64,000 nucleotides of DNA from Alcaligenaceae bacterium SAGV5 (GTDB lineage Bacteria > Pseudomonadota > Gammaproteobacteria > Burkholderiales > Burkholderiaceae_B): NCBI GenBank assembly GCA_009360345.1, contig SPDP01000001.1:992001-1056000 (forward strand). Reading direction: 5' to 3'. This document shows, piece by piece, positions 1-64,000 of the stretch (positions within the stretch are counted from its first letter, which is position 1; each line of letters begins with the position of its first letter). Made by a program: the position numbers and the translations under genes. The notes beneath the pieces are model-generated. The model had not been told where the DNA came from, did not search any database, and worked only from the letters and a program-made list of their open reading frames with translations.

Positions 1-707
1 CGCGTTTGGCCGGTGGAAGCCAGGGCCCGCAGCCGGCCGGACTGGACATAGGGAAGCGTCGAGGTTCCGCCCTCGAACATCATGTCGATCTGGCCGCCCA
101 GCAAGTCGTTCATGGCCGGGGCGCTGCCCTTGTACGGCACGTGCAGGATATTCGTGCCGGTTCGGCGCGTGAACATTTCGCCCGCCAGATGATGGGTGCC
201 GCCGCGCCCCAAAGAGCCATAGGTGAGTTTGCCCGGTTTGGATTTCGCCAGCGCGACCAGTTCCTGGACGGTTTTCACCGGAACGGAACTGTTGACCACG
301 AGATAGAAAGGGGTGGAGAACATCGTGGCGACAGGCGTGAAATCCTTCGCCGGATCGACCAGCAGCCCCTTGGTCGTCAGCGGGTTCAGGATCATTCCTG
401 TTTGCGAACTGACGAACAAGGTGTAGCCGTCGGGCGCGGAGCGGGCCGCGGCATTGGCCCCGATGGCCTGGTTGGCGCCGGGGCGGTTCTCCACGACGAC
501 GGGTTGCCCCAGCCGGCTGGCCATGTCTTCGGCCAGGGTGCGGGTGAACGTATCCACCAGGCCGCCGGGCGTATAAGGCACGATGATCTTGATCATGCGG
601 TCCGGGTACCGGCCGGCCGGGTCCTGGGCGGACGCGGCAGCCGGCGCCAGCACCGCGGCAGCCAGGGCCAGCCAGGTCCTGGCTCTTGTTCCAAAGCGTG
701 TGTTCAT
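1..707 (-). CDS. Bug-family (TTT) periplasmic solute-binding protein, 3' end outside window
   Basis: The first 235 codons of a tripartite tricarboxylate transporter receptor (Bug family) are visible; the C-terminus runs off the left edge. The start ATG follows a strong AGGAGGAGA ribosome site. A Sec-type leader ends near AAASA (about residue 26). Family motifs follow in order: IIVPYTPGG, VVENRPGAN, APDGYTL and HVPYKG. Bug proteins bind carboxylates or small aromatics in the periplasm; no TctA/TctB membrane genes are next to it. It is divergent from a UbiD-type decarboxylase, so an aromatic or unsaturated acid ligand is plausible, but that is inference. Confidence 0.93.
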   Translation of the reverse strand, partial: MNTRFGTRARTWLALAAAVLAPAAASAQDPAGRYPDRMIKIIVPYTPGGLVDTFTRTLAEDMASRLGQPVVVENRPGANQAIGANAAARSAPDGYTLFVSSQTGMILNPLTTKGLLVDPAKDFTPVATMFSTPFYLVVNSSVPVKTVQELVALAKSKPGKLTYGSLGRGGTHHLAGEMFTRRTGTNILHVPYKGSAPAMNDLLGGQIDMMFEGGTSTLPYVQSGRLRALASTGQT

Positions 708-865
708 GTCGTCTCCTCCTAGGGGCAAAGCGGGCGCCTCATGCGCGTCGCGGTTGCGCCGCCATCTGCGGATGGTCGTGGCGTTTCTCTGTTGCCGAGA
801 TTAATATAAGCTTATTTTATATAAAGTAAATTTACAAATACTTCATCGCGACAAGGAGGAGAACC
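708..865. promoter_or_regulatory. Divergent promoter region with three abutting 10-bp palindromes
   Basis: This AT-rich gap separates the Bug gene from the decarboxylase gene. Positions 806-815 (ATAAGCTTAT), 816-825 (TTTATATAAA) and 826-835 (GTAAATTTAC) are each perfect palindromes with no bases between them. GT-N6-AC in the last one resembles GntR-type operators, but no regulator gene lies beside it in the window. The decarboxylase ribosome site AAGGAGG lies at about 853-859. Confidence 0.5.
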
Positions 866-2416
866 ATGAACGCATCCCTTTCCCGGTCAGAGAACCGTCC
901 CGATCTACAACGATTCGGCCTGCGTACCTTTCTTGCGTCGTTGTCCGGCGACGACCTGGAACGGCATGCCGCGCCTGTCGCGCTTGCCGATGTCGCCGCC
1001 CGCCTGGACGGCAATCCGCGCGCGGCATGGTTCGAGAACATCGAAGGCAGCAGCTTCCCCCTGTGCGGCAACGTCGCGGGCAGCCGGGCCCGCCTGGCCG
1101 CCGCCTTCGGGACCACCTCGGACAAGGTGTTGTCCGAGGTACTCGCGCGGCTGCGCAAGCCAGGCGAACTGGTGGAAGTGCCGCGCGCGCACGCCCCGGT
1201 CCAGGAGGTCGTGCTGACCGGCGACGAATGCGACTTGACCGCCCTGCCGGTGCATCTGCAGCACGAATTCGACGGCGCGCCGTACATATCGGCGTCGGTG
1301 GACTTCGTCCACGACCCCTCCGCCGGGCATACGAACGTGGGCATGCGCCGCCTCATGCTGCGCGGCCGCCGGGCGGCGGGCGTGGACCTGGTCGCGCCTT
1401 CCGATTTGCGCGCCATCTACATGGCACGCGCGGAACGCGGCGAACGCACGCCGGTGGCGTTCGCCATCGGCAGCCACCCCATCGATCAACTCGCCGCCAC
1501 GCTTCGCTTTCCCGGCGACGAGCTGGCGCTGATCGCGGCTTTGCGGGCCGAGCCCTTGGGCGTCGTCAAGTGCGTGACGAACGATTTGATGGTGCCCGCC
1601 GATTCCCAATTCATCATCGAGGGCTATTTCGATGAGCGCGGCCATGTGGAACCCGAAGGTCCTTTCGGCGAATTTCTCGGCTACTACGGAGCGGTCAAAC
1701 GCAATCCGCTCTTCCATTTGACCGCCATCACCCATCGCCGGGACGCCATCTTCCAAACCTCCTCCATCGGCGGCCCGAGCATGCACTGCACGGATACGGC
1801 GCAGCTTTGCTCCCTGCGAACGGAAGTCCTCGTATGGAAAGCGCTCGAATCCGCCGTGCGCGAGGTGCGAGCGGTCTACGCGCCCCCCGCGGCGGGAGGA
1901 TCGTTCAACGTCCGTATCGCGTTGCAGCAACGCGTCCCGGGCGAAGCGCGCAATGCCATCGCCGCCGCATTCGGCTGCCTGGGCAATGTCAAGAATGTGT
2001 TCGTCGTCGACCCGGACATCGACATCTATTCCGACGCCCAGATGGAGTGGGCGCTGGCGACGCGTTTCCAGGCGAGCAGGGACCTGGTCGTCCAAAGCGG
2101 CTTGAGGACCGTTCCATTGGATCCGTCCTTGGACGGTTCGCGAACGACCGACAAGACTGGATTCGACATGACGCTGCCCTGGCTGGCGTCTGGAGCCAGG
2201 CGTCCCATCGAGCATGAAGTTCCGCATCCCCCGAGGTTCGGCGCGTCCAGCCATGCTTCCCTGGAAGCCGCGCTGGAGAGCGGGCCCAGGTTTTTCGCGG
2301 AGCTCATGACGGCGGTTGGGACTCGGGATGGACGCGAGCTTGTCCGGGGGTTGGAGGACATCGCTTCCCGGCGCGCGATTGGGCGTGATGATCAGGGGCG
2401 GTATCGGTTTGGTTGA
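866..2416 (+). CDS. UbiD-family (de)carboxylase
   Basis: A 516-residue UbiD-family protein of about the usual family length. Members use prenylated FMN to decarboxylate, reversibly in some cases, aromatic or alpha,beta-unsaturated acids in the cytoplasm. Typical motifs are EGPFGEFLGYYG (about 264-275), VVDPDIDIYSDAQMEWALAT in the C-terminal half, and a late TDKTGFDMTLPW segment. The start is set by AAGGAGGA six bases upstream. The divergent Bug gene suggests a catabolic role on an imported acid rather than ubiquinone synthesis. No UbiX-type prenyltransferase gene is adjacent. The substrate cannot be read from sequence. Confidence 0.9.
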   Translation: MNASLSRSENRPDLQRFGLRTFLASLSGDDLERHAAPVALADVAARLDGNPRAAWFENIEGSSFPLCGNVAGSRARLAAAFGTTSDKVLSEVLARLRKPGELVEVPRAHAPVQEVVLTGDECDLTALPVHLQHEFDGAPYISASVDFVHDPSAGHTNVGMRRLMLRGRRAAGVDLVAPSDLRAIYMARAERGERTPVAFAIGSHPIDQLAATLRFPGDELALIAALRAEPLGVVKCVTNDLMVPADSQFIIEGYFDERGHVEPEGPFGEFLGYYGAVKRNPLFHLTAITHRRDAIFQTSSIGGPSMHCTDTAQLCSLRTEVLVWKALESAVREVRAVYAPPAAGGSFNVRIALQQRVPGEARNAIAAAFGCLGNVKNVFVVDPDIDIYSDAQMEWALATRFQASRDLVVQSGLRTVPLDPSLDGSRTTDKTGFDMTLPWLASGARRPIEHEVPHPPRFGASSHASLEAALESGPRFFAELMTAVGTRDGRELVRGLEDIASRRAIGRDDQGRYRFG

Positions 2417-2466
2417 TAGCGGGGTCGCCTGAAGCCGCGATTATCTTGATCGTGAAAACAAGAAAC

Positions 2467-2495
2467 CCCTTGATCGATGAAATCAAGGGATTTTT
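2467..2495 (+). terminator. Intrinsic terminator after the UbiD-family gene
   Basis: CCCTTGAT (2467-2474) pairs with ATCAAGGG (2482-2489) across a 7-base loop, followed by ATTTTT. The other strand carries a shorter T-rich stretch, so it may also end minus-strand transcripts. It may once have been the native terminator of tRNA-Ser before the 2.5-4.5 kb element was inserted. Confidence 0.75.
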
Positions 2496-2704
2496 GCAAT
2501 GACTGGCGGGCCGAGAACGACGACATGGTTCGCGGACCGAAGGTCAACGACAAGGGCGCCATCATCAGCAAAGTAACTGGGCTGCCCACCACTCCCTGGC
2601 TGCCCTACCCTACCCCACGGAGGCACGCCATGCTTGACGAAATCCCTGTGCCCCAAGAAGAAGTGGAAGCCTTTCGCGAGATAGAACAGCAGCAGCGTCA
2701 GCGC

Positions 2705-2872
2705 TCAGAAAGACCAAAGCATGAGGCCTTGGACCAAGATCGTTGCAACGGCGAAGCCCAGCAACACCTGGACCCAGAGACAATGGCCAAGGCCACGAGA
2801 AAGTCCCGCGGCGGCACCAAGAAGGGATGCACAAGCAACGCCAAGGAACGACAACTGGACAACCTGGGTCTT
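2705..2872 (-). CDS. Small hydrophobic protein (hypothetical)
   Basis: A 55-residue frame starting at MKTQVVQLSF with two hydrophobic stretches (roughly residues 8-22 and 32-53), consistent with a two-pass membrane peptide. A purine-rich GGGGGAAG lies upstream of the ATG. It sits inside the decayed element and overlaps polar frames on the other strand, including one at 2630 with its own GGAGG site, so either strand could be coding. No family is recognised. A holin-like role is only a guess from size and context. Confidence 0.35.
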   Translation of the reverse strand, partial: KTQVVQLSFLGVACASLLGAAAGLSRGLGHCLWVQVLLGFAVATILVQGLMLWSF

Positions 2873-2991
2873 CATGATCTTCCCCCATCCAGGCAACTGG
2901 CCCGATTCAATTTACGGGAAACACCGCCGGGGAAGCAAATCGTTCTAGGGGTATCCTCCAGTCGCCAAGCGAGCAGAATGCCGCGACACCC

Positions 2992-3504
2992 ATGGACGCC
3001 GTGTTCCGCGATGCGATAGCGGACGGCGTCGGGACCTACGTCGAGATCGACAAGCGGCAGATCCATCTTCCGGCCGAAGTGCTGCGGGGTGAACAGCCGG
3101 CCGCAAGCGCGGAGCCGCTGGCGATGGATGCGCTGACAGCGCGGCGAGTGCTGGAGGTGCCATGCGATGACCTGTCTCGCGCCCCCGTGCCGTTCGATGA
3201 TCCGCTGGACGGCCCTGTGCTGCGCAGGCTGGACGCTGCTATCGACGCCGCCATGCAGCACACCACCCCTCTAGTTGATCAGGACGCCGCTGACATATCC
3301 CCACAACCAGCCGCCGACAAGCCACAGGGCGACCAAAACGACCATCACGGCGCTGAGAACCAACAGCACTCCCTCGATCGCGGAAATCCGATCATGCCAT
3401 CGCGTGGATTTGTAGGGGCCATCGAGCATGGTCAGGTCCAGGTCGAAGATCACGCGTCCAGGATACCTCAAGCGGGCTCGCCCCTGCGGGAAGGAGGTGA
3501 GTGA
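2992..3504 (+). pseudogene. Possible phage-derived ORF, doubtful
   Basis: The first 90 or so residues read like a globular acidic protein (segments RRVLEVPCDDLSRAPVPFDD and LRRLDAAIDAAMQ), loosely like short phage head-tail joining proteins. The last 80 residues are rich in His, Gln and Asn and look like the antisense of the membrane ORF at 3271-3471. Its TGA at 3502-3504 overlaps an ATG at 3504 that sits behind AAGGAGGTGA, a phage-style gene junction, but the downstream frame is not convincing. It may be a fragment fused to non-coding sequence. Confidence 0.22.
3271..3471 (-). CDS. Small single-pass membrane protein (hypothetical)
   Basis: A 66-residue frame with a TTG start; an internal ATG at codon 14 or a GTG at codon 7 are alternatives, and no start has a clear ribosome site. 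The C-terminal half carries a hydrophobic segment from about 33 to 62 (VLLVLSAVMVVLVALWLVGG), followed by only a few residues. No known family. It lies in the decayed element, so it may be a cargo gene or simply a leftover. Confidence 0.4.
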   Translation of the reverse strand: MRYPGRVIFDLDLTMLDGPYKSTRWHDRISAIEGVLLVLSAVMVVLVALWLVGGWLWGYVSGVLIN

Positions 3505-3527
3505 TGGCCAACACTGATCAGATGCTG

Positions 3528-3878
3528 CTATCCCAGAGGACTCGTCATTCCCGGTTCTTTACGAACTTCCGGTTGCACCTCCTCCGAGAGCCGGCGCTTG
3601 AAACGTCGGCTGTACACAATCGCGGTGATGCATGCTGGAACCCAGGCAAGCACTGTCTGTGCCCACAAATAGCCTGCATACCGAACGCCCAACTCAGTTG
3701 TGTGCTTTCCGAAAAAGATTATGTATGCCACCAGCCCGATCGCCAGTACAGCGTAAAGCCAATTGAAGCCTCGTGCCCCGTTGAGTACGGGTTGACGCTT
3801 CGACATGTTGACAAGCTTGGCTATCCCCATAAAGACGCCAAGGCAAACAAAGCTGATAACCAGCCACACCACTCCCAT
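3528..3878 (-). CDS. Hypothetical multi-pass membrane protein
   Basis: A 116-residue frame preceded by AAAAGGGGG at good spacing. Three hydrophobic stretches are visible: about 3-20 (VVWLVISFVCLGVFMGIA), 41-56 (LYAVLAIGLVAYIIFF) and 70-88 (LWAQTVLAWVPACITAIVY). The tail is charged (SRRFKRRLSEEVQPEVRKE). GC is lower than in neighbouring chromosomal genes, which fits acquisition with the element. No function can be assigned. Confidence 0.55.
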   Translation of the reverse strand: MGVVWLVISFVCLGVFMGIAKLVNMSKRQPVLNGARGFNWLYAVLAIGLVAYIIFFGKHTTELGVRYAGYLWAQTVLAWVPACITAIVYSRRFKRRLSEEVQPEVRKEPGMTSPLG

Positions 3879-4034
3879 ATATCCCCCTTTTCATGTTGCT
3901 CGAGCAGCGTAGAAGGAAGCCGAATTGAAATCAATGTGTGGCCCAGCACCTGCAAACAAGACGGAGGACCGGCAATGAAGAAATCTTCGGTCCAACACAA
4001 AGCAGTCACGAGACGCGCGGCCCGCAACCGATAG

Positions 4035-4258
4035 TCAGCCCTTTACTTTGACTTTTCGGCCATTCTCTTCAATCAGAGCGGCGAAGCTCTCCCAGCCCAG
4101 GCGGAATTTGTTCACGTGATGGCCGGACGGGAGTCATTCGACGTTGCCCTTGCTGACGAGCAGCTTTCCCAACTTCTTTCCGTTGGACTTCACCTCGATC
4201 TCAACGTCCTTATGAAGCACCAACTTGTGTTGATGTTCAGCGAGACCTCATGAGCCAT
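4035..4258 (-). pseudogene. Broken small element-borne gene (frameshift plus internal TGA)
   Basis: The N-terminus MAHEVSLNINT is followed by a one-base frame change, after which the reading continues KLVLHKDVEIEVKSNGKKLG and then SKGNVE. An in-frame TGA stands where related phage proteins have Trp, and the frame resumes as LPSGHHVNKFRLGWESFAAL to the stop at 4035. Short proteins with this SKGN-(E/V)-W-x-P-x-x-H-x-V layout are common in beta-proteobacterial prophages and islands; their function is unknown. The two lesions show that the element is decaying. Confidence 0.6.
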
Positions 4259-4305
4259 GCCTCACCCCCTATTTTTGCAATCGATACAAAACGTAACACG
4301 CACGG

Positions 4306-4530
4306 AGCAGAAAGTCACGACCTAGGAGGAGTGGCACATGCCTGACGTGCTCGAAGCGCTGCCCCGGCGCGGGAGTCTGAGAAACCATCGAGGTGGTGCA
4401 GAAGTACGTCCATCTCGGAAAAAGCCATCTGGCCGCGCACGCCGATGCGGTCACGTTTTGGGCACAGCAGGCCGAAGAAGGCCCGCCAAAAACAAAAACG
4501 CCACCTGGCGAGGTGGCGTTAAGTGCTTGA
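4306..4530 (+). pseudogene. Tyrosine recombinase (integrase) C-terminal remnant
   Basis: The last 49 codons (4381-4527) read ETIEVVQKYVHLGKSHLA and on to the stop at 4528, the usual tail of phage and island integrases. The tyrosine of QKYVHL is the expected catalytic nucleophile. Upstream, in a different frame, WH-MPDVLEAL matches the conserved segment just before it, and TGA codons and frame breaks separate the pieces. The box with the catalytic Arg is missing or scrambled. The remnant ends 14 bases before the tRNA-Ser 3' end, the normal place for a tRNA-targeting integrase. Confidence 0.7.
4491..4520 (-). terminator. Terminator of tRNA-Ser, inside the integrase tail
   Basis: On the minus strand a perfect 10-bp stem, AACGCCACCT with AGGTGGCGTT, and a 4-base loop are followed by TTTTTGTT. 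It sits 24 bases past the tRNA 3' end and overlaps the last integrase codons. Confidence 0.8.
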
Positions 4531-4543
4531 TTTACAAGCGAAA

Positions 4544-4635
<92 letters not shown>

Positions 4636-4726
4636 GTGCACCTTTCAGTGCTTGCCTGGCCCGTGGCCGGAACCAGACAACAGCCCGCAAATATAGCACA
4701 GAAATTCGCGCTGTGTCCTCCAGTCG

Positions 4727-4903
4727 CTAATCCGTAAGCTTCTTGAACACCGTGAGCCCCAGCACCAGGAAGATCACGAACAGGATCAGGAACAGGAAGA
4801 ACAGGAACTTGGCGATGGCCGCCGCGCCGGCGGCGATGCCGGTGAATCCGAACAGCGCGGCGATGATCGAGACCACGAAAAAGATCAATGCCCATTTCAA
4901 CAT
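4727..4903 (-). CDS. DUF1328 (YtjA-like) small membrane protein
   Basis: A 58-residue, two-helix membrane protein: [20 protein letters not shown], then a small-residue linker, then the Phe/Leu-rich second helix [18 protein letters not shown]. Length and the [11 protein letters not shown] start are typical of the DUF1328 family, whose role is not established. GGAGGAGCC precedes the ATG. It lies between tRNA-Ser and serS on the same strand as both and is usually a stand-alone gene. Confidence 0.88.
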
Positions 4904-4972
4904 GGCTGGCTCCTCCGGGATGTAGGTTTTTCAACCCTAACGCACCCCGGGGAGTCGGGCAGGCAGCGAATG

Positions 4973-6376
<1,404 letters not shown>

Positions 6377-6439
6377 TTAGCCTCCCCGGCGGGCATTCAC
6401 CTGGCCAAAGCCTTGCGTCCGGGCGGACACGCGCGGCGG

Positions 6440-7765
6440 CTAGCCCTTCTTCGCGTCCTTGTCGAGTTCGCGCAGGAAGGCGAGCTTCTGGCCGATCTTG
6501 GCTTCCAGCCCGCGGTCGGTGGGCTGGTAGAACTTCGCGCGCAGGCCGTCCGGGAAGTAGTCGACCCCGGCCGCGTAGGCGTGCGGTTCGTCGTGCGCGT
6601 AGCGGTACTGCTTGCCGTGCCCCAGTTGCTTGAGCAGCTTGGTGGGCGCGTTGCGCAGGTGCATGGGCACGGGCGCGCTGCCGTTGTCGGCGGCGAAGCG
6701 CCTGGCCATGTTGTAGGCGTTGTAGACGGCGTTGGACTTGGCGGCGCAGGCCAGATAGACCACGGCCTGGGCCAGCGCCAGTTCGCCCTCGGGCGATCCC
6801 AGGCGTTCGTACACATCCGCCCCCGAGGTCGCGATTTCCAGCGCGCGGGGATCGGCCAGGCCGATGTCCTCGACCGCCATGCGGATCAGGCGGCGCGACA
6901 GATAGCGCGGATCGGCGCCGCCGTCCAGCATGCGGCAGAACCAGTACAGCGACGCATCCGGATCCGATCCCCGCACGGCCTTGTGCAGGGCGCTGATCTG
7001 GTCGTAGAAGGCGTCGCCGCCCTTGTCGAAGCGCCGCAGGTTCTGCGACAGCGCGGTCTCCAGCCATTCGGCGTCGACCTGCGCGCGCCCCGCTCCGCGC
7101 GCCGAATCGGCCACCACTTCGACGGCGTTGATGACGCGGCGGGCGTCGCCGTCGGCCCAGGCCGCCAGTTGCTGCTGCGAGGCTTCGTCGAACTCGATGT
7201 CGCCCAGCATGGCGATGGCCTTGGCGATCAGCAGCCGCAGCTCCTCGGCGCTGAGCGATTGCAGCACGTAGACCCGCGCCCGCGACAACAGGGCCGAATT
7301 GACCTCGAACGACGGATTCTCGGTGGTGGCGCCGATGAAGGTGAACAGGCCGCTTTCCACATAGGGCAGGAAGGCATCCTGCTGGGCCTTGTTGAAGCGG
7401 TGCACTTCATCGACGAAAAGAATGGTGCGGCGCCCCTTCAATTGCGCCGCCTGGGCGGCGACCACCGCGTCGCGGATGTCCTTGACCCCGCCCAGCACGG
7501 CCGACATGGCGATGAACTGGGCGTCGAAGGAGTTGGCCATGAGCCGCGCCAGCGTGGTCTTGCCCACGCCCGGCGGCCCCCAGAAGATCATCGAATGCGG
7601 CCGTCCCGACTGGAAGGCCACGCGCAGCGGCTTGCCCGGCCCCAGGAGATGGCTTTGCCCGACGACCTCGTCCAGCGCGCGCGGCCGCAGCCGCTCGGCC
7701 AGCGGCGCGGCGGCGTCGGGCACCTTGGCGGGCGGGGGCGTATCGTCGGGGAACAGGTCGGACAT
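6440..7765 (-). CDS. rarA: Replication-associated recombination protein A (AAA+ ATPase)
   Basis: RarA/MgsA acts on stalled replication forks, binding SSB and DNA ends. The 441 residues carry Walker A GPPGVGKTT (about 63-71), Walker B ILFVDEVHRF (about 115), sensor 1 GATTENPSFE, and the C-terminal MgsA tetramerisation region with YDQISALHKAVRGSDPDA. The ATG at 7765 was chosen because MSDLFPD is the family-like start; upstream in-frame codons belong to antisense-like sequence. It is 17 bases downstream of lolA and likely cotranscribed with it. Confidence 0.96.
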   Translation of the reverse strand: MSDLFPDDTPPPAKVPDAAAPLAERLRPRALDEVVGQSHLLGPGKPLRVAFQSGRPHSMIFWGPPGVGKTTLARLMANSFDAQFIAMSAVLGGVKDIRDAVVAAQAAQLKGRRTILFVDEVHRFNKAQQDAFLPYVESGLFTFIGATTENPSFEVNSALLSRARVYVLQSLSAEELRLLIAKAIAMLGDIEFDEASQQQLAAWADGDARRVINAVEVVADSARGAGRAQVDAEWLETALSQNLRRFDKGGDAFYDQISALHKAVRGSDPDASLYWFCRMLDGGADPRYLSRRLIRMAVEDIGLADPRALEIATSGADVYERLGSPEGELALAQAVVYLACAAKSNAVYNAYNMARRFAADNGSAPVPMHLRNAPTKLLKQLGHGKQYRYAHDEPHAYAAGVDYFPDGLRAKFYQPTDRGLEAKIGQKLAFLRELDKDAKKG

Positions 7766-7782
7766 GGACGAGAAAACGGAAA

Positions 7783-8460
7783 TCAGCGGCCGCCGGCCGG
7801 CGCCTGTCCGCCCATGCGCACCACATCCACGCCCGCGGGCGCCGTGAAACGGAAGCTGTCCGGCGGCAGTTGCGGGTTGCGGGCGATGCCGCTGAAGGTG
7901 ATGGCGGTGGTCTGGCCGAAGGCGTCCAGCAGCTCCAGGCGGGCCGGCAGCCCGTCCTTGAAGGCGATGTCCACGCGCGAGAAACCCGCGTCCGGCGTCT
8001 TGGGCGTGGCCCGCAGCCACTGCAGGCCGTCCCGCTCGGGCTGCTCGGCCACGGTGAAGGATTGCTCCAGCGATCCGGATCCGAACAGGATCTGCGCCGG
8101 CGAGGAGCCAATGGCCTCGCCCACCTCGCGCACGGTGACCTGGCTCAGGTCCGGGTCGTACTGAAACAACTGCTTGCCATCCGAGACAATCAGTTGTTCG
8201 TAGGGCTTGGCCACTTCCCAGCGGAAGCGCCCGGGGCGCTGGAACGAGAAGCTGCCGGACTGCGCCGGCGCCGCCTGCCCCGAGGACCCGCGCGTGACTT
8301 GCGAGAAGCTGCCGCGGGCGGACTGGGTGTTGCCCGCGAAGGCGCGCAACTGGTCGATGGCGCCCGCCAGCGCGGCGCCCGGCAGGGCCAGGGCCGCGGC
8401 CAGGCCGGCGCCGGCGGCGGCGCGGGCCAGGAAGGCGGTGGTCTTGGAAACGAACGTCAT
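7783..8460 (-). CDS. lolA: Outer-membrane lipoprotein carrier LolA
   Basis: A periplasmic chaperone that takes lipoproteins from LolCDE to LolB. The 225 residues start with a Sec leader ending near LPGAALA (about 33). The mature protein shows the LolA pattern: LRAFAGNTQSARGSFSQ, then FRWEVAKPYEQLIVSDGKQL, then YDPDLSQVTVREV. A longer in-frame extension is possible but lacks a signal sequence and was not used. The gene sits 37 bases after ftsK and 17 before rarA, an order common in Bordetella relatives. Confidence 0.95.
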   Translation of the reverse strand: MTFVSKTTAFLARAAAGAGLAAALALPGAALAGAIDQLRAFAGNTQSARGSFSQVTRGSSGQAAPAQSGSFSFQRPGRFRWEVAKPYEQLIVSDGKQLFQYDPDLSQVTVREVGEAIGSSPAQILFGSGSLEQSFTVAEQPERDGLQWLRATPKTPDAGFSRVDIAFKDGLPARLELLDAFGQTTAITFSGIARNPQLPPDSFRFTAPAGVDVVRMGGQAPAGGR

Positions 8461-8497
8461 ATAGGGGACTCTCCGTGGCGCAGCGCGGCAGGACCGG

Positions 8498-10840
8498 TCA
8501 TTCGTCCTGGCTGGCGGGGGCGAGGATCTCCCGGTTGCCGTTGGACTGCATGGCGGAAACCATACCCGAACGCTCCATTTGTTCGAGTAAGCGGGCGGCA
8601 CGGTTGTAACCGATGCGCAGGTGGCGCTGCACCAGCGATATCGAGGCGCGGCGATGCTTGAGCACCACTTCCACCGCCTGGTCGTACATGGGGTCCGACT
8701 CCGCGTCGCCCATGCCGGTCACGCTGCCGAGGCCATCGCCGGTCTCGCCCTCGATGGAGCCTTCCAGGATGCCTTCCTCGTAGTTGGGTTCGCCCTGCGC
8801 CTTCAACTGTTCGACCACCCGGTGGACTTCGTCGTCGGTCACGAACGCACCATGGACGCGGGTGGGCAGGCCCGAGCCCGGCGGCATGTACAGCATGTCG
8901 CCCTGGCCCAGCAGCGCCTCGGCGCCCATCTGGTCGAGGATGGTGCGCGAATCGACCTTGGACGAGACCTGGAACGAGATCCGGGTCGGGATGTTGGCCT
9001 TGATCAGGCCGGTGATCACGTCCACGCTGGGCCGCTGGGTGGCCAGGATCAGGTGGATGCCGGCGGCGCGGGCCTTCTGCGCCAGGCGGGCGATCAGCTC
9101 CTCGATCTTCTTGCCCACCACCATCATCAGGTCGGCCAGCTCGTCGATCACCACCACCACCATCGGCAGCGGCTGGAGCGGCTCGGGCGCATCGGGCGTG
9201 AGCGAGAACGGATTGGGAATGGGCGCCTCGCGCTTGATGGCGTCGTGGATCTTGGTGTTGTAGCCGGCCAGGTTGCGCACGCCCATCTTGCTCATCAGCC
9301 GGTAGCGCTTGTCCATCTCGGCCACGCACCAGTTCAGCGCGTTGGCGGCCTGCCGCATATCGGTCACGACCGGCGCCAGGAGGTGCGGAATGCCCTCGTA
9401 GACACTCATTTCGAGCATTTTCGGGTCGATCAGGATCAGGCGCACCTGGGTGGGATCGGCCTTGTACAGCAGTGACAGGATCATGGCGTTGATCCCCACC
9501 GATTTGCCGGAGCCGGTCGTGCCGGCTACCAGCAGGTGGGGCATCTTGGCCAGGTCCGCTACCACCGGCTTGCCGGCGATGTCCTTGCCCAGCGCCATGG
9601 TCAGCATCGACGAGCTGCCGTGATAGGTCTGCGACCCCAGGATCTCGGACAGCTTGACGGTCTGGCGCCGCAGGTTGGGCAGTTCCAGGCCCATCAGGTT
9701 CTTGCCGGGTATGGTCTCGACCACCCGGACGCTGACCAGGCTCAGCGCCCGCGCCAGGTCCTTGGCCAGGTTGACGATCTGGCTGCCCTTGACGCCCACC
9801 GCCGGTTCGATCTCGTAGCGGGTGATGACCGGCCCGGGCTGGGCGGTGACCACGGAGACCTGGACGCCGAAGTCGGCCAGTTTCTTCTCGATCAGGCGCG
9901 AAGTGAACTCCAGGGTCTCGGTGGACACGGTTTCCTGGGCCGGCGGCGGCGGATCGAGCAGGCTGAGCGGCGGCAACTGGCTGTCGGTGATCTCGGCGAA
10001 CAGGGCCTGCTGCTTTTCCTTTTCGACGCGCTCGGACTTGGGCACCACGGTGACCGCCGGCTCGATGCGCACGGGTTGTTCGTGAACCAGTTTTTCCTGC
10101 TTGGCGACCACGACCTCGGCGCGGGCCTGCACGGCCACCTCGCCCACCTTGCGGTCCTCCCGGGCCTGCCAGGAGTTCCTGACGCGGCGCAGCCCCGACT
10201 CCAGCCAGGAGCCGATCCTTTCGGCCACCACCAGCCACGAGAATCCGAAGAACAGGCTGGCGCCGATGGCGAACAGGACCAGCAGCAGCAGGGTCGCGCC
10301 GGTATAGCCGAACGAGGACGAGGCGTACTTGGCGATGGTCTCGCCTATCATGCCGCCGCTGCCGTGCGGCAGCGAGTCGCCGAAGGACCGCAGGCGCAGC
10401 GCCTCGAGCCCGACCGAGCCGACCATGAGGGCGAAAAAGCCCAGGCCCTGCTCCCAGCGCACGCGCTGGGGCACGTCGGATTCGGAACCGCCGCGCAGGA
10501 ACTGGTGGGCCAGCCGCAGGTAGCTGGCGTAGACGCGCTGCAGCAGCAGTACGACGAACCACCAGGCCGAGGCGCCGATCAGGAACAGGATGAGGTCCGC
10601 CAGCCAGGCGCCGAAGCGGCCCCCGCTGTTGTGGACATGGTCGATCTGGACGGCGTGCGACCACCCCGGATCGCCCGAGTTGTAGGTAGCCAGCACCAGG
10701 GTCAGATAGACCGCCAATGCGGCGAACAGGATCCAGCGCGCCTCGCGGAACAGGCGGGACAGGCGGCCGGGCAAGGCACCGGTCGAATTGCCGGTGTTCT
10801 GCGAATTGCGGGTATTCCCCGCGGTAGCGGTACGTGCCAT
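8498..10840 (-). CDS. ftsK: DNA translocase FtsK
   Basis: A septal DNA pump that clears the chromosome terminus and activates XerCD. 780 residues: four N-terminal membrane segments (about 36-53, 83-101, 134-150, 179-203), a short linker, the alpha/beta motor with Walker [10 protein letters not shown] (about 439-447) and Walker [15 protein letters not shown], and the C-terminal gamma winged helix with [20 protein letters not shown], which reads KOPS. The linker is short compared with E. coli FtsK, as in other beta-proteobacteria. The ATG at 10840 lies six bases after a perfect TATAAT, so the mRNA may be leaderless; an in-frame extension to 10960 is possible but not family-like. Confidence 0.97.
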
Positions 10841-11968
<1,128 letters not shown>

Positions 11969-11980
11969 CCCCAAGAGAAG

Positions 11981-12060
11981 CCCACCCCCTACGCCCTTTG
12001 GGCGCCCCCTCAAGGGGGCGGCACTGGCGGACCGGCAAAGCCGGATCCGCGGCGCCCTGG
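11981..12060 (+). repeat. Dispersed 80-bp repeat, copy A
   Basis: The sequence runs CCACCCCCTACGC ... CCCCCTCAAGGGGGCG ... GGACCGG-CAAAGCCGGATCC ... CCTGG. It contains the hairpin CCCCCT-CA-AGGGGG. Two further copies lie at 12106-12186 and 13735-13817 in the opposite orientation. This copy fills the gap between trxB and the Smr gene. Confidence 0.85.
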
Positions 12061-12074
12061 ATCAAGGCAGACAA

Positions 12075-12818
12075 GTGGTGTCTCGTACCAAGAAGATCGA
12101 CACAGACCCAGGATGCGGTGGATCCGGCTCCGCCGGTCCCCCCGCATCGCCCCCTGGGGGGCGCGCGAAGCGCGTAGGGGGGGGCCTGTCCAGCCTGAAG
12201 GTGTTGCAGCGGGAGTTGCAGGACCAGCGGCTGGCTGCGGAAGCCGCGGAGCGGGAGGCGCGGCGGCGGGCGGAGGAAGCCCGGCGGGCCGCGGTCGAGT
12301 TTCGGGCGCTGGTGGGCGGGGTGGTGCCGCTGAAGGACACGGGCAGGGTCGATCCCTCGCCGGTCGCGCCCTCTCCCCTGCCCTACAAGCGCTGGGAAGA
12401 CGAATCCGAGGTGCTGCGGGAATCCATTTCCGACGACTACGGCGCCGACTGGCTGATCGATACCGACGACACGCTGTCCTACCGCCGCAGCGGCCTGGGA
12501 CAGGACATCGTGCGCAAGCTGCGGCGCGGCCAGTGGACGGTGCAGGCCCAGCTCGACCTGCATGGCCACCGGGTGGACGAAGCCCGCGAGGCGCTGGGGG
12601 ATTTCCTGCGCGCCTGCGTGCGGCAGGAGATGCGCTGCGTGCGCATCATCCACGGCAAGGGGCTGGGATCGAAGAACCGTACGCCCATCCTGAAGGAAAA
12701 GGTGCGGCGCTGGCTGGTACAGAAGGAAGAAGTGCTGGCCTTCGTCGAAGCCCGGGCCAACGACGGCGGCTCCGGCGTCGTGCTGGTGCTGCTACGGGGC
12801 CCGGACCGGCCGGCCTGA
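12075..12818 (+). CDS. Smr-domain protein with a repeat-encoded N-terminal insert
   Basis: The C-terminal half is an Smr (small MutS-related) nuclease domain: LDLHGHRVDEAREAL (LDLHG at about 160-164), HGKG (about 193) and KVRRWL. Stand-alone Smr proteins are DNA- or RNA-acting nucleases of unclear role. The N-terminal half has a charged coiled-coil stretch (residues about 40-75). Residues 12-37, rich in Gly, Pro and Ser, are encoded by a copy of the dispersed repeat. The start is a GTG at 12075 or 12078, both weakly supported by AAGGCAG; a start after the insert would lack a good site. Length is 247 residues. It converges on cysW. Confidence 0.85.
   Translation: MVSRTKKIDTDPGCGGSGSAGPPASPPGGRAKRVGGGLSSLKVLQRELQDQRLAAEAAEREARRRAEEARRAAVEFRALVGGVVPLKDTGRVDPSPVAPSPLPYKRWEDESEVLRESISDDYGADWLIDTDDTLSYRRSGLGQDIVRKLRRGQWTVQAQLDLHGHRVDEAREALGDFLRACVRQEMRCVRIIHGKGLGSKNRTPILKEKVRRWLVQKEEVLAFVEARANDGGSGVVLVLLRGPDRPA
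12106..12186 (-). repeat. Dispersed 80-bp repeat, copy B, inside the Smr gene
   Basis: Read on the minus strand this copy aligns with copies A and C over its whole length, including TACGCGCTTCGCGCGCCCCC and CCGGCGGAGCCGGATCC. It differs by substitutions that keep the Smr frame open. It falls in the first 40 codons of that gene. Confidence 0.85.
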
Positions 12819-12830
12819 GCCCGGCGGGCG

Positions 12831-13691
12831 TCAGCGCTTGGGCATCGCCTCGGGCGACAAATGCGCCGGCGCATCGTCGCGCCGTTTCTGGCGCCACTCC
12901 ATGATGGTCTTGAGCAGCAGCGTCAGCATGGCCATGCAGGCCAGCAGCGCCGCGGCCGTGAAGGCGGCCGCCGTCTTGTAGTCGTTGTTGAGCTGCTCGA
13001 CCAGCAGCGGCAGCGTCAGGGTCTGGTTCATGATGGTGCCGGACACCACCGACACCGCGCCGAACTCGCCCACCGCCCGGGCATTGGTGATGACGATGCC
13101 GTACAGCAGCGCCCACTTGATGTTGGGCAGGGTCACCCGCCGGAAGATCTGCCAGCCGGAGGCTCCCAGCGACAGGGCCGCGATTTCCTCGTCGGCGCCC
13201 TGGGCCTGCATCAGCGGGATCAGGATGCGGGCCACGTAGGGCGAGGTCACGAACACCGTCACCATGATGATGCCGGGCCAGGCGAACATCAGTTGGATGT
13301 CATGGCTGTACAGCCACTTGCCCAGCGTGCTTTCCAGCCCGTAGACCACCAGGTAGCACAGGCCCGCCACCACCGGCGAGGTGGCGTAGGGGATGTCGAC
13401 CAGCGTGGTCAGCAGCCGCCGGCCGAAGAAATCGTAGTGCGTCACGCACCAGGCCAGCAGGATGCCGAACACCAGGTTGATCGGCACCGTCGCCAGCGTG
13501 GTCAGCACGGTCAGGCCGATCGCGTGCTTCATGAAGTCTTCGTCCAGGTTCTGGGCCAGCAGGCTCCAGCCGCCCGACAGCGCCTGCGAGAAGATCAGCG
13601 CCAGCGGCACGACCAGGATCAGCAGCGTCAGCACGATGCCCAGCGCGATCAGCAACCATTGATGGACGAGAGTGGGCCGTTTGTTGGTCAT
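12831..13691 (-). CDS. cysW: Sulfate/thiosulfate ABC transporter permease CysW
   Basis: Inner-membrane permease of the sulfate importer. 286 residues with six predicted membrane segments and the permease EAA loop seen as AALSLGASGWQIFRRVTLP (about 190-207), which contacts the ATPase. The C-terminal tail is charged. It follows cysT on the same strand, with a dispersed repeat in the 130-base gap. The usual next gene, the ATPase cysA, is absent: the next gene is the convergent Smr gene. Confidence 0.96.
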   Translation of the reverse strand: MTNKRPTLVHQWLLIALGIVLTLLILVVPLALIFSQALSGGWSLLAQNLDEDFMKHAIGLTVLTTLATVPINLVFGILLAWCVTHYDFFGRRLLTTLVDIPYATSPVVAGLCYLVVYGLESTLGKWLYSHDIQLMFAWPGIIMVTVFVTSPYVARILIPLMQAQGADEEIAALSLGASGWQIFRRVTLPNIKWALLYGIVITNARAVGEFGAVSVVSGTIMNQTLTLPLLVEQLNNDYKTAAAFTAAALLACMAMLTLLLKTIMEWRQKRRDDAPAHLSPEAMPKR

Positions 13692-13734
13692 GGCAATCGT
13701 GTCAGTTATCCATAAGGCCAGAAGGCCCCGCCCG

Positions 13735-13817
13735 ACCCAGGACGCCGCGGATCCGGCTCCGCCGGTCCGCCAGCGTCGCCCCCTTGAGGGGGCGCGCGAA
13801 GCGCGTAGGGGGTGGGT
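13735..13817 (-). repeat. Dispersed 80-bp repeat, copy C, between cysT and cysW
   Basis: Near-identical to copy A when read on the minus strand: CCACCCCCTACGCGCTTCGC, CCCCCTCAAGGGGGCG and CCGGCGGAGCCGGATCC are all present. It lies inside a likely operon, where its hairpins could affect cysW expression or mRNA decay. Confidence 0.85.
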
Positions 13818-13821
13818 TCAT

Positions 13822-14655
13822 TCATTTGCGTAGTAGTCGTCCCTGGACGACCTGCAGCAGGAACAGCAGCAACAGCGAGGCGATCAGCACCACCGAGGCG
13901 ATGGCGGCGGCGGCGGGATAGTCGAACTCCTGCAGGCGCACGAAGATCATCAGCGACGTGATCTCGGTCTGGAACGGGATGTTGCCGGCGATCATGATGA
14001 CCGCGCCGAATTCGCCCAGGCTGCGGATGAAGGCCTGCGAGGCGCCGGAGATCAGCGCCGGCACCAGGCTGGGCAGCAGTACGCGCCAGAAGGTCTGCCA
14101 GCGCGTGGCGCCCAGCGTGGAAGCGGCTTCCTCGAACTCGGGCTCGAGGTCTTCCAGCACGGGCTGCAGCGAGCGCACGATGAACGGCAGGCTGGTGAAG
14201 ATCATGGCCACCACCAGCCCGGGGTAGGCATACGAGATCTTGATGCCTAGCGGCTCGAACCAGCGCCCCAGCCAGCCATTGGGCACGAACAGCGCCGACA
14301 GCGTGATGCCGGCCACCGCCGTGGGCAGGGCGAACGGCAGGTCGACCAGCGCGTCGATCAGCCGCCGGCCGGGAAAGTCGTAGCGGGACACGATCCAGGC
14401 GAGCACGAAGCCCACGCCGGTGACGATGACGGTCGAATAGAACGCCCCGGACACCGTGACCTTGTAGCTCTGCACGACGCGGGGGTCGGAAATCGCCCGC
14501 CAGTACTGGGCCCAGGTCATGTCGCCGACATACAGCAGCAGGGCCGACAAGGGCACCAGGATGACCAGGCTGAGGAACAGCACCGAAAAGCCGAAGCTCG
14601 GCACGAAGCCGGGCAGGACCGGCGGACGGCGGAAAAAGCGGAAGGACGGATTCAC
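13822..14655 (-). CDS. cysT: Sulfate/thiosulfate ABC transporter permease CysT (CysU)
   Basis: Partner permease of CysW. 277 residues, six membrane segments, and the EAA loop EEAASTLGATRWQTFWRVLL in the second half. The start is a GTG (MNPSFRFFRR); no strong ribosome site precedes it, which together with the hairpins upstream suggests lower translation than for the binding protein. The gene lies 114 bases after sbp. Confidence 0.95.
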   Translation of the reverse strand: MNPSFRFFRRPPVLPGFVPSFGFSVLFLSLVILVPLSALLLYVGDMTWAQYWRAISDPRVVQSYKVTVSGAFYSTVIVTGVGFVLAWIVSRYDFPGRRLIDALVDLPFALPTAVAGITLSALFVPNGWLGRWFEPLGIKISYAYPGLVVAMIFTSLPFIVRSLQPVLEDLEPEFEEAASTLGATRWQTFWRVLLPSLVPALISGASQAFIRSLGEFGAVIMIAGNIPFQTEITSLMIFVRLQEFDYPAAAAIASVVLIASLLLLFLLQVVQGRLLRK

Positions 14656-14690
14656 GGCGTAGGCGGCGGGATCGGGGCGGAAGCGAAGAA

Positions 14691-14760
14691 GCGCGGCCCC
14701 CCTGCGGGGTGGCCGCGCCTTGCCGGGAAGGATTGTACGGCACCGGCCTGGCGGCCGGTG
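14691..14760 (-). promoter_or_regulatory. Two strong hairpins between sbp and cysT
   Basis: GCGCGGCC (14691-14698) pairs with GGCCGCGC (14711-14718), with an inner CCCC/GGGG stem. CACCGGCC (14741-14748) pairs with GGCCGGTG (14753-14760). Neither is followed by a T-run on the minus strand. They probably stabilise the sbp mRNA or partly attenuate read-through, giving more binding protein than permease. Confidence 0.6.
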
Positions 14761-14769
14761 CCGCCACGA

Positions 14770-15786
14770 TCAGCGCTTGGCCAGCAACTGGTCCAGCACG
14801 CCGTTGGAGCCGAAGTGGTTCTTGGTGATGTCGTCCCAGGAACCCAGCACCTTGGTCGGATCGATCAGACGCACCTTGGAATAGCGGTCGGCCACGACCT
14901 TGGCGACGTCGGGGTGGTTGACCCGGTAGTTGAAGGTGGTCAGCAGCAGCTGGATCTCGCGGGTGTACTGGTAGTTCAGGTACTCGGTGGCGAGCTGGCG
15001 GGTGCCCTTCTCGTCCACGACCTTGTCGACCACGGCCACGGGGAATTCGGCCAGCACCGACACCGGCGGCACGACGACTTCATAGCCGCCCGCCTTGAAT
15101 TCCTCGCCCTTGGCGATGTTGATCACTTCCGACTCGAAGGTCAGCAGCACGTCGCCCTGCCCGTTCTGCGCGAACGCCACGGTCGCGCCGCGCCCGCCGG
15201 TGGGGAAGTTGACGACGTTGTGCAGGACCTTGCCGACGAACTGCTTGATCTTCTCCTGGTCGCCGCCGAACTTCTCGTTGGCGTACAGCCAGGCGCCCAG
15301 GTAGGTGTAGCGCGCGTTGCCCGAGGTCTTGGGGTTCGGGAACACCAGCTTCACGTCGTCGCGCGCCAGGTCGTCCCAGCCCTTGACGTTCTTGGGATTG
15401 CCCTTGCGCACCAGGAAGGCGATGGTGCTGTAGTACGGCGAGCTGTTGTTCGGGAAGGCTTTCTGCCAATCCTTGCGGAGCAATCCGCGCTGGGCCAGGA
15501 TGTCCACGTCCGGCACCTGGTTGAAGGTCACGACGTCGACCTTCTTGCCCTGGATGATGTCCTGCGCCTGGCGCGAAGTGCCGGCGAACGACTGGTCGAT
15601 CTTGACGTCGTGGCCGGTCTTGGCCTTCCAATACGCCTGGAACTTGGGATTGACCGCGGCGAACACCTCGCGGGCAACGTCGTACGAGGCGTTCAGCAGC
15701 GGCTTGTCCTGGGCTTGCGCCGTCCCCGTCACTGCCGTGAGCAGCGCGGCCGACGTGGCCGCGAGCACGATGATCTTCTTGAACAT
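14770..15786 (-). CDS. sbp: Periplasmic sulfate-binding protein
   Basis: Binds sulfate in the periplasm and delivers it to CysTW. 338 residues with a Sec leader ending TAQAQ (about 26). Family motifs are LLNASYDVARE, DQSFAGTSRQAQDI, NPKTSGNARYTYLGAW and FPTGGRGATVAF. AAGGACG precedes the ATG. It is the first gene of sbp-cysT-cysW. The AT-rich upstream region is where CysB would be expected to act, but I could not define a CysB site. Confidence 0.95.
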   Translation of the reverse strand: MFKKIIVLAATSAALLTAVTGTAQAQDKPLLNASYDVAREVFAAVNPKFQAYWKAKTGHDVKIDQSFAGTSRQAQDIIQGKKVDVVTFNQVPDVDILAQRGLLRKDWQKAFPNNSSPYYSTIAFLVRKGNPKNVKGWDDLARDDVKLVFPNPKTSGNARYTYLGAWLYANEKFGGDQEKIKQFVGKVLHNVVNFPTGGRGATVAFAQNGQGDVLLTFESEVINIAKGEEFKAGGYEVVVPPVSVLAEFPVAVVDKVVDEKGTRQLATEYLNYQYTREIQLLLTTFNYRVNHPDVAKVVADRYSKVRLIDPTKVLGSWDDITKNHFGSNGVLDQLLAKR

Positions 15787-15914
15787 GAAACGGCGTCCTT
15801 GGCTTGGTTGATGTGATTCACGAAGGATGCAACCGTAACAAAATCACATATGCAACCAAACCACATATTCATCATTTTTTAATTACCCAATGAAATAAAC
15901 CAGGCGCCATGCGG
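15787..15914 (-). promoter_or_regulatory. sbp upstream region
   Basis: A 128-base AT-rich gap between sbp and the end of the citrate-synthase-like gene. CACATATGCAACCAAACCAC and the T-run around 15875 are compatible with a CysB-type activator region. Nothing more specific is seen. Confidence 0.35.
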
Positions 15915-17180
15915 CTAGACCGGGCTCAGGTACTTGGCCCGCGGCCGCATCGTGAAGCCCGCCAGCCTTTGCTCGATGGCATGCGCCGCCCAGCCCGCGC
16001 TGCGGCCGATCATCCACAATGCCGAGGCCGAACCACGAGGCAGCCCCAGCCCCATTGCCAGGCTGACCAGGCCCACGTCGATGCGCGGGTGCAACATGTC
16101 GCCCCCGGCCGGCCCGGTGGCAAGCCCGGACAGGGCCTGGTCCCCCAGGCCCGCCGGCAAGGATGACGCGAGGTCGATCAGGTAGCGCGCGCGGGGATCC
16201 CCCTTGGGATAGGAAACCGGATTGAAACCCGGGATCTGGCGTCCCGTGGAGACGTAGGCCGAGATCAGGCTTTGCAGTTCCTGCTCGCTGCGGACCCCGC
16301 GCAGCAGGTCTTCGGTGCGGTCGCATCCGCCGCCGAAGCGTATGCCCGAATGCGTGACGATGGCGGCTTGCAGGCAGGCACCCAGGTCGGCCCCCGCCGA
16401 CGCGGCCACGCGCGCCGCGAACGTGGCCGGAGAAAGTTCGTGGTCCGCGCATACGACCAGGGCCGCGTTGATGGCCGCCGCGCGGGCATCGGCCGCGTCC
16501 TCGCCAGCCAGGCCGCGTGCCAGGATCTGTGCGATGGACAGCGCGCGCGCCGGACGGAACACCTGCTTGCGGGGGCCCAGCAACCCCATCGCGCAGGCAT
16601 GGAGCCGGATCAGGCGCGCGGCATCCGCGGCGGTCGTGCCGCGCTCGAAATCCGGCTTGCCCGACATCGCCATGGCCAGCACGGACGTCGCCAGCGACAT
16701 CAGATTCGCGCCGGTCAGCGCATCGCTGCCGCGCGCGGCCTGTTCGATGCCATCCAGCACCTGGGAAGGCGGCGGGCTTGCATCCCAGGCGAGCAGGTCC
16801 GGCACGTCGACGCCTGTCCACAGCAGTTCGGCCACGGACTCGAAACTGCGGCCGCTCCGTGCCAGCTCGATGGCCGGCCGGCCCCGGTAGCGCGGCCCGC
16901 CTTCCGACAGGTCGGTGATCGACGTGGTCAGCACCGGCTGGCCCCAGCGCACCGCCGACTCGACCGTTTCCGGTATCCCCGCGCGCCCGCCCATGCGGGT
17001 GGCGGCCCGCTCCACGTCCTCGCGGAAATACAGGCGGGCGCGGGTGCCCGGCTGGGTGACGGAACGGATCAGCCCCCGGCTCACGTAGGAGTACAGGGAA
17101 GGAATCTTCACATCGAGCAGTTCCGCCGCCTGCGGGGCGGTCAGGTACTCGGACCGGGGGGTCGTCTTGCTCACCGCCAT
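15915..17180 (-). CDS. Citrate-synthase-like protein with N-terminal DNA-binding domain
   Basis: A 421-residue protein. Residues about 10-65 are an excisionase/MerR-like helix-turn-helix with wing (YLTAPQAAELLDVKIPSLYS, then GLIRS and RLYFREDVE). Residues about 85-421 have the citrate synthase fold. Catalytic positions are altered: the HGGANE segment is THSGIRFGGG, and the GFGHPLY segment is GFNPVSYPKGDPRA, lacking its His. The Asp near HPRIDVGL remains. An enzyme is therefore doubtful and an acyl-CoA-sensing regulator is possible. The ATG at 17180 has AAAGG one base away; the GTG at 17174 is better spaced (six bases) and may be the true start. It is divergent from the Bug/aldolase pair. Confidence 0.85.
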   Translation of the reverse strand: MAVSKTTPRSEYLTAPQAAELLDVKIPSLYSYVSRGLIRSVTQPGTRARLYFREDVERAATRMGGRAGIPETVESAVRWGQPVLTTSITDLSEGGPRYRGRPAIELARSGRSFESVAELLWTGVDVPDLLAWDASPPPSQVLDGIEQAARGSDALTGANLMSLATSVLAMAMSGKPDFERGTTAADAARLIRLHACAMGLLGPRKQVFRPARALSIAQILARGLAGEDAADARAAAINAALVVCADHELSPATFAARVAASAGADLGACLQAAIVTHSGIRFGGGCDRTEDLLRGVRSEQELQSLISAYVSTGRQIPGFNPVSYPKGDPRARYLIDLASSLPAGLGDQALSGLATGPAGGDMLHPRIDVGLVSLAMGLGLPRGSASALWMIGRSAGWAAHAIEQRLAGFTMRPRAKYLSPV

Positions 17181-17285
17181 CCTTTCATGGATTAAATAAT
17201 CAATCTTGATCGAGTATAGATTCAATCTTTACACTGGGCAAAACCCAACGCACGCCCACAGTGCGTCCCGACCTGGAGACAAGAA
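17181..17285. promoter_or_regulatory. Divergent operator region with inverted and direct repeats
   Basis: ATCAA-TC-TTGAT (17199-17210) is a 12-bp inverted repeat. TCAATCTT occurs at 17200-17207 and 17222-17229, 22 bases apart, about two helical turns. The adjacent DNA-binding protein is the natural candidate to bind here. GGAGACAAG gives the Bug gene its ribosome site. Confidence 0.5.
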
Positions 17286-18266
17286 ATGGCTTCCCCTTTC
17301 CTGGCGCGCCGCGCCGCGACGCTTGGCCTCGCCCTGGCCCTGGCCGCCGGCTGGCTACCCGCCGGGGCCGCGCCCAAGCAGGTCCGCCTGGTCGTGCCGT
17401 TCCCGCCCAGCGGCAACCTCGACACCATCACGCGCCAGGTGGCCGAAGGGCTGCAACAGACTTTCGGCGTGGTCATCGTCGAAAACCGGCCCGGCGCCAA
17501 TGGCAACATCGGCGCGGACAACGCCTACAAAAGCGCGCCGGACGGCTCGACGCTGATGTTCGCCCCGTACGGGCCGATCGCGGTCAACCAGCACCTGTAC
17601 CCCCGGCTCAGCTACGATCCCGCGCAATGGGTGCCGGTGGCGATGCTGGGCACCGTGCCCAACGTGCTGGCCATCCACCCCAGCCTGCCGGTCCACGACC
17701 TGGCCGGGTTCATCGCCTACCTGCGCGCCAACCCGGGCAAGGTGGCTTTCGCGTCGCAGGGCGCGGGCTCGTCGTCGCACCTGGCCGCGGAGCTGTTCAT
17801 GCAGTTGACCGGAACGAGCATGCTGCACATCCCGTACAAGGGCACCGGACCGGCGCTGGTCGACCTACTGGGCGGGCAGGTCACGGTGTTCTTCGATACG
17901 CTCAGTTCCAGCGGCAAGTACCAGAAAAGCGGCAAGCTGCGCATTCTCGCGGTGGCCGACGACAAGCGCTCGCCGCTGCTGCCGGAGGTCCCGACCTTCG
18001 CCGAGGCGGGACCGCCATCGATGACGCGGATGATGGCCAACGCCTGGTACGCGGTGGTCGCGCCGCCCAAGACACCGCGCGACGTGGTCCAGAAATACGA
18101 ACGCGCCATCAACGAGGTGCTGGCCTCGCCGGCCACCAAGCGGAAATTCGAGGAAATGGGCATCGATCCGCTCATCACCACTTCCGCCGAAGCCGGCCGC
18201 TTCATGCAGCAGGAAACGGAAAAGTGGGGCCAGGTGATACGCGCCGGCAAGATCACGCTCGATTGA
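17286..18266 (+). CDS. Bug-family (TTT) periplasmic solute-binding protein
   Basis: A 326-residue receptor with a leader ending GAAP (about 30), then VRLVVPFPPSG, VIVENRPGANG, SAPDGSTLMF and HIPYKGTGPALVDLLGGQV. Bug proteins capture carboxylates for TctAB-type carriers; none is encoded nearby. GGAGACAAG precedes the ATG. It is followed after 23 bases by a class II aldolase and is divergent from the HTH/citrate-synthase-like gene, so these three probably serve one substrate, perhaps a hydroxy- or keto-acid. That link is inference. Confidence 0.93.
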   Translation: MASPFLARRAATLGLALALAAGWLPAGAAPKQVRLVVPFPPSGNLDTITRQVAEGLQQTFGVVIVENRPGANGNIGADNAYKSAPDGSTLMFAPYGPIAVNQHLYPRLSYDPAQWVPVAMLGTVPNVLAIHPSLPVHDLAGFIAYLRANPGKVAFASQGAGSSSHLAAELFMQLTGTSMLHIPYKGTGPALVDLLGGQVTVFFDTLSSSGKYQKSGKLRILAVADDKRSPLLPEVPTFAEAGPPSMTRMMANAWYAVVAPPKTPRDVVQKYERAINEVLASPATKRKFEEMGIDPLITTSAEAGRFMQQETEKWGQVIRAGKITLD

Positions 18267-18289
18267 CGACAGGACCCGGGACACGCGGC

Positions 18290-18988
18290 ATGCAGAACCA
18301 TCCGAACACGGCCGGCACCCGCCAGCGCATCGCCGATGCGCTGGCGATGATGGAGGCGGCCGGCATCATCGATTTCAACGGCCATTTCAGCGCCCGCACC
18401 GGCGCGGACCGCTTCCTGATCAACTCGGGGGCGTCGGTGCGCAGCGCCATCAGCGCCGCCGACATCGTCGAAGTGGACCTGGACGGACAACCACTGGACG
18501 GCGGCGCCAGGCCGCCCATGGAATTCCACATTCACGCCTCGATCTATCGCAGGCGCCCCGACGTCGGCGCGGTGGCCCACACCCACCCGCTGTGGTCGAC
18601 GCTGTTCAGCAGTGTGGGCAGGCGGGTCGAACCCGTCACCATGCAGGCGGCGCTGCTGGGAGAGATCCGGGAGTTCCCGAAAACGGCGTCGATCAACACG
18701 CGCGAACTGGGCGACGAGCTGGCGGACTGCCTGGGCAACGCTCGCGTGGCAATGCTGAAGTCGCACGGCGCGGTGGTGGCGGCCGAAGGGGTGCTGGAGG
18801 TGTTCGTGCTGGCCTGCTACCTGGAGGAAACGGCCCACCGGCAGTATCTGGCGAGCCAGCTTGGCGCGCCCCAGGTGCTGGATGCGGCGCAACGGGAAAA
18901 GATACGCGGCAACCTGTGGAAGCCGCATCTGCTGCAGAAGGTGTGGGACTACCACCACGCCAAGCTGCAAGGCGATGCCGGCCGCTAG
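18290..18988 (+). CDS. Class II aldolase/adducin family protein
   Basis: A 232-residue member of the family that includes fuculose-phosphate aldolase and 3-oxo-tetronate-phosphate decarboxylases. Zn ligands are visible in AVAHTHPLWSTLF (about 96-108) and in LKSHGAVVAAEG (His about 165). A Glu/Gly-rich early segment, IIDFNGHFSART, matches the substrate-phosphate region but is less basic than in sugar-phosphate aldolases, hinting at a non-phosphorylated substrate. No strong ribosome site precedes the ATG; it is probably cotranscribed with the Bug gene. The reaction is unknown. Confidence 0.85.
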   Translation: MQNHPNTAGTRQRIADALAMMEAAGIIDFNGHFSARTGADRFLINSGASVRSAISAADIVEVDLDGQPLDGGARPPMEFHIHASIYRRRPDVGAVAHTHPLWSTLFSSVGRRVEPVTMQAALLGEIREFPKTASINTRELGDELADCLGNARVAMLKSHGAVVAAEGVLEVFVLACYLEETAHRQYLASQLGAPQVLDAAQREKIRGNLWKPHLLQKVWDYHHAKLQGDAGR

Positions 18989-19028
18989 GACCTCTTGACG
19001 CCAGGGGCGGCCGGCGCCGGGGAACCGC

Positions 19029-19445
<417 letters not shown>

Positions 19446-21509
19446 TCAGGCGGCCGGCGGAGAATCGGGAATGTTCGCGAGGTCGGCTTTCCAGACCACC
19501 TCTTCGGAATCGCTGGGGGCGCGCCAGTCGCCGCGGGGCGACAGTGATCCGCCCGAGCCGACCTTGGGCGCATTGGGCACGCACGAACGCTTGAACTGGC
19601 TGGTCTTGAAGAAGCGGTGCACGAAGATGCCCAGGTTGCGCTTGATGGCGGCCAGTTCGTACTGGTTGCGCGGCACGTGCGCCTCCTCGGGCCAGTCGCC
19701 GCGCTCGCGGTCCTGCCAGGCGGCCAGCGCCAGGAAGGCGACCTTCGAAGGCGCGAAGCCGTAGCGCAGGATGTAGTACAGGTTGAAGTCCTGCAGCTCG
19801 TAGGGTCCGATGAACTGCTCGGTCCGCTGCGCGGGCGCGCCGTCGGCCTTGCCCGGCACCAGTTCGGGACTGATCTCGGTGCCCAGGATGTCCAGCAGCA
19901 CCTGGCTGCCGTCGCCGCCCACCGCGCCCGTCTCGGCCACCCAGCGCACCAGGTGGGTGATCAGGGTCTTGGGCACGCTGGCATTGACGCTGTAGTGCGA
20001 CATGTGGTCGCCCACGCCATAGGTGCACCAGCCCAGCGCGAGCTCGCTCAGGTCGCCGGTGCCGATCACGATGGCGTTGTGGAAATTGGCCAGCCGGAAC
20101 AGGTGGCTGGTGCGCTCGCCCGCCTGCACGTTCTCGAAAGTGATGTCGTAGACCTCCTGGCCCGAGGCGTACGGATGCCCGATGTCCTGGAGCATCTGCG
20201 CGCAACTGGGCCGGATGTCGATCTCCATCGCGGTGCAGCCGACCACGCGCATCAGCGCGCGCGCCTGCTGCAAGGTGCGGCCGCTGGTGGCGAAGCCCGG
20301 CATGGTCACGCCGATGATGTTCGCGCGCGGCAGGTTCAGGCGGTCCATGGCCTTGGCGCAGACCAGCAGCGCATGGGTCGAGTCCAGCCCCCCGGACACG
20401 CCGATCACCACCTTGTCCATGCCGATGGCCGACAGCCGCTGCACCAGCGCCTGGACCTGGATGTTGTAGACCTCGCCGCAGCGTTCGTCGCGGCGGCGGC
20501 GATCGGCCGGGACGTAGGGGAAGCGCTCGACCCGGCGACGCAGCGCCAGGGGCCCGTCCACGGCCAGGCCGACCTCGAAGGAAACCGTCTGGAACCGTTC
20601 GACCTCGGCCTTGTGGCGCAGCACCGACTGGCCGAACGTGGTCTGCCGCATGCGCTCGTGCGACAGGCGTTCCAGATCGACATCGGCCAGGATGAGGTGC
20701 GAGTCGTCCAGGAAACGGCCGGACTCGGCCAGCAGCTCGCCGTTCTCGTAGATGATGGACTGGCCGTCCCAGGCCAGGTCGGTGGACGATTCGCCCCGCC
20801 CCGCCGAGGTGTACAGGTAGGCCGCCAGGCAGCGCGCCGACTGCTGGCTGACCAGTTGGTGGCGGTATCCCGACTTGCCGACCACGATGTTCGACGCGGA
20901 AAGGTTCACCAGCACGCTGGCTCCAGCCAGCGCCGCGAAGGACGACGGCGGGATCGGCACCCACACGTCCTCGCAGATCTCGACATGGAAGCGCAGCCCC
21001 GGCACGTCGGCCGCCTCGAACAATTGGGCCGCCCCGAAGGGCGCCCGCTGTCCGGCCAGCTCGACATGGGAGGCGGCCGCGCAGTCGCCGGAGGTGAACT
21101 GGCGCGCTTCGTAGAACTCGCCGTAGTTGGGCAGGTAGGTCTTGGGCACGACGCCCAGGATCCGCCCCCGCGCCACCACCACCGCGCAATTGAACAGGGA
21201 ATGGTTCACCCTCAGCGGCAGCCCCACGATCAACGCGGCGGGCAACGAGGCGGATCCGGCCACGATGTCGCCCAGCGCCCGTTCGCAGGCCTCCAGCAAC
21301 GCCCCCTGGTGGAACAGGTCGTCGCAGGTATAGGCGGAAATGCCCAGCTCGGGAAACGCCACCAGCGCCGCCCCCTGCGCGACCGCCTGCCGCGCCAGGT
21401 CCAGCGTCTGCGCCGCGTTGAACGCGGGGTCGGCCACCCGGCAGCGGGGCACGCCCACGGCCACCCGCGCGAACCGGTGCGCGTAGAGGTTGAAGAAATT
21501 GCCTTTCAT
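19446..21509 (-). CDS. nadE: Glutamine-dependent NAD+ synthetase
   Basis: Makes NAD from nicotinate adenine dinucleotide, ATP and glutamine. 687 residues, the long two-domain type. The N-terminal nitrilase-like glutaminase shows Glu (FPELGISAY), Lys ([14 protein letters not shown]) and Cys ([10 protein letters not shown]). The C-terminal synthetase has the P-loop [16 protein letters not shown] and the late [16 protein letters not shown]. The ATG at MKGNFFNLY matches the family start. The frame stays open far upstream through the acyltransferase gene, but that sequence is not NadE-like. It is followed by glnB after 78 bases, linking NAD and nitrogen genes. Confidence 0.97.
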
Positions 21510-21580
21510 CGTGTAAGTCAGTGCCAAGGAGTAGCTCACATCATACGGCCGATGGCCCGCCGACGTCCCGCCCTGCCCGG

Positions 21581-22714
21581 TCAACCGGCCGGCGCCTTGA
21601 AGGGCGTGTGCGACTCCAGCTCGTCCAGGTACTGGTTCATGCCGCGGGTCTCGCGGTCCAGGAAATCGGCGATGGCCGCGGCGAAGCGTTCGTCGGCCAC
21701 CCAGTGCGCCGACCAGGTGGGCACCGGCAAGAGGCCGCGCGACATCTTGTGCACGCCCTGGGCGCCCCCCTCGAAATGGGCGATGCCTTGGGCGATGCAG
21801 TAGTCGATGGCCTGCAGGTAGCAGGTCTCGAAGTGCAGGCCCGGCACGAAGTCCACGCAGCCCCAGTAGCGGCCGTACAAGGTATCGCCGGCCGCCACGT
21901 TCAGCGCGCAGGCGACGGGTTCGCCCTGCCGTTCGGCCATGACCAGCAGCAGCGCCTCGGGCATGGCCGCGCGCAGCGCCTGGAAGAATGCCGGTTTCAG
22001 GTAGGGCGAGGACCAATGGTTGGCATAGGTGGCGGCATAGCAGCGATAGAAGAAAGCCAGGTCGCCGGCGGAAATGGCCCCGCCGCGCAGGTGCCGGAAG
22101 CGTATCCCCGCCTGCTCGACCTTCTTGCGGTCCTGGCGGATCTTCTTGCGCTTGTCGTGGTTCATCGCGCCCAGGAAGGCGTCGAAATTGGCGTAGCCGT
22201 CGTTGCGCCAGTGGAACTGGACCCCCTCGCGCAGCATGTAGCCCGCCTCGCGCAGCGCCCGCAGGTCCTCGTCGCGGGGAAACAGCACATGCAGGGACGA
22301 GACGCCCGCCTGCCGCGCGACCTCGATCGCCGCGCGGGCCAGCAGCACCCGGTCCTCGTGGGCCGCCGCCAGCAGCCGCGGACCGCCCACCGGCGTGAAC
22401 GGTACCGCGCAGAGCAGCTTGGGATAGTACGGCAGGCCATGGCGCTCGAAGGCCTCCGCCCAGGCCTGGTCGAACACGTATTCGCCCCGGGAATGCGCCT
22501 TGACGTACAGCGGCATGGCGCCCACGAGCTCCCCCTGGCGCCGCAGCACGAGACAGGTGGGTTGCCAGCCCGTGCGCCGGACGGCGCAGCCGGTGGCCTG
22601 CAATCCATGCAGGTAGGCGTGGGAGACGAAAGGGTTGCCGGCGGCCAGGACATCCCAGGCGGCCGGGTCGAGGGTGCCCAGGTCGTCGATCAGTTCGACG
22701 GCGGTATCGGTCAA
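21581..22714 (-). CDS. GNAT-fold acyltransferase, FemAB-like (DUF482/PF04339 type)
   Basis: A 377-residue member of the peptidogalycan-biosynthesis/FemAB-like group (COG3146 type); enzymatic role not established. Motifs are [17 protein letters not shown] at the N-terminus, [33 protein letters not shown] and [16 protein letters not shown] near the C-terminus. The start is a TTG with GGAGG five bases upstream. This TTG overlaps the TGA of the LytTR gene (sequence TTGA), so translation is probably coupled. nadE follows after 71 bases. Confidence 0.88.
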
Positions 22715-23487
22715 ATCGCCTCCGGGGAAAAGGACGCGGCCGCCCGGCCTTCCGGCAGGCAGCGCCGCACCAGCGGCCAGCGCCGGCGCGCCACCGCGAT
22801 CCGGTCGGGCACGCCATGCAGCAGCAGTTCCCAATAGGGATCGGCATCCCCCCCGGTAAGTTCCGGGGTGACCAGGCGCGCGCCGGCGATGGCCGAGCGG
22901 GCCACCAGCGCATTGCGATGAGCCTGTATGAAGCGTTCGGGAAAAGCGCGCGACAGGTCCGCCAGCGCACGATCGGTCAGGAATTCGCCCTGGCGGGTAC
23001 GCAGGCTGACGTACTTGCCGTCGGCGCGCAGGTAGAGCACCTCGTCCACCGGTACCGCCACCGTGCCGTCGGGTCCCTGGGCCACCAGGGCGTCGGAGGT
23101 GTCTCCGGTGCCCAGCGCGCGCCGCAGCGCCTGTTCCAGGTGGTCGATGCGTATGGGCGGCACCAGCAGGTCGGCCGCATACCGTTGCCGGGCCTGGGGA
23201 AGGCTGTCGAGCGAGGGCGGGAAGAGAACCAGCCGGGGACCCGACCGTTCCCAGGCCCGGGCCAGCGCGTAACCTTGAGCGTCGGGCAGGCCCAGGTCGA
23301 GCAGCACCACCGCTGGAGCCGGCTCGGCCCGCCGCGCCTGGTCGGCGCCGACGACGGGCGGCAAGAGATGCATCGGCAGGCGCCTGGCCAACGTCCTGAG
23401 CTGCGCCGACAGGCGGCGACAGAACGCCGCGTCCCGCCCCACGACCAACACCCCGGGCGAGCCCGTTCCCGCTACAGTAACCGCCAT
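22711..23487 (-). CDS. LytTR-type response regulator with degenerate receiver
   Basis: 258 residues. The C-terminal 110 residues are a LytTR DNA-binding domain ([20 protein letters not shown], then [15 protein letters not shown]). The N-terminal domain resembles an AlgR-type receiver with Asp in [13 protein letters not shown], but the acidic pair after the first strand reads VVGRDAAF and the conserved Lys position reads LVPPI, so normal phosphorylation is doubtful. No histidine kinase gene is adjacent. The start at 23487 is 22 bases from argH on the other strand; an upstream ATG at 23511 would overlap argH and the divergent promoter. Confidence 0.88.
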
Positions 23488-23496
23488 AACCCGCTT

Positions 23497-23502
23497 TATA
23501 AT
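23497..23502 (+). promoter_or_regulatory. argH -10 element close to the start codon
   Basis: A perfect TATAAT ends seven bases before the argH ATG, so transcription would begin at or next to the start codon. There is no clear TTGACA-like -35 and no ribosome site between. The same arrangement is seen at ftsK. Confidence 0.5.
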
Positions 23503-23509
23503 CCGCGCC

Positions 23510-24931
23510 ATGTCCAAATCGACCGACCCCCGCCCCCAAGACCAGTTCGCCAAGAAGGCCGAAGCCTGGTCAGCCCGGTTCTCCGAACCGGTGTCCGACC
23601 TCGTCAAACGGTACACCGCTTCGGTGGACTTCGACAAACGCCTGGCCAAGTTCGACATCCAGGGTTCGCTGGCGCATGCCGACATGCTGCACGCCGTCGG
23701 CATCCTGACCCAGCAGGACCTCGCCGACATCGGCCGCGGCATGGCCGCCATCGAGGCTGAAATCGACGCCGGCCGCTTCGAATGGCTGCTCGACCTGGAA
23801 GACGTGCACCTGAACATCGAACGCCGGCTGACCGAGCTGGTGGGCGACGCGGGCAAGCGCCTGCACACCGGCCGCTCGCGCAACGACCAGGTCGCCACCG
23901 ACATCCGGCTGTGGCTGCGCGCCGAGATCGACACGCTGGCCGACCTGCTGCGCCAGTTGCGCCACGCGCTGGCCACGCTCGCGCTCCAGCACGCCGACAC
24001 CATCCTGCCCGGCTTCACCCACCTGCAGGTCGCGCAGCCCGTCACCTTCGGCCACCACCTGCTGGCCTATGCCGAAATGTTCGGCCGCGACGCCGAGCGC
24101 CTGGCCGACTGCCGCAAGCGCGTCAACCGACTGCCGCTGGGCGCCGCCGCGCTGGCCGGCACCTCCTACCCCATCGACCGCGAACGCGTGGCCCGCACGC
24201 TGGGCTTCGACGGCGTGTGCCGCAACTCGCTGGACGCCGTGTCCGACCGCGACTTCGCGATCGAGTTCTGCGCCGCCGGCGCGCTGGTCATGACGCACAT
24301 CTCGCGCCTGTCGGAAGAGCTGGTGCTGTGGATGAGCCCGCGCGTGGGCTTCATCGACCTGGCCGACCGCTTCTGCACTGGCAGTTCCATCATGCCGCAG
24401 AAGAAGAACCCCGACGTGCCGGAACTGGCGCGGGGCAAGACCGGCCGCGTCAACGGCCACCTGGTGGCGCTGCTGACCCTGATGAAAGGGCAGCCCCTGG
24501 CCTACAACAAGGACAACCAGGAAGACAAGGAAGGCCTGTTCGACACCGCCGATACCGTGCGCGACACGCTGCGCATTTTCATCGACATGGCCGGCGGCAT
24601 CCAGGTCAAGCCCGAGGCCATGCGCGCCGCCGCGCTGCAAGGCTTCTCCACCGCCACCGACCTGGCCGACTACCTGGTCAAGAAGGGCGTGCCCTTCCGC
24701 GACGCGCACGAAGCGGTGGCGCTGGCCGTGCGCGCCTGCGTGGAGCGCGGCTGCGACCTGGCCGACCTGTCGGTGGACGAGCTGCGCGTCTTCCACCCGC
24801 TGGTGGGCGAGGACATCCACGCGGTGCTGACGCTGGAAGGCTCGGTGGCATCGCGCTCGCACATCGGCGGCACCGCCCCGGCGCGCGTGCGCGAGGAAGC
24901 GCAGCGCGTGCTGGACGACACGCGCGGCTGA
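23510..24931 (+). CDS. argH: Argininosuccinate lyase
   Basis: The last step of arginine synthesis, splitting argininosuccinate into arginine and fumarate. 473 residues. The fumarase/ASL signature [12 protein letters not shown] is at 291-302, and the early substrate motif [13 protein letters not shown] is intact, as is the [10 protein letters not shown] segment with its catalytic His. The N-terminus is a few residues longer than in E. coli. It is transcribed away from the LytTR gene and converges on the Tad locus. Confidence 0.98.
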
Positions 24932-24964
24932 TGCCCGCGGGGTGCGGCCGGCGCCGCACCCGCC

Positions 24965-25294
24965 TCATGCGCCGGACCGCTTTCGCGCCGATGCGCGGCG
25001 CCGGCTGACTCGTCTCCCTTCTGTCCACCCCAGCCTCGCGGCTTCCCCGGCCGCCAGTTCCAGCACGCCCCAGGCGCGCCAGCAGCAGGCCGCCCGCCCC
25101 GGGCGCAATGCCGGCACGATGCGCAGCACCCTGCCCCGCCTGTCCACGAAAACGACATCGATGGGCCAGGACATGCCCACGGTGTGTATGGCCCGGCAGG
25201 GCACGATCCACAGGCCGTCGCCCGGCCCGGGCGGCGCGTGCCCCAACCCTCCCCGCAGCCGGTCCGGCCAGGCGGTCGCGCGGCGCCAGCCCAT
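24965..25294 (-). CDS. DUF192 family protein at the end of the Tad operon
   Basis: 109 residues with the DUF192 (COG1430) core RAIHTVGMSWPIDVVFVD and later RVLRIVPALRPGRAA. Function is unknown; the family is often next to Tad genes in related bacteria. It starts 4 bases after tadC ends, so it is cotranscribed. The C-terminal 20 residues are unusually basic. There is no signal peptide. Confidence 0.82.
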   Translation of the reverse strand: MGWRRATAWPDRLRGGLGHAPPGPGDGLWIVPCRAIHTVGMSWPIDVVFVDRRGRVLRIVPALRPGRAACCWRAWGVLELAAGEAARLGWTEGRRVSRRRASARKRSGA

Positions 25295-25298
25295 GCCG

Positions 25299-26168
25299 CT
25301 ACCAGCCCGGATCCATGAGCTTGACCGCGATCGGGAAGCCGATGACGACGAAGGAACATGGGAAGATGCAGGCGATCAGGGGCAGCAGCATCTTGACCGG
25401 CGCCTCCAGCGCCAGCCGCTCGGCACGCAGGAAGCGTTCGGCACGGCGCTGGTCGGACTGCGCGCGCAGGATCGGGGCGAGATTCATGCCCAGCGCGTCG
25501 GCCTGGGCCAGCGTGCCGGCCCAGGCGCGGATCTCGGGAATCTCCAGGCGTTCGGCCATGTCCTTGAGCGCGCGCGTGCGGGGCACGCCTGTGCGCACGT
25601 CGCCCAGGACCCGGCGCAGCTCGTCGCGCAGCGGCCCGGGCGGCCCCTTCCGGACCGCCTGCTGCAAGGCCGCGCCCACGTGCAAGCCGGCTTCGACACA
25701 CAAGGTCGTCATATCCAGCACGAACGGCAGTGCCCGCAGGATCTCCCGCCGCCTGCTGCGCACCCGGTCGCGCAGCCAAAGGCGCGGATAGGCCGCCCCC
25801 GCCACCGCGCCGGCCGCGCTCCACGCGACCAAGGCTGGCATCCCGCTCCACGGCGCCGCCAGCAGGGCGGCGGCGAATCCGCCGGCGCAGGCGCACAATA
25901 CCTGCGCTCCCAGGATGTGGACAGGCGCGAGACCGTGGCGCAGCCCGGCCTGGACCAGCAGGAACTCGATACGGCGCCGGCGCTGCCATGACAGCCACGG
26001 CCGGCCGTAGTGGGCCGCCGCCGAGACCAGGGGCCAGGCCAACCGGAAGGCGCGCGGCGGCGCCTCCGCCGTCCGGTCCGGCAAGGCTGGCGGATCGATG
26101 AGCAACAGGCAGAGCAGGGCCGCGAACGCCGCCGCGGCCAGGCCGATCAGCAGTACCGTCATGTCCAC
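25299..26168 (-). CDS. tadC: Tad pilus inner-membrane platform protein TadC
   Basis: 289 residues of the T2SF/GspF-like family: N-terminal anchor (about 4-25), middle membrane segments near 85-130, the cytoplasmic domain with LPFVLDMTTLCVEAGLHVGA and AWAGTLAQADALGMNLAPIL, and a C-terminal membrane segment. Pairs with TadB as the platform on which the TadA ATPase assembles the Flp pilus. The ATG at 26168 (MDMTVLL) or the one two codons later are both possible. Confidence 0.93.
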   Translation of the reverse strand: MDMTVLLIGLAAAAFAALLCLLLIDPPALPDRTAEAPPRAFRLAWPLVSAAAHYGRPWLSWQRRRRIEFLLVQAGLRHGLAPVHILGAQVLCACAGGFAAALLAAPWSGMPALVAWSAAGAVAGAAYPRLWLRDRVRSRRREILRALPFVLDMTTLCVEAGLHVGAALQQAVRKGPPGPLRDELRRVLGDVRTGVPRTRALKDMAERLEIPEIRAWAGTLAQADALGMNLAPILRAQSDQRRAERFLRAERLALEAPVKMLLPLIACIFPCSFVVIGFPIAVKLMDPGW

Positions 26169-26175
26169 TCGCGCT

Positions 26176-27036
26176 TCATATGTCGATCCGGACGATGCGG
26201 GCGATCATCCACAGCCCCAGGATGTCGAGCGCCGCGACCAGCGCCAGCACGGCCCATCCCTCCGGCGTCGTCCAGAGGCGCTCCATCGCCTCGGGCTCCA
26301 GGCGGTGCAACACCCCCAGCAGCAACCACGGCAGGATGCCCACCACCCGGGCCTGCAACCGGCCCTGGGCCGTCAGCGCCCGTATCCGTCCTTCCATGTG
26401 CAGCCGCGCCCGCACGGTCGCGCCGATCCGCTCCAGGGTCTCGGCCAGGTTGCCGCCGGTGTCGGTGGCGATCCGCAGCGCCGAGGCGACCAGGCCTGCG
26501 GCATCGGTAGACATGCGGGCATGCAGGTTCGCCAGCGACTGGTCCATGCCCACGCCGAAGCGCTGCTCGCGCATCAGCAGCGTGAACTCCTGGGCCAGCG
26601 GCGCCTCGGCCTCGGCCGCGATCTGGCGCAGTCCCGCCTGCAGGCTGGCGCCGGCGCGCAAGGCGCTTGCCAGGGCCAGCAGCGCGTCGGGCAATTGCGC
26701 ATCGAACCGCCGCAGGCGGCGCGCGCGCAGATGGCGGATGGCCAGGCGGGGCAGCCAGGCGCCGGCCGCCCCGCCGGCGGCGGCAAGGATCCAGCTTCGC
26801 GCGAACCACCCGCAAGCGGCGGCCAGGATGCCGATCAGGGCCACGTGCGCCACCCACAACTGGTTGGCATCGACGAACAGGAAGAACTCGCTCATGCGCA
26901 CCCGCGCGGTTTCGGTGAACACCGCCCGATAGCGCGCGAGGCTGTCGCGCATCCATCCACAGGCCAGCCAGACCAACAGCGATACGCAGGCCAGCACCGC
27001 GCAGACGATGATCCCGTCGATGGCCCCTGGACTCAT
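26176..27036 (-). CDS. tadB: Tad pilus inner-membrane platform protein TadB
   Basis: 286 residues, with T2SF motifs LPDALLALASALRAGASLQA and TDTGGNLAETLERIGATVRA, an N-terminal anchor (about 7-27) and membrane pairs near 68-90 and at the C-terminus. GGAGG precedes the ATG, and the ATG overlaps the tadA stop as ATGA, so translation is coupled. Confidence 0.93.
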   Translation of the reverse strand: MSPGAIDGIIVCAVLACVSLLVWLACGWMRDSLARYRAVFTETARVRMSEFFLFVDANQLWVAHVALIGILAAACGWFARSWILAAAGGAAGAWLPRLAIRHLRARRLRRFDAQLPDALLALASALRAGASLQAGLRQIAAEAEAPLAQEFTLLMREQRFGVGMDQSLANLHARMSTDAAGLVASALRIATDTGGNLAETLERIGATVRARLHMEGRIRALTAQGRLQARVVGILPWLLLGVLHRLEPEAMERLWTTPEGWAVLALVAALDILGLWMIARIVRIDI

Positions 27037-28727
27037 GCCGGCCTCCGGGGCCGGTCCGGCGCCGGCGTGCGCGCGCAGAACCATTGCGGCAAGACGGCGA
27101 CGCCCTCGGCTCGCCATTCGTCGAGGAAACTGGGCATGAGTTCGCAACCCCGGAAGTACCCGGTGCCATCGGACGGCCCCGCATCCGGGCGCTCGAAGCG
27201 GAACAGCTCCTGCAACTGGATGCGGCCGCTTTCGATGCCGCTGATCTCGACGATGGCGGTTACCCGCCGCTGCCCGGCCGCGCTGCGGCTCTGCTGGACC
27301 ACGATGTCGATCGCCGAGGCGATCTGCTCGCGTATGGCGCCCAGCGGAAGGTCCATGCCCGCCATCAACACCATGGTCTCCAGACGCGACATCGCATCGC
27401 GGGGCGTATTGGCATGGAGCGTGGTCAGCGAACCCTCGTGGCCGGTATTCATCGCCTGCAGCATGTCCAGCGCCTCGGCGCCCCGGCACTCGCCCACCAC
27501 GATGCGGTCCGGCCGCATGCGCAACGCATTGCGCACCAGATCGCGGATGGAGACCGCGCCGCGGCCTTCCAGGTTGGCCGGCCGCGCCTCCAGCGCGACC
27601 AGGTGTTCGTGCGCCAGGCGCAGCTCGGCGGCGTCCTCGATCGTGATGACGCGCTCGGCCGGCGGGATGAAATTCGACAGGATATTGAGCAGCGTCGTCT
27701 TGCCCGAACCGGTCCCTCCTGAAACGACGACGTTCTTGCGCCGCTCCACGCACAGCCGCAGGAATCCCGCCATGTGCGTATCCAGCGCCCCACCGTCCAC
27801 CAGGTCCGCCATCCGCAGGCGGCGCGCGGGAAACTTGCGTATGGTCAGCGCCGGCCCCTTCAACGCCAGCGGCGCAATGATCGCATTCACCCGCGACCCG
27901 TCGCGCAGCCGGGCGTCGACCATGGGAGAACTCTCGTCGATGCGGCGGCCCAGCGGCGAGACGATGCGTTCGATCACCCCCAGAACGGATTGATCGCTGC
28001 TGAACACCGCCGGGTGCCGGCTCAGCACGCCTCCCTGTTCGACATAGAGTTCATCGTGCCGGTTGACCATGATTTCGGAGATGTCCGGGTCGGCCAGCAA
28101 GGATTCCAGCGGCCCCAGGCCGACCGCCTCGTCCACGACCTGCCGGCGCAGCGCGCCGCGATCCAGGCCGGCGGGGATTTCCGCATCGGCGTCCAGCACC
28201 AGCGCCTCCAGCAGGCGGTCGGCCTCCTGCCGCAGCGCCGCGTCACTCATGGCGGACACATCCCGGCGACGCAGATCCAGGGCCTCCAGCAGGCGCGCAT
28301 GCAACCGGCGCCGCCATTCGACCATCGCCGCCTCGTGGGTCCGGGCGGCCAGGGACCGCGCATCCGGCACGGCCATCATGCCCACCGACGCGGGCGCCGA
28401 GGGGCCGCCTGGACGCGAAGCCTCCGTCCCTGGCGCGGCGGCGGGCCGCACGCGCAGCATCACGGCGCCGACGGCGATCTCGTCCTCCGGCAGCAGCGGT
28501 CCGTATTGCAGGATGCGGCGGCCGTTGACCAGGGTGCCGCCCAGCGAGCCCAAGTCCTCCACGAACACGCCTTCGGTCCGCTGATCCAGCCGGGCATGCC
28601 GGCGCGCGACCCGCCAGTGGCGCAGGCGGATCTCGCATCCGTCTCCCCGCCCGATCACCGCCGGGGCCGCCACGCTCAGCGACGTCCCGCGGTCGCCGTC
28701 GGTCAGAATCTCCACGTCCAGCATCAT
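27033..28727 (-). CDS. tadA: Tad secretion ATPase TadA/CpaF with N-terminal FHA domain
   Basis: 564 residues. Residues about 10-90 are an FHA domain (VIGRGDGCEIRLRHWRVARR, then EDLGSLGGTLVNGR); the usual SRRH reads ARRH and the NGT reads GGT, so phosphothreonine binding may be altered. The rest is the hexameric ATPase: Walker A SGGTGSGKTTLLN, Asp box ITIEDAAELRL, Walker B RPDRIVVGECRGAEALDM and His box GSLTTLHANTP. It powers Flp pilus extension. The first ATG at 28727 is two bases from GGAG; the second, one codon on, is better spaced. It overlaps the secretin gene stop. Confidence 0.95.
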   Translation of the reverse strand: MMLDVEILTDGDRGTSLSVAAPAVIGRGDGCEIRLRHWRVARRHARLDQRTEGVFVEDLGSLGGTLVNGRRILQYGPLLPEDEIAVGAVMLRVRPAAAPGTEASRPGGPSAPASVGMMAVPDARSLAARTHEAAMVEWRRRLHARLLEALDLRRRDVSAMSDAALRQEADRLLEALVLDADAEIPAGLDRGALRRQVVDEAVGLGPLESLLADPDISEIMVNRHDELYVEQGGVLSRHPAVFSSDQSVLGVIERIVSPLGRRIDESSPMVDARLRDGSRVNAIIAPLALKGPALTIRKFPARRLRMADLVDGGALDTHMAGFLRLCVERRKNVVVSGGTGSGKTTLLNILSNFIPPAERVITIEDAAELRLAHEHLVALEARPANLEGRGAVSIRDLVRNALRMRPDRIVVGECRGAEALDMLQAMNTGHEGSLTTLHANTPRDAMSRLETMVLMAGMDLPLGAIREQIASAIDIVVQQSRSAAGQRRVTAIVEISGIESGRIQLQELFRFERPDAGPSDGTGYFRGCELMPSFLDEWRAEGVAVLPQWFCARTPAPDRPRRPA

Positions 28728-30142
28728 CGCTCCATGAAAGATACGTCGGGCCGCACGGGCACGTTCAATCGCTCCGGCCCGAAGGTGTCGTCCAGCACCC
28801 GCCGCCCACGATCGATGCGCTCCCGCAGATCGGGATTGCGCTGCGTGACGACGGTCGGGGTGACAAAGATGGCCAGTTCGGTCTCGCGCCGCTGGAATCT
28901 CCTGGACCCGAACAAGGGTCCCAGGATGGGCAGGCTGGACAGGCCGGGCAGGCCGTCCAGGTCCAGTGACTGCTCGCGCGACAGAAAGCCGCTCAGGACC
29001 AGCGTCTCGCCCGAGCGCACGTTGAACTCCGTGGCGGTCCTGCGCACCTTGAGCGCGGGACCGCCCGCGGCCACCACGGAAGGATCCACGGCGCTGACCT
29101 CGACGTCGATGACGGACCGCACCGTACCGCCGGCATCGACCCGGGGCGCGATCTGCAGGGTCACGCCATAGGGTTTGAAGGTCGTGTTCGACGCACCGTT
29201 CCTGTCCACCGTCGCATACGGCACCTCCCCGCCGGCCAGGAAGCGCGCGGTGGAGCCGCTGCGCGCCGACAGTTGCGGCTGGGCCAGGATGACCGCCTCG
29301 CCGCTCTGGGCCATGGCCTGTATGCGCGCGGACAGCATGGCGTTCACGCCCAGATACCCCGCCGGTGATAGGGCCGGAAATGGCAGCGCAATGGGGCCGC
29401 CTCCGGGCCGTTGCGCGGCGTCTCCGGCGGCCGCCCGCAGGGGCCGCCCCACCGCGGCGTCCCACGCCAGCCCCGCGTTCAGGCCGCCCGTGCTGGCGCC
29501 ATCCCAGCGCACGCCCAGTTCGCGCAGCCGCGAGCGCGGCATCTCGACCACCTGGACGTCCATCATCACCATGCGTTCCCAGCCGAGCTGCCCGGTAAAA
29601 TCGACGACCTGCGGATAGCGGCGGGCCAACAGCGCGATACGCGCCTGGTCCGCGTCGCTCAGGTCATCCCCCTCGACGATGACCTTGTCGCCAACGACGC
29701 GGCTGCGCACCGAGGGCATCGCGGCGAGGAAAGCCTCGATCTCGCGCTGCACCCGCGAGGACTGCCCCGGCACCACGGAAATACGCATGCGCCGCATGGC
29801 GCCGTCCCGCTCCCAGATGACCAGCGAGGACGTGCCGGCCGCATTGGCGAACACCACCACCTCTCGGTCGTCGGCCGTGGCGGCGTTGATGACACGACCG
29901 TTGCCCACGGCGACCCGGCCCACGCCCGGGGCCGGAAACACCTGGGTCTCGCCGACGTACATCTCGATGTCCGGAAGATCCTGGCCGGCAGTGAAAGCCG
30001 GCGCCGATGGCGCGGCGGCCTCCTGCTCCAGCCACGCCGGCCAATCGGCGGCGGGTCCGGCTGCCGATGACGCGCCGGACAGCACGGCGAACACGACACC
30101 CGGACCGCCGCGCAAGGCCCGCCCCGCCCAGGCGAACCTCAT
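28724..30142 (-). CDS. rcpA: Tad outer-membrane secretin RcpA/CpaC
   Basis: 472 residues. A leader (about 1-27) is followed by the BON/pilus N-domain (DIEMYVGETQVF, GRVINAATADDREVVVFANA) and the secretin core, with FLAGGEVPYATVD, GVTLQIAPRVDAGG and VLSGFLSREQSLDLDGLPGL followed by LPILGPLFGSRRF. It forms the outer-membrane channel for the pilus. The start overlaps the cpaB stop (ATGA). The length is typical for CpaC. Confidence 0.94.
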   Translation of the reverse strand: MRFAWAGRALRGGPGVVFAVLSGASSAAGPAADWPAWLEQEAAAPSAPAFTAGQDLPDIEMYVGETQVFPAPGVGRVAVGNGRVINAATADDREVVVFANAAGTSSLVIWERDGAMRRMRISVVPGQSSRVQREIEAFLAAMPSVRSRVVGDKVIVEGDDLSDADQARIALLARRYPQVVDFTGQLGWERMVMMDVQVVEMPRSRLRELGVRWDGASTGGLNAGLAWDAAVGRPLRAAAGDAAQRPGGGPIALPFPALSPAGYLGVNAMLSARIQAMAQSGEAVILAQPQLSARSGSTARFLAGGEVPYATVDRNGASNTTFKPYGVTLQIAPRVDAGGTVRSVIDVEVSAVDPSVVAAGGPALKVRRTATEFNVRSGETLVLSGFLSREQSLDLDGLPGLSSLPILGPLFGSRRFQRRETELAIFVTPTVVTQRNPDLRERIDRGRRVLDDTFGPERLNVPVRPDVSFMER

Positions 30143-31005
30143 GGCTGGACTCCCTGCCCCGCGTCGGCTTCCCCCAGGCCGGGGATGCGGCGCGGCGCCC
30201 GGTCGCCATAGATGATCGTCGCTCCCGCCTGCCGGCGCGGCCCGGGCGGCTCGCCTTCCCCCAGCCCCAGCAGGGACGCAAGCCCTCCGGCCACGCGGCC
30301 CGGCGCCGGACTGCCGTCCCCCGGCCGGCGCAGCATGGCGGTCAGCACGCCGCCATCGCGGGCGATGATGAGTTTGACGGCTTCGTCCGGCGTCGCGTCC
30401 AGCGTCACGGTGGAGAAGGCCCCGCGCGGCACGTCGCCCGCCGCTCCCGGCGTCTCGGTCTGGTGTCCCGTGGCCAGCACGCGCATCCGTTGCAGCAGAG
30501 GCATGGTCGTGCGCTTGCCTCGATGATCGAAGGTCACGTACAGGTCGATGAGATCGCCCGGCTGCAGCAGACCCGAGACCGAACTGATCTCGTCCACCGG
30601 TATGGTCACCGCCCGGCGCCCCTCGCCCAGGCGCTGGGCCAGCGGGGCCGGGCGGCCCGCCTCGAGATGCAGCGCCAGCAGGGGTTCGCCGGCCCGTACC
30701 CGGTAGGCCAGCACGCCGCCTTCGAGATCGCCGAACCGGCCAGGAACGACGGCCCCGGACGGAGCCCACTGCGCGGGGATCTCGCGCACCGCCGCCGACT
30801 CCGCCGTCAGGCGCTGGCCCGCATCCAGGTCGGAGGCGGCCACCACCACCGCGATACGCGCCGCGCGCGCATCGGCCTCGATGGCGTCGATGCGCCCCTG
30901 TATCTGGCGCTGGCCGAGCCATGCGGCCAGGCCCCCGGCGCTCAGCGCCACGGCCAGCACCCACCACTTCCGGTCCAGGCGGAAACGGGGCAGGCGCGGC
31001 ATCAT
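30139..31005 (-). CDS. cpaB: Flp pilus assembly protein CpaB (RcpC)
   Basis: 288 residues: N-terminal membrane anchor (about 14-30, WWVLAVALSAGGLAAWLG), SAF domain with VVAASDLDAGQRLTAESAAV and YRVRAGEPLL, then the C-terminal Flp-type domain with VTIPVDEISSVSGLLQPGD. CpaB is thought to gate or modify the pilus channel. Two adjacent ATG codons are available at 31005 and 31002; the gene overlaps both neighbours. Confidence 0.92.
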   Translation of the reverse strand: MMPRLPRFRLDRKWWVLAVALSAGGLAAWLGQRQIQGRIDAIEADARAARIAVVVAASDLDAGQRLTAESAAVREIPAQWAPSGAVVPGRFGDLEGGVLAYRVRAGEPLLALHLEAGRPAPLAQRLGEGRRAVTIPVDEISSVSGLLQPGDLIDLYVTFDHRGKRTTMPLLQRMRVLATGHQTETPGAAGDVPRGAFSTVTLDATPDEAVKLIIARDGGVLTAMLRRPGDGSPAPGRVAGGLASLLGLGEGEPPGPRRQAGATIIYGDRAPRRIPGLGEADAGQGVQP

Positions 31006-31220
31006 AGCGGCAAGGCCAGCGAACCGGCGAAACGCAGGTGAAACCCGCGCAGGGCGTCGAGCAGCCACGCCAGCACGCCGCCCCCTTCACCGAACAGACC
31101 ACCGCCGGCGACGCCGACCAGCAACATGGCCACGACGAGATATTCCGCCATGGACTGCCCCCTCTGCCCCCGTTCACCCAGCGTCCCGCGCGTCACGATC
31201 ATGACTCTTCGCCTCTTCAT
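31002..31220 (-). CDS. Second Flp-like prepilin (minor pilin candidate)
   Basis: 72 residues with a basic leader and the processing motif RG/QSMAEYLVVAMLLVGVAGG; cleavage would follow the Gly, four residues before Glu-Tyr, as for Flp pilins. The mature part is short and ends LRFAGSLALPL. The ATG at 31220 was chosen because it overlaps the preceding stop as ATGA; a later ATG at 31202 is possible. It is distinct from the main pilin at 33981 and may be a minor or initiating subunit. Confidence 0.75.
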   Translation of the reverse strand: MKRRRVMIVTRGTLGERGQRGQSMAEYLVVAMLLVGVAGGGLFGEGGGVLAWLLDALRGFHLRFAGSLALPL

Positions 31221-31873
31221 TCTCCAGCCTCGGTCTCGATGGCGAGCAGGCCGCTTCCCTGCCGCCGCGCCACCACCACCAGTTGCAGCACCCGCCGCGC
31301 CTGCCGCCACGCCATGAGCCCGCCGCCCCCGCCGCGCCATCCCTGCGCGCTCAGGCCCGCGTGCAGCGACCGGGAAAACGCCACGGCGTCGGCATCATGG
31401 ACATAGACCTGCTGGACCACCCACCCCCGTTCGTCCTGGGTCCGCACGTCCAGCAGCAGCTTCGCGCCCGGAGGCGCCCACGCGGCGGGCAAGGCGCGCC
31501 CCTCCGCCTTTCCCGCCAGGCCGACAGCCAGCACGCCCTGCGTCGCGCCGGGCCTCGACTGACGAAGCTGCATCAGCCATGGACGGTTGCCTCGCAGGCC
31601 GCTCAGCATCACGCCATCGGGCAAGGGCAGCAGCCAGGGATCCAGCCCGGGTTGCCTGGCCAGACTGTCGGCGAGATCTCCCGGCGATTGCCGGACCTCG
31701 AACAGACGGACATCCATCCGAACCCCGTTCACGCGCACCGGACCTCCCCATCCCAGATCGACGGCGCCAGGAGGCATGCCCGGCTGGGCCGATGCCGCGT
31801 GGTTCCACAACATGCCCATGGCGAGCGCGAGGCAGCCGCTCATGGGCGCGCGATGGCGGGCCGCGCCGGTCAT
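31217..31873 (-). CDS. Tad-locus secreted protein of unknown function
   Basis: 218 residues with a signal peptide (MSGCLALAMGMLWNHAASAQ ends at about residue 30). The mature part has VRVNGVRMDVRLFEVRQSPG, then WLLPLPDGVMLSGL and later QQVYVHDADAVAFSRSLHAG, with a basic/Gly-rich stretch at the C-terminus. No family is recognised. Stop and start overlaps on both sides (ATGA) place it firmly in the pilus operon, so a periplasmic or outer-membrane assembly factor is likely. Confidence 0.75.
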   Translation of the reverse strand: MTGAARHRAPMSGCLALAMGMLWNHAASAQPGMPPGAVDLGWGGPVRVNGVRMDVRLFEVRQSPGDLADSLARQPGLDPWLLPLPDGVMLSGLRGNRPWLMQLRQSRPGATQGVLAVGLAGKAEGRALPAAWAPPGAKLLLDVRTQDERGWVVQQVYVHDADAVAFSRSLHAGLSAQGWRGGGGGLMAWRQARRVLQLVVVARRQGSGLLAIETEAGE

Positions 31874-32577
31874 GGCCGCTCTCCCGCGGCCGGAGGCAGC
31901 AGCCCTTTCCACGCCATGAGCCAGTCGAACTCCGGCGGCGGACGCCCCCAGGAGCGATCGACGTGCGACAGCGCCGACAGGGTCCGGCCCGCCCGCTCCG
32001 TTCGCCGCGCCGCGTCGCTCCAGGCCCTGGGCGCGCCGGCGATACGCGCCTGGACATCCCCGTCGTCCCTGGCATGGCCGGCATCCACCAGGATGGCGAA
32101 CCGGCTGGACAGCGGCGCCACGGCTTGCCACCCTCCCCGCCTGGCTGCCGGCGCGAGATCGGGGCTCACCGAAACCCGTCCCGCCACCAGTCCCGGATAC
32201 GCCGGCAGCAGTTCCCCCCTGAGCATGCGCGCCGGCTCGGCGGTTCCTCCAGGCTGGGCCTGCTCGGGCAGCCGGCCCGCCTCGTTCCTGATGTCCGCGG
32301 AAAACCGCCCGGCCTGCGCGGGCAGCAATGCGGATCCATCGTGATTGCGCCAGCGATGGCGATCGGGTTGAAAAAAATAGGCATGCGTGCGCTCGTGGAC
32401 TTCCCGCGGCGCGTCCTGCGCCACGACGAAGGCGAGGTGACGTCCCGCGAACTCGGTCTGCAAGGCAAGATCCTGCAATCGCCCCAGCGTCGAGCCCAGC
32501 ACCCACAACGCCCCGATCCCGCCCAGTGCGAGCAGGGCCTCGGCAATGGCCTGGCCGCGCATGCTCGCCGTCACCAT
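31870..32577 (-). CDS. TadE/TadF-like pseudopilin
   Basis: 235 residues. The N-terminus MRGQAIAEALLALGGIGALW carries a type IVb processing motif (G followed by QAIA then Glu) and one membrane helix, the pattern of TadE/TadF pseudopilins. The rest is a soluble domain without recognised motifs. The ATG at 32577 gives 5 extra residues; the ATG at 32562 starts exactly at MRGQ. It overlaps the TadG-like gene upstream. Confidence 0.7.
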   Translation of the reverse strand: MVTASMRGQAIAEALLALGGIGALWVLGSTLGRLQDLALQTEFAGRHLAFVVAQDAPREVHERTHAYFFQPDRHRWRNHDGSALLPAQAGRFSADIRNEAGRLPEQAQPGGTAEPARMLRGELLPAYPGLVAGRVSVSPDLAPAARRGGWQAVAPLSSRFAILVDAGHARDDGDVQARIAGAPRAWSDAARRTERAGRTLSALSHVDRSWGRPPPEFDWLMAWKGLLPPAAGERP

Positions 32578-33980
32578 GCCGGGCCCTGCCTGCGCCATGC
32601 CTGCTCGCGCTCCGCGGGCTCGACCGGGACCAGGCCTGCCTGCCAGTACGGCATGAACAGGCTGGGCCGCTCCGTGCCGCCATCGGCCCGCCCCGATGGC
32701 CGGCGATAGTAGGTCGACGCGGCACTGACCGCGGAAAGCCCGCCCGCGCCAAGCCCGGTCCCGAACGCCAGGCGGCCCGTTCCGCCGCGCGGACCCGCGG
32801 CATCCGTCGTCCGCATGGCCGCCGCGGCACGGGTGGCTCTTGCGGCAAAGCGCAAGGCCGGCTCCCCGGTCTCCCGGTCGGCCAGTCCCGTGAACCACGG
32901 CAGCCCCCTGCCCTGCCACACCACGCCTTGCGACAGCGCGAACGAGTTGGCGAGCGGATTGGCCGTGCCATCCAGCAGGCGCCAATCGGTATGTCCGCGC
33001 ACCCACCGCCAGAAGTCCTGGTCGGCAAAATCCTCGGGAGGTTCGTCGACGTGCGGCAACTCGTCGTCCTGCAACGAGGCATCGCCTTTGACACTGCCCC
33101 ACCCCATGGGATATTCGCGGTAGTAGCAACCTATCCATCGGTTGGATCGCAGGGCATGGAAGGACAGCGTGTCGTCCGATCGCCAGGTCTCCAGGCCCAC
33201 GAGCGACGTCGCGCCGCGGCGCCGCAGTTCATGCCGCAGCCAGGGACACCGCCACTCCGACGGCAACAGGCTGCGGTGGTCATGATCGCGCGGCGCGAGA
33301 AAACCGTAGTGAGAACGGGCTTCCTCCACCATGCTCTTGAGCGGGGCCCGGGCCGCGCCGCCATGCCGGACCACGAACCCCGGCAGCGTGTCGGCCAGCA
33401 GGGCCGCATCCAGGTGCGCCGCATCGTCGTCATAGTGGGCGGCCAGCACGGTCCGCATCGTCTGCATGCGGACGTCGGCCAACGATTGCTGCACGGCCGC
33501 CTGTGCCCGCAGCAGGACGTCGTGCACGACACGATCGTGCTCGGCGAAGGCCCGGGCCAGGGCACCATCCTGCCAATCGGCGGCGCCTCCCGCGCCGGCC
33601 GCGCCCGCGGCGCTTCGATAGGCCCGGCCATGGGCGGCACCGAACAGGCCGCCGATCAGGCTCGCTGGCGGATTGGAAGACGCGAACCGACGGGCCTGCG
33701 CATCGCCGAACTTCGCCCACGATGCCAGCGTGATGGCATGCGCCATGCCCACCTGGTGGGCCACCAGTGCGCGATTCGCGTAGGCAAGGAAATTCAGGCT
33801 CCGGGCCTGGACCAGCGCGCCGCTATAGGCCGCCGCATCGAGCGCGCGGGCCAGCCGGATCTTCTCGCGCAACAGTTGTCCGCCGTCGAAGAGCTGCACC
33901 AGCCCCGCCGCCGCCGCGGCGAGCAGCGCGACCGCCAGCACCAGTGCCTGCCCGGCCTGCGAGCGATCCCCGGCGCGCAT
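32571..33980 (-). CDS. TadG-like Flp pilus assembly protein
   Basis: 469 residues. The N-terminal helix QAGQALVLAVALLAAAAAGL, then LDAAAYSGALVQARSLNFLA, is the TadG-like leader and Ala-rich segment. The large C-terminal region, rich in aromatic residues (YYREYPMGWG, DFWRWVRGHTDWRLLDG), is probably periplasmic. No von Willebrand A domain, common in TadG, was recognised. It begins directly after the pilin stop. Confidence 0.75.
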   Translation of the reverse strand: MRAGDRSQAGQALVLAVALLAAAAAGLVQLFDGGQLLREKIRLARALDAAAYSGALVQARSLNFLAYANRALVAHQVGMAHAITLASWAKFGDAQARRFASSNPPASLIGGLFGAAHGRAYRSAAGAAGAGGAADWQDGALARAFAEHDRVVHDVLLRAQAAVQQSLADVRMQTMRTVLAAHYDDDAAHLDAALLADTLPGFVVRHGGAARAPLKSMVEEARSHYGFLAPRDHDHRSLLPSEWRCPWLRHELRRRGATSLVGLETWRSDDTLSFHALRSNRWIGCYYREYPMGWGSVKGDASLQDDELPHVDEPPEDFADQDFWRWVRGHTDWRLLDGTANPLANSFALSQGVVWQGRGLPWFTGLADRETGEPALRFAARATRAAAAMRTTDAAGPRGGTGRLAFGTGLGAGGLSAVSAASTYYRRPSGRADGGTERPSLFMPYWQAGLVPVEPAEREQAWRRQGPAW

Positions 33981-34268
33981 CTAGTTCGCGCCTGCCTGCG
34001 CGGCGTTGCCCGTGAAGGACTTGAGCGAACGGGCGGAAGCCTGGGACCTGGCGCCCTTGGCCGCGGTCTGCGCGGCGCGCGACTCGGTCGAACCGTCCTC
34101 GCCCGCGAGCTCCCTCGCCATCGCGGCGGTCTGGGAACGGACCACCTGTCCGAACAACTGGTAGACGGCAATCGCGGCCACGGCCACGAGCGCGACGATG
34201 ACGACGTATTCCACCATGGACTGGCCGCGCTGCGGGCGCCGCCGGGTGGAGAAAACGGGAAGGGACAT
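33981..34268 (-). CDS. flp: Flp/Fap type IVb pilin
   Basis: 95 residues. Prepilin leader with RG/QSMVEYVVIVALVAVAAI: cleavage after Gly, Glu at +5, then Tyr, and a single hydrophobic helix. The mature tail is polar and Ala/Ser-rich and longer than in Actinobacillus Flp1. As the first gene of the locus it should be the main pilus subunit. The prepilin peptidase (tadV/cpaA) and tadZ/cpaE are not in the window. Confidence 0.9.
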   Translation of the reverse strand: MSLPVFSTRRRPQRGQSMVEYVVIVALVAVAAIAVYQLFGQVVRSQTAAMARELAGEDGSTESRAAQTAAKGARSQASARSLKSFTGNAAQAGAN

Positions 34269-34346
34269 GGGCGGGACTCCCCCCTCGCGCGCCGGGCGCC
34301 ATACCCGGCCGTCCGCGAAGGTGCCGCCAGTTTCCGGGGGCAGCCT

Positions 34347-34394
34347 CGCCCCGGCAATGCGAGGATCCCGCGACGGACAGGAAGGTCATCCCCG
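34347..34394 (+). repeat. 48-bp direct repeat, left copy
   Basis: It begins CGCCCCGGCAATGCGAGGAT and ends GGAAGGTCATCCCCG. It is identical to 49122-49169 except at 34359 (G here, A there) and in the same orientation. It ends 12 bases before the IclR stop codon and marks the left end of the catabolic island. Confidence 0.9.
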
Positions 34395-34405
34395 CGCCTG
34401 CGGCG

Positions 34406-35185
34406 CTACGTCACTCTCTTGTAGCCAAGATTGGTAGAAGCAACCCGGGCGGCCCGCAACAAGGCGTCAAGCTGCTTCGGATCGGGAACGCCAGGGACGA
34501 ATTGAATGGAGCCCACGATTGCCAGCGCCCCGATGCAATCGCCGGTCGCATCGAATATCGGCGCCGACAAACCGTTGATGCCCAGCAAGATCTCTTCCGG
34601 CGACGACGACCAGCCCTGCTGCCTGACTTTCTCGATCTCCTTGTCCAGATCCTCCCAATTGCAGATGGTGTGAGGCGTGCACGGGACCAATGGCTGCTGG
34701 CGCGCCCAGGTGGACAGCGACTGCCGGCTGAAAGCCAGGGCGACCTTGCCGTGGGAAGTCGCATGGATCGGCAATACGCTGCCAGGCTTGACGCTTATTT
34801 GCATCTGGGCGAAACCATGCAACCGCTCAACCACCAGCACCTCTCGCGCGCCAATGGCTGCCAGGGTCACCGTTTCCCCGCATTCGTCCCGTAGCCACAG
34901 CAGTTGATCTTCCGCGGCCGACATCAGATCGTCCCGACCGGAAGCAAGCCGTCCCAGGACCGTCGCACGCCGGCCGATGCGGTATTTCGCGGTCACCGGG
35001 TGTTGGGACAGATAGCCTCTGTCAACCAATGTCTGCAAGTGCCGGAACACGGACCCCTTCGTGTATCCCAGACGCTCCGCGATCTCGCTGACGCCCAGGT
35101 CCGCTTCCGAGCCGGCGACTGCCTCCAGGACATCCAGCGCAAGGTGCGCCGCCCTGACCGAAGACTTCGGACTTTCCTCCTGCAT
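34406..35185 (-). CDS. IclR-family transcriptional regulator
   Basis: 259 residues. An N-terminal winged helix (LGVSEIAERLGYTKGSVFRH, then LVDRGYLSQ) is followed by the IclR effector domain (IHATSHGKVALAFS, LLGINGLSAPIFDATGD). GAGGAG precedes the ATG. It is divergent from a LysR gene, with an IclR-like palindrome between them, and sits at the left edge of the island. It probably controls one or more of the catabolic operons in response to a pathway metabolite; the ligand is unknown. Confidence 0.93.
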   Translation of the reverse strand: MQEESPKSSVRAAHLALDVLEAVAGSEADLGVSEIAERLGYTKGSVFRHLQTLVDRGYLSQHPVTAKYRIGRRATVLGRLASGRDDLMSAAEDQLLWLRDECGETVTLAAIGAREVLVVERLHGFAQMQISVKPGSVLPIHATSHGKVALAFSRQSLSTWARQQPLVPCTPHTICNWEDLDKEIEKVRQQGWSSSPEEILLGINGLSAPIFDATGDCIGALAIVGSIQFVPGVPDPKQLDALLRAARVASTNLGYKRVT

Positions 35186-35378
35186 GTAACGCTCCTCTCT
35201 GCTTCCCTGAGTGCCGCCAACGTCGGCATGATGGCGCGGCCCACATGGCAAAAAAATCAATTGCCGCCCCAACGCTTCTGGAATACCTTATCAAACGTAT
35301 CCTATACGCAAACACTGTTCGCGTGTTGCGAACAACAATAGCCGAGCTCATCCCTGCTCCCGGAATGCAGGAGTTCCC
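35186..35378. promoter_or_regulatory. IclR-LysR divergent control region
   Basis: TGTTCGCGTGTTGCGAACA (35316-35334) is an inverted repeat with perfect 7-base arms, of the size IclR proteins bind. TGCCGCC-AAC-GTCGGCA (35212-35228) shares the AAC-centred design of the three 19-bp operators elsewhere in the island but with different arms and one mismatch. GCAGGAG serves the LysR gene. Confidence 0.6.
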
Positions 35379-36290
35379 ATGCGTCTTGATCTCTACACAC
35401 TCCAGCTGTTTGTCGCGGTCATCGACCAAGGCGGAATTGCCGCCGCGGCGGACCAGCAGCACATCGCCGCATCCGCATTGAGCAAACGCATCACCGACAT
35501 GGAGCGATGCATGGGAGTCACGTTGCTGACTCGCAAGGCGCGGGGCGTGGAGCCGACCATGGCGGGCCTGTGCGTGGCCAAGAAAGCACGCCTGCTGTTG
35601 CGCCGGGCGGATGAGATTTCACAGGAAATCCGGGAGTTCGCCAGCGGCCGGGCGGGAAACGTCCGGGTTGGCGTCAATGCATCGGCGCTGATGCAATTCC
35701 TGCCAACGGACCTACGCGAGTTCCAATTGCAGGAACCCGCCATTCAAATCGAGGTGCAGGAGCAGATCAGCTCGTCGGTGATCCGGGCCGTGGCGGAAAA
35801 CGCCGTCGATATCGGCATATGCGTGGCGGAAAACAGCGCCGCCTACGATTTGCATCTGTTCCCCTACCACCGGGACTCCCTGACGCTGGTCGTGCCCGGC
35901 GGCCACCCGCTGGCCGGGGAAAATGCCATCCATTTCGAGAGAACGCTCAACTACCACTATGTCGGCATGCACAAAGGCAGCTCGCTGAACAACCTGTTGA
36001 TCGCCGAGGCGAGCAAGCTCAAGGCACAGATACACATCAGGCAATATGTGACTTCGTTCGACGCGGTGGTCGCCATGGTCAAGGCCAATATCGGCATCGG
36101 CGTCATCCCCACCGGGATCGCCCACAAACTGTATGTGTCGGACGGCATCCGGCTTGTCACCCTGGCCGACGCCTGGGCGGTCCGGGAACTGATGCTTTGC
36201 ATCCGGCGAGAGGATGAATTGTCGTCGTCCGCGCTGAGACTGTTCGAGCACTTGCGCGCCAGCATCCAGGAAGAAGTGGCGTATCACTGA
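35379..36290 (+). CDS. LysR-family transcriptional regulator of the island
   Basis: 303 residues. N-terminal HTH with LYTLQLFVAVIDQGGIAAAA and SALSKRITDMERCMGVTLL, followed by the periplasmic-binding-like effector domain (VRVGVNASALMQFLPTDLRE to VKANIGIGVIPTG). It is the only LysR in the island, and the three operons each have a T-N11-A palindrome upstream, so it is the favoured regulator of all three. It ends 7 bases inside the convergent HMG-CoA-lyase-like gene. Confidence 0.93.
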   Translation: MRLDLYTLQLFVAVIDQGGIAAAADQQHIAASALSKRITDMERCMGVTLLTRKARGVEPTMAGLCVAKKARLLLRRADEISQEIREFASGRAGNVRVGVNASALMQFLPTDLREFQLQEPAIQIEVQEQISSSVIRAVAENAVDIGICVAENSAAYDLHLFPYHRDSLTLVVPGGHPLAGENAIHFERTLNYHYVGMHKGSSLNNLLIAEASKLKAQIHIRQYVTSFDAVVAMVKANIGIGVIPTGIAHKLYVSDGIRLVTLADAWAVRELMLCIRREDELSSSALRLFEHLRASIQEEVAYH

Positions 36291-37276
36291 GCATGCCGGC
36301 GAAGCCCCGCCATCGACCCTGTCCTGGCAAAAGCTGGCAACGGATACCGCCGATGCCAAGGTCCGGCCTCCAGAAGATGGCTGGAAACGGGGTGGTCGAG
36401 CATGCCGGCGAGGACCCGTGAAGCATCCAATAGCGCACCAAGATCCACGCCGCTGCGATACCCCATGGCCTCCAGCATGTGCGCGAGATCCTCGGTGCAG
36501 ACGTTGCCGCTCGCGCCTGGCGCGTAGGGACATCCTCCCAGCCCGGAGAGCGAGGCATCGAACCGGTCTATGCCTGCCTCCAGGGCCGCGACCGCATTGG
36601 CCAGCCCCATGCCGCGCGTGTCGTGAAAATGAGCCGTCAGTTGCAATCCCGGCCACCGAGCCCTGACTCGCCCGCACAGCGACCGTACCTGTGCGGGATT
36701 CGCCATGCCGGTCGTGTCGCAAAGCGTGACCGACACGATGCCCAGGCCGACCAGCCGTTCGACGACATCCACGACCTCACGCTCCGCGACCGGACCATCG
36801 AATGGACAGCCAAAGGCGGTGGAAAGCGAAACCGCGATGCCGACCTCGCCCGCCGCCATGCCCACGATGCGCTCGAATTCGGCCAGAGAGTCAGCCGGCA
36901 GTCGACGCAGGTTGGCCAGGCTATGCCCGGCGCTGACCGACATGACAAGATTGATCTCGTCGACCCCGCAGGCCAGCGCCCGCTCACAACCCCGCACGTT
37001 TGGCACCAGGGCCGCGTAGGCCACGCCGGGATGGCGCCGGATTCCAGCCATGACGGATTCGGCATCGGCAAGGGCGGGAATCGCCTTGGAAGAGGTGAAG
37101 GACGTCACCTCTATCTTGGCGACACCCGTGGCGCCAAGCGCATCGATCAACGCGATCTTCCGCTCGGTCGGAATGAAACCGGCCTCGTTCTGAAAGCCGT
37201 CACGAGGGGCCACTTCCTGGATGAAAACACGGCTTTTTTCGGGGGAAGTCATGATTCCGGTATCCTCGCGCCGCAT
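36284..37276 (-). CDS. HMG-CoA-lyase-like acyl-CoA lyase
   Basis: 330 residues of the HMGL family: substrate Arg in VAPRDGFQNE, metal ligands in TAHFHDTRGMGLAN, and the catalytic Cys loop LGGCPYAPGASGN (about 247). It would cleave a beta-hydroxy-acyl-CoA such as HMG-CoA or citramalyl-CoA. The ATG overlaps the preceding CoA-transferase stop (TGATG), so the two are translated together and probably act in sequence. It is the last gene of operon 1. Confidence 0.9.
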   Translation of the reverse strand: MRREDTGIMTSPEKSRVFIQEVAPRDGFQNEAGFIPTERKIALIDALGATGVAKIEVTSFTSSKAIPALADAESVMAGIRRHPGVAYAALVPNVRGCERALACGVDEINLVMSVSAGHSLANLRRLPADSLAEFERIVGMAAGEVGIAVSLSTAFGCPFDGPVAEREVVDVVERLVGLGIVSVTLCDTTGMANPAQVRSLCGRVRARWPGLQLTAHFHDTRGMGLANAVAALEAGIDRFDASLSGLGGCPYAPGASGNVCTEDLAHMLEAMGYRSGVDLGALLDASRVLAGMLDHPVSSHLLEAGPWHRRYPLPAFARTGSMAGLRRHAQ

Positions 37277-38475
37277 CAGACCAGCCCCCTCGCCCGCAGT
37301 TCTTCCAGCCGACCGGACGAAACATCGATCCCGTCCAGGATCTCTTTTGTGTGCGCCCCCAGCGCGGGCCCCAGCCAATTGATACGACCCGGAGTCGCGC
37401 TGAGCTTGGGCACGATGCCAGGAAACGCCACTTTCTGCCCGCCGGGCAGAGCCGACTCCAGGATCATCTCGCGAGCACGGTAGTGTTCGTCCTGCAGAAT
37501 GTCCTTGGCCGTGTAGATGCGGCCGCAGGGAACTTGCGCGCCTTCGAGCGCGCGCAACACTTCGTCGAGCGGCCTCTCCCCGGTCCAGGCCGATATGACT
37601 TCATCCAGCATCTTGGCTTGGCCCGCCCTGCCGGCGTTGTCCCGCAGCTCCGGGGACTGCGCCAGATCCGGCCGGCCCATGGCATTCATCATGCGTTTGA
37701 AGATCGCATCGCCGTTGCCGGCAATGACGACATAGCTGCCATCGATGCAAAGATAAGTGTTCGATGGAGCGATGCCGGGCAGCGATGAGCCCGTGCGTTC
37801 CCGCACATGCCCGAGCAGATCACACTCCGGGATCAGGCTCTCCATGACCGCGAAGACCGCCTCGTACAGCGCGACGTCGACGATCTGTCCCGTGCCGCCG
37901 AGTTGCTCCCGGTTGCGTAGCGCCATCAGGATACCGATCGTCGCGTAGAGCGAGGCGAGTGTATCGCCCAGGCTGATACCGACACGTACCGGAGCCCGAT
38001 CGGGATAACCGGTCACGTAGCGCAGCCCGCCCATGCATTCGGCGATGGCGGCGAAACCGGGACGGCAACTGGCGGGTCCCGTCTGGCCATAGCCTGAAAT
38101 GCGAGCCATGATCAGCCCGGGATTGATGCCCGACAGCACCTCCCACCCCAGGTTCCACTTCTCCAGCGTGCCAGGCCGAAAATTCTCGATCAGCACGTCG
38201 GCTTCGGCAACCAGCCGACGCACGATGGACTGCCCTTCTTCCGATTTGAGGTCGAGCGACAGCGATTTCTTGTTCCGGCTCTGCGCATACCACCAGAGCG
38301 ATGTGCCGTCATGAAGGTGGCGCCAATTCCTCAGGGGATCGCCCTGGCCGGGCGGCTCGATCTTCACGACGTCGGCGCCGAATTGCGCCAGCAGCGACCC
38401 TGCGTACGGCCCGGCGATCAATGATCCCAACTCGAGCACCTTGACCCCTGCCAGGGCATCTTTGTTCATCTGCAT
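37276..38475 (-). CDS. Family III CoA-transferase (CaiB/BaiF)
   Basis: 399 residues. Motifs are LELGSLIAGPYAGSLLAQFG, ADVVKIEPPGQGDPLRNW, NFRPGTLEKW and the nucleophile Asp in GISLGDTLASLYATIG (about 169). It moves CoA between carboxylic acids in the cytoplasm. In this operon it probably activates an acid from ring breakdown for the HMG-CoA-lyase-like enzyme encoded next. AGGATGAGG lies before the ATG. Confidence 0.93.
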   Translation of the reverse strand: MQMNKDALAGVKVLELGSLIAGPYAGSLLAQFGADVVKIEPPGQGDPLRNWRHLHDGTSLWWYAQSRNKKSLSLDLKSEEGQSIVRRLVAEADVLIENFRPGTLEKWNLGWEVLSGINPGLIMARISGYGQTGPASCRPGFAAIAECMGGLRYVTGYPDRAPVRVGISLGDTLASLYATIGILMALRNREQLGGTGQIVDVALYEAVFAVMESLIPECDLLGHVRERTGSSLPGIAPSNTYLCIDGSYVVIAGNGDAIFKRMMNAMGRPDLAQSPELRDNAGRAGQAKMLDEVISAWTGERPLDEVLRALEGAQVPCGRIYTAKDILQDEHYRAREMILESALPGGQKVAFPGIVPKLSATPGRINWLGPALGAHTKEILDGIDVSSGRLEELRARGLV

Positions 38476-38513
38476 GACAGCCTCATCCTCCTAGACGCCG
38501 ACACAGGCCGCGC

Positions 38514-39185
38514 TTATGTAGAAACCGGCAAAAGCACCTGATTCGGCGCCAGCTCGCCACGGCTGGCCAAATCGCTCCAGGTCATCACGGCGGCGTACTT
38601 CTGCCTCATGTCGAACAGGCTCGCCTCATGCGGCCCGACCGCGCGGTCGCCGACACAGTCAGCCGCCACCACGGGCCGGAAACCATGGCACATGGCATCG
38701 ATCACGCTGGCGCGCACGCAACCGCTGGTGACGGCACCCGCCACCACCAGCGTGCAAACACCGCGCTGCGTCAACCACGCTGCCAGGGAGGTACCGAAGA
38801 ATGCCGAAGGCACCGTCTTGCGCACGACCAACTCTCCTGGCGCCGGCAGCAGCGCTGGCACGATGGCACTGCCGGGCGCGCGCTCTGTCAGTGCCAGCAA
38901 GCCCGGCACTTTTTCTGTGAACACATTGCCATCGGAGCCGTCGTCGGCGAATACGATGCGGGTATGGGCCACCGGCCAGCCTTGCCGGCGGGCGTGGGCC
39001 AGCAGCCCCACGGTGTTTTCAATCGCCTCAAGGATGTTGCCTCCCCCGAAGAGCCGCGGGTCCGTGAAGCCCTCGACGAAGTCGACAATGAGCAGCCCGG
39101 CGGGAACCCGCAGGACAAGATCGCCGCCAAACCCCTGGCGCTCGTATGCGGAGAGGCCCCCGTTCATGGACGCCGCCCCGGTCAT
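38514..39185 (-). CDS. nicF: NicF-like maleamate amidohydrolase (isochorismatase fold)
   Basis: 223 residues of the cysteine-hydrolase family: Asp in LLIVDFVEGFTDP (about 34), Lys in VVRKTVPSAFFGT (about 123) and Cys in GAVTSGCVRAS (about 153). From memory the segments AMCHGFRPVVAADCVGDRA and ASLFDMRQKYAAVM are close to Pseudomonas NicF, which hydrolyses maleamate to maleate and ammonia. The start overlaps the nicX-like stop as ATGA. In this island the true amide may be a substituted maleamate. Confidence 0.82.
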   Translation of the reverse strand: MTGAASMNGGLSAYERQGFGGDLVLRVPAGLLIVDFVEGFTDPRLFGGGNILEAIENTVGLLAHARRQGWPVAHTRIVFADDGSDGNVFTEKVPGLLALTERAPGSAIVPALLPAPGELVVRKTVPSAFFGTSLAAWLTQRGVCTLVVAGAVTSGCVRASVIDAMCHGFRPVVAADCVGDRAVGPHEASLFDMRQKYAAVMTWSDLASRGELAPNQVLLPVST

Positions 39186-40213
39186 GCGGCCACCTTTCCG
39201 CGTACCACCACATCCTGGCCATCCAGGCTCACCGTGCAGCGGCGTAGCGGGACGTCGATGTGGCAGGCGGTCGTGCGCGAACCGCCTGCCTCGTTGTTGG
39301 GGCCCAGGGAAAACAGGAAATTGCCCTCGAAGGCTCGCGCATCCATGCCTATGGTGGCTTCGCGGTCGTAGAGGCCCAGCGTCGACCAGCGGGCGCGCGG
39401 CTGCAATCCCCAGCCGATGTGCGCGATGGCATAGGCCTCGGGGTCATTGAACGACTCCATGTAGTCGTTCAGCAATTCGGCCGACAATCCACCTTCGATG
39501 CGCACGGCATAGCCGTTTTCGACCGTAAGCCCGATCGGTTCGTCCACATAGCCTTTCTGCGGCAGCAGGATGTCGCCTCGGTCGATGACGATACGGCCGT
39601 TCGATTGCCCCTCGTTCGGCCAGGTCAAGGCAAAGCCGCTCGGCCAATGGTCCCAGCGACCGGGCTCATCCACGAAACCATACTCGCCGATGACAGGAAA
39701 TTCGCCCAGGCGGCAGCTCAGGTCGGTCCCGGCGGCCGAGCGCACATGCATCTCGCGCGCCGCCTTGAGCCGATCCACGGCAGCCATCACACGGATCTTG
39801 TCTTCCAGCGTGGGCAGCATGCGCACGAGCACCTCGGGCGGCTCGACGGCGAGCAGGATCCTGGTGCCGGCCCGCAGGATTTCATGCTGCTCGGGCGAGA
39901 ACAACAGTGTCATCAGATCGATCACCAGATCGCTCGCCTTGAGCGCCGCGATCGCCGCCTGGTTGCCGGTCAGCGGCGTCGTACCCAGATAGGCAAAGAC
40001 GTCCCGGCTCAACGCCTTCTCCGCATTGACCGGGGGCAGATCCAGACGGTTGACGACGGCGCCCAACGACTGCGCGGCGACGATCGCGCAATGCAAGGTC
40101 TGGGGATGGGTCGTCGCCCCGGTCAACAAGGTGACGGTCTGTCCGGACGCCAGTTTCGACAGGTCGAAGACCTGCCGCCAGGCACGTATCAGCTCATAAT
40201 CGGCAACGGGCAT
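39182..40213 (-). CDS. nicX: NicX-like 2,5-dihydroxypyridine 5,6-dioxygenase
   Basis: 343 residues of the M29-aminopeptidase-like fold that includes NicX. From memory it matches Pseudomonas NicX in LLAVEPPEVLVRMLPT, EYGFVDEPGRWDHWPSGF, IAHIGWGLQPRARW and GPNNEAGGSRTTACHIDVPL, which hold the Fe(II) ligands and substrate contacts. NicX opens 2,5-dihydroxypyridine to N-formylmaleamate with O2. AAGGAGC precedes the ATG; coupled translation with the NicF-like gene supports sequential action. The substrate could be a ring-substituted dihydroxypyridine. Confidence 0.85.
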   Translation of the reverse strand: MPVADYELIRAWRQVFDLSKLASGQTVTLLTGATTHPQTLHCAIVAAQSLGAVVNRLDLPPVNAEKALSRDVFAYLGTTPLTGNQAAIAALKASDLVIDLMTLLFSPEQHEILRAGTRILLAVEPPEVLVRMLPTLEDKIRVMAAVDRLKAAREMHVRSAAGTDLSCRLGEFPVIGEYGFVDEPGRWDHWPSGFALTWPNEGQSNGRIVIDRGDILLPQKGYVDEPIGLTVENGYAVRIEGGLSAELLNDYMESFNDPEAYAIAHIGWGLQPRARWSTLGLYDREATIGMDARAFEGNFLFSLGPNNEAGGSRTTACHIDVPLRRCTVSLDGQDVVVRGKVAA

Positions 40214-40278
40214 CGGATGCTCCTTGGCTGGCGCTTTCGCTTGGCGGAGAGTGGACGACAGGCTCTTGGCCGCGCCCG

Positions 40279-41241
40279 TCAAAGCTTGAACAGACGCTCG
40301 GCATTTCCATGGCAGACCAGCGCTCGCGTGGCATCGTCCAGCGGTGCTTGCTCGATGAAATCGGCAGCGATCAAAGACGACTCGTAGGGATAGTCGACCG
40401 AGAACATGACCGCCTCGGGTCCCATTTCGGCGATGGCTCCCGCCAGTGCGCCGGGCGAGCAGACTCCCGACGTCGTAATGACGATATTTGTGCCGATGTA
40501 TTCGGATGGCCGGCGCTGTAGCGCAATGCCGTGCGAATAGACCGCGAAACGGCTGTCGAGGCGCCAGCGCTGGAACGGCAGGCCCTCGCCCATGTGCCCC
40601 AATATCAGCGTGACCCCGGGGAAGCGATCGAACACCCCTCCGAACAACAATCGCAGCGCATGGGTGCCTGTCTCGACCCCCCACCCCCAGGCCGCGCCGG
40701 CCAACTCGGGATGGCCTTGGCAGGCCAGCGGCTGCACCAATGGGTCGGCGGGATGCAGATACATCGGTACCTCGAGTTCCTGCAATCTCTCCCAAAACAC
40801 GTCGTAGGCCCGGTCATCGTAATAGCGGCCCTGGGTATGCCCATTGACCAGGCAACCCTTGAACCCGAGCCCGACGACCGCGCGTTCGAGCTCCGCCACC
40901 GCGGCGGCGGGATCGTGCATCGACAGCGTGGCGAAACCCCGGTAACGCGTCGGGTGGCGTTCAACCTGCCTGGCCAGGAAGTCGTTGTTGCGACTGGCCT
41001 GGGCAATGGCACGCGCGGGATCCTCCTCACCCTGGACCCCGGGGCCGCTTTGCGAAAGAACGGCGATATCCACGCCTGCGGCATTCATTTCGCCAAGGCG
41101 TATGTCGTCGAAATCGGACAGCCGCGATGCCAGGCAAGCCACGCTTGCCGGGTCCATGTGCTGCATGAAGCTCTTCGCGTAGTGCTGAAACCCCTCGGCC
41201 GTAAAGTGTTCCTCGAACGCGATCTTGCGAATTCTCGTCAT
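40279..41241 (-). CDS. Amidohydrolase-fold decarboxylase (gamma-resorcylate/PicC type)
   Basis: 320 residues of the ACMSD-like amidohydrolase_2 family. Metal ligands fit non-oxidative decarboxylases: FEEHF at 9-13, His in MYLHPADP (about 162), His in LILGHMGEGLPF and Asp in FSVDYPYE (about 282). Relatives remove CO2 from 2,6-dihydroxybenzoate or, as PicC, from 3,6-dihydroxypicolinate to give 2,5-dihydroxypyridine. Directly upstream of nicX in the operon, it would supply that ring substrate. AAGGTGG precedes the ATG. Confidence 0.85.
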   Translation of the reverse strand: MTRIRKIAFEEHFTAEGFQHYAKSFMQHMDPASVACLASRLSDFDDIRLGEMNAAGVDIAVLSQSGPGVQGEEDPARAIAQASRNNDFLARQVERHPTRYRGFATLSMHDPAAAVAELERAVVGLGFKGCLVNGHTQGRYYDDRAYDVFWERLQELEVPMYLHPADPLVQPLACQGHPELAGAAWGWGVETGTHALRLLFGGVFDRFPGVTLILGHMGEGLPFQRWRLDSRFAVYSHGIALQRRPSEYIGTNIVITTSGVCSPGALAGAIAEMGPEAVMFSVDYPYESSLIAADFIEQAPLDDATRALVCHGNAERLFKL

Positions 41242-41287
41242 GGCTCAGCCACCTTTTCGAAGGCAATCGGGACGCGCCTGCCACGCG

Positions 41288-41794
41288 TCATACCGGGTAG
41301 ACCAGATCGTTGGCGACCAGGGCGGTGTCGTAGACGCACTGTCGCTCGCGCAGCAGCAGGCGCCCTGCCCGCCGGACGAAGACGTCGTGATAACAGCCTG
41401 CCTGATGCAACGTGGTGGGCCCTTCGATCAAGGTTTGCAGCAGCAGATAGTTGGCTCGCGCAACGACGCATCCCCCCTCCGCGCCGAGGACTCGCACGTT
41501 GGCAACGTAATGCAGGACCGTGCGCGGCGCGAACATCTGGGTATTGCCGATCGCATAGGCACGGTCGCGCAGCATCGTCCTGCCCTCCGCGTAGACCAGC
41601 CCCGCCGGCAGGCCGGCGTCGAAATTCTCGCGCGAGGTGACGCGATAGATCGCGTCTTCCGTGAAATGGTCGGGCCATTGGTCCAGATGGCCTTCATCCA
41701 GCATCGCGCAATAGGCGCTGTGGAAATCCTCGATATCCGCGCGCAGCTCTCGCAATTCGCCGGCGGTCATGGTCATGCTGTTGCCTGCGTTCAT
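41288..41794 (-). CDS. Ring-hydroxylating oxygenase beta subunit
   Basis: 168 residues with the NTF2/SnoaL-like fold of Rieske oxygenase small subunits: DIEDFHSAYCAMLDEGHLDQ, FTEDAIYRV and MLRDRAYAIGNTQMFAPRT. It stabilises the catalytic alpha subunit. It starts 3 bases after the alpha gene ends, so the pair is cotranslated. A second ATG six codons in is possible. Confidence 0.9.
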   Translation of the reverse strand: MNAGNSMTMTAGELRELRADIEDFHSAYCAMLDEGHLDQWPDHFTEDAIYRVTSRENFDAGLPAGLVYAEGRTMLRDRAYAIGNTQMFAPRTVLHYVANVRVLGAEGGCVVARANYLLLQTLIEGPTTLHQAGCYHDVFVRRAGRLLLRERQCVYDTALVANDLVYPV

Positions 41795-41797
41795 GCT

Positions 41798-43030
41798 TCA
41801 GAGCCCCATGGTCTCGCGGTATTGACGATACATGCCACGAATCGCGGACTCGGTGATCAGCGTGGTGGCGCCCCCCTCCCCCGTACCCAGCTTGAGCAGA
41901 CCGCGCGCAGTCGGCGAGCGCCGCACACCCTCCTGCAGGAACTTGATCGCCTCGTTGTCTTCCACGCCCAGAAAACCGGACGGCCCCATGAGATTGCCCT
42001 GGCGCAGCCGGTGGCGGGTCATTTCGTCCGAATCGTCTTCGTAGCCGAACAGTATCCACAGCATGATCATGCTGTTGGGGCCGTTGGGCACGATGTGGCG
42101 GATTCCGAGCGTGTTGAGCTCGCGCTGCACGATCAGATTGGGCCAGATTGTCTGCATCGCCACCGACCAGGGCGAATCGAATTCCTTGACGAACCGGAGC
42201 ATCTGCTCGTCGTGCAATTTCATGCCGTCATGAAACGACCGCATTTCTCCCTTGCTGTCCGCATCGACGTTGATCGCCGCCGGATCGTCGCCCTTGGCCG
42301 AAGCGATCGTGCCATGGCGGCCGGTGGGATCAACGATCATCGCGCTGCGGTTACCGGCGACGACCAGTCCGAACGTCACCAGGTAGGAATGCAACAGCGT
42401 CGCGTGGTAGGGATCCTTCAGGTTCTCGTGATAGAGCTTCCAGTTGCCAGGCAGCTCGTTGCGGTAGTAGCCATGGATACGCAGTTTTTTCCCTTTGAAG
42501 ACGACATTGAAGTCTTCCAGGATCTCGGCACCCAGGTAGTCCTCGATCGGTTCCACATCGTCGCTGAACGAGGCGAAAACAACGCCGTGCAACACCGTCA
42601 CGTTGAACCGGCGAAGCCCATGCTGTTCGTTGCGGAAATCGGGCGGCATGCCGCCCTCGCCCTTGACCCCCCGCTTGAACGGCACGCCGCGCAGGTTCCC
42701 CTTCAGATCGTAGCTCCACTGGTGATAGGGGCAGACGAACTCCTGGGCCTTGCCACGCGGCTCGCGGCAGAACTCGACACCCCGGTGGGCGCAGCGATTC
42801 TCGAAGACGTGAACGCCGCCTTCCTTGTCGCGCGACACGACAACCGGCGTGGGTCCGATATACGAGCGCTTGTAGCAGCCAGGGTCGGGGATTTCCGCCT
42901 CAAGCGCCACGAAATTCCAGGTGCGTCCATGGAACACACGGTCCACCTCGCGATCGTAGATAAGCTGGCTGGTGTAGATCCAATCGGGAACCTCGGCCAT
43001 GTCCGCCGACGGCCACTTGAAATCGTCCAT
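41798..43030 (-). CDS. Rieske ring-hydroxylating oxygenase alpha subunit
   Basis: 410 residues. Rieske cluster CAHRGVEFC, then CPYHQWSYDL (about 79-105), binds [2Fe-2S]; the mononuclear iron site is seen in NWKLYHENLKDPYHATLLH (about 195-215). It would add oxygen to an aromatic ring using an external reductase; none is encoded in the island. GAAGGAGCG precedes the ATG at 43030; an upstream ATG (MYSNDTV) would overlap the promoter. It is the first gene of operon 1, 139 bases below an operator. Confidence 0.93.
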   Translation of the reverse strand: MDDFKWPSADMAEVPDWIYTSQLIYDREVDRVFHGRTWNFVALEAEIPDPGCYKRSYIGPTPVVVSRDKEGGVHVFENRCAHRGVEFCREPRGKAQEFVCPYHQWSYDLKGNLRGVPFKRGVKGEGGMPPDFRNEQHGLRRFNVTVLHGVVFASFSDDVEPIEDYLGAEILEDFNVVFKGKKLRIHGYYRNELPGNWKLYHENLKDPYHATLLHSYLVTFGLVVAGNRSAMIVDPTGRHGTIASAKGDDPAAINVDADSKGEMRSFHDGMKLHDEQMLRFVKEFDSPWSVAMQTIWPNLIVQRELNTLGIRHIVPNGPNSMIMLWILFGYEDDSDEMTRHRLRQGNLMGPSGFLGVEDNEAIKFLQEGVRRSPTARGLLKLGTGEGGATTLITESAIRGMYRQYRETMGL

Positions 43031-43168
43031 CGAACGCTCCTTCGGGTGCGAGCCCGTGGGTCCGATGACGGTATCGTTGCTGTACATGAGAGGCCTCGAG
43101 ATTGGAGTTCGATTGCATCCATACTGACTGCATCCCCACCCCTGGACAAACAGTATTTGGTTGCCCCC

Positions 43169-43187
43169 CCATCGCCAACGGCGATGG
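43169..43187. promoter_or_regulatory. 19-bp island operator, operon 1
   Basis: CCATCGCCAACGGCGATGG is a perfect palindrome with 8-base arms around AAC. It contains T-N11-A. It lies 139 bases upstream of the Rieske alpha start. Confidence 0.75.
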
Positions 43188-43269
43188 GTGCCAGGGACAC
43201 GCCAGCCGGGTCGCATGGCCGGATGAAAAAAGGCGGCGCCGGCATTCGCGCCCGCTCCGGCGCGCGGGC

Positions 43270-44262
43270 TCAGGTCTTCGACAGATCGAGCGTGCTGGGA
43301 GCGAAGAGTTCGTGGGCCTGGACCGGCCGCGCTGACAGATGCTGATCGTGGTGATAGCGCGCGAAAGTCTCGAGCGTGTTGAGATTTTTTTCGTAGCCGT
43401 ACGGCCAGAAATCTTCGCCCATGAGACGCCGGGTCTCGTTGTAGTGATCCACCACCCAGGGAAGCGTGGTCATCAATACGGCGATCTCACCCAGGTCCTT
43501 GACCGCGATGTCCTTGGCGGCGAGGAATGCCTTGAATACGGAAACGGGCAGCCACGGGTGCGCTTCGACCAATGACTTCCGGATCCCTATCATGTGCATG
43601 ATCGGAAACAGGCCGGTCCGGCGGTAGTAATCCTGCTCGACTTCACGAAAATTGGGAAACAGCCTGCCTACGTTGGCCACACCGCGCTCGAAGCAGGATG
43701 GCGCGCGGGCGCTGAGCATCGCGTCGATTTCGCCATTCGCGAGCATGTCCGACAGCGTGGCGTCGTCCGGAACTTGCTGGAGATCGATATTGTCGGGCAG
43801 AGATATGGGTGAACGCTCGCCCCGGCCGGGCTCCTCGATACCTCCCCTGCGCCATTGGATGTCCTTCGGGTCGACGCCGTACTCATCCTTGAGCAAGCCA
43901 CGCATCCACACATTGGCGGTGATCTGGTATTCAGGCACTCCGACCTTCCGACCACGGAGATCCTGCGGGCGGTCAATTCCGCGGTCGGTGCGGATGTAGA
44001 TTCCTGCGTGCCTGAAAACCCGCGACACGAAGGCCGGGATCCCCACATATTGATTCTCGCCGCGCGAAACCGTCGCCATGTGGCTGGACATCGACATTTC
44101 GCAGACATCGAACTCTTGAAACCTGAACGCCCGATGGAAGCACTCCTCCGCTTCGATGACCAATGGGACGATGTCACAGCCCTCGATCCGTACCCTCCGG
44201 TCGAAGATCGGTTTGACTCGGTCATAATCGCAGACAGCGACCGTAAGCGGGACTTGGTGCAT
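43270..44262 (-). CDS. 4,5-dihydroxyphthalate decarboxylase-like protein (SBP fold, cytosolic)
   Basis: 330 residues without a signal peptide but with a periplasmic-binding-protein fold, as in Pht5-type 4,5-dihydroxyphthalate decarboxylases. Motifs recalled from that group are FQEFDVCEMSMSSHMATVSR, KVGVPEYQITANVWMRG, GLFPIMHMIGIRK and FARYHHDQHLSAR. Pht5 removes one carboxylate from a dihydroxylated benzene dicarboxylate. Here it could act on a hydroxylated ring dicarboxylate. Many relatives are annotated as transport proteins, so the enzyme call is moderate. GGAG precedes the ATG; it follows the Bug gene by 79 bases. Confidence 0.75.
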   Translation of the reverse strand: MHQVPLTVAVCDYDRVKPIFDRRVRIEGCDIVPLVIEAEECFHRAFRFQEFDVCEMSMSSHMATVSRGENQYVGIPAFVSRVFRHAGIYIRTDRGIDRPQDLRGRKVGVPEYQITANVWMRGLLKDEYGVDPKDIQWRRGGIEEPGRGERSPISLPDNIDLQQVPDDATLSDMLANGEIDAMLSARAPSCFERGVANVGRLFPNFREVEQDYYRRTGLFPIMHMIGIRKSLVEAHPWLPVSVFKAFLAAKDIAVKDLGEIAVLMTTLPWVVDHYNETRRLMGEDFWPYGYEKNLNTLETFARYHHDQHLSARPVQAHELFAPSTLDLSKT

Positions 44263-44341
44263 GGAGTTCTCCGAAGGGTTGCATGAAAAGCAGGTTCAGG
44301 CCTATTTCAGTTGCTGACACGGAGCAGGGACACGGTCCACC

Positions 44342-45310
44342 CTACTCCGCCTTGATTCCGGCCCGGGCCACGATGCCCGCGACCTTGCCGCGCACGCTCT
44401 CGATCACGCGGTCCATTTCCTCCGGTGTGGAACCCACGGTTTCAGCACCCAGCGCCGCGAACTTGGCGCGTACCTCCGCCTGTTTCAACACGCCGTTGGT
44501 ATCGGCATTGATCTTCTCGATCACATCGCGGGGCGTTCCCGCCGGTGCGGCAAGAACCGCAAGCACCGATGATTCGAAACCAGGAATGGCGAGTTCCGCG
44601 ACCGTCGGCGTGGCCGGGGAAAGCGCCGTGCGCCTGGCCGTGGTGACCGCCAGCATCCTGACACTGCCCGCCTTGGCAAAGGGAATCGCCTGGACCAGCG
44701 ACACGATGCCATAGGGCACTTCGCCCGCCACCACCGCGTTCACCGCCGCCGGCCCCCCCTTGTACGGAACGTGCACGGCTTTGATGCCCGCCTCGTACGC
44801 GATCCATTCTCCGGTAATGTGGTTCATCGTTCCCAGGCCGGGGGTAGACCACGACAATTGACCTGGATGGGCGCGGGCAACATCGATCAGGCCGCCCAGG
44901 CTGTCGAACGGTGCCGCCGGGTTCGACACCACCGCCATCGGGTTGGCGGCCACCACACCGATCGCGGTAAAGCTCTTCGACGGGTCGTAAGGCAATTTCT
45001 CGAAGATGGCGGGATTGATGGTGAATGGATTCGAGGAGGCCATGAACAATGTATAGCCGTCGGGGGCCGACTTCGCGACCGCCGCGGCACCGATCATCTC
45101 GCTGGCTCCGGGCCGGTTCTCGACGATCACCGGCTGTCCCCACTTGGCCGCCAGTTTTTCTCCGACCACCCGCGCCGCGGTATCGATCGGCCCTCCCGCG
45201 GCGGCGCCAACGACGATGCGCACGGGCTTGGACGGAAAACCCTGCGCCTGAGCGGCTTGACAGCACAGGGCGGCGGCGAAGAGCAAGACAAGCCTGATAT
45301 CGAAGAACAT
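44342..45310 (-). CDS. Bug-family (TTT) periplasmic solute-binding protein
   Basis: 322 residues with a leader ending AAQAQ (about 22), then VRIVVGAAAGGPIDTAARVV, VIVENRPGAS, SAPDGYTLFM and HVPYKGGPAAVNAVVAGEV. AAGGAG precedes the ATG. As the only transport-related gene of the island it is the best candidate to capture the substrate; its membrane partner must be elsewhere. It is the first gene of operon 2, about 153 bases below an operator. Confidence 0.93.
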   Translation of the reverse strand: MFFDIRLVLLFAAALCCQAAQAQGFPSKPVRIVVGAAAGGPIDTAARVVGEKLAAKWGQPVIVENRPGASEMIGAAAVAKSAPDGYTLFMASSNPFTINPAIFEKLPYDPSKSFTAIGVVAANPMAVVSNPAAPFDSLGGLIDVARAHPGQLSWSTPGLGTMNHITGEWIAYEAGIKAVHVPYKGGPAAVNAVVAGEVPYGIVSLVQAIPFAKAGSVRMLAVTTARRTALSPATPTVAELAIPGFESSVLAVLAAPAGTPRDVIEKINADTNGVLKQAEVRAKFAALGAETVGSTPEEMDRVIESVRGKVAGIVARAGIKAE

Positions 45311-45462
45311 GACACACTCCTTGTTGCCAGTTATCACTGAATAGGCTGCGAACGCTGTCCGATCCGGGCAAGACAGGCGACGATCGGTCCCCGGGGACAT
45401 CGTCAAGACGACGATGATGCAAGAGCAATGGCAAGGCGGGCAATTCGTATCTCGTCACGCCG

Positions 45463-45481
45463 CCATCGCGAATGACGATGG
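45463..45481. promoter_or_regulatory. 19-bp island operator, operon 2
   Basis: CCATCGCGAATGACGATGG matches the operon 1 site at 15 of 19 positions and keeps CCATCG...CGATGG exactly. It lies 153 bases upstream of the Bug start. Confidence 0.7.
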
Positions 45482-45550
45482 CTCTCCTGACAGGCGTGCC
45501 GCGCGACGGGGACGCCGCCCCAAGGGGGGCACTCCCGACGCCGCGCCGCG

Positions 45551-47335
45551 TCAACGCTTCTGGCTGGGACTCGATACGCTAGTCGGGTTGTCATAGCCCG
45601 GCATCACGCGTACGTCGATCACGCACACACGGCCCGCGCGCACAGCGGCCAGCCCCTGCTCGATCGCCGGCCGCAACGCCGCCGTTTCCGTCACGGGGCC
45701 GATGCCGTCCGCCCCTTGGGCGCGCGCCATCGCGGCCAGGTCGACATCCGGGTCGTCGATACTCTGGCCGATCCACTTGTTCTCGACAGGGCGACCACGC
45801 TCGATGGCCATGTGTTCCTGGTGCATGACGTCGTTGTAGTACGCACGATTGTTGGCGACGATGATCAGGCAAGGGATCCGATGGCGGACGGCCGTCCACA
45901 CCGCCGTGACGCCCATGAGGAAATCTCCGTCGCCGACCACGCCGGCCACGATCCGATCGGAGCCGCGCAGCGCCAGCGCCGCGCCCACGGTCAAGCCCGG
46001 GCCGGCACCGACTCCGCCGCCTCCCGTATAGCCCAGATAATCCAGCGGATGCCGGAACGCACGATAGAAGCCGTTCCAGCTCAGGGGCAGGCTGGCCAGG
46101 GAAAGCATCTGGTCGCCGATGGCATCGTTGAGCGCTTCGGCGACCACCCGGACCGATAGCACCGACGGATCGAATGGCGGCAATCGGACACGCGTCGGCG
46201 GCGGCACCAGCGCTCGACGGTCGATGCGCGCCAGCAGCAGCGGCACCACGGCGTCGGGTTCGCACAGCACGTAGATATCGGTGGGGGGCAGGCCCTGGTA
46301 GTCCATGCTCCAGCCCCGATGCACGAGCTGGTCCGGCGACACATTGATGATCTTGGCATCAACGGGCTCGTCGCCACAGGCCTGCTTCAGCGCGCCGGCC
46401 ACGTCGTACCAGTCCAGCGCCAGCACGACGTCTGCCGCACGCAGCAACTGGCAAGCCTCGGGCGGCAGAAAAGTGCCCGGTGCGCACGGATGCAGCGGAT
46501 GATCGGTAGGAAACGCAGCGGGCATCTTCCAATCGGTCAACACGACCGCCTGCAGGGTCTCGGCCAGCTCCACCCGGCGCCGCCAGTCGTCTGTGCCGCG
46601 CGTGCTGCGGCCCATCAGGATGACCGGACGGACGGCCTGCGAAAGCAACTGCGCCACCTCATCCAGCAGCGCCCCGGCCGGCACCGCCGGAGAGGGGGCG
46701 CGGAAGCGAGCCACATCCGGCAGATGCGGCAATGGACCAATGGCGGTTTCCTGGATGACGCTGTCAAGGTTGACATAGGTGGGCCCGCGCGGGGCGGTAT
46801 CGGCGATCTGCACGGCCCGAAGCAATGCCTCGCAGGTAGCCGGCACCGAGGCTGGCTGGTTGTCCCATTTCGTGTAGTCGCGGACCAGCGCGCCCTGGTC
46901 CGACGACGTGTGTATCCAATCGATCCAGGGCCTCCTCCGGGCGGCATCCCACGGGCCGGTGGCGCCCAGCACCAACATCGGCACACGATCGCACCAGGCA
47001 TTGAAGATCGACATCGAGGCATGCATCAACCCGACGTTGGAATGCAGCACCACCCCCATCATCCGGCCGGCGGCCCTGGCATACCCATGCGCAATCGAAA
47101 CGGCCGATTCTTCGTGCAGGCACAGCAGCATCTGTGGCGTCGTGTTGCCCGTGTAATTGACCAGGCTGTCGTGCAGGCCCCGGAAACTGGCGCCCGGATT
47201 CAACGCAAGATAGGGAATGTCCAAGGCCCGCAGCATGGCCGCCGTGGCGTCGCTGCCCCAGACGTCCCGCCGCTCGGCCATCGGCACGGGCCGGTCATGC
47301 CCGGCGCCGTCCCCGCCTGGATATCTATCGTTCAT
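45551..47335 (-). CDS. TPP-dependent 2-oxoacid decarboxylase-like enzyme
   Basis: 594 residues with the three-domain plan of pyruvate-oxidase/benzoylformate-decarboxylase enzymes. The catalytic Glu is in LCLHEESAVSIAHGYARAAG (about 80), and the TPP motif GDGDFLMGVTAVWTAVRH runs to IVANN (about 467-495). The FAD-domain region is present but nucleotide binding is not evident. GAAGGAACG precedes the ATG at 47335; an earlier ATG five codons upstream is less well placed. Downstream of an aldehyde dehydrogenase gene, it probably makes an aldehyde that the dehydrogenase oxidises. Confidence 0.88.
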   Translation of the reverse strand: MNDRYPGGDGAGHDRPVPMAERRDVWGSDATAAMLRALDIPYLALNPGASFRGLHDSLVNYTGNTTPQMLLCLHEESAVSIAHGYARAAGRMMGVVLHSNVGLMHASMSIFNAWCDRVPMLVLGATGPWDAARRRPWIDWIHTSSDQGALVRDYTKWDNQPASVPATCEALLRAVQIADTAPRGPTYVNLDSVIQETAIGPLPHLPDVARFRAPSPAVPAGALLDEVAQLLSQAVRPVILMGRSTRGTDDWRRRVELAETLQAVVLTDWKMPAAFPTDHPLHPCAPGTFLPPEACQLLRAADVVLALDWYDVAGALKQACGDEPVDAKIINVSPDQLVHRGWSMDYQGLPPTDIYVLCEPDAVVPLLLARIDRRALVPPPTRVRLPPFDPSVLSVRVVAEALNDAIGDQMLSLASLPLSWNGFYRAFRHPLDYLGYTGGGGVGAGPGLTVGAALALRGSDRIVAGVVGDGDFLMGVTAVWTAVRHRIPCLIIVANNRAYYNDVMHQEHMAIERGRPVENKWIGQSIDDPDVDLAAMARAQGADGIGPVTETAALRPAIEQGLAAVRAGRVCVIDVRVMPGYDNPTSVSSPSQKR

Positions 47336-47438
47336 GTGGCGTTCCTTCAAGAGTCATTTGGTTCGAATACTCACCGACGTCGCCAAGCCCGCCGCGCCGT
47401 CCTGGAATCCCCTGTCAACGCCCGAAGCGGCCGGGGCG

Positions 47439-48908
47439 TCAGAAACGCATGCTGATGTTTTTCACCTGCGTGAAGCTGAGAAGCTCTTCGAGGCTTTCCT
47501 CCCGCCCGATGCCGGACTGCTTGTAGCCACCAAAGGGAGCGCCGTTGTAGTGCGTGGCGGTGCCGTTGATCCAGACACTGCCCGTCTCGACGCACGTCGC
47601 GGCCCGGCAACCGGCAGCCAGATCGGAAGTCCATATCGAACTGGTCAGGCCGTATTCGACCTGGTTCACCTCGTCCAACATCGTGGATTCGTCATTCCAC
47701 CGGATGACTGACAAGACGGGACCGAACACCTCTTCGCGGGCGATGCGCATGGATTGCCGCACGTCCGCAAATACCGTGGGCTCCACGAACCAGCCATCGG
47801 CGAGCCCAGGATCGGACGGCCGCTTTCCACCGCATAGCAGCCGTGCGCCTTCCTCCTGGGCCAGCCGGATATAGGCCATGATTTTGTCGAACTGTTCGGC
47901 GGAGATGATGGCCCCCATGGTCGTCTCCATGTCCGTGGGGATGCCGGGCCGATAGTGGCGCACGCAAGCCACCACTCGTGCCAGCACCTCGTCGTGGATA
48001 TCGTCGTGCAGGAAGAGGCGGGACGTAGAACCGCAAGACTGTCCGCACCAGGTGAAATTCATGCCGTCCACGGCCGCCTGCGCGGCCCGGTCCAGGTCAG
48101 CGTCCGGATAGACGATGCAGGCATTCTTGCCGCCCAGTTCGAGCGTGACATGCTTGAGACGGTTCGCGCCGGCGCGCGCGATTGCGCGGCCGGTGGGTAC
48201 GCTGCCGATCAGCGAGATCCGTGGCACTTGCGGGTGCTCGACCAGTGCCTCGCTGCCCGCGCGGCCGGCCGTGATGACATTGATCACGCCCGGCGGGACA
48301 ATATCGCCGATCAGCTCCATCAGCCGGTACGACGACAACGGCGCCTGCGAGGGAGGCTTCATCAAGACCGTGTTGCCGACAGCGAGCGCCGCGCCGATCT
48401 TGCCCGCCGTGAACATCAGGGGATGGTTGTAAGCGACGATTCTCGCGACCACCCCATAGGGCTCCCGGATGGACATGTTCAGTTCGCCTGCGCCCACCGG
48501 CGTCGTCTCGCCCTTCACCTCGGTGACCAGGCCTGCGCAGAATTCCAGCACCTCCGCGGCCGTGGTGACATCGCGCAGCATCTCGCGCACGGGGTTGCCA
48601 CAGTTGATCGAATCAAGCAACGCCAGCTCTTCGGCATGTGCCCGCAGGATCCCGGCAACCTGCCGCAGCAATGCGCTCCGCTCGCCTGGCCGGGTGGCGC
48701 GCCACGCCAGGAATGCCCGATGCGCGGCGCGTACCGCCGCATCGACGTCCGCCGCGTTGGCCTCCGCGCACCGGCCGAGATTCTCGCCGGTGGCGGGATT
48801 GAAGGTGTCCAGATAGCCGCCCGCCGGCTGGTGCCAGCTACCGCCGTAATAGAGGTCTCGATTGCTGGGCAGCACGGTGCCCGCTGTCGATTTCGCGGTG
48901 GAATGCAT
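47439..48908 (-). CDS. Aldehyde dehydrogenase (NAD(P)+)
   Basis: 489 residues, the usual ALDH length. The general base Glu is in VTLELGGKNACIVYPDADLD (about 256) and the nucleophile Cys in WCGQSCGSTSRLFLHD (about 289). GAGGAGG precedes the ATG. It is the first gene of operon 3, 75 bases below an operator, and is followed by the TPP enzyme after 103 bases. Substrate specificity is not readable. Confidence 0.95.
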   Translation of the reverse strand: MHSTAKSTAGTVLPSNRDLYYGGSWHQPAGGYLDTFNPATGENLGRCAEANAADVDAAVRAAHRAFLAWRATRPGERSALLRQVAGILRAHAEELALLDSINCGNPVREMLRDVTTAAEVLEFCAGLVTEVKGETTPVGAGELNMSIREPYGVVARIVAYNHPLMFTAGKIGAALAVGNTVLMKPPSQAPLSSYRLMELIGDIVPPGVINVITAGRAGSEALVEHPQVPRISLIGSVPTGRAIARAGANRLKHVTLELGGKNACIVYPDADLDRAAQAAVDGMNFTWCGQSCGSTSRLFLHDDIHDEVLARVVACVRHYRPGIPTDMETTMGAIISAEQFDKIMAYIRLAQEEGARLLCGGKRPSDPGLADGWFVEPTVFADVRQSMRIAREEVFGPVLSVIRWNDESTMLDEVNQVEYGLTSSIWTSDLAAGCRAATCVETGSVWINGTATHYNGAPFGGYKQSGIGREESLEELLSFTQVKNISMRF

Positions 48909-48982
48909 CAGGGCCTCCTCGGAATGAGGGGCCAATCGTGCATGAGGCCGGCGCGCGCAACAATGCGTCTATTTTCGCCCCC

Positions 48983-49001
48983 TCATCGCCAACCGCGATG
49001 G
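48983..49001. promoter_or_regulatory. 19-bp island operator, operon 3
   Basis: TCATCGCCAACCGCGATGG matches the operon 1 site at 17 of 19 positions, with the same AAC centre and T-N11-A. It lies 75 bases upstream of the aldehyde dehydrogenase start. Confidence 0.72.
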
Positions 49002-49121
49002 CGCCGTGCGCGTTCCCGCGTCGCCTCGCCCTGTGCCGGCTGGCTCCCTTGATCGGGCGTGGCCATCTGCCGAAACTTGGCCGGGTTGGCATGCTGCGCT
49101 GCAGCGATCCGAGCCAGGTCC

Positions 49122-49169
49122 CGCCCCGGCAATACGAGGATCCCGCGACGGACAGGAAGGTCATCCCCG
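49122..49169 (+). repeat. 48-bp direct repeat, right copy
   Basis: The same sequence and orientation as 34347-34394 with one base difference (49134). It ends 20 bases before the stop codon of the SYLF lipoprotein gene and marks the right end of the catabolic island. The rest of the 281-base gap 48909-49189 holds only the operator. Confidence 0.9.
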
Positions 49170-49189
49170 TCCGCCGGCCAGGACAAACG

Positions 49190-49768
49190 CTACAGGTTCA
49201 GCTTGGAAATCTTGGTGCCTTCCACCGTCAGGCCAGCCATCAGGCCTGCGTTGGTCAGCGCGAAGGCCACGACCGGGGCCCGGGCGGTGTTGGTGTCGAC
49301 CGCGGCGTTGACGCCCGCCTTGACCACCGCCACCGATCCGTCCACGCCGGCGGTCCAGCCGTTGCTGGACTTGAAGCGGTCGAGCTCGGCCTGGTTCATG
49401 AACATGAATATCAGCGCCTTGGACTGCGCCCCGGCCTGGAAGCCGAATGACCCGCTGGCGGTGCTGTAGTAGCCGGTGGTGCGCCCGCTCTCGCGCAGGG
49501 CGCCTTCGCCGTACTCGCCGCCGATGATGAAACCGGCATTGATCACGCTCGGGAAAACCAGGATGCCGCGGGCCTTGTTGCCCAGTTCGCGGGAACCGTC
49601 GACGCTGGAATAGAGCCGGTTCAGCGTTTCGTTGACGCCGGAATCGATCCGGCTGCGCTTGGCGGCGGGCGAACTGTCGCCGCTCTTGTTGGGGTCGGTC
49701 GTGGTGCACCCCGCGGCGACCAGCAGGCCAGCGGTAGCGGTGGCGTAGAGGAACTGACGACGTTTCAT
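49190..49768 (-). CDS. YSC84/SYLF-domain lipoprotein
   Basis: 192 residues. A lipoprotein signal with lipobox LVAAGC (Cys21) is followed by the SYLF (YSC84) domain: ARGILVFPSVINAGFIIGGE, YGEGALRESGRTTGYYSTAS and GSFGFQAGAQSKALIFMFMN. SYLF domains bind phosphoinositides in eukaryotes; the bacterial role, probably envelope-related, is unclear. AAGGAGAGAG precedes the ATG. It is a conserved chromosomal gene just outside the island. Confidence 0.92.
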   Translation of the reverse strand: MKRRQFLYATATAGLLVAAGCTTTDPNKSGDSSPAAKRSRIDSGVNETLNRLYSSVDGSRELGNKARGILVFPSVINAGFIIGGEYGEGALRESGRTTGYYSTASGSFGFQAGAQSKALIFMFMNQAELDRFKSSNGWTAGVDGSVAVVKAGVNAAVDTNTARAPVVAFALTNAGLMAGLTVEGTKISKLNL

Positions 49769-50009
49769 GCTCTCTCTCCTTGAGTGAGCTTGCCGGCAAG
49801 CAGCTTCCGGGAGAAGGGGCGTGGCCCGCCGCGGCAAGCACAGCCATTCTGCCGGATATACGTCAAAACAGCGAATGTAAACGTAATCCGGCTGTTGCAT
49901 CCAGCCGTCGGCCCGGAGTGCTTCCCTGGAAAGGACGCGAAACCGCCAAGTGTGCGAAGATCGGGACATCGCGGCCAAACAGGACGTCCGCCCCCAGCGA
50001 ACCTGCCCC

Positions 50010-50828
50010 ATGTCCGGATTCGACGTTCAAGACCTGGAGTTCCCCGCCCTCGACGGCCAGGCGCTGCCGGGACGCCTGTACCGTCCCCGCTGCAACGCCC
50101 CCGTTCCCCTGCTGGTCGACGTGCACGGCGGCGCCTGGATCCGCGGCAACCGCCTGAACAACGCTTCCATGCACGAAGCCCTGGCCGACGAGGGCATCGC
50201 CACCTTCGCGCTGGATTTCCGCATGCCGTCCCAGGCCGCGGCCGGGGTCACGTTCGCCGATGTCCAGGCGGGCCTGGACTGGGCCCGCGGACACGCGGAC
50301 GCGCTGGGCAGCCGCCCGGAATGGGTCGGCGGCCTGGGCACATCCAGCGGCGGCCATCTGCTGATGCTGAACGCGCTCCTGGGGCATGCCCCAGGCGTGG
50401 CACGGCCGGATTCTTCCGTACCGCTGCCCGGCTATGCGATAGTCTGCTGGCCGATCCTGGATCCGCTGGAACACTACCGGATGGCCCGCGAACGCCAACT
50501 GGCCCCGTTGCTGGATGCGCATCATGCCTTCTGGCCGGACGAGGCCGCCATGGAACGGGACAACCCCCAGCGCATCATCGAGCGCGGCGACGCCCGCCAC
50601 CTGCCGCCCGTGCTGCTGATACAAGGCACCGCCGACGCCACGGTCGACCCGCTCCGCGCCGACGCCTTCGGCGAGCAATATCGGCGGGCGGGCGGCGCGA
50701 TCGATGTCCTGAAGTACGACGACGAGCCCCACATGTTCATCACCGTCGAACCGGATTCCCCCGCTTCCCTGCACGCCATGGACCGCATCCGGCAGTTCGC
50801 GCGCAACCAGTGCCGCGCGGCGGGCTGA
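50010..50828 (+). CDS. Alpha/beta hydrolase (esterase/lipase-like)
   Basis: 272 residues of the HSL/BD-FAE type: oxyanion motif HGGAW at 39-43, nucleophile elbow GTSSGG (Ser about 113), Asp in IQGTADATVDPLRAD and His in DDEPHMF. It probably hydrolyses small carboxyl esters. The ATG at 50010 lacks a clear ribosome site; an in-frame GTG at 49950 is an alternative. It lacks a signal peptide and does not look like the N-formylmaleamate deformylase missing from the island. Confidence 0.88.
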   Translation: MSGFDVQDLEFPALDGQALPGRLYRPRCNAPVPLLVDVHGGAWIRGNRLNNASMHEALADEGIATFALDFRMPSQAAAGVTFADVQAGLDWARGHADALGSRPEWVGGLGTSSGGHLLMLNALLGHAPGVARPDSSVPLPGYAIVCWPILDPLEHYRMARERQLAPLLDAHHAFWPDEAAMERDNPQRIIERGDARHLPPVLLIQGTADATVDPLRADAFGEQYRRAGGAIDVLKYDDEPHMFITVEPDSPASLHAMDRIRQFARNQCRAAG

Positions 50829-50970
50829 ACGCCCGGGCGGAAATGCAAACCATCCTCAAAACGTACAAAATGTTGCGATCTCCGGTCATACTGAAGAGCT
50901 AACATCAGCCAGGCTAAAGCGTCGTGAATACATAACGGCGCCCCTGCCCAGTCCACTCCAGGAGGTCAAC

Positions 50971-51615
50971 ATGAAAACCAACACCCTCTCCAAAATTGCC
51001 CTGGTCGCGGCGCTTGGCGTCTTCGTCGCCGGCTGCGCCAACCAGCAGCAGACCAACACGGCCATCGGCGCCGGCGGCGGAGCCGCCCTGGGCGCCGGGC
51101 TGGGGGCGCTGCTGGGCAACTCCACGGGCGCGGCCATCGGCGCCGGCCTGGGCGCCGTGGCGGGCGGACTGGTCGGCTACAACTGGAAGACCGTCAAGCA
51201 GGACGTCGAGAAGTCCGGCTCCAAGGACCTGGGCATCGACATGACCGAACAGAACGACGGTTCGCTCAAGGTCAACGTGCCCAGCAGCGTCTCGTTCGAC
51301 ACCGGCAGCTACGCGCTCAAGCCCGCCCTGCTGCCCGTGCTGGACAGCGTCGCCAAGACCCTGAACGAGCACCCCGAGCTGCGCGCCAAGGCCGTCGGGC
51401 ATACCGACAACACCGGCCAGATGTCGCTCAACCAGACCCTGTCGCAGAACCGCGCGCAGGCGGTGGCGAACTATCTGACGAACAAGGGCGTCTCGCCCGC
51501 CCGGCTGACCACCGAAGGCCGCGGCCCCAACGATCCCATCGCCAGCAACGACACGGTGGAAGGCCGCGCCGCCAACCGCCGCACCGAAATCTACCTGTAC
51601 GCCACCAAGAACTGA
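50971..51615 (+). CDS. OmpA-family outer-membrane lipoprotein with glycine zipper
   Basis: 214 residues: lipobox FVAGC (Cys22), a glycine-zipper segment (GAGGGAALGAGLGALLGN to about 75) and a C-terminal OmpA domain with peptidoglycan-binding residues (AVGHTDNTGQMSLNQTLSQN, PIASNDTVEGRAANRRTEI). It anchors the outer membrane to peptidoglycan. CAGGAGG gives a strong ribosome site. The 142-base gap upstream holds no clear motif. Confidence 0.95.
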   Translation: MKTNTLSKIALVAALGVFVAGCANQQQTNTAIGAGGGAALGAGLGALLGNSTGAAIGAGLGAVAGGLVGYNWKTVKQDVEKSGSKDLGIDMTEQNDGSLKVNVPSSVSFDTGSYALKPALLPVLDSVAKTLNEHPELRAKAVGHTDNTGQMSLNQTLSQNRAQAVANYLTNKGVSPARLTTEGRGPNDPIASNDTVEGRAANRRTEIYLYATKN

Positions 51616-51625
51616 CCGGCGGTTC

Positions 51626-51647
51626 CGCCGCCCCGCACGGGGCGGCG
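51626..51647 (+). terminator. Hairpin after the OmpA-like gene
   Basis: CGCCGCCCC pairs with GGGGCGGCG across GCAC; only TT follows, so it is a weak intrinsic terminator or an mRNA 3' stabiliser. Confidence 0.5.
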
Positions 51648-51732
51648 TTCCTGGACCCACGCGGGACGGCGTTCTTGGGTAAAGTAACGGCTTGCGCCCG
51701 GCCGCAGCCGGGCTCCAGGAACATCCACCGCC

Positions 51733-52296
51733 ATGTCCAGCCCGTCCGCGCTCCGCTCCCCTTCGCCCACGCTCGCCGTCCGCGACGCCCGCGACACCGA
51801 TCTGGCCGCCATCCAGGCCATCTACGCCTTCCATGTCCTGAACGGCATCGCCAGCTTCGAGGAAGTACCGCCCACGGTGGAAGACATGCGCGCCCGGCGC
51901 GCAGCCGTGCTCGAACAAGGGCTGCCCTATCTGGTGGCGGAAGAAGACGGCACGGTCGTCGGCTACAGCTATGCCGGCAGCTACCGCGCTCGCCCGGCCT
52001 ATCGCCACACCATAGAAAACTCCGTCTACGTCGCCGACGGCACCGGCGGACGCGGCATCGGGATCGCGCTGATGCAGGCGCTGATCGCGCGCTGCCAGAA
52101 CGGGCCGTGGCGCCAGATGGTGGCCGTCATCGGCGACAGCGGCAACGCCGCCTCCATCGCCCTGCACAGGAAGGTCGGGTTCGAGCACGCCGGCGTACTG
52201 CGCAGCGTCGGTTTCAAGCACGGCCGCTGGGTCGATACCGTCATGATGCAGTTGCCGCTGGGCCAGGGCGACCGCAGCCTTCCCCGCAACCCATGA
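51733..52296 (+). CDS. GNAT N-acetyltransferase (phosphinothricin-acetyltransferase-like)
   Basis: 187 residues: VRDARDTDLAAIQAIYAFHV, ASFEEVPPT and the acetyl-CoA P-loop in GTGGRGIGIALMQALI, then NAASIALHRKVGFEHAGVLR. The Pat-like group acetylates amines such as phosphinothricin or methionine sulfone; the natural substrate is unknown. No strong ribosome site precedes the ATG. The LysR gene starts 13 bases after its stop and may be cotranscribed. Confidence 0.88.
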   Translation: MSSPSALRSPSPTLAVRDARDTDLAAIQAIYAFHVLNGIASFEEVPPTVEDMRARRAAVLEQGLPYLVAEEDGTVVGYSYAGSYRARPAYRHTIENSVYVADGTGGRGIGIALMQALIARCQNGPWRQMVAVIGDSGNAASIALHRKVGFEHAGVLRSVGFKHGRWVDTVMMQLPLGQGDRSLPRNP

Positions 52297-52309
52297 CGCC
52301 GTTGGAGCG

Positions 52310-53305
52310 ATGCGCCCGGGCATCCCCGGTTTTCCGCGAGACGCAGCCGTGAGCACCGACGGCAGGCGGAACCGGACCGACCAGTTGCGCATCAAGCACC
52401 TGCGTCTGCTGGAGCTGGTGGCCGAACACCATTCTCTGGCCGCGGTGGCGCAGGCCATGCACCTGAGCCAACCCACGGTGACGAGCATGGTGCAAACGCT
52501 GGAAGAAGTCTTCGGCACCACCCTGATCGAGCGCAGCGCGCGGGGAGGCAGCCTGACCGACGCCGGCAATCTCGCGCTGCGGCAATTGCGCATCGCCCTG
52601 GCCTCGTTCGACACGGCGCTGGAAAGCGTGGTCCGTGGCAGCACGCCGCTGGTACGCGTCGGCGTCCTGCCGCTGCTCGATGCCTGGCTGCTGCCACAGG
52701 CCATGGCCAGGATGGAATCCACCGGCACGCTGCCCCGCATCGCCATTACGCACGGCGGCATCAACGTGCTGTACGGCGGCCTGGACCGAAGCGAAATCGA
52801 TTGCGCGATCTGCCACCTGGACGAGTTGCCCGTGCAGGGCGGCCACCTGACCGACCTGCACATCGAACCCTTGCATGAGGAAAGCCGGCTGTTCGCCTGC
52901 GCGACGAACCACCCGCTCGCACGGCATGCCTCGCTTCGGCTGACCGATCTCGCGAACGAGGAATGGATCGTCCCGCCCAAGGCATCCCAGGCCCGCCGGG
53001 TGCTGGAGCGCGTGTTCCTGGGGGCCGGCCTGGTGCCGCCGCAGCCGCGTATCGAGTCCTTTCCCTATCACACGAACCTGGAGGTGGCCGCGGCCACCCG
53101 CATGCTGACCTTCGCGCCGTCCTCGCCCGTGCGCCACTATGCCGGGATGGGCCGGGTACACATCCTGCCCATCGCCGACGATATCCCGGTCAGCCGGTTG
53201 GCATTCCTGGCGCGCCAGCCCGTGATGCAGTTGCCCGGGGTCGAGCCGCTGCGGCAGGCCGTCGTCTGGGCGGCCCGGCAGATGGCCGCCACGCAGGCAG
53301 CCTGA
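52310..53305 (+). CDS. LysR-family transcriptional regulator
   Basis: 331 residues; the first 13 may not be translated because a GTG at 52349 gives the more usual N-terminus. HTH: HLRLLELVAEHHSLAAVAQA, HLSQPTVTSMVQTLEEVFGT. The effector domain starts at VRVGVLPLLDAWLL. It ends 6 bases from the convergent CoA-transferase gene and probably regulates that CoA-transferase/Bug unit; no operator was identified. Confidence 0.92.
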   Translation: MRPGIPGFPRDAAVSTDGRRNRTDQLRIKHLRLLELVAEHHSLAAVAQAMHLSQPTVTSMVQTLEEVFGTTLIERSARGGSLTDAGNLALRQLRIALASFDTALESVVRGSTPLVRVGVLPLLDAWLLPQAMARMESTGTLPRIAITHGGINVLYGGLDRSEIDCAICHLDELPVQGGHLTDLHIEPLHEESRLFACATNHPLARHASLRLTDLANEEWIVPPKASQARRVLERVFLGAGLVPPQPRIESFPYHTNLEVAAATRMLTFAPSSPVRHYAGMGRVHILPIADDIPVSRLAFLARQPVMQLPGVEPLRQAVVWAARQMAATQAA

Positions 53306-53311
53306 ACGGAT

Positions 53312-54403
53312 TCAGGCCCAGGCGCGGAACCCCAGTCCCGGCACCGTCGCGCTGTCCTCGCCATCCCGGAGCACCACCGGCTCCAGCGCGCCACTGGCGA
53401 CGGCGTCGGCGGCGAACTCCGCCACCGACCGGACCTTGGAAGCCGGCACGCCGGCCTGGGCCAGCCGCTGTTCGAGCGGCGCAGCCTCCCACGCTTCTAT
53501 CCGCTCCCGCAGGCGCGACTTGAGCACCGTGGGGTCCTTCGCCCTGAGGAAGGACACCTGTTCGCCCGGTTCGGCCGACACATCGAACAAGGCCGGATCG
53601 GTGGCCAGTTCGCCCAGGTCCAGCACCTCCAGCAGGCGGGAGAACTGCGCGGGCGTATTGGCCCCCAGCGCGATCCAGCCGTCGCGGGTCCGGAAAAAAT
53701 CGGCGGCGGGACTGCCCGAATAGCCCTGGTTGCCGACGCGGCGCGGCGACACGCCCTTGGTCAGGGCCTCGACGGCGTAGCTGTACATCAGTTGCATCGA
53801 CGCCGCGGCCATGGACACATCGAGCAGGATGCTGCGGCCGTCGCGGTTGCGCTGGTGCAACGCGCTCACGATGGCCAGCGCGCCCAGCATGCCCGTGGCG
53901 GCGTCCACGACCGGGAAACCGGTCTTGATGGGGTCGTCGCCTTCGACGCCGCCCATCATCGCCATCCCCGTCATTGCCTGCACCACGTGGTCGTACGCCG
54001 GCCGGTCGGCCCAGGGTCCGGTCCGGCCGAAGCCGGAGATCGAGCAATAGACGATGCGCGGATTGACCTCGCGGATGGCGTCATAGCCCAGCCCGTGCCG
54101 CTCCAGCGATCCGGGTCGGAAGTTGTCGACGAACACGTCGGCCTCGCGCGCCATCTCCAGGATCTCCGCGCGCCCGGTCTCGGTGCGCAAGTCCAGCGCC
54201 ACGCAGCGCTTGCCGCCATTGAGCGACAGGAAGGCCGACGGCCCCCGCTCGGACCGGCGCAGCACGTCGCCGCCGGCGGGTTTCTCGATCTTCACGACAT
54301 CCGCGCCCATCTGCGCAAGATAGAACGTCGCCAGGGGACCGGCGATGACGTGCGAAAAATCCAGCACGCGTACGCCCGCCAGCGGTAGGAAAGTCTGATT
54401 CAT
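53312..54403 (-). CDS. Family III CoA-transferase (CaiB/BaiF)
   Basis: 363 residues: VLDFSHVIAGPLATFYLAQM, ADVVKIEKPAGGDVLRRSE, DNFRPGSLERHGLGYD and the nucleophile Asp in FPVVDAATGMLGALAIV. It is shorter than the island paralog at 37276 and clearly a different subgroup. It follows the Bug gene by 24 bases; together they look like uptake plus CoA activation of one carboxylic acid, a pairing frequent in Bordetella-type genomes. Confidence 0.92.
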   Translation of the reverse strand: MNQTFLPLAGVRVLDFSHVIAGPLATFYLAQMGADVVKIEKPAGGDVLRRSERGPSAFLSLNGGKRCVALDLRTETGRAEILEMAREADVFVDNFRPGSLERHGLGYDAIREVNPRIVYCSISGFGRTGPWADRPAYDHVVQAMTGMAMMGGVEGDDPIKTGFPVVDAATGMLGALAIVSALHQRNRDGRSILLDVSMAAASMQLMYSYAVEALTKGVSPRRVGNQGYSGSPAADFFRTRDGWIALGANTPAQFSRLLEVLDLGELATDPALFDVSAEPGEQVSFLRAKDPTVLKSRLRERIEAWEAAPLEQRLAQAGVPASKVRSVAEFAADAVASGALEPVVLRDGEDSATVPGLGFRAWA

Positions 54404-54427
54404 GGTTTGGCCGTGCGGCGATGCCGC

Positions 54428-55405
54428 CTAGAATTGAACGATCTTGGAAGCGCGCACGATGCGCGAGAACTTGGCGGTTTCCTTCGCGAGGAAATCGGCG
54501 AAATCGTCCGCCGTGGGCGACAGCTCCACCGGCGATCCGTTCTTGTCGAAGAACGCGTTCAGTTCGCCGCGCTTGAACGTCTCGTGGATGGCACGGTTCA
54601 ACTTGGCCACGATGTCCGTGGGCATGCCCGCCGGCCCCCAGACACCGTTCCACGATTCGATCACCGCATCGTCGCTGCCCAGCGCCTCCTTCAGCGTGGG
54701 CACGCCGGCAAGAATAGGCAGGCGCTTGGCCGAGGTCACCCCCAGCACGCGCACGGCGCCCGACTCGACCTGCGGCAGCGCCGCCGTCACGACAGGAAAA
54801 CAGAACTGCGTCTGCCCGCCCAGCAACGACGGCACGAGGTCCACCGATCCGCGATAAGGCACATGGACCACGTCGATGCCGGTGGTCGTGGCCAGCGCCG
54901 CGCCCGCCAGATGCGAGCCCGTGCCCACGCCGCCCGAGGCGAAGTTCAGCTTCCCGGGCGCCTGCCGGGCCGCGGCCACGATGTCCTGGATGGACCGGTA
55001 CGGCGCGGTCCCCGCAACGGCCAGTACGAACGGATTCATGTTGATCAGCGACACGGGCGCCAGATTCTTCAGCACGTCCACGCCGACCGAAGGGTTGATC
55101 AGCCTGTTCGTGATCATGGGCGACCCGCCGAACAGCAGTGTGTAGCCATCCGCCCTGGCCTGCGAGACCGACACCGCGCCCAGCGTGCCGCCCGCGCCCA
55201 CCTTGTTCTCCACGAATACGCTCTGCCCCATCTGGCTGCCCAGTGCCTCGGCGAACTTCCTGGCCAGCAGATCGACGCCGCCCCCGGCGGCATAAGGCAC
55301 GATCAGCCGGATCGGGCGGTCGGGATAGGTATCGGCCGGTGCGGCCTGGCTTGCTGCCGGAGCGAGGCAGCAGGTCAGCACCGCGGCAAGAATGCGTGCG
55401 CGCAT
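54428..55405 (-). CDS. Bug-family (TTT) periplasmic solute-binding protein
   Basis: 325 residues with a leader ending SQAAP (about 23), then IRLIVPYAAGGGVDLLARKF, FVENKVGAGGT, ARADGYTLLF and HVPYRGSVDLVPSLLGGQ. ACAGGAG precedes the ATG. It is the first gene of a two-gene unit with the CoA-transferase; no membrane partner is nearby. Confidence 0.93.
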   Translation of the reverse strand: MRARILAAVLTCCLAPAASQAAPADTYPDRPIRLIVPYAAGGGVDLLARKFAEALGSQMGQSVFVENKVGAGGTLGAVSVSQARADGYTLLFGGSPMITNRLINPSVGVDVLKNLAPVSLINMNPFVLAVAGTAPYRSIQDIVAAARQAPGKLNFASGGVGTGSHLAGAALATTTGIDVVHVPYRGSVDLVPSLLGGQTQFCFPVVTAALPQVESGAVRVLGVTSAKRLPILAGVPTLKEALGSDDAVIESWNGVWGPAGMPTDIVAKLNRAIHETFKRGELNAFFDKNGSPVELSPTADDFADFLAKETAKFSRIVRASKIVQF

Positions 55406-55535
55406 GGCGGGTCTCCTGTTATGGGTATGGGCATGAATGCCGGATGACCGCGATTGTGGCCGCGCCAGCCCCCCGCAACAATTCGAAAATCGGGAACCCG
55501 CCTTCGGCTTTTTCTATGGCCGCGGCGAACGGCGC

Positions 55536-56114
55536 TCAACGCCGGGGAAACGGCTTGCTCAGAAAGCGCGATCCGGCCATCCCGAAGCGCCACGGCACGT
55601 CCAGCGCCTTCGAGATGCCGATGCGCGGCCCGATGGCGACATCCGGCACGCCTTCCCGCGCCACCAGTTCGAACGGCGGCTGGTCCAGCGACAGGCCGTC
55701 GAAGCGCCGATCGATGCCCAGGGCCTGCCCCACCCGCCCCGGTCCCGAGCACAACAATCGGGGGTCGTCCACGCCGCGCCGCTCGCGCATGGCATCCAGG
55801 CCATGGGTAGGCTCCAGCGCGCGTATCAGCACCCCGGCGCCATGACCGGATTCGCGGCAGACCAGGTTCAGGCACCAGTGAATGCCATACGACCGGTAGA
55901 CATAGGCCCGCCCCGGCTCGCCGAACATCGAGGCGTTGCGCGGCGTCGGCCCCGAGAAGCTGTGCGAGGCGGGGTCTTCCCTGTCATAGGCCTCGGCCTC
56001 CACGATGCGCCCCCCTACGCCGTCCACCAGCAAGGTCACACCGATCAGCAAAGGGCCGACCTCGGCCGAGGGGGCATGGAAATCGATATGGGCCAATCGG
56101 GTCTTGGAAAACAT
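55536..56114 (-). CDS. 3-methyladenine DNA glycosylase (AAG/Mpg family)
   Basis: 192 residues: [19 protein letters not shown] (catalytic Glu and intercalation region), [29 protein letters not shown] and [14 protein letters not shown]. It removes alkylated purines from DNA. GAGGAT precedes the ATG at 56114; longer in-frame codons upstream lack family similarity. Only a 130-base gap separates it from the Bug gene, in which nothing is seen. Confidence 0.93.
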
Positions 56115-56312
56115 GGGGATCCTCGCGCTGCCCGCCACGGACGGAGACCCGCGCGCAGGCAGATATGCGGCGTCCGTTCTCGCGGCGAGAACAGAGTGTA
56201 TCCGCTGGGACGATTGCCGCCCGCCCTCGATCTCCCGATACTTTTGCCGACCCCCGCGTGCCCTCGGCACGGAGCGGGGCCACCTCCCGTTTGCTCGAAA
56301 GGATACGCACCC

Positions 56313-56639
56313 ATGGATAGACGCCAGGCCCTTCAGACGATGGCCGGCGCGGCAGGCTCCGCGCTGCTGCCCGCGATGCCCGCCCACGCCCAGCCCGGGC
56401 ATGGATATCTCGCAAAAACGGGGTTTCCGGGGGTGGGAAAGGCAAACGAACGGACGAGGTGCAGAAAGGCCGGCGGCCGGCGTACAATCGAGGGATTACC
56501 CCTCGATTACGCATGGCGCACGCCCAAGGCCTTGGAGCCCTGGGCCGCGGTGGAGGCGGGTTTGGCCAGCGCACCACGCATCACGGCGCGGAATCGCCCG
56601 GCGCGTGTGCTCGCCAAACAAGCTTTCTTGCCATTGTAA
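56313..56639 (+). pseudogene. Signal-peptide remnant upstream of ppsA
   Basis: The frame opens with AAAGGA and [20 protein letters not shown], then AMPAHAQPG: a convincing twin-Arg-like leader with an AxA cleavage site. After residue 30 the sequence becomes low-complexity and basic, with no recognisable mature domain, and runs to 56639 just before ppsA. This looks like the 5' end of an exported-protein gene whose body was lost. The remainder of the 537-base gap 56115-56651 shows no other gene. Confidence 0.4.
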
Positions 56640-56651
56640 TAGGGGACTTTC

Positions 56652-59015
56652 ATGTCTTATGTTGTGCCGTTCGAGCAGCTCCGGATGACGGATGTTGACT
56701 CGGTAGGAGGAAAGAACGCCTCACTTGGAGAGATGATCAGCCAGCTCACCGGCGCAGGTGTCCGCGTGCCCGGGGGCTTTGCCACGACGGCAGAGGCTTT
56801 CCGCGATTTCCTGAAGGATTCGGGCCTGGATACCCGGATCAACGAGCGCCTGTCTTCCCTGAATCCGGAAGACGTGCGCGCGCTCGCCGAAACCGGCGCG
56901 GAAATCCGGCAATGGATCGTCGACGCTCCGTTCTCGGCCAAGTTCGAGAAGGACATCCATGACGCGTTCGCCAAGCTCGACGCCGACGGCAAGGGCTCGT
57001 TCGCCGTCCGTTCGTCCGCCACCGCCGAAGACCTGCCCGACGCCTCGTTCGCCGGCCAGCAGGAAACCTTCCTGAACGTGGTCGGCATCGACGACGTGCT
57101 GGACAAGATCCGCCATGTGTTCGCGTCGCTGTACAACGATCGCGCCATCTCGTATCGCGTGCACAAGGGCTTTGCCCATGCCGACGTGGCCCTGTCCGCC
57201 GGCATCCAGCGCATGGTCCGTTCCGACACCGGCGCGGCCGGCGTCATGTTCACCATCGATACCGAATCGGGCTTCCCCGACGTCGTATTCATCACCTCGT
57301 CCTATGGCCTGGGCGAAACGGTGGTGCAGGGCGCGGTCAACCCCGACGAGTTCTACGTCTTCAAGCCCACGCTGGAAGCCGGCCACTATCCCATCGTCAG
57401 CCGCCGCATCGGCTCCAAGCTGATCAAGATGGAATTCGATCCTGCCCGCACCGAAGGCCGCGCCGTGCGCACCGTCGATGTCGCGCCCGAGCTGCGCAAC
57501 CGCTTCTCGCTGTCCGACGAGGACGTGATCGAGCTGGCGCGCTATGCCGTCATCATCGAGAAGCACTACGCCCGTCCCATGGACATCGAGTGGGGCCGCG
57601 ACGGCAACGACGGCAAGATCTACATCCTGCAGGCCCGTCCGGAAACCGTGAAGTCGCAGCAGGCCGGCAACGATGTGCAGCAGCGCTATCGCCTGAAGGC
57701 CACCGGCAACGTGCTGGTCACGGGCCGCGCCATCGGCCAGAAGATCGGCTCGGGCCCCGTGCGCCTGGTGGCCGATATCGCCGACATGGACAAGGTCCAG
57801 CCCGGCGACGTGCTGGTCACCGACATGACCGATCCCAACTGGGAGCCCGTCATGAAGCGCGCCTCGGCCATCGTCACCAACCGCGGTGGCCGCACCTGCC
57901 ACGCGGCCATCATCGCGCGTGAACTGGGTATCCCGGCGGTCGTGGGCAGCGGCGATGCCACCAGTCTCCTGGGCGACGGCGCCATGGTCACCGTGTCCTG
58001 CGCCGAAGGCGACGAAGGCCGGATCTACGACGGCCTGCTGGAAACCGAGGTCGAGGAAGTCCGCCGCGGCGAGATGCCCGCCATCGACGTCAAGATCATG
58101 ATGAACGTGGGCAACCCGCAACTGGCCTACGACTTCGCGCAGATCCCGAACGGCGGCGTGGGCCTGGCCCGCCTGGAATTCATCATCAACAACAACATCG
58201 GCATCCACCCCAAGGCCATCCTCGACTATCCGAATGTCGACGGCGACCTGAAAAAGGCGGTGGAGTCGGTGGCCCGGGGCTACGCCAGCCCGCGCGCATT
58301 CTTCGTCGACAAGCTGGCCGAAGGCATCGCCACGATCGCGGCGGCGTTCTATCCCAAGCCCGTCATCGTGCGCATGTCCGACTTCAAGTCGAACGAATAC
58401 CGCAAGCTGATCGGCGGCTCGCGCTACGAGCCCGAGGAAGAGAATCCCATGCTGGGCTTCCGCGGCGCGTCGCGCTATATCGCCGACGAGTTCGCCGAGT
58501 GCTTCCGCATGGAGTGCGAGGCGCTGCGCCGCGTGCGCCAGGAGATGGGCCTGACCAATGTCGAGATCATGATTCCCTTCGTGCGCACGCTCAAGCAGGC
58601 CGAGCGCGTGGTGGGGCTCCTGGCCGACAACCAGCTCAAGCGCGGCGAGAACGGCCTGCGCCTGATCATGATGTGCGAAGTGCCGTCCAACGCCGTGCTG
58701 GCCGAGCAGTTCCTGGAGTTCTTCGATGGCTTCTCGATCGGTTCGAACGACCTGACCCAGCTCACGCTGGGCCTGGACCGCGATTCCGGCCTGGAACTGC
58801 TGGCCGCCGACTTCGACGAACGGGACCCCGCCGTGCAGGCGCTGCTGTCGCGTGCCATCGAGGCGTGCCTGAAGGCGGACAAGTACGTGGGCATCTGCGG
58901 CCAGGGCCCGTCCGACCACCCGGATTTCGCGGTATGGCTGAAGGACCAGGGCATCAAGTCGATCTCGCTGAATCCGGACACCGTGGTCGACACCTGGAAG
59001 AAGTTGGCTGAGTAA
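56652..59015 (+). CDS. ppsA: Phosphoenolpyruvate synthase
   Basis: Converts pyruvate, ATP and water to PEP, AMP and phosphate for gluconeogenesis. 787 residues: ATP-grasp domain with [11 protein letters not shown] and [20 protein letters not shown], the phosphohistidine domain [20 protein letters not shown] (His about 417) and the C-terminal PEP/pyruvate barrel ending [15 protein letters not shown] with its catalytic Cys. No ppsR regulatory-protein gene is adjacent. Growth on organic acids, as suggested by the catabolic genes, would need this enzyme. Confidence 0.97.
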
Positions 59016-59047
59016 GCCCTTGGCGTTCTTCGTGGCGCCATGAAAAG

Positions 59048-59076
59048 CGGGACCGCGGCGCGGTCCCGTTTTTTTA
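59048..59076 (+). terminator. ppsA terminator
   Basis: CGGGACCGC (59048-59056) pairs with GCGGTCCCG (59060-59068) across GGC, followed by seven T. It also lies just beyond the 3' end of the convergent DUF1330 gene. Confidence 0.88.
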
Positions 59077-59077
59077 T

Positions 59078-59521
59078 TCAGCTCGTCTGCCCGATCTGCG
59101 TCAATGGCAGAAGCCGGGCGTCTTCGATGGCAGCCGTTCTATGGCCCATGCCTGCCAGATACGCCGCGTTGTTCGCGAAATCCAGGAATGACTCGACGCT
59201 GCCTTGCCTGACCATCATGGCGAGGTCCCAGCGTTCGTTCTCCGGGCCGATCAAGAGCGGGCCGCCGGTCCCAAGGAACAGAAGGTCCCCACCGCTTGCG
59301 CGCAGGAACGGGAGGGTGTGATGGATATAGCGATCGAAGGCTTGCGCGCCGCTGATGGGCGCTTTCGGCGCCAGTTCCGGATTCGCGGTGTAGTCGGCGA
59401 TCTCGCGAAAGCGCAGCAGGTTCAACATGACGACGTTGCCTTGCATTTTCCTCATGACGAATGCGCGGCCGGATTGCTGCGTGGGCTCCAGATAGCGAAT
59501 GGGTTGGGTGGGCGGCGCCAT
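59078..59521 (-). CDS. DUF1330 family protein
   Basis: 147 residues with a dimeric alpha/beta-barrel (ferredoxin-like) core: GNVVMLNLLRFREIADYTAN, FDRYIHHTLPFLRASGGDLL and WDLAMMVRQGSVESFLDFAN. Function is unknown. The ATG at 59521 follows AGGAAG; a TTG two codons upstream is possible. It stands alone behind two strong palindromes that look like repressor sites. Confidence 0.8.
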   Translation of the reverse strand: MAPPTQPIRYLEPTQQSGRAFVMRKMQGNVVMLNLLRFREIADYTANPELAPKAPISGAQAFDRYIHHTLPFLRASGGDLLFLGTGGPLLIGPENERWDLAMMVRQGSVESFLDFANNAAYLAGMGHRTAAIEDARLLPLTQIGQTS

Positions 59522-59563
59522 GTTCAAGTACTTCCTGTTCGGCCAAAGGTGAATTCATGCAAA

Positions 59564-59605
59564 TTTTACCCGGGTAAAAATAACTCGTCAATATTACCCG
59601 GGTAA
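59564..59605. promoter_or_regulatory. Two TTACCCGGGTAA palindromes before the DUF1330 gene
   Basis: TTTTACCCGGGTAAAA (59564-59579) is a 16-bp perfect palindrome; TTACCCGGGTAA (59594-59605) repeats its core. Centres are 28 bases apart. They lie 43 bases upstream of the DUF1330 start and 24 past the end of the beta-lactamase-fold gene. The form suggests a TetR/MarR-type repressor, but no such gene is in the window. Confidence 0.65.
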
Positions 59606-59628
59606 ATATTTGCCGGTGCCGCCCGCCC

Positions 59629-61551
59629 TCAGCCCACGGATGCCTCGTAGGTCCAGCTGCCTATGGTCAGCGTCTCCTTGCCGCCGGCCGTGGCGAAATG
59701 CAGCTCGTACAGGTCGCGGCCGGCGTTGGCGGGGATCTTGACGGCCATGCCGGCGCGGTCGGCGGACAGCGGGGCCAGGAGCTGGTATTCGGGCGTGCCG
59801 TCGTCGTAGCTGCTGTTGCGGACCAGGATGTAGCCCGGCAGTTCGGGCAGGCCGCCCAGCGTGGCGTAGGGCGTGCCGCTCAAGGTGGACGGCATGGTCG
59901 TGGCGGCCTCGTTGGTGACGGTCCAGGTCTTGCCCAGCCGCGCCTGCCAGGCGGCGCCCAGGGGGGGCAGCGGAAGCACTTGCTGGCCCACGGGCAGCGT
60001 TGTCTCGGTGTAGCCGGCGCCGAACAGGGGGCCGCGCAGCATCAGGTAGCGATAGCGGGTGGGCTGGCCGTTCGCGTCGGTGCCGGACACGACCTCGAAG
60101 CGGTAGCTGATGGGGCCGTCGTTGCCCCACCACCAGCCGTCGCCGCGGTAGCGGTACGTGGCGCCGCCGTTCATCGGCTGCCAGGCGGTGCCGTTCCAGG
60201 AGGACAGCGAGAAACTGCCGTCCTGGTTGGCGGTGACCCGCGTGGGCTGGTTGTAGTTGGCGTAGATGCCAACGGCGTCGGCCAGGCCGGGCGATGTTGC
60301 CACGGGCGGCGCGGCCCGGGCGACCCGCGGCGGCAGGGCGCGTATCGTGCCGTCCTCGACCAGGGCGCGCAGCAGCACGCCTTCGGCCAGCGCGCCGGCG
60401 CGATAGGTGTCGGCGAGCTGGGCATTGCCGGTATTGCCGGTCACCATCAGGGCCAGCCGCTGGTCCGGCAGCACGTAGAAGTCACTCGAGAAAAAGGTGG
60501 TGCCGCCGTTCTTCTGCCAGGCCCGGATGCCGGCCGCGGCCAGGCCGGGGTGCCGCACGCTGTCCCAGCCCAGCCCCCACATCCATTCCGGCGAAGGATT
60601 GATGGCCAGGCCCGTGGTCTGGTCGGTACCCATCTGCGCGATGCCGTCGGCCGACACGATGCGCCGCGACTGGTAGACCCCGCGTTCGAGCAGCATGCGC
60701 GCGAGCTTCATCATGTCGCCGGGCGTGGCGGTCAGGCCGCCGGTGGCCAGCGGATTGACGAACTCCTGGGGGTACTGCCTGCCGTTCGAATAAGGCAGCG
60801 CGAACGAGCCGCCCGCGGGTTTCTTCGTCAGGAAGCTGGAGTCGGCCATGTCCAGGGGCGTCAGCACGTTGGCCTGGACGAAGCTGGCGTAGTCCTGCCT
60901 GGCGAGGGCCGCCACCAGACGCTCGACCATCGTGAAGCCATCGTTGCAATAGACCGCCAGTTCGCCGGGCAGGTGCTTCAGATGCTGGTCGGCCAGGGCT
61001 GCTTCGGCATGGGCCGCGTAGCCCGGTATGGGCTCGAAGGCGAAGGCGTCGCGCATGCTGGTGCCGGGCAGGCCGGAGGAATGCGAAAGCAGGTGCCGGG
61101 TCGTGATCTGTGCGTACTCGGGCGACAGCATCGTGAAGCCGGGCAGGTAGCGCGCCACGGGCGCGTCCAGGTCCAGCAGCCCGCGGTCCCGCAGGATCAT
61201 GGCGGCCAGCGCCGCCAGCACCTTGCTGACCGAACCGATGTTGAAGCGCGTCAGGACGGTGGCCGTCACGTTGTCCTGGACCGAGGCGCGGCCGAAGGCC
61301 TGCTGCCAGACCACGGTGTCGTTCTTGAGCAGGGCGATCGAGACCGCGGCTGCGTTGCCGGGATCGCCCGCCAGGGCGCGCGCGATTTCCTGGCGGCCCC
61401 ATTCGATCGTCTGCGCGTAGGCGGCGGGCGTCGGACCGTCGCCCCCGCCACAGCCCGGCAGGACCGAGGCCAGCACGCCGGCACCGCCATAGCCCAGGAA
61501 CTGCCGCCGGCTGGCGGATGGAGGGTGGGCGGGGACGGGTGGTGCGCGCAT
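59629..61551 (-). CDS. Beta-lactamase-fold serine hydrolase, Tat-type lipoprotein
   Basis: 640 residues. The leader SRRQFLGYGGAGVLASVLPG ends in a lipobox before Cys, so it may be a Tat-exported lipoprotein. The class C beta-lactamase/PBP-like domain (about 45-400) has SVSK as the SxxK motif, a YCN/YSN motif and LLSHSSGLPGTSM. A C-terminal beta-rich extension (about 400-640, WNGTAWQPMNGGATYRY, DGWWWGNDGPISYRF) is of unknown fold. It may be an esterase or peptidase rather than a drug-resistance enzyme. GGAGGAACC precedes the ATG. Confidence 0.85.
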   Translation of the reverse strand: MRAPPVPAHPPSASRRQFLGYGGAGVLASVLPGCGGGDGPTPAAYAQTIEWGRQEIARALAGDPGNAAAVSIALLKNDTVVWQQAFGRASVQDNVTATVLTRFNIGSVSKVLAALAAMILRDRGLLDLDAPVARYLPGFTMLSPEYAQITTRHLLSHSSGLPGTSMRDAFAFEPIPGYAAHAEAALADQHLKHLPGELAVYCNDGFTMVERLVAALARQDYASFVQANVLTPLDMADSSFLTKKPAGGSFALPYSNGRQYPQEFVNPLATGGLTATPGDMMKLARMLLERGVYQSRRIVSADGIAQMGTDQTTGLAINPSPEWMWGLGWDSVRHPGLAAAGIRAWQKNGGTTFFSSDFYVLPDQRLALMVTGNTGNAQLADTYRAGALAEGVLLRALVEDGTIRALPPRVARAAPPVATSPGLADAVGIYANYNQPTRVTANQDGSFSLSSWNGTAWQPMNGGATYRYRGDGWWWGNDGPISYRFEVVSGTDANGQPTRYRYLMLRGPLFGAGYTETTLPVGQQVLPLPPLGAAWQARLGKTWTVTNEAATTMPSTLSGTPYATLGGLPELPGYILVRNSSYDDGTPEYQLLAPLSADRAGMAVKIPANAGRDLYELHFATAGGKETLTIGSWTYEASVG

Positions 61552-61695
61552 AGTGGTTCCTCCGGTTGCCGGGGGCGTGCCGGGCGGCAATTCCCCCGCG
61601 CAGGCATAATAGCGGCAGATACGTCACTGCGGCGCGTTTCGCGCCGCACGGCCGTGCCGGCGGGCCGCGTCCGCTCTCGCTCGAAGGAGGCAACT

Positions 61696-62124
61696 ATGAA
61701 TCCCGCCTGGGTATGGTTCGGTCTGATGGCCCTGGCCCTGATCGGCGAAGTGATGACCGGCACCTTCTATCTGCTCATGGTCGCCGTCGGTTTCGCCGTG
61801 GCCGGCATCGCGGCCTGGCTGGGCGTGGACATCGCCTGGCAACTGGTGTCGTGCGCGGCGGCGGTGGTGCTGTGCACGCTGCTGCTCAAGCGCCTGAACG
61901 TCCTGAAGAAGCGTGGTTCGCCGCCGTCTTCCAACGCCAACGTCAACATGGACATCGGCCAGACCGTCAAGGTCGAGGCCTGGAACGAAGATCGCACCGC
62001 ACGGGTCTGGTATCGTGGGGCGCACTGGCAGGCCGAGCTGGCGCCCGGGGCCGAGCCGGTCGCCGGGCAGTTCGTGATCACCGAGATGCGCGGCAACAGC
62101 CTCGTTCTTTCGCCCACTCGCTAA
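61696..62124 (+). CDS. NfeD-like membrane protein
   Basis: 142 residues: two N-terminal membrane segments (about 5-40 and 45-65) followed by an OB-fold domain (GQTVKVEAW, RVWYRGAHWQAEL, GNSLVLSP). NfeD proteins partner with SPFH/stomatin proteins in membrane microdomains. AAGGAGG precedes the ATG. The SPFH gene follows after 51 bases, so they form an operon. Confidence 0.93.
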   Translation: MNPAWVWFGLMALALIGEVMTGTFYLLMVAVGFAVAGIAAWLGVDIAWQLVSCAAAVVLCTLLLKRLNVLKKRGSPPSSNANVNMDIGQTVKVEAWNEDRTARVWYRGAHWQAELAPGAEPVAGQFVITEMRGNSLVLSPTR

Positions 62125-62175
62125 GGCCGTCGCGGACGGCCTTCCCGTATCTGGCAATACCCACAAGGAAGCACC

Positions 62176-63105
62176 ATGAGCGCATCCACCATCGTCCTGC
62201 TGGTCATCGTTTTCCTGGCCATCCTCATCGTCGTCAAGGCCATCGCCATCGTTCCGCAGCAGCATGCGTGGGTGGTTGAACGCCTGGGCAAGTTCGACCG
62301 CGTGCTGGCGCCCGGCGCCGGCTTCGTGATCCCGTTCATCGAGCGCGTGGCCTACAAGCACTCGCTCAAGGAAATCCCGCTGGACGTGCCCAGCCAGGTC
62401 TGCATCACGCGCGACAACACGCAATTGCAGGTGGACGGCATCCTGTACTTCCAGGTCACCGACGCGATGCGCGCCTCGTACGGCTCGTCCAACTACATCG
62501 TCGCCATCACCCAGCTGGCCCAGACCACGCTGCGTTCGGTCATCGGCAAGCTGGAGCTGGACAAGACCTTCGAAGAGCGCGAGCAGATCAACAGCAGCAT
62601 CGTCAGCGCGCTGGACGAGGCTGCCCTGAACTGGGGCGTGAAGGTGCTGCGCTACGAGATCAAGGACCTGACGCCGCCGGCCGAGATCCTGCGCGCCATG
62701 CAGGCCCAGATCACCGCCGAGCGCGAGAAGCGGGCGCTGATCGCGGCGTCCGAAGGCCGCCGCCAGGAGCAGATCAACATCGCCACCGGCGAGCGCGAGG
62801 CCGCCATCGCGCGTTCCGAGGGCGAGAAGCAGGCCCAGATCAACCAGGCCCAGGGCGAGGCCAACGCCGTCGTGACCGTGGCCGACGCCACCGCCAAGGC
62901 CATCATCCAGGTGGCCGAAGCCATCAAGCACCCGGGCGGCATGGAGGCGGTCAACCTCAAGGTGGCCGAGCGCTACGTCGATGCCTTCGGCAACCTGGCC
63001 AAGACCAACAACACGCTGATCGTGCCCGCCAACGTCAGCGATATCAGCGGCCTGATCGCCTCGGCGCTGACCGTGGTCAAGGGTACCCGGGCCGGTCAGG
63101 GCTGA
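62176..63105 (+). CDS. SPFH/Band-7 (stomatin-like, QmcA-type) protein
   Basis: 309 residues: one N-terminal membrane segment (about 4-27), the SPFH domain (VPQQHAWVVERLGKFDRVLA, CITRDNTQLQVDGILYFQV) and a long Ala/Glu coiled coil (about 190-240) with QAQITAEREKRALIAASEGR. It oligomerises into large membrane rings and is thought to guard FtsH-type proteases or membrane quality. Start spacing to AAGGAAG is good. Confidence 0.95.
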   Translation: MSASTIVLLVIVFLAILIVVKAIAIVPQQHAWVVERLGKFDRVLAPGAGFVIPFIERVAYKHSLKEIPLDVPSQVCITRDNTQLQVDGILYFQVTDAMRASYGSSNYIVAITQLAQTTLRSVIGKLELDKTFEEREQINSSIVSALDEAALNWGVKVLRYEIKDLTPPAEILRAMQAQITAEREKRALIAASEGRRQEQINIATGEREAAIARSEGEKQAQINQAQGEANAVVTVADATAKAIIQVAEAIKHPGGMEAVNLKVAERYVDAFGNLAKTNNTLIVPANVSDISGLIASALTVVKGTRAGQG

Positions 63106-63117
63106 TTCCCGCCGCCC

Positions 63118-64000
63118 TCAACCCGAGGGCAGCTCCAGCACGGCCTTGGCCAGGATGTTGCGCTGGATCTCGTTGCTGCCGGCGAAGATCTTCGCGCCCA
63201 GCGCATTGAACAGCGGCGCCACCACATGCAGGTCGATCTCGTCCGAGCGGACGTGGTCGCGCGCCGCGCCGTACTCGCCGGCGGCCTCGATCAGCAGCAG
63301 GGCCAGCCGTTCGTAGGTCTCGGTGGACCAGATCTTCAGGACCGACACGGTGGGCGGGATGGCCGCCCCGCGCTTGGCCAGTTCGGCGAAGCCGCCGTAT
63401 GCCGCGCCCAGGTCCAGCGTGTCGAGCCGCAGGGCGGTGTAGCGCGCGGCGAAGGCGGGGTCGTCCAACAGGCCGCGCTGGCGCGCCAGCTTCTCGACCT
63501 GCCGCAGCGTGTGCTGGGAATGCTTGGGGCTGCCGGTGAACAGGCGCTCGAAGCCCAGCAGCGCCTTGGCCACGGTCCAGCCGTCGTTCAGACGGCCCAC
63601 CAGATTCTCGCGCGGGACCCGGACGCGGTCGAAGAAGACCTCGCAGAACTCCCGCTCGTCGGCGATGTTGCGGATGGGGCGCACGGTGATGCCGGGTGTC
63701 TTCAGGTCCACCAGGAGGAAGCTGATGCCGGCTTGCTTCTTCGCCGTCTTGTCGGTGCGCACGAGCATGAACATGTGCGTGCCGTCCGAGCCCCAGGTGG
63801 TCCAGGTCTTCTGGCCATCGACGATGAAATGATCGCCGTCCGGCACGGCTTGCGTGCGCACGGCGGCCAGGTCCGAACCGGCGTTGGGCTCTGAATAGCC
63901 CTGGATCCAGACGTGCTCGCCTTTCAGGATGGCGGGCAGGAAGCGGGCCCGCTGTTCTTCGGTGCCGAAGCGCATGAGGATGGGCCCGACCATGTTCAGG
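63118..64000 (-). CDS. Acyl-CoA dehydrogenase, 5' end outside window
   Basis: The last 293 codons of an ACAD are visible; the N-terminus lies beyond the right edge. Motifs are WIQGYSEPNAGSDLAAVRTQ (flavin and acyl contact), HFIVDGQKTWTTWG and the C-terminal FAGSNEIQRNILAK. The catalytic base position could not be assigned without alignment. It oxidises an acyl-CoA with FAD in the cytoplasm. It converges on the SPFH gene with 12 bases between stops. Confidence 0.93.
   Translation of the reverse strand, partial: LNMVGPILMRFGTEEQRARFLPAILKGEHVWIQGYSEPNAGSDLAAVRTQAVPDGDHFIVDGQKTWTTWGSDGTHMFMLVRTDKTAKKQAGISFLLVDLKTPGITVRPIRNIADEREFCEVFFDRVRVPRENLVGRLNDGWTVAKALLGFERLFTGSPKHSQHTLRQVEKLARQRGLLDDPAFAARYTALRLDTLDLGAAYGGFAELAKRGAAIPPTVSVLKIWSTETYERLALLLIEAAGEYGAARDHVRSDEIDLHVVAPLFNALGAKIFAGSNEIQRNILAKAVLELPSG

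Follow-up and report, generated by a model that had tools for sequence, protein, structure and literature searches.

The recognition-binding site (RBS) of LysR-type regulators is a T-N11-A sequence, often situated near position -65 (PMC8407307). For Pseudomonas syringae PSPPH3798, PMC11957545 gives the motif ATCG-N7-CGAT. The pic cluster, as presented in PMC10142695, encodes picolinate degradation in Alcaligenes faecalis and Bordetella.

The window, i.e., the whole stretch of 64,000 nucleotides analysed, contains a 14.7-kb insert that carries a LysR gene, an IclR gene and three predicted operons, and that is missing at the corresponding site in four congeners. PicB-, C-, D-, and F-like genes stand together here too, and five genes appear by sequence to resemble the pic-type set. 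The published regulator of the pic cluster is reportedly the MarR repressor PicR; the insert has LysR and IclR instead, and none of picA, picE, picG, a ferredoxin, a reductase, or a MarR regulator is found among 13 scanned insert products. Its features are as follows.

34347..34394, + strand, 48-bp direct repeat at the left insert end
34406..35188, - strand, IclR-family regulator, divergent from LysR
35379..36290, + strand, LysR-type regulator, proposed reader of the palindromes (PF00126, PF03466; homologues carry the operator)
36284..37237, - strand, HMGL-like lyase
37276..38475, - strand, CaiB-type CoA-transferase
38514..39185, - strand, isochorismatase family protein, presumably NicF/PicF-like
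39182..40189, - strand, protein taken here to be NicX/PicD-like (no Pfam or NCBIfam match)
40279..41241, - strand, Amidohydro_2 protein, PicC-like decarboxylase candidate
41288..41794, - strand, ring-hydroxylating beta subunit
41798..43087, - strand, Rieske oxygenase alpha subunit, heading a tightly spaced run of seven genes
43270..44262, - strand, Pht5-like protein, so named in the first-pass annotation (no Pfam or NCBIfam match)
44342..45310, - strand, periplasmic binding protein, presumably Bug-type (no NCBIfam match; 37-39% matches)
45551..47335, - strand, TPP-dependent enzyme
47439..48908, - strand, aldehyde dehydrogenase (ALDH)
49122..49169, + strand, 48-bp direct repeat at the right insert end, 47/48 identical

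Three palindromes on this insert are very probably, judging from sequence comparison, the recognition sites through which the LysR protein jointly controls the three operons. The first-pass annotation had proposed one regulon under this LysR, and the proposal is backed by the palindrome beside many LysR homologues and by a layout common with the closest relatives. Control of several gene sets by a LysR protein through a palindrome is of a familiar kind, and the locus is a well-supported example of it.

43169..43187, - strand, operator 1, proposed LysR recognition site of the Rieske operon promoter (exact sequence; refined form)
45463..45481, - strand, operator 2, proposed LysR recognition site of the Bug/Pht5-like operon promoter (exact sequence)
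48983..49001, - strand, operator 3, proposed LysR recognition site of the ALDH/TPP operon promoter (exact sequence)

The 19-mers were correctly placed by the first-pass annotation and every letter matches, but the core it read as CATCG-N9-CGATG is wrong; the only exact match to that string in the window starts at 45398 and is not one of the palindromes, and the true core is CATCG-N7-CGATG (17 bp). The LysR-type T-N11-A spacing it recognized is present in ATCG-N7-CGAT at all three sites. Its distances to the first genes were nearly right for the Bug operon (152 rather than 153 bases) and the ALDH operon (74 rather than 75). Its 139 bases for the Rieske operon were wrong; the site is 81 bases upstream because alignments with alpha-subunit relatives begin at residue 1 when the start is placed at 43087, and the Rieske alpha ORFs of loci L077 and L096 begin at the equivalent position. 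Compared with the LTTR box (T-N11-A, in the form ATC-N9-GAT), the window sites share a T-N11-A palindrome, a predicted centre near -65, and a LysR gene on the insert; as predicted operators they differ in their specific half-site, CATCG(C), and in having one regulator for three separated operons. The PSPPH3798 motif has the same 15-bp consensus and comes from another organism with other targets.

All three window promoters have a common layout, in which the palindrome is followed by 19 nt, TTG, 17-18 nt, and a -10 box.

43144..43149, - strand, predicted -35 TTGTCC, 19 nt after operator 1
43121..43126, - strand, predicted -10 CAGTAT, 17-nt spacer, Rieske promoter
45438..45443, - strand, predicted -35 TTGCCC, 19 nt after operator 2
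45414..45419, - strand, predicted -10 CATCAT, 18-nt spacer, Bug/Pht5-like promoter
48958..48963, - strand, predicted -35 TTGTTG, 19 nt after operator 3
48935..48940, - strand, predicted -10 CACGAT, 17-nt spacer, ALDH/TPP promoter

This shared arrangement puts the predicted palindrome centre near -65, the usual LysR position. TTG likewise starts exactly 19 nt past the 19-mer at 21 of 26 sites 3' of LysR homologues; the 37 upstream-type homologue sites have no TTG at 19 nt, and 18 of them have it 2 nt further on. A matrix was built with the palindrome left out, using the promoters of 21 relatives (effective number 7.8), five of the 26 3' sites having been dropped as outside the window clade (L213, L217, L275, L277, and L279). 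With it the window promoters rank 77, 34, and 1 among 127,902 window positions, best at offset 0, and their scores are equalled by 12, 6, and 0 of 20,000 shuffles; the opposite flanks of the sites score -34, -26, and -10. The LysR gene's own promoter, in the IclR/LysR intergenic region, has no CATCG site, and the best score there in a separate matrix scan is 3.0 against 26.5-28.4. An autoregulatory site is common for LysR-type regulators, yet not obligatory.

The window LysR has the HTH and effector domains of its family (PF00126, PF03466) and lies on the same insert as the sites. It falls below the cut-off of every NCBIfam model among the 25 listed, and no solved structure matched at E<=1e-20. 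The closest homologue found is at most 50% identical; an order-wide search at E<=1e-84 retrieved 3 of 399 genomes including its own, the best other match being 49% identical. At E<=1e-60, with eight candidates scored per genome, 139 LysR places besides the window's own are listed. Of these, 118 loci were taken first; 21 sister-clade-like places were left out, 20 of which were added later (G198 was excluded), making 138 homologues of 36-50% identity to the window LysR.

CATCG-N7-CGATG lies within 160 bp of the gene in 53 of the 118 homologues, counted irrespective of kinship and outside the LysR gene itself, and in none of the 20 added, giving 53 of 138 overall. By comparison, 59 permuted palindromes on the same 118 loci occur in a mean of 0.03 loci (maximum 1), and when every palindrome with arms of 5-6 nt and a gap of 3-9 nt was enumerated in these loci, CATCG-N7 came top (53 loci within 200 bp). 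The site is upstream of LysR in 37 of the 118, and an identical copy of the operator 2 19-mer adjoins the LysR homologue in L243. Not even the looser ATCG-N7-CGAT occurs within 160 bp in 48 of the 118 homologues or in the 20 added. The site is conserved beside homologous LysR genes, but in part of the homologues only.

The window LysR forms a clade with 28 homologues (support 0.987-0.988). In 23 of these ATCG-N7-CGAT stands shortly 3' of LysR, and in 27 an HMGL-like gene lies within the examined 4 kb; among the five scored as siteless, L187 and L200 carry the site with one base changed. In the sister clade, whose recognition helix differs, CATCG-N7-CGATG is found in 0 of 49; L304 carries a single copy of the loose ATCG-N7-CGAT, located 4 nt inside its LysR gene. 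A helix reading AAS/AAA as opposed to AVG largely divides LysRs with the operator from those without; if true, this split is a testable recognition rule. The commonest sister-clade palindrome, GGGAA-N7-TTCCC (13 of 29), was considered as a switched operator and rejected, because its inspected copies, found 3' of LysR at 34-142 bp, are terminator-like. The motif was not inherited with the Rieske genes: 80 related Rieske-alpha loci lack it ahead of the Rieske gene, and footprinting on them revealed nothing convincing there; these loci also have no LysR or IclR match at >=38% identity.

The 6.01-Mb genome holds 71 copies of CATCG-N7-CGATG, so that about 0.07 are expected in a 5.8-kb stretch (P ~5e-5 for three). 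By a GC3 rule applied to 50 of the 71 places, 46 lie in ORFs, and the four outside are two window operators, L351, and L358; the rule scored the Rieske site (L012) as inside an ORF because of an overlapping frame. The refined form CATCGCSAAYSRCGATG, derived from the same three sites it retrieves, has exactly three genome matches, all on the insert; one mismatch adds a single match within an ORF that is presumably phage-like. Palindrome plus TTG has four exact genome matches, three of them the window operators. In neither form is the motif frequent at unrelated promoters of the host genome, the finding that the first-pass annotation held would count against a regulon. The looser CATCGCNAANNNCGATG is common, with at least one copy in 153 of 268 family genomes and 3 to 5 copies in a few.

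The LysR protein would most likely bind as a tetramer: the palindrome, with its centre near -65, would take one dimer, and the A-rich segment separating it from the -35 box would take the second. The inducer is presumably a pathway substrate or intermediate, and the inducer-bound protein would jointly activate the predicted Rieske (seven-gene), Bug/Pht5-like, and ALDH/TPP operons. Under such a scheme the loose island becomes a single testable circuit, and the genes that should answer a common inducer can be predicted. That the TPP/ALDH and Pht5-like genes belong to one pathway, as argued in the first-pass annotation, would follow only from this predicted co-regulation.

The IclR-family protein (34406-35188) is an improbable reader of the palindromes, whether by itself or jointly with LysR. 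Its gene shares their insert and IclR operators are often palindromic, but the motif tracks LysR homologues. IclR homologues at E<=1e-60 occur in one other family genome of 268 (two places, 46%), and ATCG-N7-CGAT is in neither of these two loci, a small test. The IclR/LysR intergenic region holds a different palindrome.

35316..35334, + strand, distinct 19-bp palindrome TGTTCGC-N5-GCGAACA, IclR/LysR intergenic, centre 54 bp before LysR

Very unlikely as reader is a second LysR (52310-53305), of the right type and close by, just outside the insert: four congeners that lack the insert here also carry it (93-95% identity), and CATCG-N7-CGATG is in none of its seven examined loci (~1.5 kb either side). 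Equally hard to sustain is a role as RNA hairpins (terminators or attenuators); the palindromes can fold, site 1 better than shuffles (z -2.3), but sites 2 and 3 fold about like shuffles (z -1.2 and -0.15), no U-run follows, no Rfam match reaches the gathering score, and the palindromes lie upstream of the predicted transcription starts. Chance likeness among GC-rich palindromes, which the 71 genome places, 46 of the 50 examined being scored as coding, might suggest, is scarcely credible given three copies within 5.8 kb, each preceding a gene set with matching promoter layout, and is contradicted by the permuted-palindrome test and the relatives' matrix.

With the island LysR as the predicted reader, an operator sequence is assigned to its lineage, and the regulon rule becomes applicable in other genomes. 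The same kind of operator stands beside LysR and HMGL-like lyase/CaiB genes in L211, L243, L272, L278, L280, L281, L282, and L286, and within the homologue set the CaiB (68-71%) and HMGL (63-66%) proteins find their best matches at the last six of these; in the window, by comparison, the site precedes three gene sets, among which are the Rieske, the Bug/Pht5-like, and the ALDH/TPP genes. One possible history, advanced tentatively, is that a LysR lineage found elsewhere beside lyase/CoA-transferase operons captured a pic-type pyridine-degradation set, with an operator-spacer-(-35)-(-10) module before three operons replacing MarR control, all on one insert. A plasmid search for the island gave no near copy (eight records, the best place covering 7% of the query). 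Relatives of the Rieske alpha and beta, Amidohydro_2, NicX/PicD-like, and isochorismatase proteins (58-78%) occur together in L077 and L096, and relatives of the Pht5-like protein (59-72%) adjoin Rieske genes.

Three 19-bp palindromes, proposed operators of a LysR-type regulator, lie with that regulator on a 14.7-kb island:
34406-35188, minus strand, IclR gene, divergent from the LysR gene
35379-36290, plus strand, island LysR gene, the proposed operator reader
43169-43187, palindrome before the Rieske operon
45463-45481, palindrome before the Bug/Pht5-like operon
48983-49001, palindrome before the ALDH/TPP operon

All three palindromes are found in the window as the first-pass annotation described them, and every target gene is encoded on the minus strand, in which sense the promoters are read here. 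The N9 spacing originally assigned to the core was a miscount, the sequence common to the three being CATCG-N7-CGATG, and the Rieske site lies 81 bases upstream of its gene rather than 139, because the conserved Rieske start is at 43087. The genome has 71 copies of this generic core and exactly three of a refined form, each of them within the island. That uniqueness alone is weak evidence because the pattern was derived from these three sites; the evidence from LysR association and promoter layout is independent of it.

The motif CATCGCNAANNNCGATG is present in 153 of 268 same-family genomes, mostly in one or two copies each, so its presence alone says little. The same 268 genomes were also searched with the island LysR, and side-by-side placement of motif and LysR homologue recurs across them. 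In a first set of 118 LysR homologues (about 4 kb fetched on either side), 53 have CATCG-N7-CGATG no more than 160 bp from the gene; for the 59 other arrangements of the CATCG letters, the number of loci in the same test averages 0.03 and never exceeds 1. When all palindromes with arms of 5-6 nt and gaps of 3-9 nt are enumerated, CATCG-N7 ranks first. By the looser form ATCG-N7-CGAT, the site is upstream of 37 homologues, downstream of 27, about 1.1 kb away from 6, and absent from 48; none of 20 homologues added later has it. Because the homologues are related, none of these counts is independent of kinship. This looser form is reported for PSPPH3798 (PMC11957545, available text); the operator is unnamed for this LysR lineage in the available portions of the open-licence literature on LysR motifs and regulons (including PMC6449761, PMC8407307, PMC10142695, and PMC11957545). 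A second recurrent palindrome, of the type [TGC]CATCGGC..CGCGATGG, is found about 352-363 bp upstream of LysR in many of the fetched loci L214-L239, remote from the main site and, in L231, inside a divergent ORF.

The window LysR belongs to a clade of 29 (support 0.987-0.988), and in 23 of the 28 other members the looser site is located 3' of the LysR gene. The site is absent throughout a sister group (0/29, support 0.98; 0/49 with added homologues, support 0.882). The recognition helix reads HIAASALSKRI in the window LysR, HIA.SALSKRL in its clade, HIAAAA.SKRI in the upstream-site group, and HLAVGAASKRI in the consensus of the 29 sister-group members; a few of the 20 additions to that group differ slightly (L388, L400, L401), and L402 has HLALSAASRRL. 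A lyase and CaiB are both present at 23 of 43 site-less loci outside the window LysR's clade and at 11 of 37 upstream-site loci, versus 3 of 28 in the clade, where the lyase alone is found in 27 of 28. Since the pair is commonest at site-less loci, the site tracks regulator type, not neighbouring genes.

At all three window sites, 19 nt separate the palindrome from a predicted -35 element (TTGTCC, TTGCCC, and TTGTTG for Rieske, Bug, and ALDH, respectively), followed after 17, 18, and 17 nt by predicted -10 boxes CAGTAT, CATCAT, and CACGAT. Of the relatives' 26 downstream-type sites, 21 have TTG at an identical offset, which is not a feature of the upstream-type sites. A promoter matrix starting after the palindrome, built from 21 relatives (effective number 7.8), ranks the window promoters 77 (Rieske), 34 (Bug), and 1 (ALDH) among 127,902 positions, with its optimum at offset 0 and poor scores on the opposite flanks. 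Exact matches to the palindrome-plus-TTG form number four in the genome: the three sites and one overlapping an ORF. Taking the usual start 7 nt past the predicted -10, the palindrome centre would fall at about -64/-65, in agreement with the approximately -65 reported for LysR recognition sites (PMC8407307, available text).

The island LysR's own promoter is without the operator; CATCG sites occupy the corresponding place before LysR in many homologues. Another palindrome (35316-35334, TGTTCGC-N5-GCGAACA), 54 bp ahead of the LysR start, shares the operator's TCGC-N5-GCGA core, and LysR or IclR might be its reader. A second dyad, CGTAT-N3-ATACG, is close by.

The operator at 43169 precedes seven closely spaced genes, in the order Rieske alpha, Rieske beta, Amidohydro_2, NicX/PicD-like, isochorismatase-family, CaiB CoA-transferase, and HMGL-like lyase. 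Relatives of the first five (58-78%) are grouped in contigs of Bordetella and Alcaligenes (L077, L096), where they adjoin genes read as ferredoxin and reductase; published pic clusters are composed in this way (PMC10142695, available text). Among the scanned insert products there is no ferredoxin or reductase to accompany Rieske alpha/beta (41288-43087); in L077 and L096 such genes adjoin alpha. The best matches in the set to CaiB and the HMGL-like lyase come from six loci with the same kind of operator upstream of LysR, and the motif was not seen before the Rieske gene at 80 Rieske-type loci. The simplest history would be that a LysR/CaiB/HMGL circuit gained pyridine-type genes.

The insert holds the LysR and IclR genes, every target operon, and each of the three operators, and is bracketed by a 48-bp direct repeat (34347-34394 and 49122-49169, 47/48 identical). 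Four congeners (G190, G192, G195, G197) lack it here: in a comparison covering the insertion site, their match to 34394 runs directly into the match to about 49120. The 33-bp core of the repeat has no further genome copy at up to 3 mismatches, and no integrase is among 13 insert products scanned; the repeat resembles attachment or duplication ends. Outside the insert, 52310-55405 holds a second LysR-CaiB-Bug set, whose LysR is 93-95% identical in the four congeners.
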